DNA from: Alphaproteobacteria bacterium
GTDB lineage: Bacteria > Pseudomonadota > Alphaproteobacteria > Rhizobiales > Beijerinckiaceae
NCBI GenBank assembly: GCA_021325385.1
Contig: JAJPHH010000194.1
Span: forward strand, 1-46,046
DNA length: 46,046 nucleotides
Direction of reading: 5' to 3'
Shown here: in pieces, positions 1 through 46,046 of the stretch
How the letters are laid out: every line of letters starts with the position of its first letter
Numbering within the stretch: the first letter of the stretch is position 1
Position numbers and translations under genes: made by a program
Notes under the pieces: generated by a model
The model's database searches: none
What the model saw: only the letters and a program-made list of their open reading frames with translations
Told to the model about the DNA's origin: nothing

Positions 1-61
1 CGGTCGCTCCGCTGCGCTTCGCGAGCCTTGACCCCCGCCCGCCTCGACGGCCTTGTGCAAC

Positions 62-119
62 CAAGACGTTTTGCTGACCGAAACGGCCGAACGGCCGGTT
101 TCGGCAGCAAAACGTCTTG
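62..119. repeat. long near-perfect inverted repeat (hairpin)
   Basis: The arms at 62-89 and 92-119 begin and end with CAAGACGTTTTGCTG and its complement. They differ only by a one-base bulge on each side, and the loop is 2 nt. The stem of about 27 bp is far longer than a typical terminator and has no U-tract, so a dispersed palindromic element or a strong transcript barrier beyond cpaE are both possible. Confidence 0.8.
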
Positions 120-179
120 ATCGCCAATAGCCACGCCGAGCGATCGCCGTCACCCGCAGGGGCGAAGCGCAGCGAAGCA

Positions 180-241
180 CCCGTCATGGCGCCTCATGGG
201 CGGATATCGCTTCGCGCGTACCTTCAAGGCGCCATGGCGGG
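180..241. repeat. inverted repeat around GGCGCC
   Basis: CCCGTCATGGCGCCT at 180-194 is mirrored by AGGCGCCATGGCGGG at 227-241, matching at 14 of 15 positions with a 32-nt spacer. It looks like part of a repetitive intergenic element. No function is evident. Confidence 0.6.
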
Positions 242-329
242 TTGACGGCGATCGGGCGGCATGGCGCCGCGGTGTCGAAAGCAAGCCATCAGCTCCGCCC
301 AGGCGCAGGCTTTCCCCGGACAGCCCTGC

Positions 330-394
330 GCGCAAGCAGGAATCCAGGAACCGCCGCGCGGGCAGGAAAGGCCGCCCTGGGTTCCCGCTAGCGC
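330..394. repeat. dispersed REP-like inverted repeat
   Basis: The arms at 330-348 (GCGCAAGCAGGAATCCAGG) and 376-394 (CCTGGGTTCCCGCTAGCGC) pair at 16 of 19 positions around a 27-nt spacer. The right arm continues into GGGAATGACA. This 'CCTGG-TTCCCGC-GCGGGAATGAC' form resembles a common intergenic repeat of proteobacterial genomes whose translation reads like WVPASAGMT; that resemblance is from memory. Confidence 0.65.
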
Positions 395-448
395 GGGAAT
401 GACATGCATGCGTCGGGCGCGTCTACGTTCGCGCAACCTCTGCGGCGC

Positions 449-1612
449 TCATTTCTTCACCCCGTGGCGCGCGGCGACGCTCTCGCAGAACTTGGCGATC
501 GCGGCGATTTCCTTCACGATTTTGTGGGATGGATACGCGATCGCCATCGGCGCGCCGGTATTGGCGCATTCCTCCACGACGCGCGAAGCTCGAATGAAGA
601 GCTTCTCCTCCGCGCCGAGCACCGCGTCGACATGCTGGCGCCGCGCGACGCGGCCGAGCGCGCCGATTTCGCAACGATTGACGATGACAAGAACTCGGCC
701 GCGAATGGCCGGCTCGCTGCGGATGGCGGCCAGCGTTTCCGAGATTTGCCGAAGGCCCGGTATGACGTTCAGGCCGGTGACGAGGACGCCCTGCGAAGCG
801 GCGAGCACATGGACCGTCCATGGCCGCCACTCGACCGGCAGGTCGACGACGATGACGTCGTAGCTTTGCGCAAGTCTTTCGAAAAAGGCGTCCAAAGCCT
901 CGACGTTCAATTCGACATGGCGCAACCGGCTGCGCGGCGCGGCGAAGACATGGAGGCCACTATCGTGACGGCTGCAGAACATTTCCAGCAGGTGCGAGTC
1001 GAGCCGCTGCGGGGCTCGGACCAGTTCGTCGATCTGCAATTGCGGCTTGATGTCGAGATAGTCGCAGACATGGCTGGTCTGGACGTCGAGGTCGACGAGG
1101 CAGACCTTCCGACGGGCGCCGCCCTTCGCCCGGACGAGCTGAAGCGCGGTCTCCGTCGCCAGCGTCGAGTTGCCGACGCCGCCGGCGCTCGGCAGGAAGG
1201 AAACGACGTCGGGCCGGCGCGGCGCGGCGGCGGACGGCGCGGGCGATCCCCCGCCGCGCTGGCGTGCGACAATGTCGAGAATTTCCTGCAGCGGCGCCGA
1301 ATCCGACACCCAATCCGCGCTGCCGGACTGCGCCAGCGCTTTGTACTCGCTGGCGGAAATATCGCCGCCGATCAGGAGGAAGAAGACCGCGCCGCGATAG
1401 CGCGTGACAATGTCGAGCAGCCGCGAAAAATACTCGCGATTTTGCGCCGGCGCGGCGATGAGCGCGACGGCGCGCCCTCCCCCGACCTCGCGGCGCGCGA
1501 CGTCGCCAATATTGCCGATCACGGCAAGATCGGAAATCGCCGCCGCGAGCCGCTCTTTCAACGCCTCGAAAGCGTCAGGATCGCCAGAGGCGTCGAGAAG
1601 AAAAACCGCCAT
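449..1612 (-). CDS. cpaE: Tad/Flp pilus localisation ATPase CpaE/TadZ
   Basis: A 387-aa MinD/ParA-superfamily protein of the TadZ/CpaE type, which positions the Tad pilus machine at the cell pole. Residues about 1-118 form an atypical receiver-like domain. A short Pro/Ala linker follows, then the ATPase domain starting near residue 135. The Walker A box SAGGVGNST (142-150) is deviant: the P-loop lysine is replaced by Asn, which is usual for CpaE/TadZ. The later VCLVDLDVQTSHV stretch matches the MinD-type Walker A' region. It is the last visible gene of the minus-strand pilus operon, 175 bp after the TadE-like gene. A GAGG ribosome site lies about 13 nt before the ATG. No cpaF follows. Confidence 0.9.
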   Translation of the reverse strand: MAVFLLDASGDPDAFEALKERLAAAISDLAVIGNIGDVARREVGGGRAVALIAAPAQNREYFSRLLDIVTRYRGAVFFLLIGGDISASEYKALAQSGSADWVSDSAPLQEILDIVARQRGGGSPAPSAAAPRRPDVVSFLPSAGGVGNSTLATETALQLVRAKGGARRKVCLVDLDVQTSHVCDYLDIKPQLQIDELVRAPQRLDSHLLEMFCSRHDSGLHVFAAPRSRLRHVELNVEALDAFFERLAQSYDVIVVDLPVEWRPWTVHVLAASQGVLVTGLNVIPGLRQISETLAAIRSEPAIRGRVLVIVNRCEIGALGRVARRQHVDAVLGAEEKLFIRASRVVEECANTGAPMAIAYPSHKIVKEIAAIAKFCESVAARHGVKK

Positions 1613-1787
1613 TATTTGATCTTACCTCAAGACGCAGCCGAAGACGCAGATTCGCTCACAACCGAGCGGCAGCTGTGGGGTCTCGCATATTGAAGGAACT
1701 GCATACTGTTCTGCAAAAGGCTGTCAGTAAGTATCGCCTGCGCGATCGTCAACATTTTGATGCAAAATAGCGCAAACGAATGAGGGT

Positions 1788-2477
1788 TTATTGAGTTACC
1801 ATACTCTCACTCGTCAAGGTCGTCGCGAAAGAAGGTATCAATACGCCTTTCTTGGTGCCCGAAGGGCACCCCGACGGCGTCGAAAAGACCCACTTCATCA
1901 ACGCGTCAATAAAATAGAACTGATAGCTGACGCAACTTATCGACACCGTGACATCCATTGGCAATCCGTTGGACTGGCCGACATAGCCAAGGTTATTGGT
2001 TTTATACGTTATTACTACATTTTGTCGCGTGAGAGATGGGTAGATTGCGTGCATGTTGTTGAAAATCGTCGTGAAGGCCGTGTCGTCAAAGGAGACCGAC
2101 GGGCACGTTCCTGCACCGCCTGCGGTGCAAGACATCGGGCAAGACCCTCCGGAACTGGCCGGCGTGCAGGTCGCCGACATTTGGGGGCAGTTTCCGCTCG
2201 GCCCGCCGCCGTTGCCGTCCGTAGTAGAAGTATCCAGACACGACTGGCCCAATAGACTTGGATCGTAGTTCGAGGAGAGATTCGTTATCCCGGACGCGAC
2301 CGGGTTGGATACGATCGCTGTCCGAGCGCCGATCACAGCGGCCTTATTTGCACTTTGCCAGTTGAACAGCATGAGGGTCACGTCGACGGTGCCAAAGACG
2401 ACGAGCATGAAAACCGTTATGGACAGCGTTGCTTCGACAAGAACGCTGCCGGCGCAATCGCGCAAAAGTCTATTCAC
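1788..2477 (-). CDS. TadE-like minor pilin
   Basis: TadE-family pseudopilin with a short basic N-terminus, the motif GSVLVEATLSI and one hydrophobic segment, followed by a periplasmic domain rich in Ser, Gly and Cys (at least six Cys between roughly residues 80 and 200). I prefer the GTG at 2477 (229 aa), which has GAGGAG 10 nt upstream and overlaps the stop of the preceding tadE. An ATG at 2504 would add nine residues but has no ribosome site. The C-terminal TSESMVTQ resembles other Tad-locus minor pilins. It probably acts at the pilus base or tip and is matured by CpaA or a related peptidase (family knowledge). Confidence 0.8.
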   Translation of the reverse strand: MNRLLRDCAGSVLVEATLSITVFMLVVFGTVDVTLMLFNWQSANKAAVIGARTAIVSNPVASGITNLSSNYDPSLLGQSCLDTSTTDGNGGGPSGNCPQMSATCTPASSGGSCPMSCTAGGAGTCPSVSFDDTAFTTIFNNMHAIYPSLTRQNVVITYKTNNLGYVGQSNGLPMDVTVSISCVSYQFYFIDALMKWVFSTPSGCPSGTKKGVLIPSFATTLTSESMVTQ

Positions 2478-2958
2478 CGATCCATCGCTCCTCGTGCTGG
2501 ACATTCAGAGTCAAGGAGTTGCTCAGACCTAAGGCAGAAAGCATGATGCCGGTGTAAGGCACCGTGGCCTTCAGTTGTATGATTGGTGTATTGGTTAGAG
2601 TCGTACAGTCAGTCGGTTGGGCTAGCGTTACGTTGGATGTCTTCCACCCTGTTATGAGGGGGTTGCCTGAACCAGCCAAATTCCCATAGACAGCCAAGTT
2701 CTGCGCCTTGGTGAGCGCCCAAGAACTGCAGACCGAGCTCTGAGGAAGTCGTGCGAGATACCGAGCGGCGTCACGCATCGACTTATCCGCTGACGACGCC
2801 GTCGAAAATACAATCCCAAAATCGGTCGCGCCAGCCATCAGCGAGATAGCGACTGGTATGATAAGCGTAGTCTCGACGAGCGCAGATCCGCTTGAATCGC
2901 GCCAGAGGCCACTCAGCTTCTCGCGGACACGCATCAGGCGTTTGACCGGAGACATCAT
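2470..2958 (-). CDS. tadE: TadE-family minor pilin
   Basis: A 162-aa protein with the TadE signature: a charged N-terminus, then GSALVETTLIIPVAISL as a single transmembrane segment starting near residue 24, and a small extracytoplasmic domain. Its ATG overlaps the tadG stop (ATGA at 2955-2958), and its 3' end overlaps the next TadE-like gene, so translation of tadG-tadE-tadE-like is probably coupled. Minor pilins of this type are processed by the prepilin peptidase and are needed for Flp pilus biogenesis. Confidence 0.87.
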   Translation of the reverse strand: MMSPVKRLMRVREKLSGLWRDSSGSALVETTLIIPVAISLMAGATDFGIVFSTASSADKSMRDAARYLARLPQSSVCSSWALTKAQNLAVYGNLAGSGNPLITGWKTSNVTLAQPTDCTTLTNTPIIQLKATVPYTGIMLSALGLSNSLTLNVQHEERWIGE

Positions 2959-4487
2959 CGTACGAGCTGCACGTTATGAATGATGGGTCCGCCTGGTGTA
3001 TTGGCTGAGGAAACACCGACGAGCTCACCATATATACTTCCGTCGGAGAGCGCCGACTCGGTCATAAAAAATTGAGAAACCAGCGTGGTCTGCGGCAGCT
3101 GTTTCTTACCGGTTATGCCCCAGTACGAACAGTCGACGACGGCGACCTCGATGAGCCGCCTGGCAGTCGATCCCAGAGTGCTGTTCGAGCAGGCCGGCGC
3201 GTTGCCTCCAGCGCTCGTAGCCGTGGGCGTGTGCGGCTCATATTTGTCCGTGAGCCACGTTCCCGCATTTCCAGTCCCGGCCGCCTCCAGACCGTAGATT
3301 TGATACCGTGTCGTGACACCCGCCGGGAGGGTTCCAGGATGGTGATTGGTCCAATAGGCCTGCAAGTCAGTACTATTTGCTCCTGAGCCGACGCCGCTTG
3401 ATGAAAACGTTCGGTCGCGCGGCAACGGGCAACTGCAAGGATTTGCGCCGCTGCAAGTGCTGCCTGCTCCCTGCGTGGATCCGCAATAATTGTCATACTT
3501 CTGATAATTTGAGTCGGCTTGGTTGAACGTAAACGACTGTTTGGTTTTACCCGTGCCGGTGGTGTATGGTTGTGCGGCCGTCCATGATGTATCGCTGTTC
3601 GGATCATATTGTACACAGTTGTTACCCTTACCCGAAGTTTGGTAACCGTTGATCACAATGGGCGCCGATAGCGATTGAGAGCCTGACCCTATCGGGCTGT
3701 CGAACCTGACGTTCATGCCTTGTTGGGCGAATTTCGCAACGTTTCCGGTGTCAGTAGTGGTTGGGCCTGTCGCAGAATAGCAAGCGCTGACGTTTGACTC
3801 GGCCCAAAAAGGCGTTTGGTTGTGCGGGTTTCCATTTTCGTTCGGCGCCTCGACAAGCCCCCAGTTTCCTGCTGCGCCGGCGCCATTCACCAAGTGCATC
3901 ATGGTCCCCACGGGTACATTGGTCGCGAAGTTTTTGGCGTTTCCCTTATTCGTCTCCTGACTCTCGAATGGATTGCAGACGAACGATTGCAAGGGAACGC
4001 AAGTATCGAAGCTGCTTTCAGCCATTGCAGACGCGCTGGTGGACCTCTTGTTCGAAGTCACCGCCGCAAGAAAGGTAGGCGCCACCTGGCGATTAACAGT
4101 TGTGACCTTGATATAAAAGGCCTGCTTCGGATCTGTCGTGGCTGTATCTGGATTAAGGGAACTATAGAACGTTACAGACGAGACTTGCGTCCCGGAAAGG
4201 GCGACGTTGGACCAATTTACGTTATTCGTCAGAAGGTTCTGTGCTTGAGTGGTCGCACGCGTAATTGCGTCCTGGGCACCGTCGAGTTCGGCGGCGCCGG
4301 CCAACGCCGCGGCATCGGCAAGCTCCTGCAAGTCGGAATTCAGATGATAAAATGAACCCCCGTCCAGGGCCAAGCCAATGATCCCCACGGCGACCGGGAG
4401 GAGCATCGTAAAATATATGAGTACGTGTCCCCGCTCGTCCTTTCTAATCCGACGGAACGAGCGCCACGTCCGACGCCAACTTCGCAT
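2955..4487 (-). CDS. tadG: TadG-like pilus assembly protein
   Basis: A 510-aa protein starting with an Arg-rich cytoplasmic tail and then the Tad/TadE-like membrane segment (DERGHVLIYFTMLLPVAVG, about residues 17-36). ALDGGSFYHLNSDLQELADA and ALAGAAELDG follow, the classical start of TadG N-terminal (Pfam 'Tad') domains. The rest is a large periplasmic region rich in Asn, Ser, Thr and Gly with scattered Cys pairs and no obvious von Willebrand MIDAS (DxSxS) motif. It lies 133 bp downstream of the lipoprotein gene and overlaps tadE by 4 bp. The family is thought to act at the inner membrane or cell surface in pilus assembly. Confidence 0.85.
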   Translation of the reverse strand: MRSWRRTWRSFRRIRKDERGHVLIYFTMLLPVAVGIIGLALDGGSFYHLNSDLQELADAAALAGAAELDGAQDAITRATTQAQNLLTNNVNWSNVALSGTQVSSVTFYSSLNPDTATTDPKQAFYIKVTTVNRQVAPTFLAAVTSNKRSTSASAMAESSFDTCVPLQSFVCNPFESQETNKGNAKNFATNVPVGTMMHLVNGAGAAGNWGLVEAPNENGNPHNQTPFWAESNVSACYSATGPTTTDTGNVAKFAQQGMNVRFDSPIGSGSQSLSAPIVINGYQTSGKGNNCVQYDPNSDTSWTAAQPYTTGTGKTKQSFTFNQADSNYQKYDNYCGSTQGAGSTCSGANPCSCPLPRDRTFSSSGVGSGANSTDLQAYWTNHHPGTLPAGVTTRYQIYGLEAAGTGNAGTWLTDKYEPHTPTATSAGGNAPACSNSTLGSTARRLIEVAVVDCSYWGITGKKQLPQTTLVSQFFMTESALSDGSIYGELVGVSSANTPGGPIIHNVQLVR

Positions 4488-4620
4488 CTTTACAACTCCC
4501 TACCCGCTTTACTTCACACGCCTCCTATCGCCGCCGCCAATTATCTCTGAATGTCTCCGTCCGGCCATGTCCGGTACCCGCGGCTCGCCCACAATCGCGC
4601 ACCCCTGCGCAAAGCCGCCC

Positions 4621-4965
4621 CTACTGCCCTCCAGTGCCCGTGCCCCCGACGCCGCTCGTCGTGATGTCATAGACCGGCGGCAACGGCCTCGGCCCGTCCT
4701 TGTCCACATGGTAGCGATTCACCGCCTCGGACATGCGGGCGCCGTCGCCGGGTATATGCGTGTTGTAGACGTAGCGCGGCCAAGGATCGATGGTCTGGAT
4801 GGCCGCGTTCGCCTCTTTGGCGTTGCCGGCGGTCGGCGAGATCGTATCGCTCCGCCGCACATATTCCGCGCCTGGATCGTCGAAAGGCGGGTTGGAGCAG
4901 CCCGAGAGCAAACCCGCCATGAGAAGAGCCGCGGCCCATTCCGGTTTCATCGCTGCGCTCCTCAT
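4621..4965 (-). CDS. Tad-locus lipoprotein
   Basis: A 114-aa predicted lipoprotein with a signal peptide ending in lipobox LLSGC (Cys23). Two starts are possible, ATG 4965 and ATG 4950. The mature part contains YVRRSDTIS and AIQTIDPWPRYVYN, a short pattern I recall from small proteins next to cpaC in other Rhizobiales pilus loci. It is coupled to cpaC by a 4-bp ATGA overlap (4962-4965). It is much shorter than CpaD, so I do not call it cpaD. A secretin-associated role (pilotin-like) is inference from position and lipidation. Confidence 0.75.
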   Translation of the reverse strand: MRSAAMKPEWAAALLMAGLLSGCSNPPFDDPGAEYVRRSDTISPTAGNAKEANAAIQTIDPWPRYVYNTHIPGDGARMSEAVNRYHVDKDGPRPLPPVYDITTSGVGGTGTGGQ

Positions 4966-6512
4966 TTGCCCGGCGGATCCGGCGGCTCGAGCATGTGGCC
5001 GTAAGGCCCGTTCAAGTTGCCGCCCTTGGTGACATAGTCGCGATAAAGCTTCTTTCGGTCGAGATCGCCCATTGCGAACAGATCGGCGTCATTGGCCGGC
5101 AGGGTCGCGTCCAAGGGCGATTGCAGCTCATTGCCAGGCGCGCCGGGCCTCACCAGGTGCGGGGTGACGATGATGACGAGCTCCGTCTCCTGCTTCTGAT
5201 AATCGGCCGAGCGGAATAGCGCGCCGAGGACGGGAATCTGGCCGAGATAGGGAAGCTGGGCGACGGCGTTGGAATTGGTCGTCTGCAAGAGGCCGGCTAT
5301 GCCGAAGCTCTGGCCGTCGCGCAGTTCGACCGTGGTCCGGGCTTCGCGCGTGATCAAGGTCGGGATGGTGAAGCCGCTGATCTGCACCGTGTTGGCGGTG
5401 TCGATCTCGCTCACCGACGGCGTCAATCTGAGATTGATCAGGCCGTTGTTGAGCACCGTCGGCTGGAACGTCAATTGAACGCCGAACGACTTCCATTCGA
5501 CCGTGATCGTCGGGACGGTCCCGCTGGTCGATTGCACGACCGGCACCGGAATCTGCCCGCCGGCCAGGAAGCTCGCCGTGTCTCCGGAAAGGGCCATGAG
5601 GTCCGGCTCGGCCAGCTTGCGCACCAGGCCCTTGTCCTCGAGCGCGGTGAGCAGCGCGTCGATATGGACATGGTTGCCGTTGATCGCGGTCGTCAGCAAA
5701 GTGCCGAACGGCGTCGCGTTCGAGCCTGGAAAGATGCCGGCGAGCGTCGGCGGCGTCGTTCCCGGCGTGGGCAGGCCCGTATTGATCGCCGTTCGCCCGT
5801 TGAACGCCGTCCAATTCATGCCGAGGCCGCGCTCGGCGGTGCGGGAGACTTCGAGGAACCGCACCTTCAGCATCACCTGCTGAGACGGCGCGACCTTCAT
5901 CGCGTCGATGACCGGCGCGTCGCCCGCCAAGCCCTTGGCGACAGCCATCGCGCGCGAGGCGGCGACGGCGTCCGTCGCCTCGCCGCTCAGCACGACCTCG
6001 CCGTTGGCGCTGGAGACCTGGATGCCCTGCCCGCCGGTGCTCGATACGACTTTGTTGCGCAGACTGGCGGTGTCGGGCGTGACCTCGAGGTCGAGCACCG
6101 CAATCAGCTGCTTCTTCGGATCGAAGATGGAGATATTGGTCGTGCCGACCTTCTTGCCCTGAACATAGATCGAGGAATCGGTGAGGGGCAGAACGTCGGC
6201 GATGTCCGGCTGGCCGACAATGGCGGAGACGAACGGCCGATCGATCTTGAACGTGCGCGACTTGTTGAGAGTCACCACGACGTGCCGCACCGGGCCGGTT
6301 TCGACTTCGACGGGAGCAGCCTCCAGGACATCCGCCGCGGCCGCGGGGCGCGGGTGGGCGCCGATCACGAGCGCGGCGAAGCCGAGAGCGGCCACGCCAA
6401 AAGCCGCCTTGGCGAAAGCAACCCTGCCAAGAGCGACCTTGCAACCAGGCTGCGCGCCACTCCCGACACTGAATCGCCAACCGCCGAACCGGCTCCTGAT
6501 CGCTTTATCCAC
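4962..6512 (-). CDS. cpaC: Tad pilus outer-membrane secretin CpaC/RcpA
   Basis: A 516-aa secretin forming the outer-membrane channel of the Flp pilus. It has a long N-terminus and signal peptide, then a pilus-specific N domain (VTLNKSRTFKIDRPFVSAIV, IYVQGKKVGTTNISIFD). A BON-like segment follows (GEVVLSGEATDAVAASRAM), then the secretin domain with ASFLAGGQIPVPV and VELRDGQSFGIAGLLQ. The start is GTG at 6512 with GAGGGGGG about 9 nt upstream. The Lys/Ala-rich repetition between residues 25 and 50 makes the signal region unusually long, so an internal start is possible. It is second in the operon, 160 bp after cpaB. Confidence 0.93.
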   Translation of the reverse strand: MDKAIRSRFGGWRFSVGSGAQPGCKVALGRVAFAKAAFGVAALGFAALVIGAHPRPAAAADVLEAAPVEVETGPVRHVVVTLNKSRTFKIDRPFVSAIVGQPDIADVLPLTDSSIYVQGKKVGTTNISIFDPKKQLIAVLDLEVTPDTASLRNKVVSSTGGQGIQVSSANGEVVLSGEATDAVAASRAMAVAKGLAGDAPVIDAMKVAPSQQVMLKVRFLEVSRTAERGLGMNWTAFNGRTAINTGLPTPGTTPPTLAGIFPGSNATPFGTLLTTAINGNHVHIDALLTALEDKGLVRKLAEPDLMALSGDTASFLAGGQIPVPVVQSTSGTVPTITVEWKSFGVQLTFQPTVLNNGLINLRLTPSVSEIDTANTVQISGFTIPTLITREARTTVELRDGQSFGIAGLLQTTNSNAVAQLPYLGQIPVLGALFRSADYQKQETELVIIVTPHLVRPGAPGNELQSPLDATLPANDADLFAMGDLDRKKLYRDYVTKGGNLNGPYGHMLEPPDPPGK

Positions 6513-6672
6513 GTCGCAGGCCCCCCTCGCGCCTCAAGCTTCACATTAAGGCGCAGTCCTTAAATTACCCTCGCTCTAATTAATTATTTGCGCAAGCGCG
6601 GCGATTGGGCCGCCGGGCTCCATACCCTATTTTTTTCGCCTTCCCGCCTCGCTGCATAGAGCCGGGCGGCCG

Positions 6673-7566
6673 CTATGGCGTCTTCGGCACCTCGTAATCC
6701 TCGCCCTTGAGACCGCGGACGATGGTGACGGTCCTGGTCGTCGGCTCCTTCGGCAGAGGAGGCGGCTCCTTGGCGGCGGGCGTGGCCGGCTCCGGCGCCG
6801 ACATGCGGGCCGGGAGGATGTCGGCCAGGAGATCGGTCGGCCGCGCGGCGTCGGGATAGAGGTCGCGCTCGGTGATCCGCTCGTTCGGACCGGATTCGGG
6901 CTCCGAGGCCTGCCGCAGGATCAGCGACAGCCGTCCGACATTGGTCGCCAGCAGGATCTTGAGGGCGTCGGCGGAGTTCAGCTCCAAGGTCACGGCCCGC
7001 GCAACCTTCGGCTGATCCGTCCGCTCTCCGGCCGTCTGGTCGATGGCCAGCACTTTAACGTGCTGCAGAATCGTTTCCGAATAATTCTGGGCGGTGTCGC
7101 CGCCGCTCGTCCGGGTCAAGGCGACGTCGACGTAGTCGCCGGGGAAGATGAATCCGGCGACGCCGCGAACGTCGTCGACCGGCACCGTGACGGCCCGCTT
7201 GCCTTCCTCGATCGTCGTCGAAAGAGTACCCTTCTGGCCGGGCTGAGTGATTTTCGAGGAAACGATCGGCTCGTTGCGGACAAAAGGCGTCAGCACGATC
7301 CGGCGGCCGTCTTTGAGCAATTCTTGCACCGTGGCGAAGGAGCCGTCGGGCAGAACTTTCGACGGCCACTTGATCTCTGCGACCGTATCAGAGGTAAGGG
7401 ACGTACCATATCCGAGCGGGCCGGCGGCGACGACGATGGTTCCCGCCTCTTCGGCCGGCGGGGCGCTCATGGCGTGGCTCGCAAGCCAATCGCGTGCTAG
7501 AAACGCCGCAGCGCCCCCCATCAAGAGAGCGACGACAAGGATGATGAAATTCGAGCCGGAACGCAT
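6673..7566 (-). CDS. cpaB: Flp pilus assembly protein CpaB/RcpC
   Basis: A 297-aa periplasmic or inner-membrane-anchored protein. An N-terminal hydrophobic segment (FIILVVALLMGGAAAFLA) is followed by an SAF domain (about residues 43-110, IVVAAGPLGYGTSL to SKITQPGQ). The RcpC domain comes next (RAVTVPVDDVRGVAGFIFPG, DYVDVALTR), with a Pro/Glu-rich tail. CpaB is thought to work with the CpaC secretin. First gene of the minus-strand pilus operon; a perfect CtrA-type box lies 37-51 bp before the ATG. Confidence 0.92.
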   Translation of the reverse strand: MRSGSNFIILVVALLMGGAAAFLARDWLASHAMSAPPAEEAGTIVVAAGPLGYGTSLTSDTVAEIKWPSKVLPDGSFATVQELLKDGRRIVLTPFVRNEPIVSSKITQPGQKGTLSTTIEEGKRAVTVPVDDVRGVAGFIFPGDYVDVALTRTSGGDTAQNYSETILQHVKVLAIDQTAGERTDQPKVARAVTLELNSADALKILLATNVGRLSLILRQASEPESGPNERITERDLYPDAARPTDLLADILPARMSAPEPATPAAKEPPPLPKEPTTRTVTIVRGLKGEDYEVPKTP

Positions 7567-7602
7567 GGCGCGCGCCTATTTAAACTAACCCTACTTAAGC
7601 TA

Positions 7603-7617
7603 TTAAACTATCATTAA
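7603..7617 (-). promoter_or_regulatory. CtrA-type box upstream of cpaB
   Basis: TTAAACTATCATTAA is a perfect TTAA-N7-TTAA, the established binding consensus of the alphaproteobacterial cell-cycle regulator CtrA. It sits 37-51 bp before the cpaB start, where activators commonly overlap the -35 element. The surrounding 100 bp is strikingly AT-rich. Confidence 0.7.
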
Positions 7618-7665
7618 GCAATTTGCTAAAGTCAACGGCCGCGTCAGGTTCTTGGAATGATAGTT
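7606..7665. repeat. inverted repeat in cpaB/hydroxylase intergenic region
   Basis: AACTATCATT (7606-7615) and AATGATAGTT (7656-7665) are exact complements separated by 40 bp. The left arm overlaps the CtrA-type box. A paired operator serving the divergent genes is possible. Confidence 0.5.
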
Positions 7666-7795
7666 AAGATTACGACTGAATCGCCAAATTTATCGGGATC
7701 GGCGAGCGCGGGGCGCCGTCTCGCCTTGCCGGCGCGAGATAGTTAATCATGAATGTAGCGCTTAATTTAACAAGTTCAGACCAGGATAGGCCCGG

Positions 7796-8785
7796 ATGAT
7801 CGAAGTTTTTTCCGGATCGAATCCGGCGACGGCGTTCGTGCGGATGTTTATAGAGCCGTCAAACCGATGGTTTCTTCTTTACGCGTTGTCCTCCTTTACG
7901 GCCGCGTTGGCCGTCTTCATTTATCAAGCGAGCCGGACTCCCGGAATGACCAAGGGAGGTCTGCTGAATTATATCTTCCCGAAGGAGACATACCGCCATC
8001 GCTCGGCGATCGCGGATTATTGGTTCTTCGTGGCGAACAAATTGGTCTTCGCGATCGGGCTCGGCGCCCTTGGCGGCGCAACCTATCTCGTCGAGCGGTC
8101 GACTTTCGCCCTGCTCGAGCCGTTCGGTCCGGCTGCGGCCGGAAACGCGCCGGTCTGGCTGGCGATGTCGGTCAACACGCTCGCCTGGGCTCTGGCCGCC
8201 GATTTCGGCCTTTGGCTGGCGCACTATTTCTTGCACAAATCGCCCATCCTCTGGGAGTTTCACAAAGTCCACCATTCGGCGGAAGTCCTGACCCCGATCA
8301 CCGCCGGGCGCGTGCACCCGGTCGACGACGCCCTGTCGATCCTGTTTTCGGCGTTTTTCGGCGGAATCGCGTTGGCGCTGGGTCGTTTCGCCTTCGGCGG
8401 CGAGGCGTTGATGTTTACTTTGTTCAATTTGAATTTTCTGTTGGCGCTGTTCTACATATTCGGATTCCACTTGCGCCATTCTCATGTTTGGCTCCCTTAC
8501 ACGGGAATATGGGGCAAGATCTTCGTCTCCCCCGCCCACCACCAGGTCCATCACTCCGTCGCGCAACGCCATTGGGACAAGAATCTCGGCTTCATGTTCG
8601 CGATCTGGGACTGGCTATTCGGCACGCTCTATCCCGTCGACAAACGCGAGGAGTTCTCGTTCGGCGTGAATGGAGCGGAAGAGGCCGAATATCATTCGGT
8701 GTTGGCCCTGTATCTGCTGCCCTTCCGCAAGGTCTGGCGGCGCCTCGCCCGGCCCGCGCCGACGCGCGGCTTGAAAGTCGACTGA
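7796..8785 (+). CDS. sterol desaturase / fatty acid hydroxylase superfamily protein
   Basis: A 329-aa multi-spanning di-iron membrane enzyme. The histidine clusters of the superfamily are present: HYFLH (143-147), HKVHH (156-160), HLRHSH (225-230) and HHQVHH (248-253). Members hydroxylate or desaturate lipids, such as fatty acids, sterols or the acyl chain of ceramide-type lipids. The substrate cannot be told from sequence. An AGGATAGG stretch lies just before the ATG. It diverges from cpaB and is followed, about 100 bp later, by the gene pair that contains cpaA. Confidence 0.88.
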   Translation: MIEVFSGSNPATAFVRMFIEPSNRWFLLYALSSFTAALAVFIYQASRTPGMTKGGLLNYIFPKETYRHRSAIADYWFFVANKLVFAIGLGALGGATYLVERSTFALLEPFGPAAAGNAPVWLAMSVNTLAWALAADFGLWLAHYFLHKSPILWEFHKVHHSAEVLTPITAGRVHPVDDALSILFSAFFGGIALALGRFAFGGEALMFTLFNLNFLLALFYIFGFHLRHSHVWLPYTGIWGKIFVSPAHHQVHHSVAQRHWDKNLGFMFAIWDWLFGTLYPVDKREEFSFGVNGAEEAEYHSVLALYLLPFRKVWRRLARPAPTRGLKVD

Positions 8786-8887
8786 AACATTAAGAAGCAA
8801 GCGCGCGTTGCTGGGCGGCGATTTAACTAAAAATCAATGGGACTCTGGTTGGCTAGGACCTCGTCGCCCGCTGAAAGGGGTCTTTCC

Positions 8888-9385
8888 GTGGTTCGGATCA
8901 ACCGACTGGCTGCAATGCAATTCATCGGCCCCGCGGCCTTGTTCGCCGCGGTCGGCGCGGCCGAAGCGGCCGCGCTGGCCCTGAGCCGCTTTCCCTCGTC
9001 CGAATGGCTCTGGGCGGTCAATCTTGGCTATTTCAGTCCCTTCCAGCAGGCGCACTATACGCTCAAAGGCCTGCTCGGCTTCGACTACGAGCAGTTCTAC
9101 CTCGTCGCGCTGCCGCTCTTCGCCGCCGCGCTGATCGGCCTGGCGTTGAAGCGCCACTTGCTTTTGGGCGTCGCCAGCAATCTGAGCTTCGCCTATATCG
9201 GCTTCGTTCTGATCGCCTGGCTGCACGCCCAGCCGGACGCGCCTCAGGCTTCGCTGGTCGCGCTCTATACGCCGTCGCAAAATCCGGACGCGCAGATGCT
9301 GGTCGCGCTGATCGTCGTCTCCGTTTTCTCGTTCCTGATCACCCATTTCGACTTCCTGCGACGGGTGCGCGCCGAGGCGCGATGA
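8888..9385 (+). CDS. small polytopic membrane protein upstream of cpaA
   Basis: I do not recognise a family. The 165-aa product has about four hydrophobic segments (around residues 8-30, 60-80, 90-110 and 125-148) and a short basic C-terminus. I prefer GTG at 8888, with AAAGGGG 7 nt upstream; the ATG at 8837 would add 17 residues but has no ribosome site. Its TGA overlaps the cpaA ATG (ATGA 9382-9385), so the two are translationally coupled, suggesting a role with the prepilin peptidase or pilus membrane complex. Confidence 0.7.
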   Translation: MVRINRLAAMQFIGPAALFAAVGAAEAAALALSRFPSSEWLWAVNLGYFSPFQQAHYTLKGLLGFDYEQFYLVALPLFAAALIGLALKRHLLLGVASNLSFAYIGFVLIAWLHAQPDAPQASLVALYTPSQNPDAQMLVALIVVSVFSFLITHFDFLRRVRAEAR

Positions 9386-9855
9386 AGGTCTATCCCGAGA
9401 TTTCGTTCGCGATTCTGATCGTCACCGCCGCCCTCCTCTTCTGGATGGCGTTGACCGACCTCAAACATTTCAAAATCCGCAACGATTTCGTCCTCGTCCT
9501 GGCCGCCCTCTATTTCGTCCATGCGGCCGTTTCCGGTCATTGGGTCGAAATCCCGTGGCATTTGGGCCTCGCCGCGATCGTCTCGGCGGGCATGCTCTAC
9601 GCCTATTACCTGCAGCAGATGGGCGGCGGCGACTTCAAGCTGCTCGCCGCCTGCTTCCTCTGGGCGGGGCCGCAATGCGGCCTGCCCTTTTCCCTGCTCC
9701 TTCTTCTCTTCATCGGCGTCCATTACGCCGCCGCCAAGCTGGGCTGGGTCACGGCGCAAAAGACCGAACGCGGCGTCTGGGTGCCGCTCGCGCCCTCGGC
9801 CGCCGGCGCCTTGATCGGAACCTTCATGCTCGGCTGCTTCACGCCGGTCGTCTGA
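9382..9855 (+). CDS. cpaA: prepilin peptidase CpaA/TadV
   Basis: A 157-aa A24-family aspartic peptidase that removes the leader of Flp pilins and TadE/F-type pseudopilins at the inner membrane. The two catalytic aspartates are visible as Asp26 (ALTDLKHFKIRN) and Asp84 (GGGDFKL). About five transmembrane segments and no N-terminal methylase domain are typical of the short TadV/CpaA type. It lies 1.8 kb from cpaB on the opposite strand and about 4.3 kb from the pilin genes. Confidence 0.92.
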   Translation: MKVYPEISFAILIVTAALLFWMALTDLKHFKIRNDFVLVLAALYFVHAAVSGHWVEIPWHLGLAAIVSAGMLYAYYLQQMGGGDFKLLAACFLWAGPQCGLPFSLLLLLFIGVHYAAAKLGWVTAQKTERGVWVPLAPSAAGALIGTFMLGCFTPVV

Positions 9856-9865
9856 GGCGAGCCAA

Positions 9866-10171
9866 ATGCCGAGGCGCTTGGCCCTGACGGCGCTCCTGGT
9901 TCTCGCCCCTCTCGGCGCCGCCGCGGAGGAGCCGGGCTTCGGCCTGCAATATTGCGCGCCGACCGTGGTCCCGAAATGCGTCGACGCCGACGCGACTTTC
10001 GCCAACCCCGCCCGCACCGCCGCCTGCAAGCGGGACCTGATCCGCTACGTCAAGTCCGTTCTCGCCTTCCGCGAGTGCCTGATCCGCCAATCCGAGGCGG
10101 CGGTGGCGGAGGCGAACGCGACGGTGGAGAGGTTCAATTGCTCGAGCGCGGCGGGGAAGAGGTGCCCTTGA
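9866..10171 (+). CDS. small secreted Cys-rich protein
   Basis: A 101-aa protein with a Sec signal peptide (RRLALTALLVLAPLGAAA). The mature domain has six Cys, in patterns YCAP, KCVD, ACKRD, ECLI, NCSS and RCP, likely as three disulfides. The middle is amphipathic and helical. It starts 10 bp after cpaA with GAGG before the ATG, so it is probably in the same operon. Family not recognised; a periplasmic or surface role is inferred from the signal peptide. Confidence 0.7.
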   Translation: MPRRLALTALLVLAPLGAAAEEPGFGLQYCAPTVVPKCVDADATFANPARTAACKRDLIRYVKSVLAFRECLIRQSEAAVAEANATVERFNCSSAAGKRCP

Positions 10172-10331
10172 TGCGATGATACGACCAACATGTCTGAACG
10201 CTGCGCCGATGCGCTGACTTTTCATTCCGGCGTTGAAGCCATGCGCTCGTCCCCCGCCGGAGCCCACAGACCGTGGAAGTATCAGTTCCCGTCGGAGCGG
10301 ACGTTCACATTTAAAAGACCGCCAGGACCAC

Positions 10332-11222
10332 TTATTTGGGCGTTCTGAACGGCCTCCGGCCGAAATGACGAGACGCCAGAATGCTCGGGCGCTCGATGAA
10401 CCTCCAGACCAGCCAAGCGACGCCGATCATCATGGGCGAACACAAGATGCCGATTTTGGGAGGCGAAGCGGCGCCTCCGCTCCATGCGACGAACATCCTC
10501 CAAACGATCGTTAGCACGAGCCAATGCGTCAAATAGAGGCTATAAGAAATCCGGCCGAGCCATTGCGCGATTGGCGATTCCAACAGGTGGTCGCGAAAAT
10601 CGTAGCGCGCGAGCGCAGAGCCGATCACGAATGGCGCCCCGAAAATGAAGAATGGCGAGAATCTGCAGAGAGCGATAATGGTCAATCCTGCGATCGCCAA
10701 TCGCCATCGCGGTCCGGCGCCGGCCCACGCGATGAGCGGCATGAACGGCATCGCCCATGCTTCGATATAGAGCGACCACACAGGCGGATCGACTGCTTCG
10801 AGCGACGGGTCGCTCGGCGCTCTGAACGGATACCAGAAGAACGCTCTCCAGTCCGGAAGCATGTCGGCGATCAGGTACCCTATCGCCAAGCTCCCGGCGT
10901 AGACGGGCCATAGCCGGACGAAGCGCCGCAGCAAAAAACTCCCATACCGGCCATCCCAGGCCCGCGTCAGGACGTAGCCGGATAGCCCAAAGAACATTAC
11001 GACGGCGGCAAGGGCGGTCGGGAAGGCCCAACTCAAATCCAGAGGCAATGTAATATGATAAACTACGACGTACAGCGCCAGAACGCCGCGAAGGCCATCC
11101 ACGGCCGGAACCCTCGCCGGCCCGCTTTCGACTACCCCCGGTCCAACAAAACGACTGATCCGGTGCTGACTGCTTTCCTCTCGGAGAGCAGCCGCCATGC
11201 GGTCTGATGCGAGATGATCCAT
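10332..11222 (-). CDS. acyltransferase family 3 membrane protein
   Basis: A 296-aa protein of the OafA/NodX-like acyltransferase-3 family, which O-acylates sugars of surface glycans. VPAVDGLRGVLALYVVVYH is the diagnostic start (Arg and His conserved); FFGLSGYVLTRAW and FLLRRFVRLWPVY follow. About nine membrane segments. It is shorter than the usual 340-380 aa. The C-terminus WLVWRFIERPSI matches the family end, so it is compact rather than truncated. It lies 42 bp after the PAP2 gene and is probably co-transcribed with it. Confidence 0.87.
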   Translation of the reverse strand: MDHLASDRMAAALREESSQHRISRFVGPGVVESGPARVPAVDGLRGVLALYVVVYHITLPLDLSWAFPTALAAVVMFFGLSGYVLTRAWDGRYGSFLLRRFVRLWPVYAGSLAIGYLIADMLPDWRAFFWYPFRAPSDPSLEAVDPPVWSLYIEAWAMPFMPLIAWAGAGPRWRLAIAGLTIIALCRFSPFFIFGAPFVIGSALARYDFRDHLLESPIAQWLGRISYSLYLTHWLVLTIVWRMFVAWSGGAASPPKIGILCSPMMIGVAWLVWRFIERPSILASRHFGRRPFRTPK

Positions 11223-11263
11223 GATGAACGCCGAGCTTGACGACGGCTTGCCGCCCTCCGCCT

Positions 11264-12331
11264 CTAGGATGCGTCAACGCGCAAGGCCCGAGATCCCTGC
11301 CGAGAATTCGATAGGACGGTCATGAGGCGGCTCGTCGCGAAGATGGCGATAATGGCGATGATCGCGCCCGCGATCATATCCACGAGGTAGTGATCTCCAC
11401 TATACGGAACGGAAATAAGCATGAGCGCGTTGAGCCCGCCGATTGCGGGAAAAAGCCATCGCACGTTCCGGCAAGCGTAAGCGAACAGTATCGCCATGAC
11501 TGTGTGAAACGATGGGAATGTCACCACGCCCGTGTACCGCAGCACTTGCGCAGTAGGAGACCCGTTCAGCGCTCGGATGACCGGCGCCGGCTCCGGTAAA
11601 AATCCAAGCGCGTCGCCTGGCCCGATGGCCGGCACGAAAGTGGCGACCGCGAAGGTCATCAGCGCGGCCAAAACCAGTCCCATCAGCAGTTCGGAGTTCC
11701 CCTCGACGGGCTTCGTGACGGCCAAGACTGTGATTATAAGGAACGGCTGCCAAAAGTGGCTGCGATACGCTTGATCCAAAATCTCCATGAACAGCGGGTG
11801 GGCCTGAAGGAATTTCGCCCACCGAAGCCAGTCAAAGCCGAGGCTTAGATCCAACCTCGCCAGAAGGGTGTCCTGAATTGGATAACCAAGGGACAAACAC
11901 AGATAAGTAATCTGAATACTGAAAAAAGTAAAAATATAATACAAAGATATATAAAACAGAATTTCAGCCAATATGGTCAACCGTTGAACACTCACGTATA
12001 GGGCGCACACCGGCCAGACCAGGGCGGGCGGAATGAGCAAAAATAGGGGCGAACGTTCAAACCGAATTCCGATCCAGGCATTCCAGGCCAGGGCGATAAC
12101 AACGAAGCCGACGACGGCCAGAGCGGGAACGCTTGCCGGCCTCGACAAGATCCGGCGCCAATTATCAACGACACGCTCCGCACGATTGACTGCCCCTTCG
12201 GCGGGACGCTCCTTCGGGAGAGACAGAGACATCGACGTCCATATCGGTGAAAGCAAGGCGGCGCCTTCTCTGACGCTCAGATCAATGTTCCGAGACCCGC
12301 TCGGCTCTGGCGTAAATCGTAGCGTTTTCAT
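11264..12331 (-). CDS. PAP2-superfamily membrane phosphatase/transferase
   Basis: A 355-aa polytopic protein with PAP2 active-site motifs: FPSFHTVMAI (PSFH, the acid/base His) and YSGDHYLVD (the nucleophile His with Asp). The spacing and the absence of a clear KxxxxxxRP motif point to the PAP2_3 group, which includes Aur1/IPC-synthase-like enzymes. Reactions in the clan are lipid phosphate hydrolysis or phospho-head-group transfer at the outer face of the inner membrane. The ATG at 12331 overlaps the upstream GT-C-like gene by 50 bp; a start near 12232 is an alternative. Confidence 0.8.
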   Translation of the reverse strand: MKTLRFTPEPSGSRNIDLSVREGAALLSPIWTSMSLSLPKERPAEGAVNRAERVVDNWRRILSRPASVPALAVVGFVVIALAWNAWIGIRFERSPLFLLIPPALVWPVCALYVSVQRLTILAEILFYISLYYIFTFFSIQITYLCLSLGYPIQDTLLARLDLSLGFDWLRWAKFLQAHPLFMEILDQAYRSHFWQPFLIITVLAVTKPVEGNSELLMGLVLAALMTFAVATFVPAIGPGDALGFLPEPAPVIRALNGSPTAQVLRYTGVVTFPSFHTVMAILFAYACRNVRWLFPAIGGLNALMLISVPYSGDHYLVDMIAGAIIAIIAIFATSRLMTVLSNSRQGSRALRVDAS

Positions 12332-13952
12332 CGGCGTAAATTCTACGCCACAGGGGCAACCGGATCAGCAAGCCCTCAGGAGCCGAATGAGGCGGAACGA
12401 TTGCCCAGGACGCGTTGTAGCGGTCCAGCAAGGCGGAGAATTGATCTCTCTTCTGGTTGCGAACGTCATCATCGAACTCCTCGAGCAGTCCGCCGAGAAA
12501 CAATTCTGCGCGTCCATCGATGAACGTTTTCACGCCATTGAAGATGAGGAACCCGCCGAAAGAATAGTCGTTGAAGACATTCCCTGAAGTGTCGACGTTC
12601 GCCTTCTTTGCTGCCTCCAATGCGGCGATCGGAAAGGCGGAGTCCGGCGGAGCCGGCTTGGAATTGAAGAAAATAGCGAAGTTCAAGCAGGCGAAACTAG
12701 CAATCGCGACTACCGCCGTGCGTTTGCTTACCAAGGGGGACGGCGCACCGAAGGATCTGAAGCGGTCCGCCAAAGGTTTTGCCATGACTATCGGTGTTAC
12801 GATGGCGAAAAGGTCGACAAATCGTACGTGCTGTATCATCAAGCAGCCGCACAAGAGGATAGGAACGGCTCGTGCAACATTACGCCAAGGCGGAATGATC
12901 AAGGCGAGGCTGCCGAGCAAGGCGACGATGGGCGCGACGCTGTGCCAATCGAGTCCTAGAGGGCGCCATTCCAGGAGCGTCGCGTTGATCGGCCCGCTCC
13001 CCAACAACTTGTAGGCCACCAAAAGGGAGGCATAACCATACGGGGTGATCCCGGTCGCCGCGACGGCGCCTACGATAAAAATCGCCCAACTCCAGAAAAG
13101 TCGGCTTTTTTTTTCGGGAGGAGCTTCCGTGAGGCCCAAAACGCCAATCGAAGCCGCGATCGCGGCGGCTACCGGAGCGCTGGCGTGAAGGTTAGCCCAG
13201 AGCGCCACGATTGCTAACAACAGATAATTCGGCGCCCGTTGCTGCTCGGCGCAGCGTACGAGCGCGCTGGTCCAGGCCACCAGGAGCGGAAACACGAAGA
13301 TGTGAGGCCGCGCCAGAAGATGCCCCGAGATCGCGGCGAGAAAAATCGCAATCAGCGCTATTGCGATCGTGGCTTTAACATGCTCCAGCAGAATTTTAAG
13401 AATAAGCGTGAAGGCGAGAGCGACGACTGCGGCGGAAAGATATATGACGCCCGTCCAGCCGCCTATGACGAAGGCGCCCGACAACAGCAACTGTGAGAGC
13501 CATTCCTTCGCGATCCAGGGAGCGCCAGCCATCGTGTAGGAGAATTCGTCGTATCGCGGCAGCGTGAGCGTGCTCCAAATCTGCTTCCCGACGACGATGT
13601 GCCAGTAGGTGTCCGGATCGAGCAACAGTCGCGACGGCCGCGCGGTCAACGCCGCCGTGATGACCAAAATAGCCAAGACGAGAATTGGGGATGTTTTTTC
13701 GAGGCTGGAATGCAGCCCTAATAAGACCCGATTGCCGCTCGATCTCCGCCAGCGGAGGAAAGACGCCCCTCGCGCATCAGTGGACAAGCCGCGGAGCGCC
13801 TGAAAGCTCAGCAAATGCAGACATTCGGCGGATTTCGCGCCATCATTGTCCGGCGCCCTCGATATTCTGCGCCACCGGTTCTCGCGCGCGACAGCCGCTG
13901 TCTCCGCGGATGCTGGGTAAGAGTATCTACTCGTCATACCCGCACTCGTCAC
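12282..13952 (-). CDS. polytopic membrane protein, GT-C glycosyltransferase-like
   Basis: A 556-aa protein with a basic N-terminal tail of about 85 residues, ten or more hydrophobic segments and a soluble C-terminal domain. DPDTYWHIVVGKQIW early in the first loop resembles the acidic loop motif of GT-C enzymes, and WANLHASAP resembles a motif common in this group. A lipid-linked sugar transferase role is inferred. It overlaps the PAP2 gene and appears to lead the three-gene minus-strand unit. The N-terminus is uncertain, since no clear ribosome site is seen. Confidence 0.6.
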   Translation of the reverse strand: MTSAGMTSRYSYPASAETAAVARENRWRRISRAPDNDGAKSAECLHLLSFQALRGLSTDARGASFLRWRRSSGNRVLLGLHSSLEKTSPILVLAILVITAALTARPSRLLLDPDTYWHIVVGKQIWSTLTLPRYDEFSYTMAGAPWIAKEWLSQLLLSGAFVIGGWTGVIYLSAAVVALAFTLILKILLEHVKATIAIALIAIFLAAISGHLLARPHIFVFPLLVAWTSALVRCAEQQRAPNYLLLAIVALWANLHASAPVAAAIAASIGVLGLTEAPPEKKSRLFWSWAIFIVGAVAATGITPYGYASLLVAYKLLGSGPINATLLEWRPLGLDWHSVAPIVALLGSLALIIPPWRNVARAVPILLCGCLMIQHVRFVDLFAIVTPIVMAKPLADRFRSFGAPSPLVSKRTAVVAIASFACLNFAIFFNSKPAPPDSAFPIAALEAAKKANVDTSGNVFNDYSFGGFLIFNGVKTFIDGRAELFLGGLLEEFDDDVRNQKRDQFSALLDRYNASWAIVPPHSAPEGLLIRLPLWRRIYADENATIYARAERVSEH

Positions 13953-14066
13953 AGCTCAATCACGCAACTCTTACGACGAAGACCGGGGAGGCAGCAGAAC
14001 GCCGCCAGAAGGACCGTACTCGATTGAGCGCCACACCGGTTTGTCAGCGCTCCTGGCGGGCCAGCG

Positions 14067-14088
14067 CCGACCCCCATTCGGGGGTCGG
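14067..14088 (-). terminator. stem-loop after the pilin genes
   Basis: A perfect 9-bp stem, CCGACCCCC / GGGGGTCGG, with the 4-nt loop ATTC, lies 21 bp beyond the stop of the distal pilin. It has no T-run on the minus strand, so it is either a processing or stabilising hairpin for the abundant pilin mRNA or a weak terminator. Confidence 0.6.
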
Positions 14089-14109
14089 AGCATTTGTCGT
14101 TAATTGCGC

Positions 14110-14289
14110 TCAGTTGGCGCCAATCCCTGTGCTCAGGGCAGACCACTGGCCGCTGACCCAGGTTCCGACAGCGGCGATGATCGTAATCACCGCGACCACC
14201 AGAATGCCGAGCAGGACGGTGTATTCGATAAGCGCGGCGCCGTCCTCATCTTTTGCGACTTTCTTCGCAAGCATCACAAATTTACTCAT
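14110..14289 (-). CDS. Flp/PilA type IVb pilin (second of pair)
   Basis: A 59-aa Flp-family prepilin. A short basic leader is followed by DEDGAALIEYTVLLGILVV, the conserved pilin core with Glu and Tyr at the positions expected after cleavage, then GTWVSGQWSALSTGI. The ATG at 14289 has GGAG 7 nt upstream; the TTG at 14301 is an unlikely earlier start. It differs from the neighbouring pilin at about 13 of 59 positions, mostly in the leader. It should be the major subunit of the Tad pilus, matured by CpaA. Confidence 0.9.
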   Translation of the reverse strand: MSKFVMLAKKVAKDEDGAALIEYTVLLGILVVAVITIIAAVGTWVSGQWSALSTGIGAN

Positions 14290-14360
14290 AGCCGTCTCCA
14301 ACGGTACATGATCGCGCTACTCGACGCGGCGAGAAATTCACCGCGCGGGTAAAGCTTGCG

Positions 14361-14540
14361 TCAGTTGGCGCCGACGCCGGTGCTGAGCGCGGACCATTTT
14401 CCGCTGATCCAGGTTCCGACGGCGCCGATGATCGTAATCACCGCCACGATCAGGATGCCCAGAAGAACCGTGTATTCGATGAGCGCGGCCCCATCCTCGT
14501 CCTTCCGGAATTTGTCCGCGAGCTTTACGAGTTTACGCAT
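14361..14540 (-). CDS. Flp/PilA type IVb pilin (first of pair)
   Basis: A 59-aa pilin that is easily missed because of its size. It starts MRKLVKLADKFRKDEDGAAL and continues IEYTVLLGILIVAVITIIGA, ending STGVGAN. GGAGG lies about 9 nt before the ATG. It is promoter-proximal: the CtrA-type box is 93-107 bp upstream. Tandem duplication with the second pilin is evident from near-identical length and core. Two pilins in one operon suggest gene dosage or a heteropolymeric fibre. Confidence 0.92.
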   Translation of the reverse strand: MRKLVKLADKFRKDEDGAALIEYTVLLGILIVAVITIIGAVGTWISGKWSALSTGVGAN

Positions 14541-14632
14541 TTAATCGACCCTCCAGCCTTTCAACGAAACGGGCGATGGACAGCTGCCTGACGCACGCGC
14601 CGCCGAAAATCCTGGCAAGAGATTTTCAAATT

Positions 14633-14647
14633 TTAATAGACTGTTAA
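14633..14647 (-). promoter_or_regulatory. CtrA-type box upstream of the pilins
   Basis: TTAATAGACTGTTAA is a perfect TTAA-N7-TTAA. In Caulobacter, pilA transcription depends on CtrA (established), so a match upstream of the pilin pair fits known biology. Confidence 0.78.
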
Positions 14648-14687
14648 GATCATTATCGTGTCAATTGAATTTTTATATAAACGGCTT

Positions 14688-14699
14688 GTTAACGTTAAC
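14688..14699. promoter_or_regulatory. 12-bp palindrome GTTAACGTTAAC
   Basis: A perfect palindrome between the divergent pilin and sensor genes. A dimeric regulator site is possible; the protein is unknown. Confidence 0.4.
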
Positions 14700-14818
14700 G
14701 CTCTTACTTCACTCGTCTCGGAGGGTTGCTGAAAGCGGGGTAGACATTCGGGATTATGGGACCCTCCTCCAGCTGAGGTATATTGATCGCCGGCGCTCGA
14801 ACATCTTGAGGAATCCCA

Positions 14819-14866
14819 ATGCTTTTTGCGGCTCGGACCGGCGCGGATCAGGCGCGCCGGAGATGA
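14819..14866 (+). CDS. possible leader peptide (uORF), 15 aa
   Basis: ATG at 14819 with GAGG 7 nt upstream opens a 15-codon frame (MLFAARTGADQARRR). Its TGA overlaps the ATG of the sensor gene as ATGA (14863-14866). The sensor ATG itself has no well-placed ribosome site, so translation may depend on this leader. It could be a translational-coupling device or chance. Confidence 0.4.
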   Translation: MLFAARTGADQARRR

Positions 14867-15570
14867 CGCCGGAGCGGCGCGGAGGCATCCGACCGTCCAC
14901 GCTCCCCCGCATCGGGGCCTTGGCCCTGGTCTTCGCCCTCGCGCTTGCCGTGGCTTCATTCTGGCGCCCGGCTTGGGGCCTGATTTACTACGTCCCGAAA
15001 TTAAATGGCGCGTTCGCCAAAATGCACGCCGACCCTCTCCTGATCGAAGCTTTGCGGGAGCAAAACGAGCAGCTTGCCTCGAAAAGCCAAGAATGGGCGG
15101 CGGATCAGGATCGGCTATGGCGGATCGAGCGGCTTTGCGGCGGCGGCTCGCTTCAGCGCGCCGTCATGAGCAAGCCGAGCTCCCGACATTTGCGCGAATT
15201 CGTCGATGCGAGCGGAGGCCTGATCAGCCACGCGCTGCTCATCGACGAGAAAGGCCGGGTCGCCGCCGAGCCCTATCCGTCCTACAATTTCGATCAGGCG
15301 CGAAAACCTAAATTCTACTATACGTTTCGCCGCGGCGCGGGCGCGCGCGACATAAGCTGGATCGAGCGCTCCGCCGACGGATCGCATCCCGTCTGCTGGC
15401 GGGCGGAAACGATGGTCGATCCCGCTTCCGGCCGTCCGATCGGAACGCTCGCGCTCGAAGTGAACTACGACATGGCTGGATCGTTCGGATGCGCCGAGCA
15501 GCCCGTTCATACGGAACAGGAGCGCGCGACGAACCGGGTCGAAAGCGGAATATCCGATGGAGCCTTTTAA
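14863..15570 (+). CDS. membrane-anchored Cache/PDC-like sensor protein
   Basis: A 235-aa protein with one transmembrane segment (IGALALVFALALAVASFW, about residues 17-34) and an extracytoplasmic domain. The segments SHALLIDEKGRVAAEPYPSY, an aromatic FYYTFRRG stretch, and MVDPASGRPIGTLALEVNYD follow the order of a single PDC/Cache fold. There is no cytoplasmic kinase, GGDEF or methyl-accepting domain, so it would have to signal through a partner. I chose ATG 14863, coupled to the leader frame; upstream codons in the same frame look non-coding. The Cache assignment is by pattern and moderately sure. Confidence 0.6.
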   Translation: MTPERRGGIRPSTLPRIGALALVFALALAVASFWRPAWGLIYYVPKLNGAFAKMHADPLLIEALREQNEQLASKSQEWAADQDRLWRIERLCGGGSLQRAVMSKPSSRHLREFVDASGGLISHALLIDEKGRVAAEPYPSYNFDQARKPKFYYTFRRGAGARDISWIERSADGSHPVCWRAETMVDPASGRPIGTLALEVNYDMAGSFGCAEQPVHTEQERATNRVESGISDGAF

Positions 15571-15575
15571 TCAAT

Positions 15576-15590
15576 TTAAGCTGTTCTTAA
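15576..15590 (+). promoter_or_regulatory. CtrA-type box between sensor gene and rseP
   Basis: TTAAGCTGTTCTTAA is a third perfect TTAA-N7-TTAA, 6 bp after the sensor stop and 205 bp before rseP. Whether it drives rseP is open. Confidence 0.55.
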
Positions 15591-15632
15591 CCCTACTCCT
15601 TTCACAATTCGCGGGAGGACGGGCGAGATTTT

Positions 15633-15650
15633 CCGAGCTTGACGGCTCGG
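15633..15650. terminator. small stem-loop after sensor gene
   Basis: CCGAGC (15633-15638) and GCTCGG (15645-15650) form a 6-bp stem with a 6-nt loop. There is no T-tract. Weak candidate for a transcript end. Confidence 0.3.
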
Positions 15651-15794
15651 GCGGGCCTGGATCACCCCCGAGGCGCTTCAAAGGCTTGTACGAGCGCATG
15701 AGCGTTTCCAGCTAGACTGGTTTCGAGATACGCATTCTATCCTTCGACCGCATCGGCGCAGAGGCGCGGCGCGCGGCCAAATCAAGGAGTTGCA

Positions 15795-16937
15795 ATGAAC
15801 GCCGCATCCCTTCCCCTCCTCGCGCCGCTCACGGCGATCCTCTACGTCGCGCCGGTTCTGGCGGTGCTGGCCGTGGTCGTCTGTGTCCACGAATTCGGCC
15901 ACTTCATCATCGCGCGTTGGCGCGGCGTTTCGGTCAAAGTCTTTTCCTTCGGCATGGGGCGCGAGCTGATCGGCTTCACCGATCGCAGGGGCACGCGCTG
16001 GCGGATCTCGGTCGCGCCGATCGGCGGCTATGTCCGCTTCTTGGGCGACGCGGACCCGGCGAGCGCGACGAGCGGCGAAGCGGTCGCCGAGCTTCCGCCA
16101 GAGGAGCGCGCGAAGACGCTGGCCGGGCAGCCGATCTGGGCCCGCGCGGCGATCGTCGCGGCCGGGCCGATCGCCAATTTCCTGTTCGCGATCCTGGTCT
16201 TCGCCGGCCTCGCCTATTTTCTCGGCGAAACGATCATGCAGCCGCGCGTCGAAAAAATCTTGCCTGGCAGCCCGGCCGAGCAGGCCGGCTTTCAAAAGGG
16301 CGATCTCATCCGCAGCATCGACGGCGCGCCGATCTCGAACTTCGCCGAAGTCATTCGCTTCGTCGCGCTCCGGCCGGGGGAGAAACTGGATTTCGTCGTC
16401 GAGCGCGACGGCCGCGAAGTGACGCTCGCGGCGACGCCGGCTTTGACGGCTGTGGACATGCCGACGGGAAAGCAGCGGATCGGCCGGATCGGCCTCGGCG
16501 CGTCCACCGACCCGAAGGACCTGATGACGATCTATCCCAACCCGCTGCAGGCGGTCTGGCTCGGGCTCGAGCAGAGCGGAACGCTGATCAGCCTCAACGC
16601 CGAATATGTCTGGCGGCTCGGCGCCGGCCGCGTCACCGCGGATCAATTGTCCGGACCGATCGGCATCACGCAAGCCTCGCACGCCGCCGCTTCGGCCGGC
16701 CTCCCCGCTCTGTTGGGCCTCGCCGCCATGTTGTCGCTATCGCTTGGCCTGATGAACCTTTTGCCGGTGCCGATGCTCGATGGCGGCCACCTCCTTCTCT
16801 ACGCCGTCGAAGCAGGTCGCGGCCGGCCTTTGAGCCGCCGCGCCCAGGAATTCAGCTTGAAGGTCGGGCTGTCGATTGTCGGCGCGTTGATGCTGTTCGT
16901 GACGCTCAACGATTTGCGGCATCTCTGGTCCGCCTGA
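15795..16937 (+). CDS. rseP: RIP metalloprotease RseP/MmpA (site-2 protease)
   Basis: A 380-aa intramembrane zinc protease. HEFGH (His32, Glu33, His36) in the first membrane helix binds zinc, and NLLPVPMLDG (321-330) supplies the third ligand Asp329. A single PDZ domain lies in the middle (EKILPGSPAEQAGFQKGDLI). One PDZ instead of the two in E. coli RseP is common in alphaproteobacteria. AAGGAG stands 7 nt before the ATG. Here it is not flanked by dxr, bamA or lpxD as often seen. Substrates are usually anti-sigma factors or polarity proteins (family knowledge). Confidence 0.93.
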   Translation: MNAASLPLLAPLTAILYVAPVLAVLAVVVCVHEFGHFIIARWRGVSVKVFSFGMGRELIGFTDRRGTRWRISVAPIGGYVRFLGDADPASATSGEAVAELPPEERAKTLAGQPIWARAAIVAAGPIANFLFAILVFAGLAYFLGETIMQPRVEKILPGSPAEQAGFQKGDLIRSIDGAPISNFAEVIRFVALRPGEKLDFVVERDGREVTLAATPALTAVDMPTGKQRIGRIGLGASTDPKDLMTIYPNPLQAVWLGLEQSGTLISLNAEYVWRLGAGRVTADQLSGPIGITQASHAAASAGLPALLGLAAMLSLSLGLMNLLPVPMLDGGHLLLYAVEAGRGRPLSRRAQEFSLKVGLSIVGALMLFVTLNDLRHLWSA

Positions 16938-16977
16938 CGGGCGCCTCACGGGTAGCGCGCGGGGGGATCAACGCTCC

Positions 16978-17250
16978 GTGACGAGATCGCGTTTGATCCT
17001 TGCCGCATGGTTCGCGTCCCTGGCGGGTTCGTTGTTCGCGTTGATCGGCTCCGCCTTCGCCGATCAGGTTTACGAAGCCGCCAGCCTGACCGACGCGCTC
17101 AAGACCCTGCCCTGCGAAGCCTTTCGGAAGGATATTGACGGCGCTTGGATGCTGGTCGCCAAGATCCGCGTCGGGACCAGCCTGTATTACGGCGAAGTTT
17201 GGAAAGAGACGCGGGAGAGCAGGATTCTGGACGGCCGCTGCAGCCAATGA
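16978..17250 (+). CDS. small secreted protein, unknown
   Basis: A 90-aa product with a signal peptide (LILAAWFASLAGSLFALIGSA to FADQ) and a mature part of about 60 residues containing LPCEAF and GRCS, so one disulfide is possible. The start is GTG 16978, with a GGGGGGAT purine run about 10 nt upstream. It follows rseP by 40 bp on the same strand and may be co-transcribed. Family not recognised. Confidence 0.6.
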   Translation: MTRSRLILAAWFASLAGSLFALIGSAFADQVYEAASLTDALKTLPCEAFRKDIDGAWMLVAKIRVGTSLYYGEVWKETRESRILDGRCSQ

Positions 17251-17323
17251 GCGACCTCGCCTGCTTCGCTTTCGCTTGCAGACGCGGGAAGCGCCCGACG
17301 ACCGCCGCCGTCGTCAGGCCCGA

Positions 17324-18712
17324 TCACTGCTCCGCCGCTGGCGACGCCTCCTCGCCGCCTTGGTGCAAGCCGAGGCGCTTCATTTTGGTCCAGAGCGTAA
17401 CGCGGGAAATGCCGAGCCTGCTGGCCGCTTCGCCGATGCGGCCGGACGAGGCCGCGAGGGTTCGCAAGATTTGCTCGCGCTCCGCGGCGGCCCGCGCTTC
17501 GTCAAGATGCACGATCGCCGGCTTGGCGTCCTCGCCGGCTTCGAATTCCGGAAACATGTCGGCTGTGACGATCTTCTTGCCGCTTCCGAGCGTCAGGGCG
17601 CGCAAGAGGCGAGACCGCAATTCGTGGAGATTGCCGGGCCAATTGTGCAATCGAGCGGCCGACACGGCTTCGGAATCCACCTGGGGAAGATCGACGCCGA
17701 GCTCGGCCGCGCACTCTCGCAGCAGATCGTGGATCAGCAGCTCGATATCCTCTTGCCGGTTTCGCAACGGAGGCGTTCGCAATTCGACGACGGCCAATCG
17801 GTACACCAAATCCGGCGAAATTTTCTTCTTCAATTCGGCGCTGGCGAGGTCGGAGGAAGAAATCAGGCGAGCGCCGAAGGGGATGTCGTTGGCGAAGTCG
17901 CCGACGCGATGAAATTTCTTTTCATCGATGACCTGTATAAGCTTGGTCTGGACCGCCGGCGGCATCTCCTCGATATGGTGGAGAAAGAGGGTTCCAGCTC
18001 CAGCTTTCTCCAACGCGCCTGAAATAGACGTCCGTTCGCCGTGCTCCTGCCGCGCCAATGTTTCGCCGAATAAAATTCGATCCGCGTCCGCCCCCGCGAG
18101 AGCTCCACAGCGTATCTCGATAAAGGGCTCTCGGTTGCGCGCCGAGAGTTGATGGAATGTCCGGCCGATCTGTCTCTTGCCGCTGCCGGTCTCGCCGACA
18201 AGGAGAAGGCTGACATTGGTCGACGCAAGTCGCGTCAGCCGCTCGCCAAGAGCGAGCATCGCGGCCGATCGCATCCGCGGCTCTGGAGCGGCGGCTTTGG
18301 GCGCGCGCCGCGCCTCGACAATCTCGCGTATTCTCTGCGCGAGAACCGGAGCGTCATAGGGCTTGGCGACATAGTCCAAAGCGCCCGCTTTGGTCACGCG
18401 CACAGCCTGGTCCAATTGCGCCTGGGCCACTGTGAAGATGAACGGGGCCGATTTCAGATATGGGAGCGATTCGCGAAAAAGGCTTTCGCCGTCGCCGTCC
18501 GGCAGAGTCCCCTCGCTCACCACCAAATCGAATGGGAGCGACCTCAAAAGGGCTCGCGCTTGGCGCTGAGTGTATGCTCGCTGGACAGCGAATCCTTCTG
18601 CTTCGAGGCTGTTTGACAGCGCGAGCGACAATTCGTCGTCGTCTACGACAAGCGCCTTGAGCCGCCTTGCGGCGAGACCAGTTTCGGATCGTCGGTCGCC
18701 ATCGTCAGCCAT
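17324..18712 (-). CDS. degenerate NtrC-family response regulator
   Basis: A 462-aa protein with receiver (about 18-133), AAA+ domain (about 145-375) and Fis-type HTH (about 415-455, RIGEAASRLGISRVTLWTKM). Several key residues are altered. The phosphoacceptor Asp is Glu67 (FDLVVSEGTLP), while Asp24-26, Thr94 and Lys117 remain. The GAFTGA sigma-54 loop is absent (after LFG the loop reads ETLARQEHGERTS). The Walker B DE pair is His245-His246 (TLFLHHI). Walker A (GETGSGKR) is intact. This resembles activators that work without sigma-54, such as HupR or TyrR types. It probably acts as a DNA-binding regulator independent of phosphorylation. Convergent with the small secreted protein gene. Confidence 0.85.
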   Translation of the reverse strand: MADDGDRRSETGLAARRLKALVVDDDELSLALSNSLEAEGFAVQRAYTQRQARALLRSLPFDLVVSEGTLPDGDGESLFRESLPYLKSAPFIFTVAQAQLDQAVRVTKAGALDYVAKPYDAPVLAQRIREIVEARRAPKAAAPEPRMRSAAMLALGERLTRLASTNVSLLLVGETGSGKRQIGRTFHQLSARNREPFIEIRCGALAGADADRILFGETLARQEHGERTSISGALEKAGAGTLFLHHIEEMPPAVQTKLIQVIDEKKFHRVGDFANDIPFGARLISSSDLASAELKKKISPDLVYRLAVVELRTPPLRNRQEDIELLIHDLLRECAAELGVDLPQVDSEAVSAARLHNWPGNLHELRSRLLRALTLGSGKKIVTADMFPEFEAGEDAKPAIVHLDEARAAAEREQILRTLAASSGRIGEAASRLGISRVTLWTKMKRLGLHQGGEEASPAAEQ

Positions 18713-19288
18713 CGAGGGAGCCCCAGCGCGCCTTCGGGAAAAGATTTAATTTTTAATTACTATCGTGACGAAGTTTAAACGGTCAATGTCCTTGAGCCAT
18801 GATTCGCTTGTGATTTTCTACCACTCCGCCATGATCAATGTTCAGACTTCTTAACGCGCGGTTCTGGGTTATGAACTAATTTTCTGTTGACGTATGGACA
18901 ATAGAACTCGACCCGACCCGCTCTTCGCCGCCGACGCTTCGCTGGAATCTGGCGCGTGCGGCATTTTAATCGTTTCCTTATTCGACGCCAGCGGGGTCGA
19001 CCGCGCTGTCCATTCACGTCCTTGTGACCGCAAGTACGCTGATCTCGACTTGGCGCAACGGTTTAAAGCCGCGCTACAACGGCTCCGTTCACCAAAGTAA
19101 ACATCCTAGCCACGTCTGGTTAAGTATACTTTACTGGAATCCGATCAGCCGTCGCGCTAAATACGAATTTAACTCGGGGGCTCGGCTCATCTCAACCGTC
19201 GGCTTTTTGAAATTATGAAGCTTCGCGGCGGTCGCTTCGCCGGGCCCCCTGCTTAACCGCCAGATAGCGACGAACCCGGGAGAGGGAG
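18713..19288. other. stretch without a clear gene
   Basis: This 576-bp stretch includes the AT-rich upstream region of the NtrC-like gene (18740-18860). An open frame at 18894-19100 (+, 68 codons) has no ribosome site and no recognisable pattern, so I leave it uncalled. Confidence 0.5.
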
Positions 19289-19621
19289 ATGCACACCGAC
19301 GTTTCAGTCGGAACAAAGATTCGAAACACGCGCGAAGCTAGGAAGATCAGTCAAAACGAACTCGCCCAATTGTTGGGCGTTTCCGCGGCGGCTGTCTGCT
19401 ACTGGGAAACAAAAGGGACGACGCCGAGAGCCAAGACGCTGAAAAAAGTGGCCGAAGCATTGGGCGTTTCCGAGAGCTATCTCTCAGCTGGAGCGGAGGT
19501 CGCGCCGAAAGAGGGCTTCGATTCGGTTGCGGCCTACATTGAGCAGGCGAAGGCAAAAATCGCGACCATTATTGGAGTCGATATTGATCGGATTTCCATC
19601 AACATCACATTGCGGGGATGA
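19289..19621 (+). CDS. Xre-family HTH regulator, paralog A
   Basis: A 110-aa protein. HTH_3 spans residues about 9-65 (KIRNTREARKISQNELAQLL, then VSAAAVCYWETKG). A small C-terminal segment, about residues 76-110, ends with IEQAKAKIATIIGVDIDRIS and then INITLRG. It is clearly related to the regulator at 21243-21701, including the beginning (TDVSVGTKIR against IDVSVGKKIR) and the C-terminal segment. The conserved C-terminus is probably a dimerisation or ligand element. A purine-rich GGGAGAGGGAG directly precedes the ATG. Confidence 0.85.
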   Translation: MHTDVSVGTKIRNTREARKISQNELAQLLGVSAAAVCYWETKGTTPRAKTLKKVAEALGVSESYLSAGAEVAPKEGFDSVAAYIEQAKAKIATIIGVDIDRISINITLRG

Positions 19622-19815
19622 TCGGCTCGGCTCGGCGCCAACAGCGCGCCTTTGCTGGAGCGCGCGACCGGTTTACAATTCCTGCCGTACCGTAAGGCGC
19701 TAAGCGCAATCAACGTGAACAAAAAGCGGCTAAACCGGCGATCTGCGCCGAAGAGCGGTCAGCCGATCATCGATCGTCGGCCCGTCGAATTAGAACCATC
19801 GACTTCACGGAAGGA

Positions 19816-20430
19816 CTACTGAGTCGGGTCAACCTTAACCTTGGTTGCGCTCCAATCTTCTTCGATAAGATCGCCTTCTCTCAATTTATTGATCTCGTCC
19901 TCAGTCCCAACCGGAGAGCTTTTGAATATGTACCATGAGCCGTCCGGATCCCTTTTTTGATAGATGACGCCGCGATGCGACTGATGGTCAAAACAGTCGC
20001 GCTTATTCATCACGCCGTTGCTCCAATGCCAATGGGCTTGCATGCACATGGCGCCAACCCCGTTTACCCACCATCGCCCGGTGGCGTAGCTGGCGGCGCC
20101 GTCCGCCGCGGACCATGCTTTAAGCGTCCCATCCCCAGCAAAGAATCCTCCGCCCCTCGGCCAGACCCAAGTCTTGTTTTTATAAAGTAAGTAGAGTTGG
20201 CTCTCGGTTAGAAGCTTTGCATCGCTAGGCAAAACTGTCGCATCCTTTGCGACCGCGGCCTCGCCCGCCGATACCGCTAAGGCGGCGGCCAGGAGAAGGC
20301 CCGCGTTTGGCCGCCGTACCAGTCCCAAAAGGGAATCTCCTCCGGGACGCCCGTCGCGCCCGGACGCAAGGAACCTAGTCACGCAATTTTCCACATGGGT
20401 AATCCAACATCGGCTGGCATGCCGCCGCAA
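19816..20430 (-). CDS. DUF995-family secreted protein
   Basis: A 204-aa protein with a hydrophobic signal region (NAGLLLAAALAVSAGEAAVA) after a basic N-terminus, so a start nearer residue 37 is possible. The mature domain reads LTESQLYLLYKNKTWVWPRG, TGRWWVNGVGAMCMQAHW, RDCFDH and GVIYQKRDPDGSWYIFKSS, a pattern I associate with DUF995, a mostly Rhizobiales family. Two Cys could form a disulfide. Function unknown; the Trp/Tyr-rich surface suggests a small beta-fold. Confidence 0.75.
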   Translation of the reverse strand: MRRHASRCWITHVENCVTRFLASGRDGRPGGDSLLGLVRRPNAGLLLAAALAVSAGEAAVAKDATVLPSDAKLLTESQLYLLYKNKTWVWPRGGGFFAGDGTLKAWSAADGAASYATGRWWVNGVGAMCMQAHWHWSNGVMNKRDCFDHQSHRGVIYQKRDPDGSWYIFKSSPVGTEDEINKLREGDLIEEDWSATKVKVDPTQ

Positions 20431-20923
20431 TCCAACCCCGCGACGCTATATTGATTCACCTGTAGGCCCATTGGCTTCTGGCTCCCCGCCGCATTTTTCA
20501 CTGAATCGGATGTCTGCGCCTTCCTTGCGGTAGAGCTTAGGACAAATCAAGCGCCGACCGGCGCCATCGTCGATGGCCAGGAGGCAATCAATGGCGCCGC
20601 TCTCGGCGAACGGCCAGCCCCGCTTCCGCCGTTTCCAGCATAGAAGGGATGCCATTGATCTCCCTGGCTATTCCTCTCTCTGCGCGGAGAATCGCCGCCA
20701 ATTCGGTCGGATGCCCATTCTCGTCCGACGGGCTTCATTTCCGCGCATCCGGAAAGAAAGGATCCTCACATTTGCAATTGCTCGCCATCCAGGTCTCCCG
20801 ATATTATGGCATTGGACAAAATTCGACGCTTCCGTTAAAATAAACTTGCTGGGGTTGTTAATCTTCCGCAACCGCTTCAAACTGGGATGGGGTGGCCTTG
20901 GCGGCGAGTTAAGGGGCGATTTT
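20431..20923. other. region with broken small ORFs and divergent promoter
   Basis: Contains the interrupted frame at 20588-20788 (-), an overlapping 69-codon frame at 20446-20655 (-), and a 135-bp AT-richer spacer (20789-20923) before the plus-strand gene. The two minus-strand frames overlap in different phases and both look partly protein-like, as in a decaying gene. Confidence 0.45.
20588..20788 (-). pseudogene. small ORF interrupted by in-frame TGA
   Basis: ATG at 20788 with GGGAG 6 nt upstream encodes 17 residues (starting MASNCKCEDPFFPD), then TGA. The same frame continues for 48 residues (starting SPSDENGHPTELAAILRAE) to a second TGA at 20588. The downstream half looks like a helical protein. 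A nonsense-mutated small gene is the simplest reading. Selenocysteine read-through is conceivable but unsupported. Confidence 0.4.
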
Positions 20924-21304
20924 ATGTCCAATCAGAGGCTTCGGCCTGGGGATCGCGCCCGAAACGGACGGCGGAAGACCGCCAGCGAAACCAACCTCGC
21001 GGCCTTGCCGAACTTGCAATTTGATTGGACGAATGACGGATGGGCTAAGGCCCATCTTCCGACGATCAGGATCGCCGCGCTCTTTTGCGCTCACGATTCG
21101 CGTTGGGCCGACGAAAAACTCGAGGCCTTGCGCCGAATTGACGACAGTATCGACCCTGTCAAGCACCTATTGGACGATCTGGCGCTCGTGCGCGATCACT
21201 TCATTTCCGTGCTGTCTCTTATCGAAGCGGCAGAAGCGAGAATCACGACGTCTTCCGCCCGTCTGCCAAGTTTGTTTCCCGAAAAAGCGCGAGGTTCGAT
21301 TTAG
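20924..21304 (+). CDS. hypothetical protein, 126 aa
   Basis: Not recognised. The ATG at 20924 has a strong ribosome site (AAGGGGC, 7 nt). Residues 1-25 are very basic. A middle segment (PTIRIAALFCAHDSRWADEK) and a predicted helical C-terminal half (DDSIDPVKHLLDDLALVRDH) follow. No signal peptide or membrane segment. Its 3' end overlaps the convergent Xre-type gene by 62 bp, unusual enough to leave some doubt about one of the two ends. Confidence 0.5.
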   Translation: MSNQRLRPGDRARNGRRKTASETNLAALPNLQFDWTNDGWAKAHLPTIRIAALFCAHDSRWADEKLEALRRIDDSIDPVKHLLDDLALVRDHFISVLSLIEAAEARITTSSARLPSLFPEKARGSI

Positions 21305-21701
21305 ATGCTCGGCGTCCCCCTCCCGCTTGATGACCATTGCCGCTTACAATCGTGACATTGACATCAATTTGAGCAACGGGAACGCCTGTCGCGGCAGAGA
21401 TTTTGGCCTTTATCTTTTCAATGAGCTCGCTCACCGATTCACCGGTCGCTGTCTCCGCCGCCGGAGCGCGCCTTCCGCCGATCGCGGGAGCGGGCCTTCC
21501 GCCGATCAAGTAATCCTCAGACACTCCGAGCGCCTGCGCGACTTTCGCTAAAGTCTTGGCTCTCGGCACGATTCCCTTCGTTTCCCACTGACATACGGCC
21601 GCCGGCGATATGCCGAGCAATCGGGCGAGTTTGTTTTGCGAGATCTTTTTATCTTGCCGGCGGTCCCTGATTTTTTTTCCGACCGAAACGTCGATGAGCA
21701 A
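21243..21701 (-). CDS. Xre-family HTH regulator, paralog B
   Basis: A 152-aa paralog of the regulator at 19289. I choose TTG at 21701: GAAGGA lies 7 nt upstream and the protein then aligns end to end with paralog A (LLIDVSVGKKIRD against MHTDVSVGTKIRN). The HTH includes KISQNKLARLLGISPAAVCQ. The conserved C-terminal element is IEKIKAKISAATGVPVAQID. It differs from paralog A by an inserted GGRPAPA-IGGRRAPA linker, encoded by a 24-bp tandem repeat, and by a basic C-terminal extension of about 30 residues that overlaps the convergent gene. Confidence 0.82.
   Translation of the reverse strand: MLIDVSVGKKIRDRRQDKKISQNKLARLLGISPAAVCQWETKGIVPRAKTLAKVAQALGVSEDYLIGGRPAPAIGGRRAPAAETATGESVSELIEKIKAKISAATGVPVAQIDVNVTIVSGNGHQAGGGRRASKSNLALFRETNLADGRKTS
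21471..21507. repeat. 24-bp in-frame tandem repeat
   Basis: CCTTCCGCCGATC occurs at 21471 and again at 21495, a period of 24 bp (8 codons), within the linker of Xre paralog B. It adds one GGR-APA unit not present in paralog A. Confidence 0.7.
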
Positions 21702-22604
21702 TTCTTGATCCTTCGGCACGGTGGAACCCGCTCGAGTCACGCTGACATAAATGTGGCACAACAATTCATCCCGAAGGAAGGGTCCATATCCTTCCCTGCG
21801 TCGCGACGTCGCAGTGTTGCGGGCTTACGCAGCGTCACGCGCGTCGTCTCCGACGCCCATGTAGGGATCGAAGCCGCTGTCGTCCAGCTAATGAGCGCGG
21901 CCTGGCGGCGCACCGCCGCATTCATACGCTGCGCAACGCCCTCGCCCATGCCGACAAAAGCAGCCGGCGGGTCGTGTGTCCGCCATCATCGCCTACCGCG
22001 TTCGCGCAAGCCATAGCGCCGCCGGGCGCAGCGGCGAAAGCCGACTAAGCCGGCCCGGGCTCACCGTCTTGAGGACGAGCCGAGACCGATGTCCTCGTCC
22101 ATATAAGCTTTCCCGCCGAGCGCCAGCCGAAGCTGCATTCCAGCACGGGCCCGAACGGCTCAAGGGCGAAATCAGGCGGGACGCCGATCACCCGGCGGCA
22201 ACGCGACCAGGTCGTGGGCGTGGCGTCGTGAAAATCCTTGTGAGGCGCGCCGCCCTGGGCGAGCTCCGCTTCGTGCGTCTTGGCCCGTCCGCGTTGCGGG
22301 CGAGCGCGACAATCATCGACCCGGTTCGCTTCACACCACGCCGTGAAGCGGGAAATCGGCGCGCAGCAGAATGCGCAGGAAAGGCCGGAGCGCCCTGATC
22401 TGCGACGATGCGCTCAACCTCCTCGAGCGCGCCGAAGCTGACGTCGGTACTGGACGACCGCAGCTGCCGGCAAGTAGACGCCGGCCGCAGGAGGCATGGC
22501 GCGGTCGGCAGCAATAGCGTCGCATCGTAACCGCGGCGGAAAAACGGGCCCTCATGAAAGCCGTGCCGCGGAGCGGCGCTGGCGTCGAGATCGGAATGGT
22601 CCGC
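21702..22604. other. degraded region with transposase remnant
   Basis: There is no intact gene in this 903-bp stretch. It holds the transposase remnant at 21822-22200 (+). On the minus strand, the frame of the 2OG-oxygenase gene stays open for about 139 codons beyond its TAG, to about 22188, without a start codon; part of this (GFHEGPFFRRGYDATLLLP) looks protein-like. Confidence 0.55.
21822..22200 (+). pseudogene. decayed IS256/mutator-type transposase fragment
   Basis: Conceptual translation across several frameshifts gives successive pieces of a mutator-type transposase: GLRSVTRVVSDAHVGIEAA (from 21822), IHTLRNALAHADKSSRRVV (from 21920), then SAIIA, TAFAQ, ETDVLVHISFPAE, KLHST and GPERLKGEIRR in the canonical order. 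Each switch needs a small indel. It covers the middle to C-terminal catalytic part. I found no terminal inverted repeats or start. An old, inactive insertion. Confidence 0.78.
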
Positions 22605-23333
22605 CTAGGCGGCGCGCCACGCCGCATCACCGAGATCTCGCAGACGCCGCTGCGTCTTGAGAGGAAGTCCAGGCAAATTTTCGCCTAGCGGATCAAGACC
22701 CAAAGCGTTCATCTTCAAATAGAGCAATTTCGAACCTGCAGCGTTGGTTCTTTCATGCCATATCGTGGATCCTTCAAAAGCGATGAAATCGCCTCGCCGC
22801 GTGTCGATCACGAGCGGATCAATGTCTCTCAACGCGTTCTCCGGCCTCTCCGCCTCGGAAAGCGAGGCCAAGAAATCGTCATAGCTGTCAAATTTGTTTT
22901 CGGAACGCTGGTGGTACGGATAGAGGATAAGTCGAGAATCAGGCGCGACGTCGACACAAAAGCCAATGGCGAGTTGAGTCCCTCGTCTATCCTTGTGAGG
23001 CGGAGGGTTTTGTGGCGCGTCCTGCCGGTATACTTTGAGGTGCCTCTCGGAAACGATAAGCTCGTCCGCAGGGAGGCCGGTCAACTCGCCGACAGTCTCA
23101 ACAAGCTCCGCCACGAGTCGCTCCTCGTCGGGGAAATCAAAGAGAAATTCGTGCTTGAGACGTCTTTTCGAACGCGAAATATCGCCTGCGCGCATCGACG
23201 CCTCGATTCTCGCGTCAATATAATCCAGAAACTCCTCGCTGACGCCGTTCTTGACGACGACGAAATCGTTCTTCGAAAACTCCGCGGCATAGTCGCTCGC
23301 CACGAAATTGAATAGGCTCGTTGGAGTTTTCAT
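22605..23333 (-). CDS. 2-oxoglutarate/Fe(II)-dependent oxygenase-like protein
   Basis: A 242-aa protein with the metal triad of Fe(II)/2OG oxygenases: His113-x-Asp115 (PPHKDR) and a distal His193 (IWHERTN). Lys202 or Lys207 shortly after could bind the 2OG carboxylate. The fold around DTRRGDFIAFEGSTIWHER fits the double-stranded beta-helix. Such enzymes hydroxylate small molecules, amino acids or sugars. It is the last intact gene of the long minus-strand polysaccharide cluster, so a tailoring role on the cluster product is inferred. Subfamily not identified. Confidence 0.7.
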   Translation of the reverse strand: MKTPTSLFNFVASDYAAEFSKNDFVVVKNGVSEEFLDYIDARIEASMRAGDISRSKRRLKHEFLFDFPDEERLVAELVETVGELTGLPADELIVSERHLKVYRQDAPQNPPPHKDRRGTQLAIGFCVDVAPDSRLILYPYHQRSENKFDSYDDFLASLSEAERPENALRDIDPLVIDTRRGDFIAFEGSTIWHERTNAAGSKLLYLKMNALGLDPLGENLPGLPLKTQRRLRDLGDAAWRAA

Positions 23334-23520
23334 GACGCGGTCCTTTCCGACGATACATTCCCGGATGTTTGAGCTCGACTAAAGACGTAACGCAAGACAC
23401 GAGGAGCGGCGCGCGCTTTCGGCGTATTCTCCGGCCTTTGAGAGGCTAACCCGAAGGTGGTAACGAGGCTCGGCAGATATCAACTTATGCTCTCCCCACG
23501 GCCGTCTCTTGGGGCGTCTG

Positions 23521-24867
23521 TCATTCGTTTCGCAGTTCGACCGTCCCGAGCGGGTACCACGGGCCCTCGCCTTGAATAGCCAGGGCGATGTCGGGACTAT
23601 CGCGACGTGGCGGCGCCAGCCCAATTTGCACCGAATAACGACCCGGCGAAGATCCGTTCGTCCTGACCGTTAAATCGTCTCTCCGCTGGCCGGGAAGAAA
23701 CCCCTGCATCGTGATCCCGGAATCGATCACCTTCGGGCCGATCTTCACCAGCACATGACGGTCGAAATACATCGGCGCATTGCCGACGTTTTCCCAATCC
23801 AACTGAACATGGAGGTCGTCGCCGGCCTGCGCGACGATTGGCAGTGTCGCTCGCCTGAGCACAAATCGATAGCCGAGCTTGGCCAGCATGTTCCGAACAT
23901 CGGCAAGCATCTCCGCCGGAATGGGCGCGCTCTTGTTGCTTATTTCCGAAACATGGTTATCGACTGCCCATTGAAGCGCCTCCCTCCAAGGAGCGCCTTT
24001 CCTGATCCAGGTCGCCATGACGCCGCATGGCTCCATGATCACTGGCGCGATTCGCCAGGCCGCAGGAACGTCGGCAACGACCCGAGGGTACTTATAAGCC
24101 ATCTCGCGTCGCCCGCCCCAGCAATCCGCCCTCCAGCCGAGCCCGATCCGGATCGCTTCACGAAACGCTTCGCTGTCGTTCTCCCACATGCCGTCGTTCA
24201 CGATCGCCGGCTGTTCGAACTGCGCCTTGAACTGTTTGGCCAGCCACAATAACGTCTTCGAACTGGGATAAGGCGGCGCTGGATCGGTTCTCCAGAAATG
24301 CTGTTCGCCCCAGTCGCCGATCAATCCGACATCGACCGAATCAATTCCAGGATTGTGGCCAAAACGCTCGCCTAAAGCGGCGATAAAGCGCGCCAGATCT
24401 CGCTGGACATCGTCATCGTCCAGGTCCGGGAACCATGTCTCGACGCCGGCGAAATTAAAACTGAAGCCTCGGAAACCGGCTTTCCTGAGGCCCACCGGAC
24501 CGCCGTTCCCTTCCTCATAACCCATAATTCGGAAAGCGAGCCGCTGCCCCGCCGCCTGCGCGGCGCGAAGCGCTTCGTCGATTGGGGCAAACTTATAGAC
24601 GCCTGGGGCGGGCTCTACATCGCTCCAATCGACCCTGACATACATGGTGGACGATGGTATTTGGGCGTCGGTCGCGGCCGGTCGCGAAAATGTCTGATAG
24701 CCGACGCCAGGGTTCTTGATGACGCCCATGCACTCCACGGGACGAACCGTCTGTGTCTCGCTCGGCGCTGCATCCTGCCTGTCCGTCGCCAAAGCAAATC
24801 CGGCTACCGTCGCCGCCGCCAGAACTGCGCTCATCCGCCGCGACAGGCGCAATAAGATCGCTTGCAT
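23521..24867 (-). CDS. secreted DUF4832 protein with GH-like TIM-barrel fold
   Basis: A 448-aa protein from ATG 24867 (GGAAGG just upstream), with a signal peptide (SAVLAAATVAGFALA). The N-terminal two-thirds has the look of a (beta/alpha)8 glycoside hydrolase: NPGVGYQTF, TMYVRVDWSDVEPAPGVY, LAFRIMGYEE, VGLIGDWGEQHFW (a possible acid residue) and IVNDGMWEND. The C-terminal part (LHVQLDWENVGNAPMYFDRH to PGRYSVQIGL) is a beta-sandwich typical of DUF4832. It lies between an exporter and an oxygenase in the polysaccharide cluster, so it is probably a periplasmic or secreted glycan-processing enzyme. Catalytic residues are not proven. Confidence 0.75.
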   Translation of the reverse strand: MQAILLRLSRRMSAVLAAATVAGFALATDRQDAAPSETQTVRPVECMGVIKNPGVGYQTFSRPAATDAQIPSSTMYVRVDWSDVEPAPGVYKFAPIDEALRAAQAAGQRLAFRIMGYEEGNGGPVGLRKAGFRGFSFNFAGVETWFPDLDDDDVQRDLARFIAALGERFGHNPGIDSVDVGLIGDWGEQHFWRTDPAPPYPSSKTLLWLAKQFKAQFEQPAIVNDGMWENDSEAFREAIRIGLGWRADCWGGRREMAYKYPRVVADVPAAWRIAPVIMEPCGVMATWIRKGAPWREALQWAVDNHVSEISNKSAPIPAEMLADVRNMLAKLGYRFVLRRATLPIVAQAGDDLHVQLDWENVGNAPMYFDRHVLVKIGPKVIDSGITMQGFLPGQRRDDLTVRTNGSSPGRYSVQIGLAPPRRDSPDIALAIQGEGPWYPLGTVELRNE

Positions 24868-24953
24868 GGGACCTTCCGCCGCCGTCGTTCGAGAATGCCG
24901 CGGCCCGCGCAAAAGCGCGGGCCGCGGTTTCTTCCGAGCTTGAGATCGACGAC

Positions 24954-26405
24954 TTATTTATCGGCCGCCTTCGCGCTCAAAATCGCGCGTGACTCGGGCG
25001 ACTCGCTGCTTGCGCCCTTTATCTCGACTCGTTGATCCAGATCGCGTTGGTCTTCTTTGCGGCGATCCCGCTCGCCGCCGCTCCTTGTCAGATACTCCGA
25101 TGCGCCTCCCTCGCCGGCGAAGACTCTGACAAGGTCGCCTGGCTGCAGCAGGCAGGACCCGTAAACCCTGTATATTGTGGCTCGACCGTTCGTCCGGCGG
25201 ACGAGATTATATGTAAGCGGCGCCGCGCCGGGCGTATTCGGATTGGCGTCGATTAGGCTTACCGTCGCGAGATGAGATCGATACACGATGCCCTGCTGGG
25301 CGATCTGGAGCTCCAAGTCCGAGATTTCGTGTTGGAGGGCGAATCGCGCGTCGAGCTTGAGTCTCGTCAAGTTGGCCTGAGCATCGCTTATCTGCATCTG
25401 GGTTTGCTGAATTCCGACCGCCACTTCCTGTTTTTTGAGCAAGGAATCCAAATACTCGGCCTGCGCTATTTCGAACACAGCTTCGCTGAGGCGCCCGCTG
25501 GAGGTCAGCGTTTCCAGGTTTTTGACCCTCTGGCGCCTTCGCTCGATCGCTGCGTCGATGGTCTCCACTTGGCTTTTTCGGACATTTAGCGTCTGTTTGG
25601 CGCCGTCTATGAGTTGCATTTGCTGCTGCTGCTGGGCGGCGTTGGACGCCAGAACGGTTTCCCGCTCGGCGGTTTGCGCGGCGATCAACTCCTTAGCCCG
25701 AATTTCTCCGGAAAGGTCGATCAGGGTCGCCGGCGTCGCCACCGGGACGGCGGCTAATTCGGCCCGAAGCACGGCGTCTCGCGCCAGGAGACGTTCAAGC
25801 GTCTGCTTCGCCTGTTCGCCGGTGCCGGCTTCCTGCATCGTCTGGAATAACACCTGGTGGGATTCCAGTTTGATATCCTCGTACCCTCCGGCAAGGCTGA
25901 CTGCGTGTTGGGCCGTCAGTCCGGGCGTATATTTGTAGGCGCCCGGATTCTTGACCAACCCGTCAACATAGATCGGCTGGTGCTCGGCTATCGCGATCGT
26001 GATGACGCCTACATGCCCCAATGTGGACTCGAACGCGGCGCTGATCGCGTTGCGAAGCTCCGCCATCGATTTTCCAGCCGCTTTGAATTGGCCGAGGATC
26101 GGGACAGAAATCGTTCCGTCTTCCGCGATTTCGAAATCGCCGCTTACCTCGGCGCGCAGCCGATAACTTGGATAGGCGTTCTTGGCCGGCATTCGATCGA
26201 GTTGGTCCGGGTCAATTCGCTCGTATTCCGTCAAGGTGATCCTGTCGCCCGCTCTAAACCGCGCGGCGCCGCCATCGTCCATCGAACAGATCGCGCTGTC
26301 TGGCGAGGCCATGGACGGGGCGGCGTCCTGTCCAAACGCAGAATGTACGGAAGCCGCCGTGGCGGCCACGGTCAGGCAAGCAGCGATGTTGAACCAGGTT
26401 TTCAT
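24954..26405 (-). CDS. ExoF-like polysaccharide export protein (OPX family)
   Basis: A 483-aa protein with a signal peptide (FNIAACLTVAATAASVHSAF) and no lipobox Cys. The Poly_export domain (FRAGDRITLTEYERID, EDGTISVPILGQFKAAGKS) is followed by an SLBB-like segment (IYVDGLVKNPGAYKYTPGLT). A long coiled-coil runs over about residues 200-370 (Gln/Ala/Leu-rich, including QQQQQMQLIDGAKQ), then a second SLBB-like segment. This arrangement matches ExoF-type exporters of rhizobial exopolysaccharide, which span the periplasm. GAGGG lies about 8 nt before the ATG. No Wzc-type co-polymerase is visible nearby. Confidence 0.87.
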   Translation of the reverse strand: MKTWFNIAACLTVAATAASVHSAFGQDAAPSMASPDSAICSMDDGGAARFRAGDRITLTEYERIDPDQLDRMPAKNAYPSYRLRAEVSGDFEIAEDGTISVPILGQFKAAGKSMAELRNAISAAFESTLGHVGVITIAIAEHQPIYVDGLVKNPGAYKYTPGLTAQHAVSLAGGYEDIKLESHQVLFQTMQEAGTGEQAKQTLERLLARDAVLRAELAAVPVATPATLIDLSGEIRAKELIAAQTAERETVLASNAAQQQQQMQLIDGAKQTLNVRKSQVETIDAAIERRRQRVKNLETLTSSGRLSEAVFEIAQAEYLDSLLKKQEVAVGIQQTQMQISDAQANLTRLKLDARFALQHEISDLELQIAQQGIVYRSHLATVSLIDANPNTPGAAPLTYNLVRRTNGRATIYRVYGSCLLQPGDLVRVFAGEGGASEYLTRSGGERDRRKEDQRDLDQRVEIKGASSESPESRAILSAKAADK

Positions 26406-26477
26406 GTCGGAACCCTCGCGGTTACGGGTTGACGAATGCCAAGTCTTCTGCGCCCCTATTCTGGAATGCGGCGCTGT

Positions 26478-27839
26478 TCATGGAGGTGCGGCGCCAAGTT
26501 GAGCGCGTCCTTTCGGTCCGGACGGTCGTCGTCCGAGTAAAGAACGTGCCTGCCCTGCATGAGTTGAAACAAATTCGTCCAGCTGGTGTGGAGGCGGCGC
26601 TTCCCTGCGGCCGTCATGCGCCAGGGCAAGATCCAGCCGCGCCGCGACCTGATTGAGAAATTCCTTCGTCGTTAGCCAAGGCTGGTTCGGGCCTATAAGC
26701 TGCGCAAGATCCCTCGTCATCATTCCGGCGCCGACAGTTTCCCGGCACGCGCGCTCCAACTCCATAGCGAAGCGCTGCAAATATGAATCCTCATCGAGCT
26801 TCGCGCGATGCGCGAGGCCTCGACTCCATGCGAAGATGGAGGCGATCGGATTCGACGAGACCGCCTTGCCGGCCTGATATTCCCGGTAATGTCTTGTCAT
26901 TGTCCCGTGGGCGGCTTCAGTCATGACGACAGCTCCGCCTCGCGCGACCAGAATGGAGGTCATGAGGCCGAGCGACCCGAATCCCTGCGCCACGAAATCG
27001 GACTGCACGTCGCCGTCATAATTCTTACACGCCCACACAAAGCCGCCTTCGCCTTTAAGCGCGGTCGCGACCATTTCGTCGATGAGGCGGTGCTCGTACG
27101 TCAGCCCTTCCCGCTCGTAGTCCACCTTGAACTGTTCGTCGAACACATCTTGGAAGATTTTCTTGAATCGTTCGTCATACAGCTTCAGGACGGTGTTTTT
27201 AGTCGAAAAGACCACCGGCAACCCTCGTTGGAGGCCGTATCTCAGGCAGGTCTGGGCATATTCGCGGAAGCTTTCATCCAGATTGTAAATGGCGAGCGCG
27301 ACGCCCGGACCAGGGTAATCAAACACGGTTCGCTCGAGACTTATCGCCTTGCCGTTAGCGTCATTGCCGTCGAAGCGTAGAGTCAATTTACCTGGCCCGG
27401 GCACAGCCAGCTCGGCGGCGCTGTAGAAATCGCCAAATCCGTGGCGAGCAACCACGATCGGTTTGGTCCATCGCCGCACCAGCGTTGGCGCGCCTGGGCA
27501 AAGGACCGGCTCTCGAAAAATAACGCCGCCGATAACGGCGCGAATTGAGCCGTTGCACGACTTGAGCGGATGACTCAGCGATAGTTCGAGCCTCTTCGCG
27601 GCATCCGGGTTGATCGTCGCGCACTTGATTCCAACTCCGGCCCGAAGGATTGCATGCGCCGCCTCCAAGGTGACCGCGTCGCCGGTGCGGTCCCGATGAG
27701 AAACGCTGAGGTCGTAGGTCTCGATGGGGATGTCGAGATGAGGCTCAATCAGGAGGGATCTGATGTCCTTCCAGATCACTCCGGCCATCTCGTCGCCTTC
27801 AAGATTAACGACAGGATGACGAACCTTTATCTTGGCCAT
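26478..27839 (-). CDS. icd: NADP-dependent isocitrate dehydrogenase paralog
   Basis: A 453-aa homodimeric-type NADP-IDH (isocitrate to 2-oxoglutarate, CO2 and NADPH). Catalytic elements are kept: KSCNGSIR (human KSPNGTIR), FREP, the Arg of ARHGFGD, GDFY, STKNT, LIDEM, YDGDVQSD, and the NADP-binding GTMTRHYR. It is more divergent than housekeeping copies and has a C-terminal extension of about 45 residues rich in Pro, Arg and Gly, against a usual length near 405. GGAGG precedes the ATG by 6 nt, and the start overlaps the stop of the upstream ATP-grasp gene (TGATG). Its place in a polysaccharide operon suggests a dedicated metabolic role rather than TCA-cycle duty. Confidence 0.88.
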   Translation of the reverse strand: MAKIKVRHPVVNLEGDEMAGVIWKDIRSLLIEPHLDIPIETYDLSVSHRDRTGDAVTLEAAHAILRAGVGIKCATINPDAAKRLELSLSHPLKSCNGSIRAVIGGVIFREPVLCPGAPTLVRRWTKPIVVARHGFGDFYSAAELAVPGPGKLTLRFDGNDANGKAISLERTVFDYPGPGVALAIYNLDESFREYAQTCLRYGLQRGLPVVFSTKNTVLKLYDERFKKIFQDVFDEQFKVDYEREGLTYEHRLIDEMVATALKGEGGFVWACKNYDGDVQSDFVAQGFGSLGLMTSILVARGGAVVMTEAAHGTMTRHYREYQAGKAVSSNPIASIFAWSRGLAHRAKLDEDSYLQRFAMELERACRETVGAGMMTRDLAQLIGPNQPWLTTKEFLNQVAARLDLALAHDGRREAPPPHQLDEFVSTHAGQARSLLGRRPSGPKGRAQLGAAPP

Positions 27840-28987
27840 CAAAGTCCTCCGCGTGCATTTTGAGCCAACGCGGCGCGGCTTTCGCCGCGCAAACCCAAGC
27901 AGACTGTCAGAATCTTCTCGGCGATCAGAGTTTCGCGCCCTTCCAAGTGATGGTAATAGAGGTTCGGCCGCGCGTTGACTTCCAGAATCGCGCCGCCGCT
28001 CGTCGTGAGCGGCAGCGAGGGATCGCGGCAGATCAGGTCGACGCCGGCGAGCCGCAGACCGACCGATTCGGCGGCTGTCCGCGCGGCGGCGATAATCTCC
28101 GGACAAAGTACGGAATCGGCCGGCTCATTCTCCTGGATCGCGTTCTCGTTGACGATCTGCTTGAGGCGAACGACGACGCCTGCGCCGGGTCGCGACCACA
28201 GTGTGTAACTTTGGCGAGCCAGCGTGTTAACGAGGTCCCTATCAGTCACGATCATGACTTGTGAGCGACGCGCGCCTTCCCTGACGCGCCTGAGGTTCTC
28301 TTTGCGCAACAGCTTCCGAATTGTCGACTTGCCGTCGCCGATGACGGTGGGAGGGCGCCGACGAATACTGTCGAGGGGTTCGCCGTCCAGCAGAAGAATC
28401 CGATAGCAGTCGCCCTCGATCTGCTGCTCGATCAGAATCTTTCTTCGAAAGGTGCGCGCCCAGGCCATGGCCGCCCGCAACTGCTTCTCGGTAACGACAT
28501 TCGTCGTCACGCCGCAGCCGCCGCCGGTGAAGGCCATCGGCTTGACCACAAGCGGCGAGCCGCAGGAGCGTAGGAAGGATAGCGCTTGCTCGAACTCGTC
28601 GATTGTCGCGACAATGTAACGGGGGGTCGGAATTCCTGCTTGGGTGAGCAGACGATGGACGAGCAGCTTGTCGCCGGCTCGTCTGACCGCGGAAGGATCG
28701 TCGACATAGGTCTCGTTATCGCGCGCCTTCAAGCTCTTGCCGTCTCGCGACATCTCCATCTCGCCGTCGCGTCCGATCGCCAGTTTCACTCCGGTGGCTT
28801 CGCAGGCGCTTCGCCACATGGCCCGATAAAAGCCTACACGGGCCGCCCACATCCGCCGCACGCCGGTATTGGCGCGACTGAAAGCGAGGCGCCGCAGCCT
28901 GAACCACGCGCTCAGCGCAAGCATCGGCAAGGAGGCGCAGGATTGCGGAGCGGACGCGATTTTCATTGAAGCGAATGTCAAGGCCAT
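27839..28987 (-). CDS. ATP-grasp ligase, cyanophycin-synthetase-like
   Basis: A 382-aa carboxylate-amine ligase. The ATP-grasp core shows PLVVKPMAFTGGGCGVTTNV, then ILIEQQIEGDCYRILLLDGE, then the CphA-type signature RRPPTVIGDGKSTIRKLL, and a metal-binding end AILEVNARPNLYYHH. The CphA glutamate-ligase (Mur) half is missing, so it is a stand-alone ATP-grasp enzyme. I chose ATG 28987, which follows the upstream stop by only 4 bp; the ATG at 29086 overlaps that gene and looks non-coding. It is coupled to the IDH gene (1-bp overlap) and is likely to form an amide or ester bond on an amino-acid-like substrate. Confidence 0.8.
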   Translation of the reverse strand: MALTFASMKIASAPQSCASLPMLALSAWFRLRRLAFSRANTGVRRMWAARVGFYRAMWRSACEATGVKLAIGRDGEMEMSRDGKSLKARDNETYVDDPSAVRRAGDKLLVHRLLTQAGIPTPRYIVATIDEFEQALSFLRSCGSPLVVKPMAFTGGGCGVTTNVVTEKQLRAAMAWARTFRRKILIEQQIEGDCYRILLLDGEPLDSIRRRPPTVIGDGKSTIRKLLRKENLRRVREGARRSQVMIVTDRDLVNTLARQSYTLWSRPGAGVVVRLKQIVNENAIQENEPADSVLCPEIIAAARTAAESVGLRLAGVDLICRDPSLPLTTSGGAILEVNARPNLYYHHLEGRETLIAEKILTVCLGLRGESRAALAQNARGGL

Positions 28988-28991
28988 CCCC

Positions 28992-30302
28992 CTATGGCTT
29001 GATCCGGCCGACCAATTGCGGAATTTCACCATCGCCGCCGCGATAGGACGATCGTTTGAAGAGCAGTCTTCCCGCCGCGACCGCAAGGTTCATCACGCTA
29101 TGGAGCCCCGGAAGCGGATCGCGCATATCGTAAAGCGGAGTTATGTCCGCACGCGCCGCTTGTCGAATCCATTGAGCGAAAGCGAGCTCGCCGCGCGAAT
29201 GCAGCGCGCGAAACGCCAGAAAGTCAGGGATAGGATCCCACATGACCAATCCGGTGCGGTACTTCTCGGGCGCCGCGTAAGGCCATCCCGTGAGCTGTGC
29301 ATAGCTCAGGAGCGCTTGGTCGATTCCGCTCAGCGTCACCAGCGCATTTCCGTTGACGTATCGCGCGTTGACTTCGATCAGCTTCAACTCGCCATCGCGA
29401 GCGTCCCGTTTAAATTCGACGTTGCCAAGTCCGCGCAGCCCTACATGGCGAAACAGCCGCAGCCCTTTTTCCGCGACCTCGGGATTCCAGTCGGTTATAT
29501 GGTAAGTGGCCCCGCCCTCATTCGTCGGATGCCGTCGCAGCAGGCGCTTGGTGAAGTGGAAGAGCGGCGTTCCGGCTTCGTCGATATAGGTATAGTAGCT
29601 GCAATAGCGCTCATCGCCGCCCGGAATGAATTCTAAGGCGACGACGGGAACGCTCAGCTCGACGCATCTTTGATATTGGCGTTTAAGCTCCTCCGCATTG
29701 TTCGCCCGAAGATATTTGGCCCCGATCAGGCGGGAATGCTGCGATAGTCGCGGCTTTAGAATGATCGGAAATTGACCGGTCTGAATCACCTCGCCGAGGC
29801 TTTGGCCAGCCCCCAATCGCCAGAATTTCGGATGCGCAATTCCGCACGCGCTGGCGCTTTCATAGGTCAGGAGCTTATCAAGAAGGCGAAACCGTGTTTC
29901 AGGGGCGGCCGGCTCCAGGAGATAACGGGCCGAAAGGGGCCGCCAATTGTCGATGACGAGCTTGATGGCCTCGTCGCTGCAACAAAAGACCGCCGACCCT
30001 TTGAGATGATCAGACGCCGATGAAAGAAGATAGTCTCGCCACGACTCCACGCCACGAGTTCTGGTTGGAAGGTCGATCCGCGTAAGATATTTCGATCGCA
30101 GGGCCGACACGTAGTTGTGGTTGATCGCATAGACTTTAATGCCGACCATCGCCAAACTGCGCGCCACGGAAAACGTGTTGCCCTCGCCGCCGAGCAGAAT
30201 GACGGGCGGCCACGACCGGCTATCAATCGCCCGGCCGGAAGGCGACGGCGAAGTCGGGTCGCCCGCCCACTCTGGCTGCCGTGCTTTCGCCGCTATGGCC
30301 AC
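28992..30302 (-). CDS. ATP-grasp ligase, CPSase-L-like
   Basis: A 436-aa protein with an N-terminal Rossmann-like segment (PVILLGGEGNTFSVARSLAM), a central ATP-grasp region (LKPRLSQHSRL) and LKLIEVNARYVNGNALVTL as the metal-binding end. It belongs to stand-alone ATP-grasp enzymes related to carbamoyl-phosphate synthase large chains and to amino acid ligases. The start is GTG 30302 with GGAGG about 9 nt upstream. It lies 4 bp upstream of the second ATP-grasp gene. The two probably act in sequence on one product. Substrate unknown. Confidence 0.8.
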   Translation of the reverse strand: MAIAAKARQPEWAGDPTSPSPSGRAIDSRSWPPVILLGGEGNTFSVARSLAMVGIKVYAINHNYVSALRSKYLTRIDLPTRTRGVESWRDYLLSSASDHLKGSAVFCCSDEAIKLVIDNWRPLSARYLLEPAAPETRFRLLDKLLTYESASACGIAHPKFWRLGAGQSLGEVIQTGQFPIILKPRLSQHSRLIGAKYLRANNAEELKRQYQRCVELSVPVVALEFIPGGDERYCSYYTYIDEAGTPLFHFTKRLLRRHPTNEGGATYHITDWNPEVAEKGLRLFRHVGLRGLGNVEFKRDARDGELKLIEVNARYVNGNALVTLSGIDQALLSYAQLTGWPYAAPEKYRTGLVMWDPIPDFLAFRALHSRGELAFAQWIRQAARADITPLYDMRDPLPGLHSVMNLAVAAGRLLFKRSSYRGGDGEIPQLVGRIKP

Positions 30303-30356
30303 TGCTGCACCCTCCGAGCATACGATTGTCGAACCAACAACCGCCTTTTTCGACCC

Positions 30357-31109
30357 TCAAGCAATTGCGCAACCTTCTCTGGTCAGCAATTGATCGACCC
30401 AGGCATTCGAAAATACGCCGACCTTGACGTTGGCAAGGTACGCTGCCGATCGCTCCTTCGCGGCAAGCAGCCGCGCATGCGCCTCAACTATATGGTCTCG
30501 AGGCACGACCACGACGCCGCCCGCGTCGGCTACGATAATGTCGCCGGGCGAGACGACGATGCCGCCGCAGCAGATAGGAAAGTTGATTTCGCCCGGCCCT
30601 CGATGCAGCGGGCCAATCATGTTCTCGCCTCGGGCGTAGACCGGAAAATCGAGCGATCGAATGGCCGACGCATCCCGAACGTAGCCGTCGACCACGAAGC
30701 CCGCGATTCCGCGGTGCCTAGCCTTGGTGCTGATGATGTCGCCAAGCACCGCATTTTTTATAGAGCCGCCGGCGTCGACGACGACCACGTCTCCCGGCTT
30801 GGCGACGTCGAGCGCCTTGTGCACCATGAGGTTGTCGCCCGGAAAGACTTTGACGGTGCAGGCAGGCCCGATCAGCGGGCGATCAGGGCCGGCGATGCGG
30901 CGTATCGAACTTTCGACCCCGTACAACCGATTGAGCTGGTCCGAAATGTCCGCGCTCGAAAACTCGGAGAACATCTCGACGACGTCCATGTTGGGACGAG
31001 GAAGATGCAGGCATATCCGAAACCCGGGACCCGGATGAATCTCGGCGGATTGCGGCCGTTGCTTCATCGGCTCGTCGCTTTGCTTGATGAGGCCGTTGAC
31101 GTCGTTCAT
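30357..31109 (-). CDS. RraA/HMG-aldolase family protein
   Basis: A 250-aa protein of the RraA-like fold. The key stretch GDIISTKARHRGIAGFVVDG followed by YVRD has the conserved Arg-Asp pair that in class II HMG/CHA aldolases binds substrate and metal. An extra N-terminus of about 35 residues precedes the domain. Family activities are 4-hydroxy-4-methyl-2-oxoglutarate aldolase and oxaloacetate decarboxylase; other members regulate RNase E. The aldolase residues and the neighbouring IDH and ligases favour keto-acid chemistry. The ATG overlaps the flippase stop by 4 bp. Confidence 0.8.
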   Translation of the reverse strand: MNDVNGLIKQSDEPMKQRPQSAEIHPGPGFRICLHLPRPNMDVVEMFSEFSSADISDQLNRLYGVESSIRRIAGPDRPLIGPACTVKVFPGDNLMVHKALDVAKPGDVVVVDAGGSIKNAVLGDIISTKARHRGIAGFVVDGYVRDASAIRSLDFPVYARGENMIGPLHRGPGEINFPICCGGIVVSPGDIIVADAGGVVVVPRDHIVEAHARLLAAKERSAAYLANVKVGVFSNAWVDQLLTREGCAIA

Positions 31110-32704
31110 CGCAAGACCCTCGCCTGCTTGGTATCAACGAACGGGGCGATCCTTTTCCCGCTCGCTGTCGGTTTTGATTGTGCGGATAAAAACGAAGGCG
31201 ACGCCGCATCCTGAACATCGATAACTTCCACCGGCCGCTCTCCAGCCGTCGCGCTCGGCGTCTTGAGCCGGCCGAACGCGGCGCGCGCAAACGACCAGGC
31301 GCCGAATTTCTCGTCACGAACGCGCCGCCAAATCGTCGGCCAAAGGCACGCCGCCTCGAGCGCCATAGCAAGGAGCCACCCCGTGGTCGCGCCGAGCAGG
31401 CCATAGAGCTCCGCTCCGATTGTGGCGAACAGTATCTCGATTGCGCCTAGCGCGCCGAGCATGAACGCTGCTGAACGCGCTCTGTTTTCGAGTCGCTGCA
31501 CGGTCATGTAATGAACTTTGACCGCCATGAGCGGGACGCTCGCGCCGAGGAAACGCAGATCCGAGCCGACGAGGTTGGAATAAGCGGGATTCAATATTTT
31601 GAGCGCTGTATCGGAGAGCAGCCAGAACCCGAATGCGGCGATCACGCCGATTGCGATCGAAATGGCGAGCGAAAACCGGATGCTTGCCGCTGTTTCCGAC
31701 CGGCCCTCGGCCCCGACGGTGAATAGGACTGTCGCCAATGCGGCCGGAACGACTCCTGCCAAAGTCAACAACATCCAAGCGGCGTAAAACGGCGCAGTCT
31801 GTTCCGCTGAAACAACTGAGGCGATCACCACGGGCAGGATGAGCGTCGGCGCGGTCGCCATGACGTTCAGCGCATAATACCAAAGCGCAACGCCCATGCG
31901 CTGCCATAACAAATCGAACCTTGGACGGTACCAGATTCTAGAGCCGCCGAGCCAAAGCATGCCGGCTAGAGCAAGGGAGGCCCCGCCCTGTCCGATGACC
32001 CAAGAGGCGATAATAAGGTCTAGTTGCCAGCCTTCCGGCACGACGGCGGCTGCGATGCCGATGATGAAGAGCAGTTTCGCAACAGCAAACAAAAGATTCC
32101 TTAAAAGGCGCAGCGGCGCACTCAACATGCCGACCAGGGCCGAGTCGAGAACGCTGCTTGCGGTCTGCACGCCGACGCCGATGACGAGAATGCAGCGAGT
32201 GGAGGAAAAGCCCGCCACGTCGCCTATGCTCGGCGCGAACGTCGCCGCCAAAGCCGCCAACACGACATAGGCAATGCCGAGAAGGCAGGCGATCGCCAGC
32301 GAAGCCAGGAGCGCCGCCGAGACAAGATGCGGCGCTAATCTTCGCCGACGGGGAATTTCGCCCTGCAATAGGGTGCCCAGGCCGAAATCCGCGGCCAGGC
32401 TCAGGAGCATCATTAGGGAAATGTCAGCGGACGCCAGGCCGACCGCCGCGGGCGTGAAGGATCTCGCCGCGACCCACCAATAGACGAAACCAAAGGCGCC
32501 GTTGGCCATCGTCGCAGCGGCCAGCGCGCCGGCGTTAAACGTAAGCGCGAAATGGGTCCCGAGCGCTCGCTGGGCGTGGTATAGCGGCGACCGCCAATCG
32601 TCAAAATCTATCGGTCTGGGGCGCGCAAGACCGCGGTCTGAGGAACGCGCCGCCCTGGCGTCGTCGACCGTACCGCAATCTGCTTGGTCGCCTCTATGAC
32701 GCAT
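31106..32704 (-). CDS. polysaccharide flippase (Wzx/MATE-like membrane protein)
   Basis: A 532-aa protein with 12-14 hydrophobic segments, starting with FNAGALAAATMANGAFGFVY and an early FTPAAVGLASADISLMM motif typical of polysaccharide transporter (PST/MOP) proteins. The N-terminal 45 residues and the last 60 are hydrophilic. It would translocate lipid-linked repeat units across the inner membrane. The long N-terminal tail is suspicious and the true start may be further in. It lies between the DUF1616-like gene and the RraA-like gene, to which it is coupled. Confidence 0.82.
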   Translation of the reverse strand: MRHRGDQADCGTVDDARAARSSDRGLARPRPIDFDDWRSPLYHAQRALGTHFALTFNAGALAAATMANGAFGFVYWWVAARSFTPAAVGLASADISLMMLLSLAADFGLGTLLQGEIPRRRRLAPHLVSAALLASLAIACLLGIAYVVLAALAATFAPSIGDVAGFSSTRCILVIGVGVQTASSVLDSALVGMLSAPLRLLRNLLFAVAKLLFIIGIAAAVVPEGWQLDLIIASWVIGQGGASLALAGMLWLGGSRIWYRPRFDLLWQRMGVALWYYALNVMATAPTLILPVVIASVVSAEQTAPFYAAWMLLTLAGVVPAALATVLFTVGAEGRSETAASIRFSLAISIAIGVIAAFGFWLLSDTALKILNPAYSNLVGSDLRFLGASVPLMAVKVHYMTVQRLENRARSAAFMLGALGAIEILFATIGAELYGLLGATTGWLLAMALEAACLWPTIWRRVRDEKFGAWSFARAAFGRLKTPSATAGERPVEVIDVQDAASPSFLSAQSKPTASGKRIAPFVDTKQARVLR

Positions 32705-32758
32705 TCATTCCTCGCAAATGTCTGAAAGGAAGCTCGCTCGATAATTGCGTCGTCCGGG

Positions 32759-33667
32759 TCAAAGCCCGCATGGCGGCCTCCCGCGCGAGTCGTCATGCGT
32801 GACGCATTGCGGCGCGCTCCAGACGTGCCGGTATACGACCGACCGGTCGCTTGTTCGGTAGACGAGGGCCTCGACGCGCGGGCTCGCGCCGAGCGCGACG
32901 CGCTCGGAAGCCATCACTCGCGGCGCCTCTGGGGCAGGATCAGTTTGCCAGAGGGGCCTGAGGTCGCGCGGATATTGACCGAGACCGAGCCAGCTAAAGG
33001 TTGTAGTCCATGTCCGCCCCGGCTGCAGCGTGATGTCGGTCCACGATTGAACGAGATGCCGGTCGACAAGCAGCTCGATCGCGTAACTCTGCTGGCCCTC
33101 TTCCTCGTTGCGCAGGCCAATGACGACGCTATCGGCGGCTTTCTGGTTTGGAACGATCCAGGCCTGGGTAAAATAGAATTGGCGATGCTGCAGCATGACC
33201 GCCACTGCCAGTCCCAAACCGATCGCCGCCAGACCTAACGCCGAAGCCATCGTCGAAATATCGCCAGGCCGATAATAGGCCCGGCGCCTTTCGGCCCGCA
33301 CGACGACAGAAAGACTTCCAGATGACGCCCGCCGCTCGGCGACAGCCCAGACGATCCATGCCGCCGAGACTATGATCCCCAGTGAGATGAGCCATCCCGG
33401 TCTGGTGATCTGGCCCGCGAGATGGAGGATGAGGCCAGCGATGATCACGATCGAGAGGCTGATCGCCACACTGAGCACGGTCGACGCCAGCCGATCTTCC
33501 GGTTCTGCGCGAGCGGCGCGCAATACCGCTCGGCCCGGCAGGTAAAACAGCAGAGGTACGGCCGCCGCCACATCGAGCAGCGGATTGCGGATCCAAAGCA
33601 GAATCCCAAGACAGAGGAGCGACGCCGCGGCGCAACCGCCGGGAGAGCGACGGTCACTTGACGACAT
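32759..33667 (-). CDS. DUF1616-like membrane protein
   Basis: A 302-aa protein. Four or five hydrophobic segments in the first 170 residues include VAAAVPLLFYLPGRAVLRAA, close to the opening of DUF1616 proteins. A soluble C-terminal part follows (VVIGLRNEEEGQQSYAIELL, then LQPGRTWTTTF), which looks like an extracytoplasmic beta-sandwich. ATG 33667 has AGGAG about 9 nt upstream and overlaps the GT-C-like gene by 14 bp; an ATG at 33694 is less likely. Proteins of this type often neighbour glycan assembly genes. Function unknown. Confidence 0.72.
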   Translation of the reverse strand: MSSSDRRSPGGCAAASLLCLGILLWIRNPLLDVAAAVPLLFYLPGRAVLRAARAEPEDRLASTVLSVAISLSIVIIAGLILHLAGQITRPGWLISLGIIVSAAWIVWAVAERRASSGSLSVVVRAERRRAYYRPGDISTMASALGLAAIGLGLAVAVMLQHRQFYFTQAWIVPNQKAADSVVIGLRNEEEGQQSYAIELLVDRHLVQSWTDITLQPGRTWTTTFSWLGLGQYPRDLRPLWQTDPAPEAPRVMASERVALGASPRVEALVYRTSDRSVVYRHVWSAPQCVTHDDSRGRPPCGL

Positions 33668-35834
33668 TGCGCAAGACTCCTGCGTCGTAATCAATCAGAG
33701 GGCGCTCGCTGGGCTTGCCCTGAGCAGTTGCGCGTCGATCTAGCCTAGTCGTCTTGGTGAGCGTGGCGGCTCCGCCGACCTGCGGCGCGGGGCCCGGCGC
33801 ATTGGCGTCGTAAACCACCGGATGGCCGCCGCGGAACGTTCTGCCGACCCATGCCGCGCTATCGACTTTCTCGGCGAGCGGCGGCGGGCTGTTCAGTCGT
33901 TCGGGTTCGAGTAGGTTTCGAACGTCGTAAATGACCTCGAAGCCGTTATCGTAGATTCGCCCCACTCTAGGGAGCTCGTCGAATTTCTGCAGATCGACCG
34001 CCAGCGGCGGAGACTTGTGCAGCTCGCTGTCTTCGCCAGCCTCGAAATAGAAACCCCATAGCGGCAGGTCATGTTGAAGGCGCAGATCGACCAGGAGGAA
34101 ATCGGGGTCTCCCTCACGAATCAAATTCTTGTCGAAGTCTGCGAGACGGCGCGACCTCGTATTCATGTCGAACAGCGCCTGGTCGAACAGCACCGAGCCA
34201 AGCTCCACGCCGTCCTCTTGCGGGGTCACCACCCTCTGGACGCCATAGGTCGCCAGGAGCAATTTGTTTGCGCGATCGGAGGCGAAGCGCCAGCCCTCTC
34301 CGAGCTCATCTCGAGTCCATTGCGCCGTGGAGATGCCCATCGGCTCGACCGAGCTTCCGTCGGCAGCAGGACGATACGGGCCGGCGACCAAGTCCGGCGG
34401 CAATTCCGCAATCACGCCGCCGACGATCATGATCGCCAGGCACAAGCCGAAGGCGGCGGCCCGTAACGGACGGGCCCGCGGGGTGATCAGCACCTTCGCC
34501 GCTCCCATAGCGACGACCAGGCCAACGCCGAGAAAGACGAAGGCCGACATTCGATTTCCCAATTCCCAGCTGCCTCCCGTCAGCCGAAGCGCGACGCTCA
34601 CGGGAAAACCGAAACTCATGATCGTCAGAACAATCGCCCAGACATTATCGCGCATGCCTAGGAACGGTTTCTCTGGAGCTGCGCCTCGATCGCCGCGCAA
34701 GCCCAACGATCTGAAAAACCCTACGACCAGTCCGGCTGAGATGAGTATGACGGAGAGAATGGCCATGGCCCTATAGGCCGCCGGCTGAACGGCGCCCGTT
34801 GCGGACACAAAAAACGAGCGTCCTCCGCTCAATCCGGCCAACAGACCGTAGAAAGTGGCTACCGATCCGCCGAGAATCTTTCCAAGGTAAGGATTGGCCG
34901 CTCCTCCCGTAAGCCATTTCCACAGGCCGGCGCTCACGACGGCGACGCCCGCGATGGCGGTCGTCGCGCCGGCGCCTTTCCTGTCGCCGCGAAAGAATGT
35001 GGCCGCCGCCGCGGCGCTCAAAGTGATTAATCCGAAATATGATGAAAGATGATGGCTGACCGCCGCGGCGCACAAGATCAGGCCGCAGATCCAAACCATA
35101 CGCCACCGATCGCGCACCGCTCCACGACCGATGAGCACGGCAATGAAAATTGCCACAAACACCAAGTCAAGGGCGAGCGTTTCGTAGGAGAACGCTGCAA
35201 GGAACGTATAAAAATTGCTGCTCGCCATGTATACGAGCGTCGCCAGCGCCCCGACCCAAGAAGACGCGGAGATCTTCTCGAAGATCAGAAAAATGACAGA
35301 TACGCACAGCATCCGCAGGACGCCGACCAGAATGACGGCGCATGGGAAAACACCAAGGTCGGTTAGCTGCGCCAACGCCGACGTGACGATCTCCAGCCCA
35401 GGGTAGTAAGGGCTTACCGGCAGAAGGGAATTAGCGGTGAATAGATGATGCCGCTCCAGAATGTCGATTGTCGTCGACCAGTGCAGATATTCATCGTGGC
35501 CATAGAAATGAGTGGGACTCTCCAATATTCTCGTCATGAAGAGGCTGGCGCCGAGGATATTGAGCAGCCAGATCCGCTCCCGACGCGAGACATTCGGCCA
35601 AGCGATGCGCAGCACGACCGGTAGAGTAATCAGGGCGAAGCAGGCCCAAAATAGAGCAGCGCCATAAGTCCAGCCGTTCAACGACAGGCTGCTCGCCGTC
35701 GCATCGAGGACAAGCGCCGCCGCTGAGGCGAGCATCAACCTAGGCGCCCAGCCGAGGCTCTCGACCGGATTGACACAGTCATACCCTTGGCGGTCGCATC
35801 CATAGCCCAACCACCGAAACAGCGTCGCAATCAT
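33654..35834 (-). CDS. large polytopic membrane protein, GT-C-like
   Basis: A 726-aa protein with about 12 hydrophobic segments in the first 500 residues and a soluble C-terminal domain of about 220 residues. The first large loop carries ESPTHFYGHDEYLHWSTTID, and the acidic HDEYLHW is like the catalytic loop of GT-C enzymes; SPYYPGLEIVTSAL follows. The combination suggests a polyprenyl-linked sugar transferase or polymerase. No specific family is recognised. It precedes and overlaps the DUF1616-like gene. Confidence 0.65.
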   Translation of the reverse strand: MIATLFRWLGYGCDRQGYDCVNPVESLGWAPRLMLASAAALVLDATASSLSLNGWTYGAALFWACFALITLPVVLRIAWPNVSRRERIWLLNILGASLFMTRILESPTHFYGHDEYLHWSTTIDILERHHLFTANSLLPVSPYYPGLEIVTSALAQLTDLGVFPCAVILVGVLRMLCVSVIFLIFEKISASSWVGALATLVYMASSNFYTFLAAFSYETLALDLVFVAIFIAVLIGRGAVRDRWRMVWICGLILCAAAVSHHLSSYFGLITLSAAAAATFFRGDRKGAGATTAIAGVAVVSAGLWKWLTGGAANPYLGKILGGSVATFYGLLAGLSGGRSFFVSATGAVQPAAYRAMAILSVILISAGLVVGFFRSLGLRGDRGAAPEKPFLGMRDNVWAIVLTIMSFGFPVSVALRLTGGSWELGNRMSAFVFLGVGLVVAMGAAKVLITPRARPLRAAAFGLCLAIMIVGGVIAELPPDLVAGPYRPAADGSSVEPMGISTAQWTRDELGEGWRFASDRANKLLLATYGVQRVVTPQEDGVELGSVLFDQALFDMNTRSRRLADFDKNLIREGDPDFLLVDLRLQHDLPLWGFYFEAGEDSELHKSPPLAVDLQKFDELPRVGRIYDNGFEVIYDVRNLLEPERLNSPPPLAEKVDSAAWVGRTFRGGHPVVYDANAPGPAPQVGGAATLTKTTRLDRRATAQGKPSERPLIDYDAGVLRNVVK

Positions 35835-35919
35835 GGGTGCCCGGCCATGTCGCTGGAACGTTCACGTCGCGTCGCGGCCGAGCGCCCGCTCGCGACGAGA
35901 AGGCCTGCAAGCTCGGACC

Positions 35920-36741
35920 TCATTGGAGCGACACCCGCGGATACACTCCGGCAAGACGTTGCGACAGGATGGTCTTGAGAACGCGCCATCCATCGGGAAA
36001 CGCGCGCAGATTACTGACCCCATGCACCCGCTCGGCCTCGCAACTCGCGACCTCCATGATTTTGAGGCCGTGGGACAGAGCCCGCACGCAGAGCATCGTC
36101 TCGATCTCGAAACCGTCGCATGCGCTTTCAAGCACAGGCAGCGTACGTCTCCAGAAGGCCATGTAGCCGTAACATAGATCGGTAAACCGGCAGCCATAAA
36201 GCATGCGCACCGATGTCGTCAGCGCCCAATTGCCGAGCGCGCGGATGAACGACAGATCCGTGCTGCCGCCGCCTTCGATATAACGAGAGCCTTTAGCGAG
36301 ATCGGCGCCGGCCAAGAGAGCGCCGATGAGCAGGATCATTTCATCCGGATTCATCGAACCGTCCGCGTCGATCATGACGATGACGTCGCCCGTGGCGCGG
36401 GCAAAACCAGCTCGCAACGCGGCGCCTTTGCCGCGCCGGCTTTCGATGACGATCCGTACATCGGGATAAAGTCGTCGGGCGACGTCGACTGTCTCATCGG
36501 TCGAAAGGCCGTCGACAATGATCAACTCGTGTATCCAACGAGGCATTCTCGGCAACACGAGAGCCAAATTGGCCGCTTCGTTGAAAGTCGGCATGACGAC
36601 GCTGACTCGCGGGATGGGAACGTGCAGTTGATCCTCTATCAACGGTCCATTCGCTTCATCTTCCGATCTATCGCTGTGCACGGCTATCGAGGTTCGTCGA
36701 GGCAGGTCATGACGCGCCAACTCGGCAACTTGTTCGACCAT
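35920..36741 (-). CDS. GT2 family glycosyltransferase (DPM1-like)
   Basis: A 273-aa enzyme with a GT-A fold: SVVMPTFNEAANLALVL, LIIVDGLSTDETVDVA, the donor-metal motif IDADGSMNP and KGSRYIEGG. No C-terminal membrane domain. It resembles dolichol-phosphate mannosyltransferase-like and UDP-glucose transferring GT2 enzymes. I chose ATG 36741 (GAGGGCG about 8 nt upstream) over ATG 36927, whose additional 62 residues look non-coding. It probably begins the minus-strand cluster, with a divergent methyltransferase beyond. Confidence 0.87.
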   Translation of the reverse strand: MVEQVAELARHDLPRRTSIAVHSDRSEDEANGPLIEDQLHVPIPRVSVVMPTFNEAANLALVLPRMPRWIHELIIVDGLSTDETVDVARRLYPDVRIVIESRRGKGAALRAGFARATGDVIVMIDADGSMNPDEMILLIGALLAGADLAKGSRYIEGGGSTDLSFIRALGNWALTTSVRMLYGCRFTDLCYGYMAFWRRTLPVLESACDGFEIETMLCVRALSHGLKIMEVASCEAERVHGVSNLRAFPDGWRVLKTILSQRLAGVYPRVSLQ

Positions 36742-37085
36742 AACGGCGCCCTCGCCTTGAGGCCCCCGCTCGTATGTGGCGCAAGCGAGAGGGCATAGCA
36801 ATCGAGCGTTCTTACTACGTCTAAATCGATTGACGTCGCCGGTGGAGGTAACTCCAATTCGCGATCTATGGAGTGTGGTCGGCCGCGTTATTATTTCTCG
36901 ATTGGCTGCCCGATCAGCGGGGGTCAAAAGCGGGCAATAGGTTGCGGTCGCGCGTGCGCGCGATCTCGCGTCAAAGCGGGGATGCTAGCCAGGTCATGCC
37001 CCTTCGAGACTTTTCTGTTGCGCGGGGCTGATTCGGCCACCGCGACGAGGGCGCGACGCCGCTGTTTCGATAAACACTGTCACGG
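36742..37085. promoter_or_regulatory. divergent intergenic region
   Basis: A 344-bp gap between the start of the minus-strand cluster and the plus-strand methyltransferase. It has an AT-richer patch around 36880-36905. I see no gene, and no palindrome that stands out beyond GC-rich runs near 36955. It presumably holds both promoters. Confidence 0.45.
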
Positions 37086-38159
37086 ATGGCTCTGATGCAA
37101 GAAGTACCAGCACGCATGCCGCAATCGCTCCAAGCGCTGGCGTGCTGCCCGCGCTGCCGGTCGGAGCTCGTCTCAAAGAGTGATTCAGTAACGTGTTCTA
37201 ATCGGCGATGTCTTTATTCCGACGTGGGTTTCCCGACGGCGAACGGTCAACCGGTGCTGATCGATTTCGATGAAAGCATATTCGACCGAGCCGCTTATAC
37301 TGACGGTCGCGGCTCCGTCATGCGGCGCGACGACAGCGGCCAAGAATTGCGGACAAAAGCGTGGGCTCTCCTGTTTGGCGGCAACCGGATCGCGCCAATG
37401 ATGTGCCGGCAAATGTTGTCCGCTCTGAAGGAGCGGTCGGAGCAGCCGCTCGTCCTGGTCATCGGCGGGGGCGCGGTGGGCGCTGGGGCCGCGGCGCTGT
37501 ACGAAGATCGTGACGTCCAGCTTATTGGCACCGACGTCTACGCCTCCTCCAACACCTGCCTGGTCGCGGACGCGCATCGGCTTCCGTTCAAAGACGAGCT
37601 GTTCGACGCGGTGTGGGTCCAGGCGGTGCTCGAGCACGTTCTCGAGCCTCACGTCGTTGCGGCCGAGATTCGCCGGGTTCTTAAGCCTGGCGGCCTGGTT
37701 TACGCCGACACGCCGTTTCTCCAGGCGGTGCACGAGGGAGCTTATGATTTTACGCGGTTCACTTTAAGCGGCCACCGATGGCTATTTCGACATTTTGAAC
37801 AAATCGACGCGGGGATCGTGGGCGGGCCTGGCTCGTCACTGATATGGGCGATGCGATATTACCTTCGAGCTCTCGGCCTGGGCGATACGACTGCTTCGAT
37901 CGCGGCGTTCCCGTTCTTCTGGCTTCGATTGCTTGACGGCGTCATGCGAAGGCAGCCCAGCGCCGACGCAGCCGTCGGAACATATTTCTATGGCCGAAAG
38001 ACGGAACGCAGTTTGACGCCGCGAGATATGATCCAATATTACCGCGCGCAAAGCCAGACTGGTCATCCTGGCGTCGGCGGCCTTGCTCGCTCGCCTCGGC
38101 TGCGCCCCGTGAGCGCGGCTTCGCCGGCCGATGCGCCGGTGCGCCGCAGCGCGACCTGA
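37086..38159 (+). CDS. class I SAM methyltransferase with N-terminal zinc ribbon
   Basis: A 357-aa protein. Residues about 20-60 hold a CxxC pair (CCPRC) and a second Cys pair (TCSNRRC), a Trm112-like zinc ribbon. The Rossmann core follows with motif I VLVIGGGAVGAGAA, an acidic LIGTDVY, and the Methyltransf_11 signature FDAVWVQAVLEHV with VLKPGGLVYADTPF. Such proteins methylate sugars or small molecules in surface-glycan clusters. A second in-frame ATG lies three codons in. Convergent with the GT4 gene, 67 bp apart. Confidence 0.85.
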   Translation: MALMQEVPARMPQSLQALACCPRCRSELVSKSDSVTCSNRRCLYSDVGFPTANGQPVLIDFDESIFDRAAYTDGRGSVMRRDDSGQELRTKAWALLFGGNRIAPMMCRQMLSALKERSEQPLVLVIGGGAVGAGAAALYEDRDVQLIGTDVYASSNTCLVADAHRLPFKDELFDAVWVQAVLEHVLEPHVVAAEIRRVLKPGGLVYADTPFLQAVHEGAYDFTRFTLSGHRWLFRHFEQIDAGIVGGPGSSLIWAMRYYLRALGLGDTTASIAAFPFFWLRLLDGVMRRQPSADAAVGTYFYGRKTERSLTPRDMIQYYRAQSQTGHPGVGGLARSPRLRPVSAASPADAPVRRSAT

Positions 38160-38226
38160 GCCATCCCCGCAGCTAGGGAACGGCGCCCTCGCCGACGCCG
38201 TGCGCAACCGCATCTCTATAAGTTCA

Positions 38227-39501
38227 TCACATCCCGAACATTTCGCGAGGCGCCCCCCCTTCCGGGCGCCCTGCTCGCCTACGGCTTAGCGCAATTTCGG
38301 AATAGATCTCTTCAATGCGAGGGACGACCGTACTGGCCTTGAAGGCGTTTACTTTCTTCAAGGCGGCAGCCGACATTCGCGTCCGCAGCCCTTCATCCTT
38401 GAGAAGGCGCTGGATTGCCGACGCCAGACCCGTCGCGTCGTTAGGCGGCGCCAAAAGCCCGGTCTCCTCGTGATCAACAAGCTCGGGCATCCCGCCAATC
38501 CGAGTGGCTATGACAGGCTTTCCAAAGGCCATCGCCTCGAGCACGACCGACGCGCAAGCGTCTGGAAGGACCGATGGCGCGAGGCCAAAGAGGGAATTGC
38601 GCCAGGCGTGCATCACGGCGTCGTGCGGCCAGCTCTCAAGGAGAATGACGTTGGGCGGTAGTTCCCTCGGCGTGTCGGGGCATCTCCTTCCGATGAGCAC
38701 CAGGGGCGGCGCCCTGTCCAGCATCGCGTAGGCTTCAAGCAGCACATGCACGCCTTTGAACCTTCGCAAATCTCCCACGAATAGAAGGTATCCGCCGCTC
38801 GGAAGCTGAGCGAGGCGCGGATCGTGGCATGGGCGCGCCAATCCTATCTCGTCGGAAACGAAATTCGGCACGATTTCGAACGGCAGCCGAGCCTTTGTCA
38901 GGCCATTCCCGACAGCAATTGCATTGCTGACTGCTAAGAACTTGTCAGCGACGCGTCTCTCCAGCGCGCCAAAGACATGATTCCCAAGAAGTGCGACTCC
39001 ACCCTTGGCTGGGCCATAAAATCGAATGGCGCAATCGAGGCACTTTTTTGCCGCAGGCCCGTCGCACGGTTCGCCTTGCCGCATCGCATTCTTCTGCACA
39101 CAAGAAAGGCTCAAATCATGCAACGTGATCACAAGCCCTGGTCCGCGAGCGCGTTTGAGAGGAAGGTAGGAATGAAGCAACCAGTTGTGCGCGTGCACGA
39201 TCTCGGGATCATGCTCATGGAGCAATTTCCGGAGGCCGTACATCAGTTCAGGGTCTGGGAACGGCGGCGCGTAACGGCGGCCGGCATCGCTGAATAGCCG
39301 CTCGACCCGCTGCATAGTGCCCCGCAGACGGCGAATCGTCACCCCTTCATCGAGCTCGCATTCATCGAGGCCATGTTGCCAGGTCGTCGCAACCATAACG
39401 TCGTGGCCTCGCCGGGCTAGAGCCGTGCTTAGGTTCCGCACGTGCCGTTCTTCTCCCCCGATTATCGGAGGATAGAACTGGGCGATCATCAGAATCCGCA
39501 T
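38227..39501 (-). CDS. GT4 family glycosyltransferase
   Basis: A 424-aa retaining GT-B enzyme: IAQFYPPIIGGEERHVRNLS at the N-terminus, and a C-terminal donor-site region with LLFVGDLRRFKGVHVLLEAY and LPDACASVVLEAMAFGKPVI (E-x7-E motif). An internal Cys-rich loop (CVQKNAMRQGEPCDGPAAKK, then CLDC) resembles a zinc-binding insert seen in some GT4 proteins. AGGG lies 9 nt before the ATG. Transcribed toward the methyltransferase gene. Confidence 0.88.
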   Translation of the reverse strand: MRILMIAQFYPPIIGGEERHVRNLSTALARRGHDVMVATTWQHGLDECELDEGVTIRRLRGTMQRVERLFSDAGRRYAPPFPDPELMYGLRKLLHEHDPEIVHAHNWLLHSYLPLKRARGPGLVITLHDLSLSCVQKNAMRQGEPCDGPAAKKCLDCAIRFYGPAKGGVALLGNHVFGALERRVADKFLAVSNAIAVGNGLTKARLPFEIVPNFVSDEIGLARPCHDPRLAQLPSGGYLLFVGDLRRFKGVHVLLEAYAMLDRAPPLVLIGRRCPDTPRELPPNVILLESWPHDAVMHAWRNSLFGLAPSVLPDACASVVLEAMAFGKPVIATRIGGMPELVDHEETGLLAPPNDATGLASAIQRLLKDEGLRTRMSAAALKKVNAFKASTVVPRIEEIYSEIALSRRRAGRPEGGAPREMFGM

Positions 39502-39801
39502 CTAAGCGATCCCTGTCCAACAAGGGCGGTCACCCTCCATACCGCAACGACGGCGGCCTTGCGCAAGTCCTGACGGCGGGCTGCCCGGCGATTACGTATT
39601 AGGGGGTAATCCCTTAAGCCGGCCGCCCGTCGTCTTTAGAGAAATGGACAATCCGGCCCATAACTGTGAACGCTTAGCTGGCATGGCGATATCGACGCTG
39701 CGCTCTGCGACCGCTTTGACGTTATCCGTCTGGTATTCTCAGCTCCCTTCTTCGAAGCCCGGGCGTCGTCGCTCGCTGGCTCTCCAATAACGGCCTAGAA
39801 A
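39502..39801. promoter_or_regulatory. divergent intergenic region with palindrome
   Basis: A 300-bp gap between the divergent GT4 and GT2 genes. It contains the palindrome at 39599-39617. No gene is seen. Confidence 0.5.
39599..39617. promoter_or_regulatory. palindromic candidate operator
   Basis: TTAGGGGGTAATCCCTTAA has 7-bp arms (TTAGGGG / CCCTTAA, 6 of 7 paired) around a 5-nt centre. It lies between divergent glycosyltransferase genes. A partial look-alike sharing GGGTAATCC is at 42064-42072. The binding protein is unknown; the cluster-borne LuxR-type regulator is a candidate. Confidence 0.5.
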
Positions 39802-40791
39802 ATGCGCCCCCCCGACAGTTTCAGCGTGGTGATAGCCGCCTTTACCGAGAAGCGATGGCCCGACCTTGTCGACGCTGTCGAATCGGTGAGGAAGCAGAGC
39901 CTTCCAGCGAAGGAGATCATTGTCGGCGTCGACCACAATCCTGTTCTCCTCAAGCGGATATCGGACGAACTGAGCGATGTCGTCGCGGTCCCCAATCGGT
40001 TCGCACGAGGCGCTCCAGGCGCCAGGAACAGCGCGGTCGCGGTCTCAACCGGAGCAGCCATTGCATTCCTTGACGACGACGCGGTGGCGGATGCGGACTG
40101 GCTGCTCAAATTGAGCGAGGGATACGCCGACGAACGCGTCTGCGCAGTCGGCGGCCGGATCGACCCGCTTTGGCTGGGCGGCCAGCCCGGCTGGTTTCCA
40201 GAGGAATTCAATTGGGTCGTAGGGTCCTCCTATAAAGGAGGGCCCGTAGTTGCGGAAACCGTCCGCAATCTCTGGACAGTCAATATGTCCGTCTTGCGGT
40301 CCTCGTTCGACGGCGTCGGCGGATTCCGGCCCTATTTCGGAAAGGTCGGAGCGCGATCTCGACCGGAGGACACCGAATTATGCATCCGTATCGGGCAAGC
40401 GTCCCCGGATCGCGTCATCGTGTACAATCCAGAAGCGAGAGTCCTGCACAAAGTGCACCCGGCAAGAGCTCGCTTCAGCTATTTTGCATGGCGCTGTTAT
40501 CATGAGGGATTCGGAAAGGCCGAACTGGCCAGATATTTCGGTCGCTCACCCATCCTCGCGCTCGAACGGCGCTACGTTCGACGGGTGCTTTCCGACGGCG
40601 TCGTGACCGGCTGCCGCGAGGCCTTCTTCAGCGGCCGGTTCGACGGCCTTGCGCGCGCCGGCGCGATCGTTTCCGGCGCGGGTTGCGCCTTCGCCGGCTA
40701 TTCGCTGGGCTCCCTGAAGGGCGCTTTGGCAGGCGGAAAGCGATCGCTCCCGCTTTTTAGCGACGCGCCGATTGCTCCTCGCAATCAATAG
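39802..40791 (+). CDS. GT2 family glycosyltransferase
   Basis: A 329-aa GT-A enzyme: SVVIAAFTEKRWPDLVDAVE, GAPGARNSAVAVSTGAAIAF and the metal-binding LDDDAVADADW, then ED (RPEDTELCIRI) as the likely catalytic base. A C-terminal region of about 80 residues contains two weak hydrophobic patches. It is the first gene of a plus-strand run with the GT4 gene 21 bp downstream. No good ribosome site before the ATG. Confidence 0.87.
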   Translation: MRPPDSFSVVIAAFTEKRWPDLVDAVESVRKQSLPAKEIIVGVDHNPVLLKRISDELSDVVAVPNRFARGAPGARNSAVAVSTGAAIAFLDDDAVADADWLLKLSEGYADERVCAVGGRIDPLWLGGQPGWFPEEFNWVVGSSYKGGPVVAETVRNLWTVNMSVLRSSFDGVGGFRPYFGKVGARSRPEDTELCIRIGQASPDRVIVYNPEARVLHKVHPARARFSYFAWRCYHEGFGKAELARYFGRSPILALERRYVRRVLSDGVVTGCREAFFSGRFDGLARAGAIVSGAGCAFAGYSLGSLKGALAGGKRSLPLFSDAPIAPRNQ

Positions 40792-40812
40792 AGCGGATTA
40801 GGGGGAGAGCAC

Positions 40813-41928
40813 TTGCGCGTCTTGATGGCGACGCCTCGGTTCCTTCCTGACATAGGAGGCGTCGAGAACCACGTACACGAAGTATCGAAGCGTCTCGTCC
40901 GCAACGGCGTCGAAGTCACAGTCGCGACGACGGACGCTCTGCAGCGCTATCCGGCGCGGGACTTCATTGGCGGCATCGAGGTCTTGCGCGTTCCGGCGCG
41001 GCCTCGGAGCAAGGACTGGCTCTTCGCGCCGGAATTATATCGCCTTGTACGGCGCGGACGCTGGGATCTCGTTCACGTTCAGAGTTATCACACCTGCGTC
41101 GCGCCGCTCGCGATGCTCGGCGCGCTGCGCGCCAGACTTCCTTATATCCTCACCTTCCATGGCGGAGGTCACTCCTCGCGCCTGCGCAATCGCGTGCGGT
41201 CTATCCAATGGCGCGCGCTGCGCCCGCTTGTCCGCCGGGCCGAACGATTGATAGCTCTCGCGAAATTCGAGGTCGAGCTCTACAGCAGGACGTTCGGGCT
41301 AACCTCGGATGCTTTTTCCGTCATACCAAACGGTTCCGATTTCCCAGAAAGCGCCGCGAGCGAAAGCGCCGAAAGCGATCCCAACCTCGTCGTCTCGATA
41401 GGCCGCCTTGAGAAATACAAAGGGCACCATCGGATCATCGCCGCCCTCCCCGCCCTTCTTTCCGTCCGGCCCGATGCTCGACTGTTGATTCTTGGTTCCG
41501 GCCCTTATGAAAGCCAATTGCGACAATTGGCCAATGAACTGTCCGTCGCCGATCGGGTCGAGATTCGCGGAATTTCTCCGACGGATCGCACGGCCATGGC
41601 TCGCGCGATTGCAAGCGCGGCCATCGTGGTCCTGATGAGCGAGTATGAGACGCATCCGTTGGCGGCGCTCGAGGCGCTCGCCCTCGGGCGGCCAGTCCTG
41701 GTCGCAGCGACTTCGGGCCTCGCGGAGGTTGCCAAAGCTTGGAACGCCCGCACAATCGCGCTCGGATGCACAACAGAAGAACTTGCGGCCGCGATAGCCG
41801 ACCAACTTGATCATCCTTCCATCCCCAGGCGGGCAACGCTGCCGACCTGGGACGATTGCGCCCGAAAACTCGAGGCGCTCTATGTAGATATCCTGCGGGC
41901 GCGTCAGTGGGAGGCCGCCGGTTCATGA
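40813..41928 (+). CDS. GT4 family glycosyltransferase
   Basis: A 371-aa GT-B enzyme: LMATPRFLPDIGGVENHVHE at the N-terminus, FHGGGHSSRLRNRVRS, VVSIGRLEKYKGHHRIIAAL and SEYETHPLAALEALALGRPV (donor-site E-x7-E). The start is TTG 40813, preceded by AGGGGGAG at a good distance; an ATG four codons later lacks its own site. It transfers a sugar in the cytoplasm to the growing lipid-linked unit (family knowledge). Confidence 0.88.
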   Translation: MRVLMATPRFLPDIGGVENHVHEVSKRLVRNGVEVTVATTDALQRYPARDFIGGIEVLRVPARPRSKDWLFAPELYRLVRRGRWDLVHVQSYHTCVAPLAMLGALRARLPYILTFHGGGHSSRLRNRVRSIQWRALRPLVRRAERLIALAKFEVELYSRTFGLTSDAFSVIPNGSDFPESAASESAESDPNLVVSIGRLEKYKGHHRIIAALPALLSVRPDARLLILGSGPYESQLRQLANELSVADRVEIRGISPTDRTAMARAIASAAIVVLMSEYETHPLAALEALALGRPVLVAATSGLAEVAKAWNARTIALGCTTEELAAAIADQLDHPSIPRRATLPTWDDCARKLEALYVDILRARQWEAAGS

Positions 41929-42140
41929 TGAGAGTCCGGCGGCCACTGCTTGCGGCTGCGAATGGCGTTACGACAATGCTCGGCAACCTGCGGCTTGGGA
42001 GGGTGGCGCGGGCCTGGCGAGAGGGCGCGGGGAAATGGCGATCACGCGGCGCACCACCTTTAAGGGTAATCCTGAAAGCAATGCTCATTCGCCTTCGGCG
42101 CTGTGCATTGAACTGGAGAAACGCTGCGCAAGCATTGTAG
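41925..42140 (+). CDS. possible small basic protein coupled to GT4 gene
   Basis: A 71-codon frame whose ATG overlaps the GT4 stop (ATGA 41925-41928). The product is rich in Arg and Leu, with segments like GVTTMLGNLRLGRVARAW, and has no recognised family. The tight coupling is the only support. It could be a chance frame. Confidence 0.3.
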   Translation: MMRVRRPLLAAANGVTTMLGNLRLGRVARAWREGAGKWRSRGAPPLRVILKAMLIRLRRCALNWRNAAQAL

Positions 42141-42485
42141 AATTTGGCACAGATTGGCGCTTGTTCGCCACGGACGGCTGAACGCGAACGACCGGGCAGA
42201 TGAAGAAGGACGACGCCATGCGCGAGCCGGCTCCGACGCAGAATGTCGTGGGCCATTCGATGGCTGTAGAATACGAGCCGCCTACCCCATTGCCCGGATG
42301 GCGGCCGTGCGGTCGAAGCCTGACGAGAGACGTCTACCCGGAGCGAGAGCGATCATGAGACGCAACAAAAGGCTAGTCGATTCCGGGCCATGAAAACTGC
42401 CGCGTCAAGGCCGATGGCCACCATAGACGCTGCAGAACCTGCTTGCGGGGGAGCAACGGTTAGGTCGACGAAGGAGCGACTGTCG
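41929..42485. other. poorly coding gap before GINT1-like gene
   Basis: The 557-bp gap holds the small frame at 41925-42140 and the GGGTAATCC motif at 42064-42072. Frames in 42154-42485 run into the next gene but show no clear coding character. Confidence 0.4.
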
Positions 42486-44111
42486 ATGCACGGAGACATT
42501 CAAGCAGCCGCCGCTGGCGCCGGACAGGCTGTGACGTCGGAACCGCGTCGAATATGCGTCGTGCTCGATAAAGGAAATCTTCTCCGCTGGCACTTGTGGC
42601 TCGTCGATTCCTTACGTGCGCAATACGACGTCTTCGCCCTTCTAAAAGCCGACGCGGAAACTGTTCGTCTACCCCTCTCGTGCAAATTGGCTTTCGAACT
42701 CGAGCGGCTCATCTACCGTATCCCGCCTGGCGCAGCCATCGACCGGATCGAAGCTGAGGCGTTTAAAGCGCCTGTCCTGTGCGGCGACGACGAATCTGAA
42801 ACGTTCGACATCGCCATTGATTGCACGGGCGCCAGCAACGGCGTCGTTCAAGCAGAGAGGACTTTGAACGTCCTGTTCAACGGCCTGCCGGGCGAGATCG
42901 GCGCGCTGGCCGCGCTGCTTGATAATCTTTCAATTTGTGTTTCAATCGAAGAGGTTGAGCGCCCAGGGATTTGGGTGACGGCGACGCCGGCGCTTGCCGA
43001 CCGAAGAGTGCTCATCCGGGCGATCGACACCGCCTGCTCGTTCGCAATTGATCTGATCGCCAAAGCGGTCAGGCAGCATCCATTTCAAGCGAACGCGCGC
43101 GTTCCGCCGTCGCGCGCACGCCCGCCAAGTTCTACAGCCGGGCTGGCCTATGTCGTCGCGAGTCTGGCCTGGAAGGCCAATCGGTTTCTTTCTTTGCGAC
43201 TGGCTGATCGAGAGCAATGGTCGGTCGCATACCGTTGGATTGACGGCGACGCTCTCATCGTCGAACGCGAGGCCGAGTTCACGTTGCTCGCCGACAGCGG
43301 CCGAAGTTATTACGCTGACCCTTTTATCCTGCGGCGCGGTGGCCGCACCGCGTTGTTCATGGAAGAATTTTCGTTCAGTACCATGCGCGGCCGGATCGCT
43401 GTCGCTTTCGTCGAAAAGGACGGCTCGGTGTCCCAGCCCCGTCCGGCGCTTGAGGAAGATCACCACCTTTCCTACCCTCAGGTTTTCGAGTCTGACGGCG
43501 AGGTTTGGATGGTGCCGGAATCGGGCGCCAATTCCAGCATCGACCTGTACCGGGCGACCGACTTTCCGTTTCGTTGGCGTCACGAGGCGACGCTACTCGA
43601 AGGAGCCGCCGCTTACGACGCGACGCTCGTTCATGATGACGCGGGCTGGTGGATGCTCGCGGCGACGAGGCTTGGACGCGGTACTGGCTGGGACCGGCTC
43701 AGCATTTTTCACGCTCGACACCTCCTCGGACGCTGGCAGGCTTGCGCGGACAATCCGGTCGTTCTCGACGCGCGCGCAGCGAGGCCCGCCGGCGCGATAA
43801 TATCGAGATTCGGCGCTCGCCTGCGGCCGGTGCAAGATTGCGGCGCCTATTATGGCGCGGCAATCGGCTTGTGGCGAATCGACCGGCTTGATCAAAACGG
43901 CTTTGAGCAGACACAGGTCGCGAAAATCGCCAGCGATCGCTTCGGCGTCCACACGTATAATGCCGCCTACGGTCTCGAGGTCGTCGACGCTTTCGGCAAA
44001 ACGCGTGGGCGCAGGACAGCGACATTCACCTGCGAGAGCGTGCCTCTCATCGGGCAAGCCGCCAATATCGATCGCCCGGCTTTGTCCGGATTCAAAATCG
44101 CGCCGATATAG
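42486..44111 (+). CDS. GINT1-like beta-propeller glycosyltransferase-associated protein
   Basis: A 541-aa protein. The C-terminal 300 residues show the five-bladed propeller pattern of the glucosamine inositolphosphorylceramide transferase (GINT1) N-terminal family: YYADPFILRRGGRTALFMEE, HHLSYPQVFESDGEVWMVPE, SSIDLYRATDFPFRW, AYDATLVHDDAGWWMLAAT and RPVQDCGAYYGAAI. Residues 1-190 look like a nucleotide- or formyl-transferase-like Rossmann domain (RICVVLDKGNLLRWHLWLVD). ATG 42486 has AAGGAG 9 nt upstream; ATG 42390 lacks one. Bacterial homologs sit in glycan or natural product clusters. Exact reaction unknown. Confidence 0.75.
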   Translation: MHGDIQAAAAGAGQAVTSEPRRICVVLDKGNLLRWHLWLVDSLRAQYDVFALLKADAETVRLPLSCKLAFELERLIYRIPPGAAIDRIEAEAFKAPVLCGDDESETFDIAIDCTGASNGVVQAERTLNVLFNGLPGEIGALAALLDNLSICVSIEEVERPGIWVTATPALADRRVLIRAIDTACSFAIDLIAKAVRQHPFQANARVPPSRARPPSSTAGLAYVVASLAWKANRFLSLRLADREQWSVAYRWIDGDALIVEREAEFTLLADSGRSYYADPFILRRGGRTALFMEEFSFSTMRGRIAVAFVEKDGSVSQPRPALEEDHHLSYPQVFESDGEVWMVPESGANSSIDLYRATDFPFRWRHEATLLEGAAAYDATLVHDDAGWWMLAATRLGRGTGWDRLSIFHARHLLGRWQACADNPVVLDARAARPAGAIISRFGARLRPVQDCGAYYGAAIGLWRIDRLDQNGFEQTQVAKIASDRFGVHTYNAAYGLEVVDAFGKTRGRRTATFTCESVPLIGQAANIDRPALSGFKIAPI

Positions 44112-44457
44112 GCTTCCAGCGGGGATGATGACAGCCCGGGCTTGCCGGTTTCTCGGCGGTTACGACCGATCGAAGCCGCCGCCGAAACATATGACTTGTG
44201 CGCGCAAGTCGCCTCTCACTGTTCAAGACAGACCACCGATGCCGGGCCGGGGCGCCGCGCTTTCGGTACGAAAGCGTCCAAGAGCCCTCAAAGCCTATTG
44301 TATTCTTCAAAAAACGTGTTAATTTGTATTAAGTTTATTTTTAATTTCGGCCAAGTCTTTGAATGTTGGTTTATTTTGGTGACGGCCCAACCGGCAACAA
44401 GCCGGATGTGAGGTGAATGGAGCGTAACGTGTAAGGGGCGTAACGCGGGGGTTCCCA
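44112..44457. promoter_or_regulatory. AT-rich upstream region of LuxR-type gene
   Basis: A 346-bp gap. 44300-44380 is the AT-richest patch nearby and has three TTAA words at 44319, 44329 and 44341 with spacers of 6 and 8 nt (not the CtrA 7). A direct repeat follows at 44422-44445. Confidence 0.5.
44422..44445. promoter_or_regulatory. direct repeat GCGTAACG x2
   Basis: GCGTAACG at 44422-44429 and 44438-44445, 16 bp apart, directly before the LuxR-type gene (ATG 44458). Could be an autoregulatory operator or overlap the translation start region. Confidence 0.4.
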
Positions 44458-45198
44458 ATGCGGGAAGCTTTTTCGGTTTTAGTCGTCGAACCCAATTCTC
44501 TCTTTCGTGAAGGTCTCTGTCGGATTTTAAGGGCTGCGCATTTCCGGGTGGCGAAGGACGCTCCGGCGATCGACCCGATCCTTTTGCAGTCGTCGGGCGA
44601 CAATATTGATCTGTTGCTGCTCATCGGCGCGGGGACCGATCACCGAGAGGCGATCAGGCAAATTGAGCTTTTCAAGGAAAAATACTCGAATGGTCGAGTA
44701 GCCGTCCTCGCGGACCGCCATAGACCTAATGAAATCCTCGCGACGTTCAAGTCTGGGGCAAACGCTTATTTCATGCAGAACACCCCCTGCGACGCCTTCG
44801 TCAGATCGCTGGATCTGGTGATGCGTGGCCAAACGCTGATACCCGCGGAAATCCTCGCATCTTTCATGGTTCAGGGAGACGTCGCCGAAAGCGTTCCTAG
44901 GGACGTGGCCGCCGTAGCCATCCCGGCCCAGGCCGCCCCGCCGCGACCTGGCGCGCCAAAACTATCCGCGCAAGAAACTCGCATCTTGCAATATTTGATC
45001 GCCGGCGATTCGAATAAGGTGATCGCGCGAAAGATCGAGATTGCCGAAGCGACGGTGAAGGTTCATATCAAGGCCATACTCCGCAAAATACAGGTCCACA
45101 ACAGGACGCAAGCCGCGATCTGGGCGATGAACAACAATTCGCTGCATTCCGGAATTGTTACGAACATCAATGGCAAAGGTGGATTCAACGTCGCTTGA
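44458..45198 (+). CDS. LuxR/NarL-type regulator with pseudo-receiver
   Basis: A 246-aa protein with a receiver-like domain (1-125), an Ala/Pro linker (140-165) and a GerE/LuxR HTH (about 168-222, LSAQETRILQYLIAGDSNKV, IAEATVKVHIKAILRK). The receiver lost its phosphorylation site: the phosphoacceptor position is Ile56 (DLLLLIGAG), the acidic pair is Glu11-Pro12, and the Lys position is Gln107 (AYFMQNTP). Phosphorylation is therefore unlikely; dimerisation or a ligand may control it. At the end of the polysaccharide locus, it is a candidate local regulator. Confidence 0.88.
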   Translation: MREAFSVLVVEPNSLFREGLCRILRAAHFRVAKDAPAIDPILLQSSGDNIDLLLLIGAGTDHREAIRQIELFKEKYSNGRVAVLADRHRPNEILATFKSGANAYFMQNTPCDAFVRSLDLVMRGQTLIPAEILASFMVQGDVAESVPRDVAAVAIPAQAAPPRPGAPKLSAQETRILQYLIAGDSNKVIARKIEIAEATVKVHIKAILRKIQVHNRTQAAIWAMNNNSLHSGIVTNINGKGGFNVA

Positions 45199-45268
45199 CT
45201 TGTCGTCGCCAGCTTTCGGAAGATTCGTGCGGCGGCGATGCGCCGGGTTGGGCGCGCTAACTAATTGC

Positions 45269-45544
45269 TCATTGGCCGCCTTGCCGAACCGTGAAGGCGG
45301 CGATGGCTTCGGCGATGGTTAGCCTTGAGATCAGGTCTTCGTCCGAAGCGGCTTTGTCTTCCAGCGAGTGACCGACTTCTGCGCCGTCGAGAATCCGGTA
45401 GGTCAGCTGGTTCCAGGCGCCTATCCGCGGCCTGCTGCGACGGTTTTGCGGCCGCTTTTCGGGCGCGCCGACGGCGCGCGCGCTCAGCGCCAATGGCGTA
45501 TTATCGAGCAGCACGACGAAGCTCCTGACCGTCAAGTCTGTCAT
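45269..45544 (-). CDS. small hypothetical protein, 91 aa
   Basis: Not recognised. ATG 45544 has AAGGGG about 9 nt upstream. TTG 45565 would add seven residues. The product begins MTDLTVRSFVVLLDNTPLAL, has an Arg/Pro-rich middle, and ends SRLTIAEAIAAFTVRQGGQ. No signal peptide or membrane segment. Convergent with the LuxR-type gene. Confidence 0.5.
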   Translation of the reverse strand: MTDLTVRSFVVLLDNTPLALSARAVGAPEKRPQNRRSRPRIGAWNQLTYRILDGAEVGHSLEDKAASDEDLISRLTIAEAIAAFTVRQGGQ

Positions 45545-45943
45545 CAGCGATTCCCCTTTTTCCAATACGACGACGCCCGCTCGCAGCGCACGCGCTTAGC
45601 GGCCCTGTGGGGCGGGCGCTGTCCTTTTTAGGCTACATTGATCCCTCGCCGCCCGCGACCGTTCTCGGCGTATGGGCTGCGTACCGCGCGTATGAGGATG
45701 TCATCGGACCGCAATGGAGATCAATCCGAGCTTCAACAATAGTTCCATCTATGCCCTGACCAAAAGGGGTACCCCTTTTTCGCGCGAGCGCGCCAGGCTC
45801 CCTCAAAGAGATGATCTCGACGCGCTGGATCGCGATCGTCGGCTCAACTGGAAGCGAGGCGCAAATTCGTGAGGACCAGCGACCAATCGCCGTAAGTCCG
45901 AGCAGCGACGCCGCGCGCATTTGATCTCGCTCGTCATTGCGCC
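45545..45943. other. intergenic stretch before glmS 3' end
   Basis: The stretch contains the palindrome at 45762-45779. A 95-codon minus-strand frame (45633-45920) shows no recognisable pattern and no clear ribosome site, so I leave it out. Confidence 0.4.
45762..45779. terminator. 18-bp perfect palindrome, possible terminator
   Basis: AAAAGGGGTACCCCTTTT is fully self-complementary, followed by one more T on the plus strand. It lies downstream of glmS (minus strand). A bidirectional terminator (stem AAAAGGG/CCCTTTT, short loop) or an operator are both possible. Confidence 0.4.
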
Positions 45944-46046
45944 CTACTCCACGGTGACCGACTTGGCGAGGTTCCGCGGCTGGTCGGCGTCTTTGCCCAT
46001 GAGCACGGCGGTGTGATAGGCGATCATCTGCACCGGCGCGGCGTAG
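45944..46046 (-). CDS. glmS: glucosamine-6-phosphate synthase, C-terminal end (partial)
   Basis: Only the last 34 residues are in the window; the gene runs off the right edge. The translation [20 protein letters not shown] followed by [13 protein letters not shown] then TAG is the highly conserved C-terminus of GlmS, including the C-tail [13 protein letters not shown] that closes over the isomerase site. The enzyme makes glucosamine-6-phosphate for peptidoglycan, LPS and other amino-sugar glycans, so it marks the return to core genome or supplies the neighbouring glycan locus. Confidence 0.95.

What the first reader, a model, noticed from the sequence alone, without database searches (positions are those of the whole stretch)
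22605..36741. Polysaccharide operon with built-in keto-acid and ligase chemistry
Seen: ten closely spaced or overlapping minus-strand genes plus a terminal oxygenase combine GT2, GT-C-like, DUF1616-like, flippase, RraA-like, two stand-alone ATP-grasp ligases, NADP-IDH, ExoF-like exporter, secreted DUF4832 protein and 2OG/Fe(II) oxygenase. Known: ATP-grasp enzymes join a carboxylate to an amine, RraA-type aldolases and IDH handle 2-oxo acids, and 2OG oxygenases consume 2-oxoglutarate. Inference: the locus makes an exported glycan or glycopeptide decorated with an amino or keto acid produced inside the cluster. I know of no described system with this set.
Basis: partly seen in the sequence, partly recalled or inferred. 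Interest (0 to 1): 0.78.

Follow-up and report, generated by a model that had tools for sequence, protein, structure and literature searches.

The report
Portable acid-ligase cassette in glycan locus
A small set of enzymes that seems to make an organic-acid building block and join it to something with two ATP-driven ligases travels as a unit across many bacterial phyla, and here it sits inside a surface-sugar operon, which points to an undescribed way of decorating bacterial surface polymers.

Summary
The eleven genes are there, but in two layers. The glycan layer (GT2, GT-C-like, DUF1616-like, putative flippase, ExoF-like, and more genes up to 44-45 kb) occurs in three relatives without any metabolic gene. 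The metabolic layer, RraA-like aldolase (RRAA) plus two ATP-grasp proteins (AG1, AG2), is a conserved cassette lying between flippase and ExoF. In 397 genomes of the order, AG1, AG2 and RRAA searches each single out nearly the same 13-14 other genomes. Of 87 loci with AG1 relatives, 80 also hold RRAA or AG2 (54 both), in eight named phyla plus KSB1. A dehydrogenase slot holds Ldh_2 (35 of 87) or a DUF1932 enzyme (24), never both; relatives of the window's oxygenase are in 20. The window's IDH is a diverged extra paralog in that place; different Iso_dh-family enzymes lie near AG1 in four actinobacteria. DUF4832 was found in no other locus. No held paper contains both 'ATP-grasp' and 'RraA'; a key 2009 survey was not held. 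Product inferred, not shown: a hydroxy-/oxo-acid unit joined by amide or ester bond, probably decorating the exported glycan.

The parts
30357..31109 (-). RRAA: RraA-fold class II pyruvate aldolase/decarboxylase candidate; cassette core
   Evidence: PF03737 1.3e-48; N93, H97, R145, D146 invariant and D124 in at least 90% of 52 homologs, aligned with the HMG/CHA aldolase 3noj; in 64 of 87 AG1 loci
28992..30302 (-). AG1: stand-alone ATP-grasp ligase; cassette core
   Evidence: PF15632 just under its cut-off, CPSase_L_D2 over it; K143, K183, E296, E310, N312, R314 invariant in 65 homologs
27839..28987 (-). AG2: stand-alone ATP-grasp ligase like the ATP-grasp domain of cyanophycin and NAGGN synthetases; cassette core (start 28987 or 28966)
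   Evidence: NCBIfam hits far below equivalog cut-offs; K142, E180, N331 invariant, K100, D310, E329 in at least 90% of 60 homologs; in 70 of 87 AG1 loci
26478..27839 (-). IDH: extra, diverged NADP-isocitrate-dehydrogenase paralog in the cassette's dehydrogenase place
   Evidence: PRK08299 577 bits; start overlaps the AG2 stop; 61 of 250 conserved canonical columns differ, T77N among them
22605..23333 (-). OXY: Fe(II)/2OG-type oxygenase candidate, accessory cassette member, 187 bases after DUF4832
   Evidence: HxD...H invariant in 18; relatives in 20 of 87 loci; no Pfam hit over cut-off
24954..26405 (-). ExoF-like outer-membrane export protein, glycan layer
   Evidence: PF02563 + PF10531; present in cassette-free loci L170-L172
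31106..32704 (-). WZX: putative glycan flippase, glycan layer
   Evidence: homologs at 62, 38 and 29% (best segments) in cassette-free glycan loci L170-L172; no library hit
32759..33667 (-). DUF1616-like membrane protein, glycan layer
   Evidence: homologs in L170 and L171, weak in L172; DUF1616 only at E 0.13
33654..35834 (-). GT-C-like membrane protein, glycan layer
   Evidence: homologs in G005, G026, G036 of 59 other relatives
35920..36741 (-). GT2 glycosyltransferase, glycan layer
   Evidence: PF00535; 79, 60 and 64% in L170, L171, L172
38227..39501 (-). GT4 glycosyltransferase, glycan layer outside the finding
   Evidence: PF00534; homologs in L170-L172
39802..40791 (+). second GT2, glycan layer outside the finding
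   Evidence: PF00535; homologs in L170-L172
40813..41928 (+). second GT4, glycan layer outside the finding
   Evidence: PF13439/PF00534; homologs in L170-L172
42390..44111 (+). GINT1_N-domain protein, glycan layer
   Evidence: PF24793; homologs in L170-L172 and in 11 of 87 cassette loci
23521..24867 (-). DUF4832 protein; next to the cassette, link not supported
   Evidence: PF16116; no hit in 102 other loci
24898..24927 (-). 13-bp G+C-rich hairpin with TTTT loop after ExoF, possible transcript end
   Evidence: read by eye in the sequence printed; not in the terminator list (no T run after it)

Best explanation
The window is an exported-glycan locus that carries a portable biosynthetic cassette: RRAA-AG1-AG2 with a dehydrogenase (here a re-purposed NADP-IDH paralog) and a 2OG-type oxygenase. 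Shown: the cassette's conservation as a unit, its place between flippase and exporter genes of a glycan locus that exists without it in relatives, kept catalytic motifs, and its usual glycan surroundings. Inferred: RRAA makes or cleaves a pyruvate-derived 2-oxo acid; the dehydrogenase interconverts it with a malate-like 2-hydroxy acid; AG1 and AG2 activate carboxylates with ATP and join them by amide or ester bonds to an amino acid or amino sugar; the oxygenase hydroxylates the unit; flippase and exporter send the decorated glycan out.
For: Reciprocal searches in 397 genomes: AG1 stands apart in 13 other genomes, AG2 in 14 (all 13 among them), RRAA in 14 (12 of the 13, plus two with AG2 beside it at a contig end). 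In 87 AG1 loci AG2 is in 70 and RRAA in 64 (54 both, 80 either); AG1-AG2 median gap -4 bases. Distance matrices correlate, r 0.84, 0.62, 0.64. Cassette genes in 0 of 20 control regions; glycan-type genes in 36 of 45 long cassette loci against 1 of 20 controls. Cassette-free glycan locus in three genomes. Ldh_2 and DUF1932 enzymes exclude each other (35, 24, both 0 of 87); window AG1 lies inside the DUF1932 clade while that enzyme was not found in its genome. Iso_dh-family enzymes near AG1 in four actinobacteria. Motifs kept.
Against: No product or substrate is known. Some cassettes stand with only a flippase and no glycosyltransferase nearby, so the product may not be on a glycan. 32 of 87 loci have no glycan-type gene within four genes. 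AG2 is missing in 17 and RRAA in 23 of 87 loci, some of them cut short by contig ends; same-family bearers lack AG2 and OXY nearby. The cassette's G+C (0.587-0.622) does not differ from the glycan genes, so nothing marks a recent insertion. The window IDH passes the ordinary NADP-IDH cut-off and may simply make 2-oxoglutarate.
Confidence: 0.5

Rival explanations
1. The cassette makes a small exported pseudo-peptide or depsipeptide (metallophore, osmolyte or signal) that is not bound to a glycan; a flippase-type protein exports it.
For: Cassettes RRAA-AG2-AG1-Ldh_2-flippase with no recognisable glycosyltransferase next to them (L068-L073; L122, L129, L144, L145).
Against: Glycan-type genes are strongly enriched around cassettes in general, and in the window the cassette is inside a glycan operon.
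Confidence: 0.25
2. The IDH is only a supplier of 2-oxoglutarate (for the oxygenase) or NADPH and not a step of the cassette pathway.
For: It passes the NADP-IDH equivalog cut-off and keeps the residues for the alpha- and beta-carboxylates; no close homolog in other cassettes.
Against: The genome has a canonical IDH too; T77, which faces the gamma-carboxylate, and its loop are changed (PMC10302481, passages); it takes the place of a slot filled by other dehydrogenases elsewhere.
Confidence: 0.3
3. Chance neighbours: unrelated metabolic genes that happen to lie in a glycan operon.
For: The glycan locus exists without them in three genomes; IDH and DUF4832 do not recur with it.
Against: RRAA, AG1 and AG2 stay together in independent searches and across phyla, and were in none of 20 control regions.
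Confidence: 0.03

Closest known systems
VanHAX logic: 2-hydroxy-acid dehydrogenase + ATP-grasp ligase (system recalled; VanA chains seen)
   Same: A dehydrogenase and an ATP-grasp ligase encoded together; the best PDB matches of the AG1 profile are VanA chains (3se7, E 5.6e-10), over the ATP-binding part only
   Different: No match outside that part; other dehydrogenase families; an aldolase and a second ligase; glycan surroundings instead of peptidoglycan genes
Cyanophycin synthetase / N-acetylglutaminylglutamine synthetase / GshF ATP-grasp domain
   Same: AG2 profile matches these ATP-grasp domains in PDB chains (8fxh 6.4e-55, 7lgm 4.3e-52, 3ln6 5.4e-43)
   Different: AG2 is a stand-alone protein, 161 bits against 850-877 needed, and pairs with AG1
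HMG/CHA aldolase and other RraA-fold enzymes
   Same: Active-site residues kept; RraA-fold enzymes act on 2-oxo acids (PMC5065237, PMC8563752, passages)
   Different: Under the equivalog cut-offs for LigK-type aldolase and RNase E regulator; over the PRK06201 subfamily cut-off, a family without a function
Wzx/Wza-type polysaccharide loci
   Same: Glycosyltransferases, putative flippase, Poly_export/SLBB protein
   Different: Carries the acid-ligase cassette between flippase and exporter; three cassette-free counterparts found

Membership tests
RraA-fold class II pyruvate aldolase | Active-site N, H, R, D residues of HMG/CHA aldolase (N71, H75, R123 seen in PMC5065237 passages; roles of D102 and D124 recalled) | tested here: met
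   N93, H97, R145, D146 invariant, D124 in at least 90% of 52
RraA-fold class II pyruvate aldolase | Aldolase or decarboxylase activity | not testable with these tools
   needs enzyme assay
LigK-type HMG/CHA aldolase | NCBIfam equivalog cut-off | tested here: not met
   142.1 against 179 and 129.3 against 304.5 bits
RNase E regulator RraA | NCBIfam equivalog cut-off | tested here: not met
   97 against 136 bits
ATP-grasp ligases (AG1, AG2) | Conserved lysines and carboxylate/Asn metal site (roles recalled) | tested here: met
   AG1 K143, K183, E310, N312 invariant in 65; AG2 K142, N331 invariant, K100 and E329 in at least 90% of 60
Cyanophycin synthetase | Full-length equivalog match (about 860 positions) | tested here: not met
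   161.3 against 850 bits, one stretch
N-acetylglutaminylglutamine synthetase | NCBIfam equivalog cut-off | tested here: not met
   119 against 569 bits
D-Ala--D-Lac ligase (VanA) | NCBIfam equivalog cut-off | tested here: not met
   AG2 28.1 against 550 bits; AG1 not listed at E 1e-3
NADP-isocitrate dehydrogenase | NCBIfam equivalog cut-off | tested here: met
   577.2 against 335 bits
NADP-isocitrate dehydrogenase | All substrate-contact residues of IDH1 (T77, S94, N96, R100, R109, R132, Y139) | tested here: not met
   T77 is N; the others kept (PMC10302481 and PMC12200840, passages). So: works like an IDH-fold dehydrogenase, isocitrate as substrate not shown
Fe(II)/2OG oxygenase | HxD...H facial triad | tested here: met
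   H113, D115, H193 invariant in 18
Fe(II)/2OG oxygenase | Curated family match | tested here: not met
   no Pfam or NCBIfam hit over cut-off, no PDB sequence at E 1
Polysaccharide export protein | Poly_export and SLBB domains over cut-off | tested here: met
   35.7 against 28 and 27.9 against 27 bits
Wzx/MOP flippase | Curated family match | tested here: not met
   no Pfam hit at E 1, no BLASTP similarity to one Pfam-positive flippase; the name stays putative

The most novel reading that the evidence does not exclude
A so far undescribed, multi-phylum biosynthetic cassette (pyruvate-type aldolase, interchangeable NAD(P) dehydrogenase, two ATP-grasp ligases, 2OG-type oxygenase) builds a hydroxy-acid/amino-acid unit in the cell and installs it on exported glycans, a (depsi)peptide-like decoration made without carrier proteins; in the window a TCA-cycle enzyme has been recruited as its dehydrogenase.
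Probability: 0.4. Interest if true: 0.8.

Novelty: new variant of a known kind. Interest (0 to 1): 0.65.

Why it matters
If true, many bacteria (at least 525 stretches encode AG1 relatives in one collection; how many carry the whole cassette was counted only for the 87 loci) hold an unrecognised pathway for acid decoration of surface polymers. The exchange of Ldh_2, DUF1932 and perhaps IDH-type enzymes in one slot narrows its substrate to a malate-like 2-hydroxy/2-oxo acid, which can be tested directly with purified enzymes.

Tried and rejected
Chance neighbours: rejected for RRAA-AG1-AG2. One single system including ExoF, GT-C-like and DUF1616-like proteins: rejected, these occur without the cassette. 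DUF4832 as a cassette part: no hit in 102 loci. RNase E regulator for RRAA, whole cyanophycin or NAGGN synthetase for AG2: cut-offs not met. Plasmid searches gave only distant ATP-grasp proteins (AG1 80 records, AG2 121 records, all under 60% identity). The first genome-contig scan with the window AG1 alone found nothing; the profile scan did. Promoter/terminator scan: uninformative. Base composition: no sign of a recent insertion.

Papers: ten searches. Four gave no paper, among them 'ATP-grasp' with 'RraA' (31). One search found 28 papers, 15 listed, one holding all five terms; its ATP-grasp mention is a reference title (PMC10945688, passages). PMC12419801: ATP-grasp only in another context (passages). 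PMC11641403: rraA is only a locus boundary (passages). The other papers of those lists were seen as listings only. Iyer et al. 2009, a survey of ATP-grasp amidoligase neighbourhoods, is not held, so prior description there is not excluded.

Rows dropped and biases: the 87-locus table is the 80 loci plus L064-L066 and L074-L077; L067-L073 were left out. G194 counts twice (L064, L065). Many loci are cut by contig ends; for the 54 with at least 5 kb on both sides the counts within six genes are AG2 42, RRAA 41, Ldh_2 24, DUF1932 16, OXY 17. Glycan-type clusters were named by Pfam on one representative or by eye, were defined on the cassette loci themselves, and the 20 controls come from one order, which flatters that contrast. 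Ldh_2/DUF1932 labels follow the AG1 tree, so the exclusivity probability (6.9e-6) ignores relatedness. P. eucalypti (L134) has both an Ldh_2 and an Iso_dh enzyme; P. acaciae (L125) shows AG1 and Iso_dh but no RRAA or AG2 and a very long AG1 branch.
Full report
Observation. The eleven minus-strand genes of 22605-36741 are open frames at the stated places. Library models support GT2, DUF4832, the export protein, NADP-IDH, RraA-like and both ATP-grasp proteins. WZX/RRAA and AG2/IDH overlap, so RRAA-AG1-AG2-IDH is very probably co-transcribed with the flippase gene upstream. A 13-bp hairpin follows ExoF.

Two layers. The GT-C-like protein was found in 4 of 60 relatives, the window's genome and three others. 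In G005 (same genus), G026 (same family) and G036 (another family) it lies among homologs of GT2, both GT4s, the DUF1616-like protein (weak in G036), the flippase, the second GT2, ExoF and the GINT1_N protein; RRAA, AG1, AG2, IDH, DUF4832 and OXY gave no hit in those 19.9-kb stretches. AG1 was not found elsewhere in these three genomes either. So the glycan locus reaches beyond the finding, to about 44-45 kb, and the cassette lies between flippase and ExoF as an addition. Base composition does not set the cassette apart, so the addition is not visibly recent.

The cassette. The other half of that test failed. In 397 genomes of the order (the window's included), AG1 has some match in 73, but 13 besides the window's stand apart at E <= 2.6e-65, the next being 1.1e-34. 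AG2 matches 102 at E <= 1e-20, but 14 others stand apart at E <= 1.3e-43, the next being 1.6e-32; all 13 AG1 genomes are among them. RRAA matches 35 at E <= 1e-50, but 14 others stand apart at E <= 2e-73, the next being 5e-54; 12 are AG1 genomes, the two others (G091, G148) have AG2 beside RRAA at a contig end, and G194 is missing. Fisher for AG1/AG2: 13, 0, 1, 382; p = 1.8e-23 (relatedness ignored). Of the 13 nearest AG1 loci of the order, 11 have RRAA and AG2 within about 1.5 kb and L035 and L036 do not; of 16 more distant ones (L048-L063) none does.

Wider. In GTDB species genomes at least 525 stretches encode AG1 relatives, of which the best 80 were kept. In 87 loci, AG2 is in 70, RRAA in 64, both in 54, either in 80; the seven without either are L065, L082, L109, L112, L125, L135, L150. 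RRAA or AG2 accompanies AG1 in Pseudomonadota, Planctomycetota, Actinomycetota, Myxococcota, Acidobacteriota, Ignavibacteriota, Calditrichota, Gemmatimonadota and KSB1; the one Chloroflexota locus (5.2 kb) shows AG1 and Ldh_2 only. Calditrichota and KSB1 show AG1-AG2 without RRAA in the stretch held. AG2 and AG1 mostly overlap (median gap -4; 65 of 70 within 3 kb); RRAA is within 3 kb in 63 of 64. Distance matrices: AG1-AG2 r 0.84 (69 loci), AG1-RRAA 0.62 (59), AG2-RRAA 0.64 (53), each 0 of 999 permutations (shared ancestry contributes). Cassette genes were in 0 of 20 control regions.

The dehydrogenase slot. Ldh_2 (PF02615) is in 35 of 87 loci and a 6PGDH-like DUF1932 enzyme in 24, never both; on the AG1 tree these labels need 3 changes against 18.6 in shuffles. 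The window's AG1 lies inside the DUF1932 clade (100/98), sister to Methylocystis sp. Sn-Cys (98/91). That enzyme was not found in the window's genome (one query, which the tool warns is weak without a positive control). In the own family 4 of 396 other genomes carry AG1, all of one genus, with RRAA and the DUF1932 enzyme nearby but no AG2 or OXY in the 19.9 kb held. In the window an IDH follows AG2 with an overlap instead. It is an extra paralog: the canonical IDH lies in two pieces at contig ends, and none of 59 other relatives has a second close copy (two have one gene in two pieces). It differs at 61 of 250 columns conserved in canonical IDHs of relatives. T77, which faces the gamma-carboxylate (PMC10302481, passages), is Asn, with P95C and T98S nearby, while S94, N96, R100, R109, R132 and Y139 are kept. 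No close relative lies in the other loci. But another branch of the Iso_dh family lies near AG1 in Geodermatophilus sabuli, Blastococcus endophyticus, Pseudonocardia acaciae (starting at the AG1 stop) and P. eucalypti: 4 of 98 loci, 0 of 20 controls, all under every NCBIfam equivalog cut-off listed. That contrast is small, P. eucalypti also has Ldh_2, and P. acaciae shows no RRAA or AG2, so repeated recruitment of IDH-type enzymes is likely rather than shown. What Ldh_2, 6PGDH-like and Iso_dh enzymes share is redox chemistry on malate-like hydroxy acids (recalled), which fits a 2-oxo-acid aldolase.

Catalytic state. RRAA keeps N93, H97, R145 and D146 in all 52 and D124 in at least 90%. AG1 keeps its lysines and metal site in all 65, AG2 in all or at least 90% of 60 (roles recalled). 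OXY keeps HxD...H in 18. Activity is expected, not shown.

Surroundings. 55 of 87 loci have a glycan-type gene within four genes; of loci of at least 19 kb, 36 of 45 against 1 of 20 controls (with the biases told under Tried and rejected). FemAB/GNAT-type proteins are in 17 of 87 (one of the five clusters named by eye). Some cassettes stand with a flippase alone, which keeps the small-molecule rival alive.

Verdict. New is the cassette: widespread, coherent, with an exchangeable dehydrogenase, and not met in the papers searched (open-licence PubMed Central only, and the most relevant older survey not held). What it makes is unproven.

Noticed in passing
24898-24927: Perfect 13-bp G+C-rich hairpin with a TTTT loop between ExoF and DUF4832, without a following T run.
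   Followed up: no
42390-44111: Protein with a GINT1_N domain (plant glucosamine inositolphosphorylceramide transferase N-terminal part), found in all three cassette-free glycan loci and in 11 of 87 cassette loci.
   Followed up: partly
44458-45198; also L085, L171, L198-L201: LuxR-type regulator at the end of the glycan locus; homologs also lie near the RRAA-AG1-DUF1932 cassettes of the own-family genus and in G026.
   Followed up: no
L064, L065 (G194): Genome with three AG1 copies, two of them adjacent with AG2 and Ldh_2, and no close RRAA.
   Followed up: no
L094, L101, L105, L107, L110, L111: AG1-AG2 pairs without RRAA or dehydrogenase in the held stretch, in Calditrichota, KSB1 and a deltaproteobacterial MAG; MBOAT-type acyltransferase genes lie near four of them.
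   Followed up: partly
L125:12247-13407, L134:14232-15389: FemAB-like proteins directly after the Iso_dh enzymes of Pseudonocardia, with a MurJ-like protein next to it in L134.
   Followed up: partly
37086-38159: Plus-strand methyltransferase inside the glycan region without a homolog in the three cassette-free loci.
   Followed up: no
22605-23333: Lowest G+C of the genes measured (0.543) and a sub-threshold match to the 2OG halogenase WelO5.
   Followed up: no
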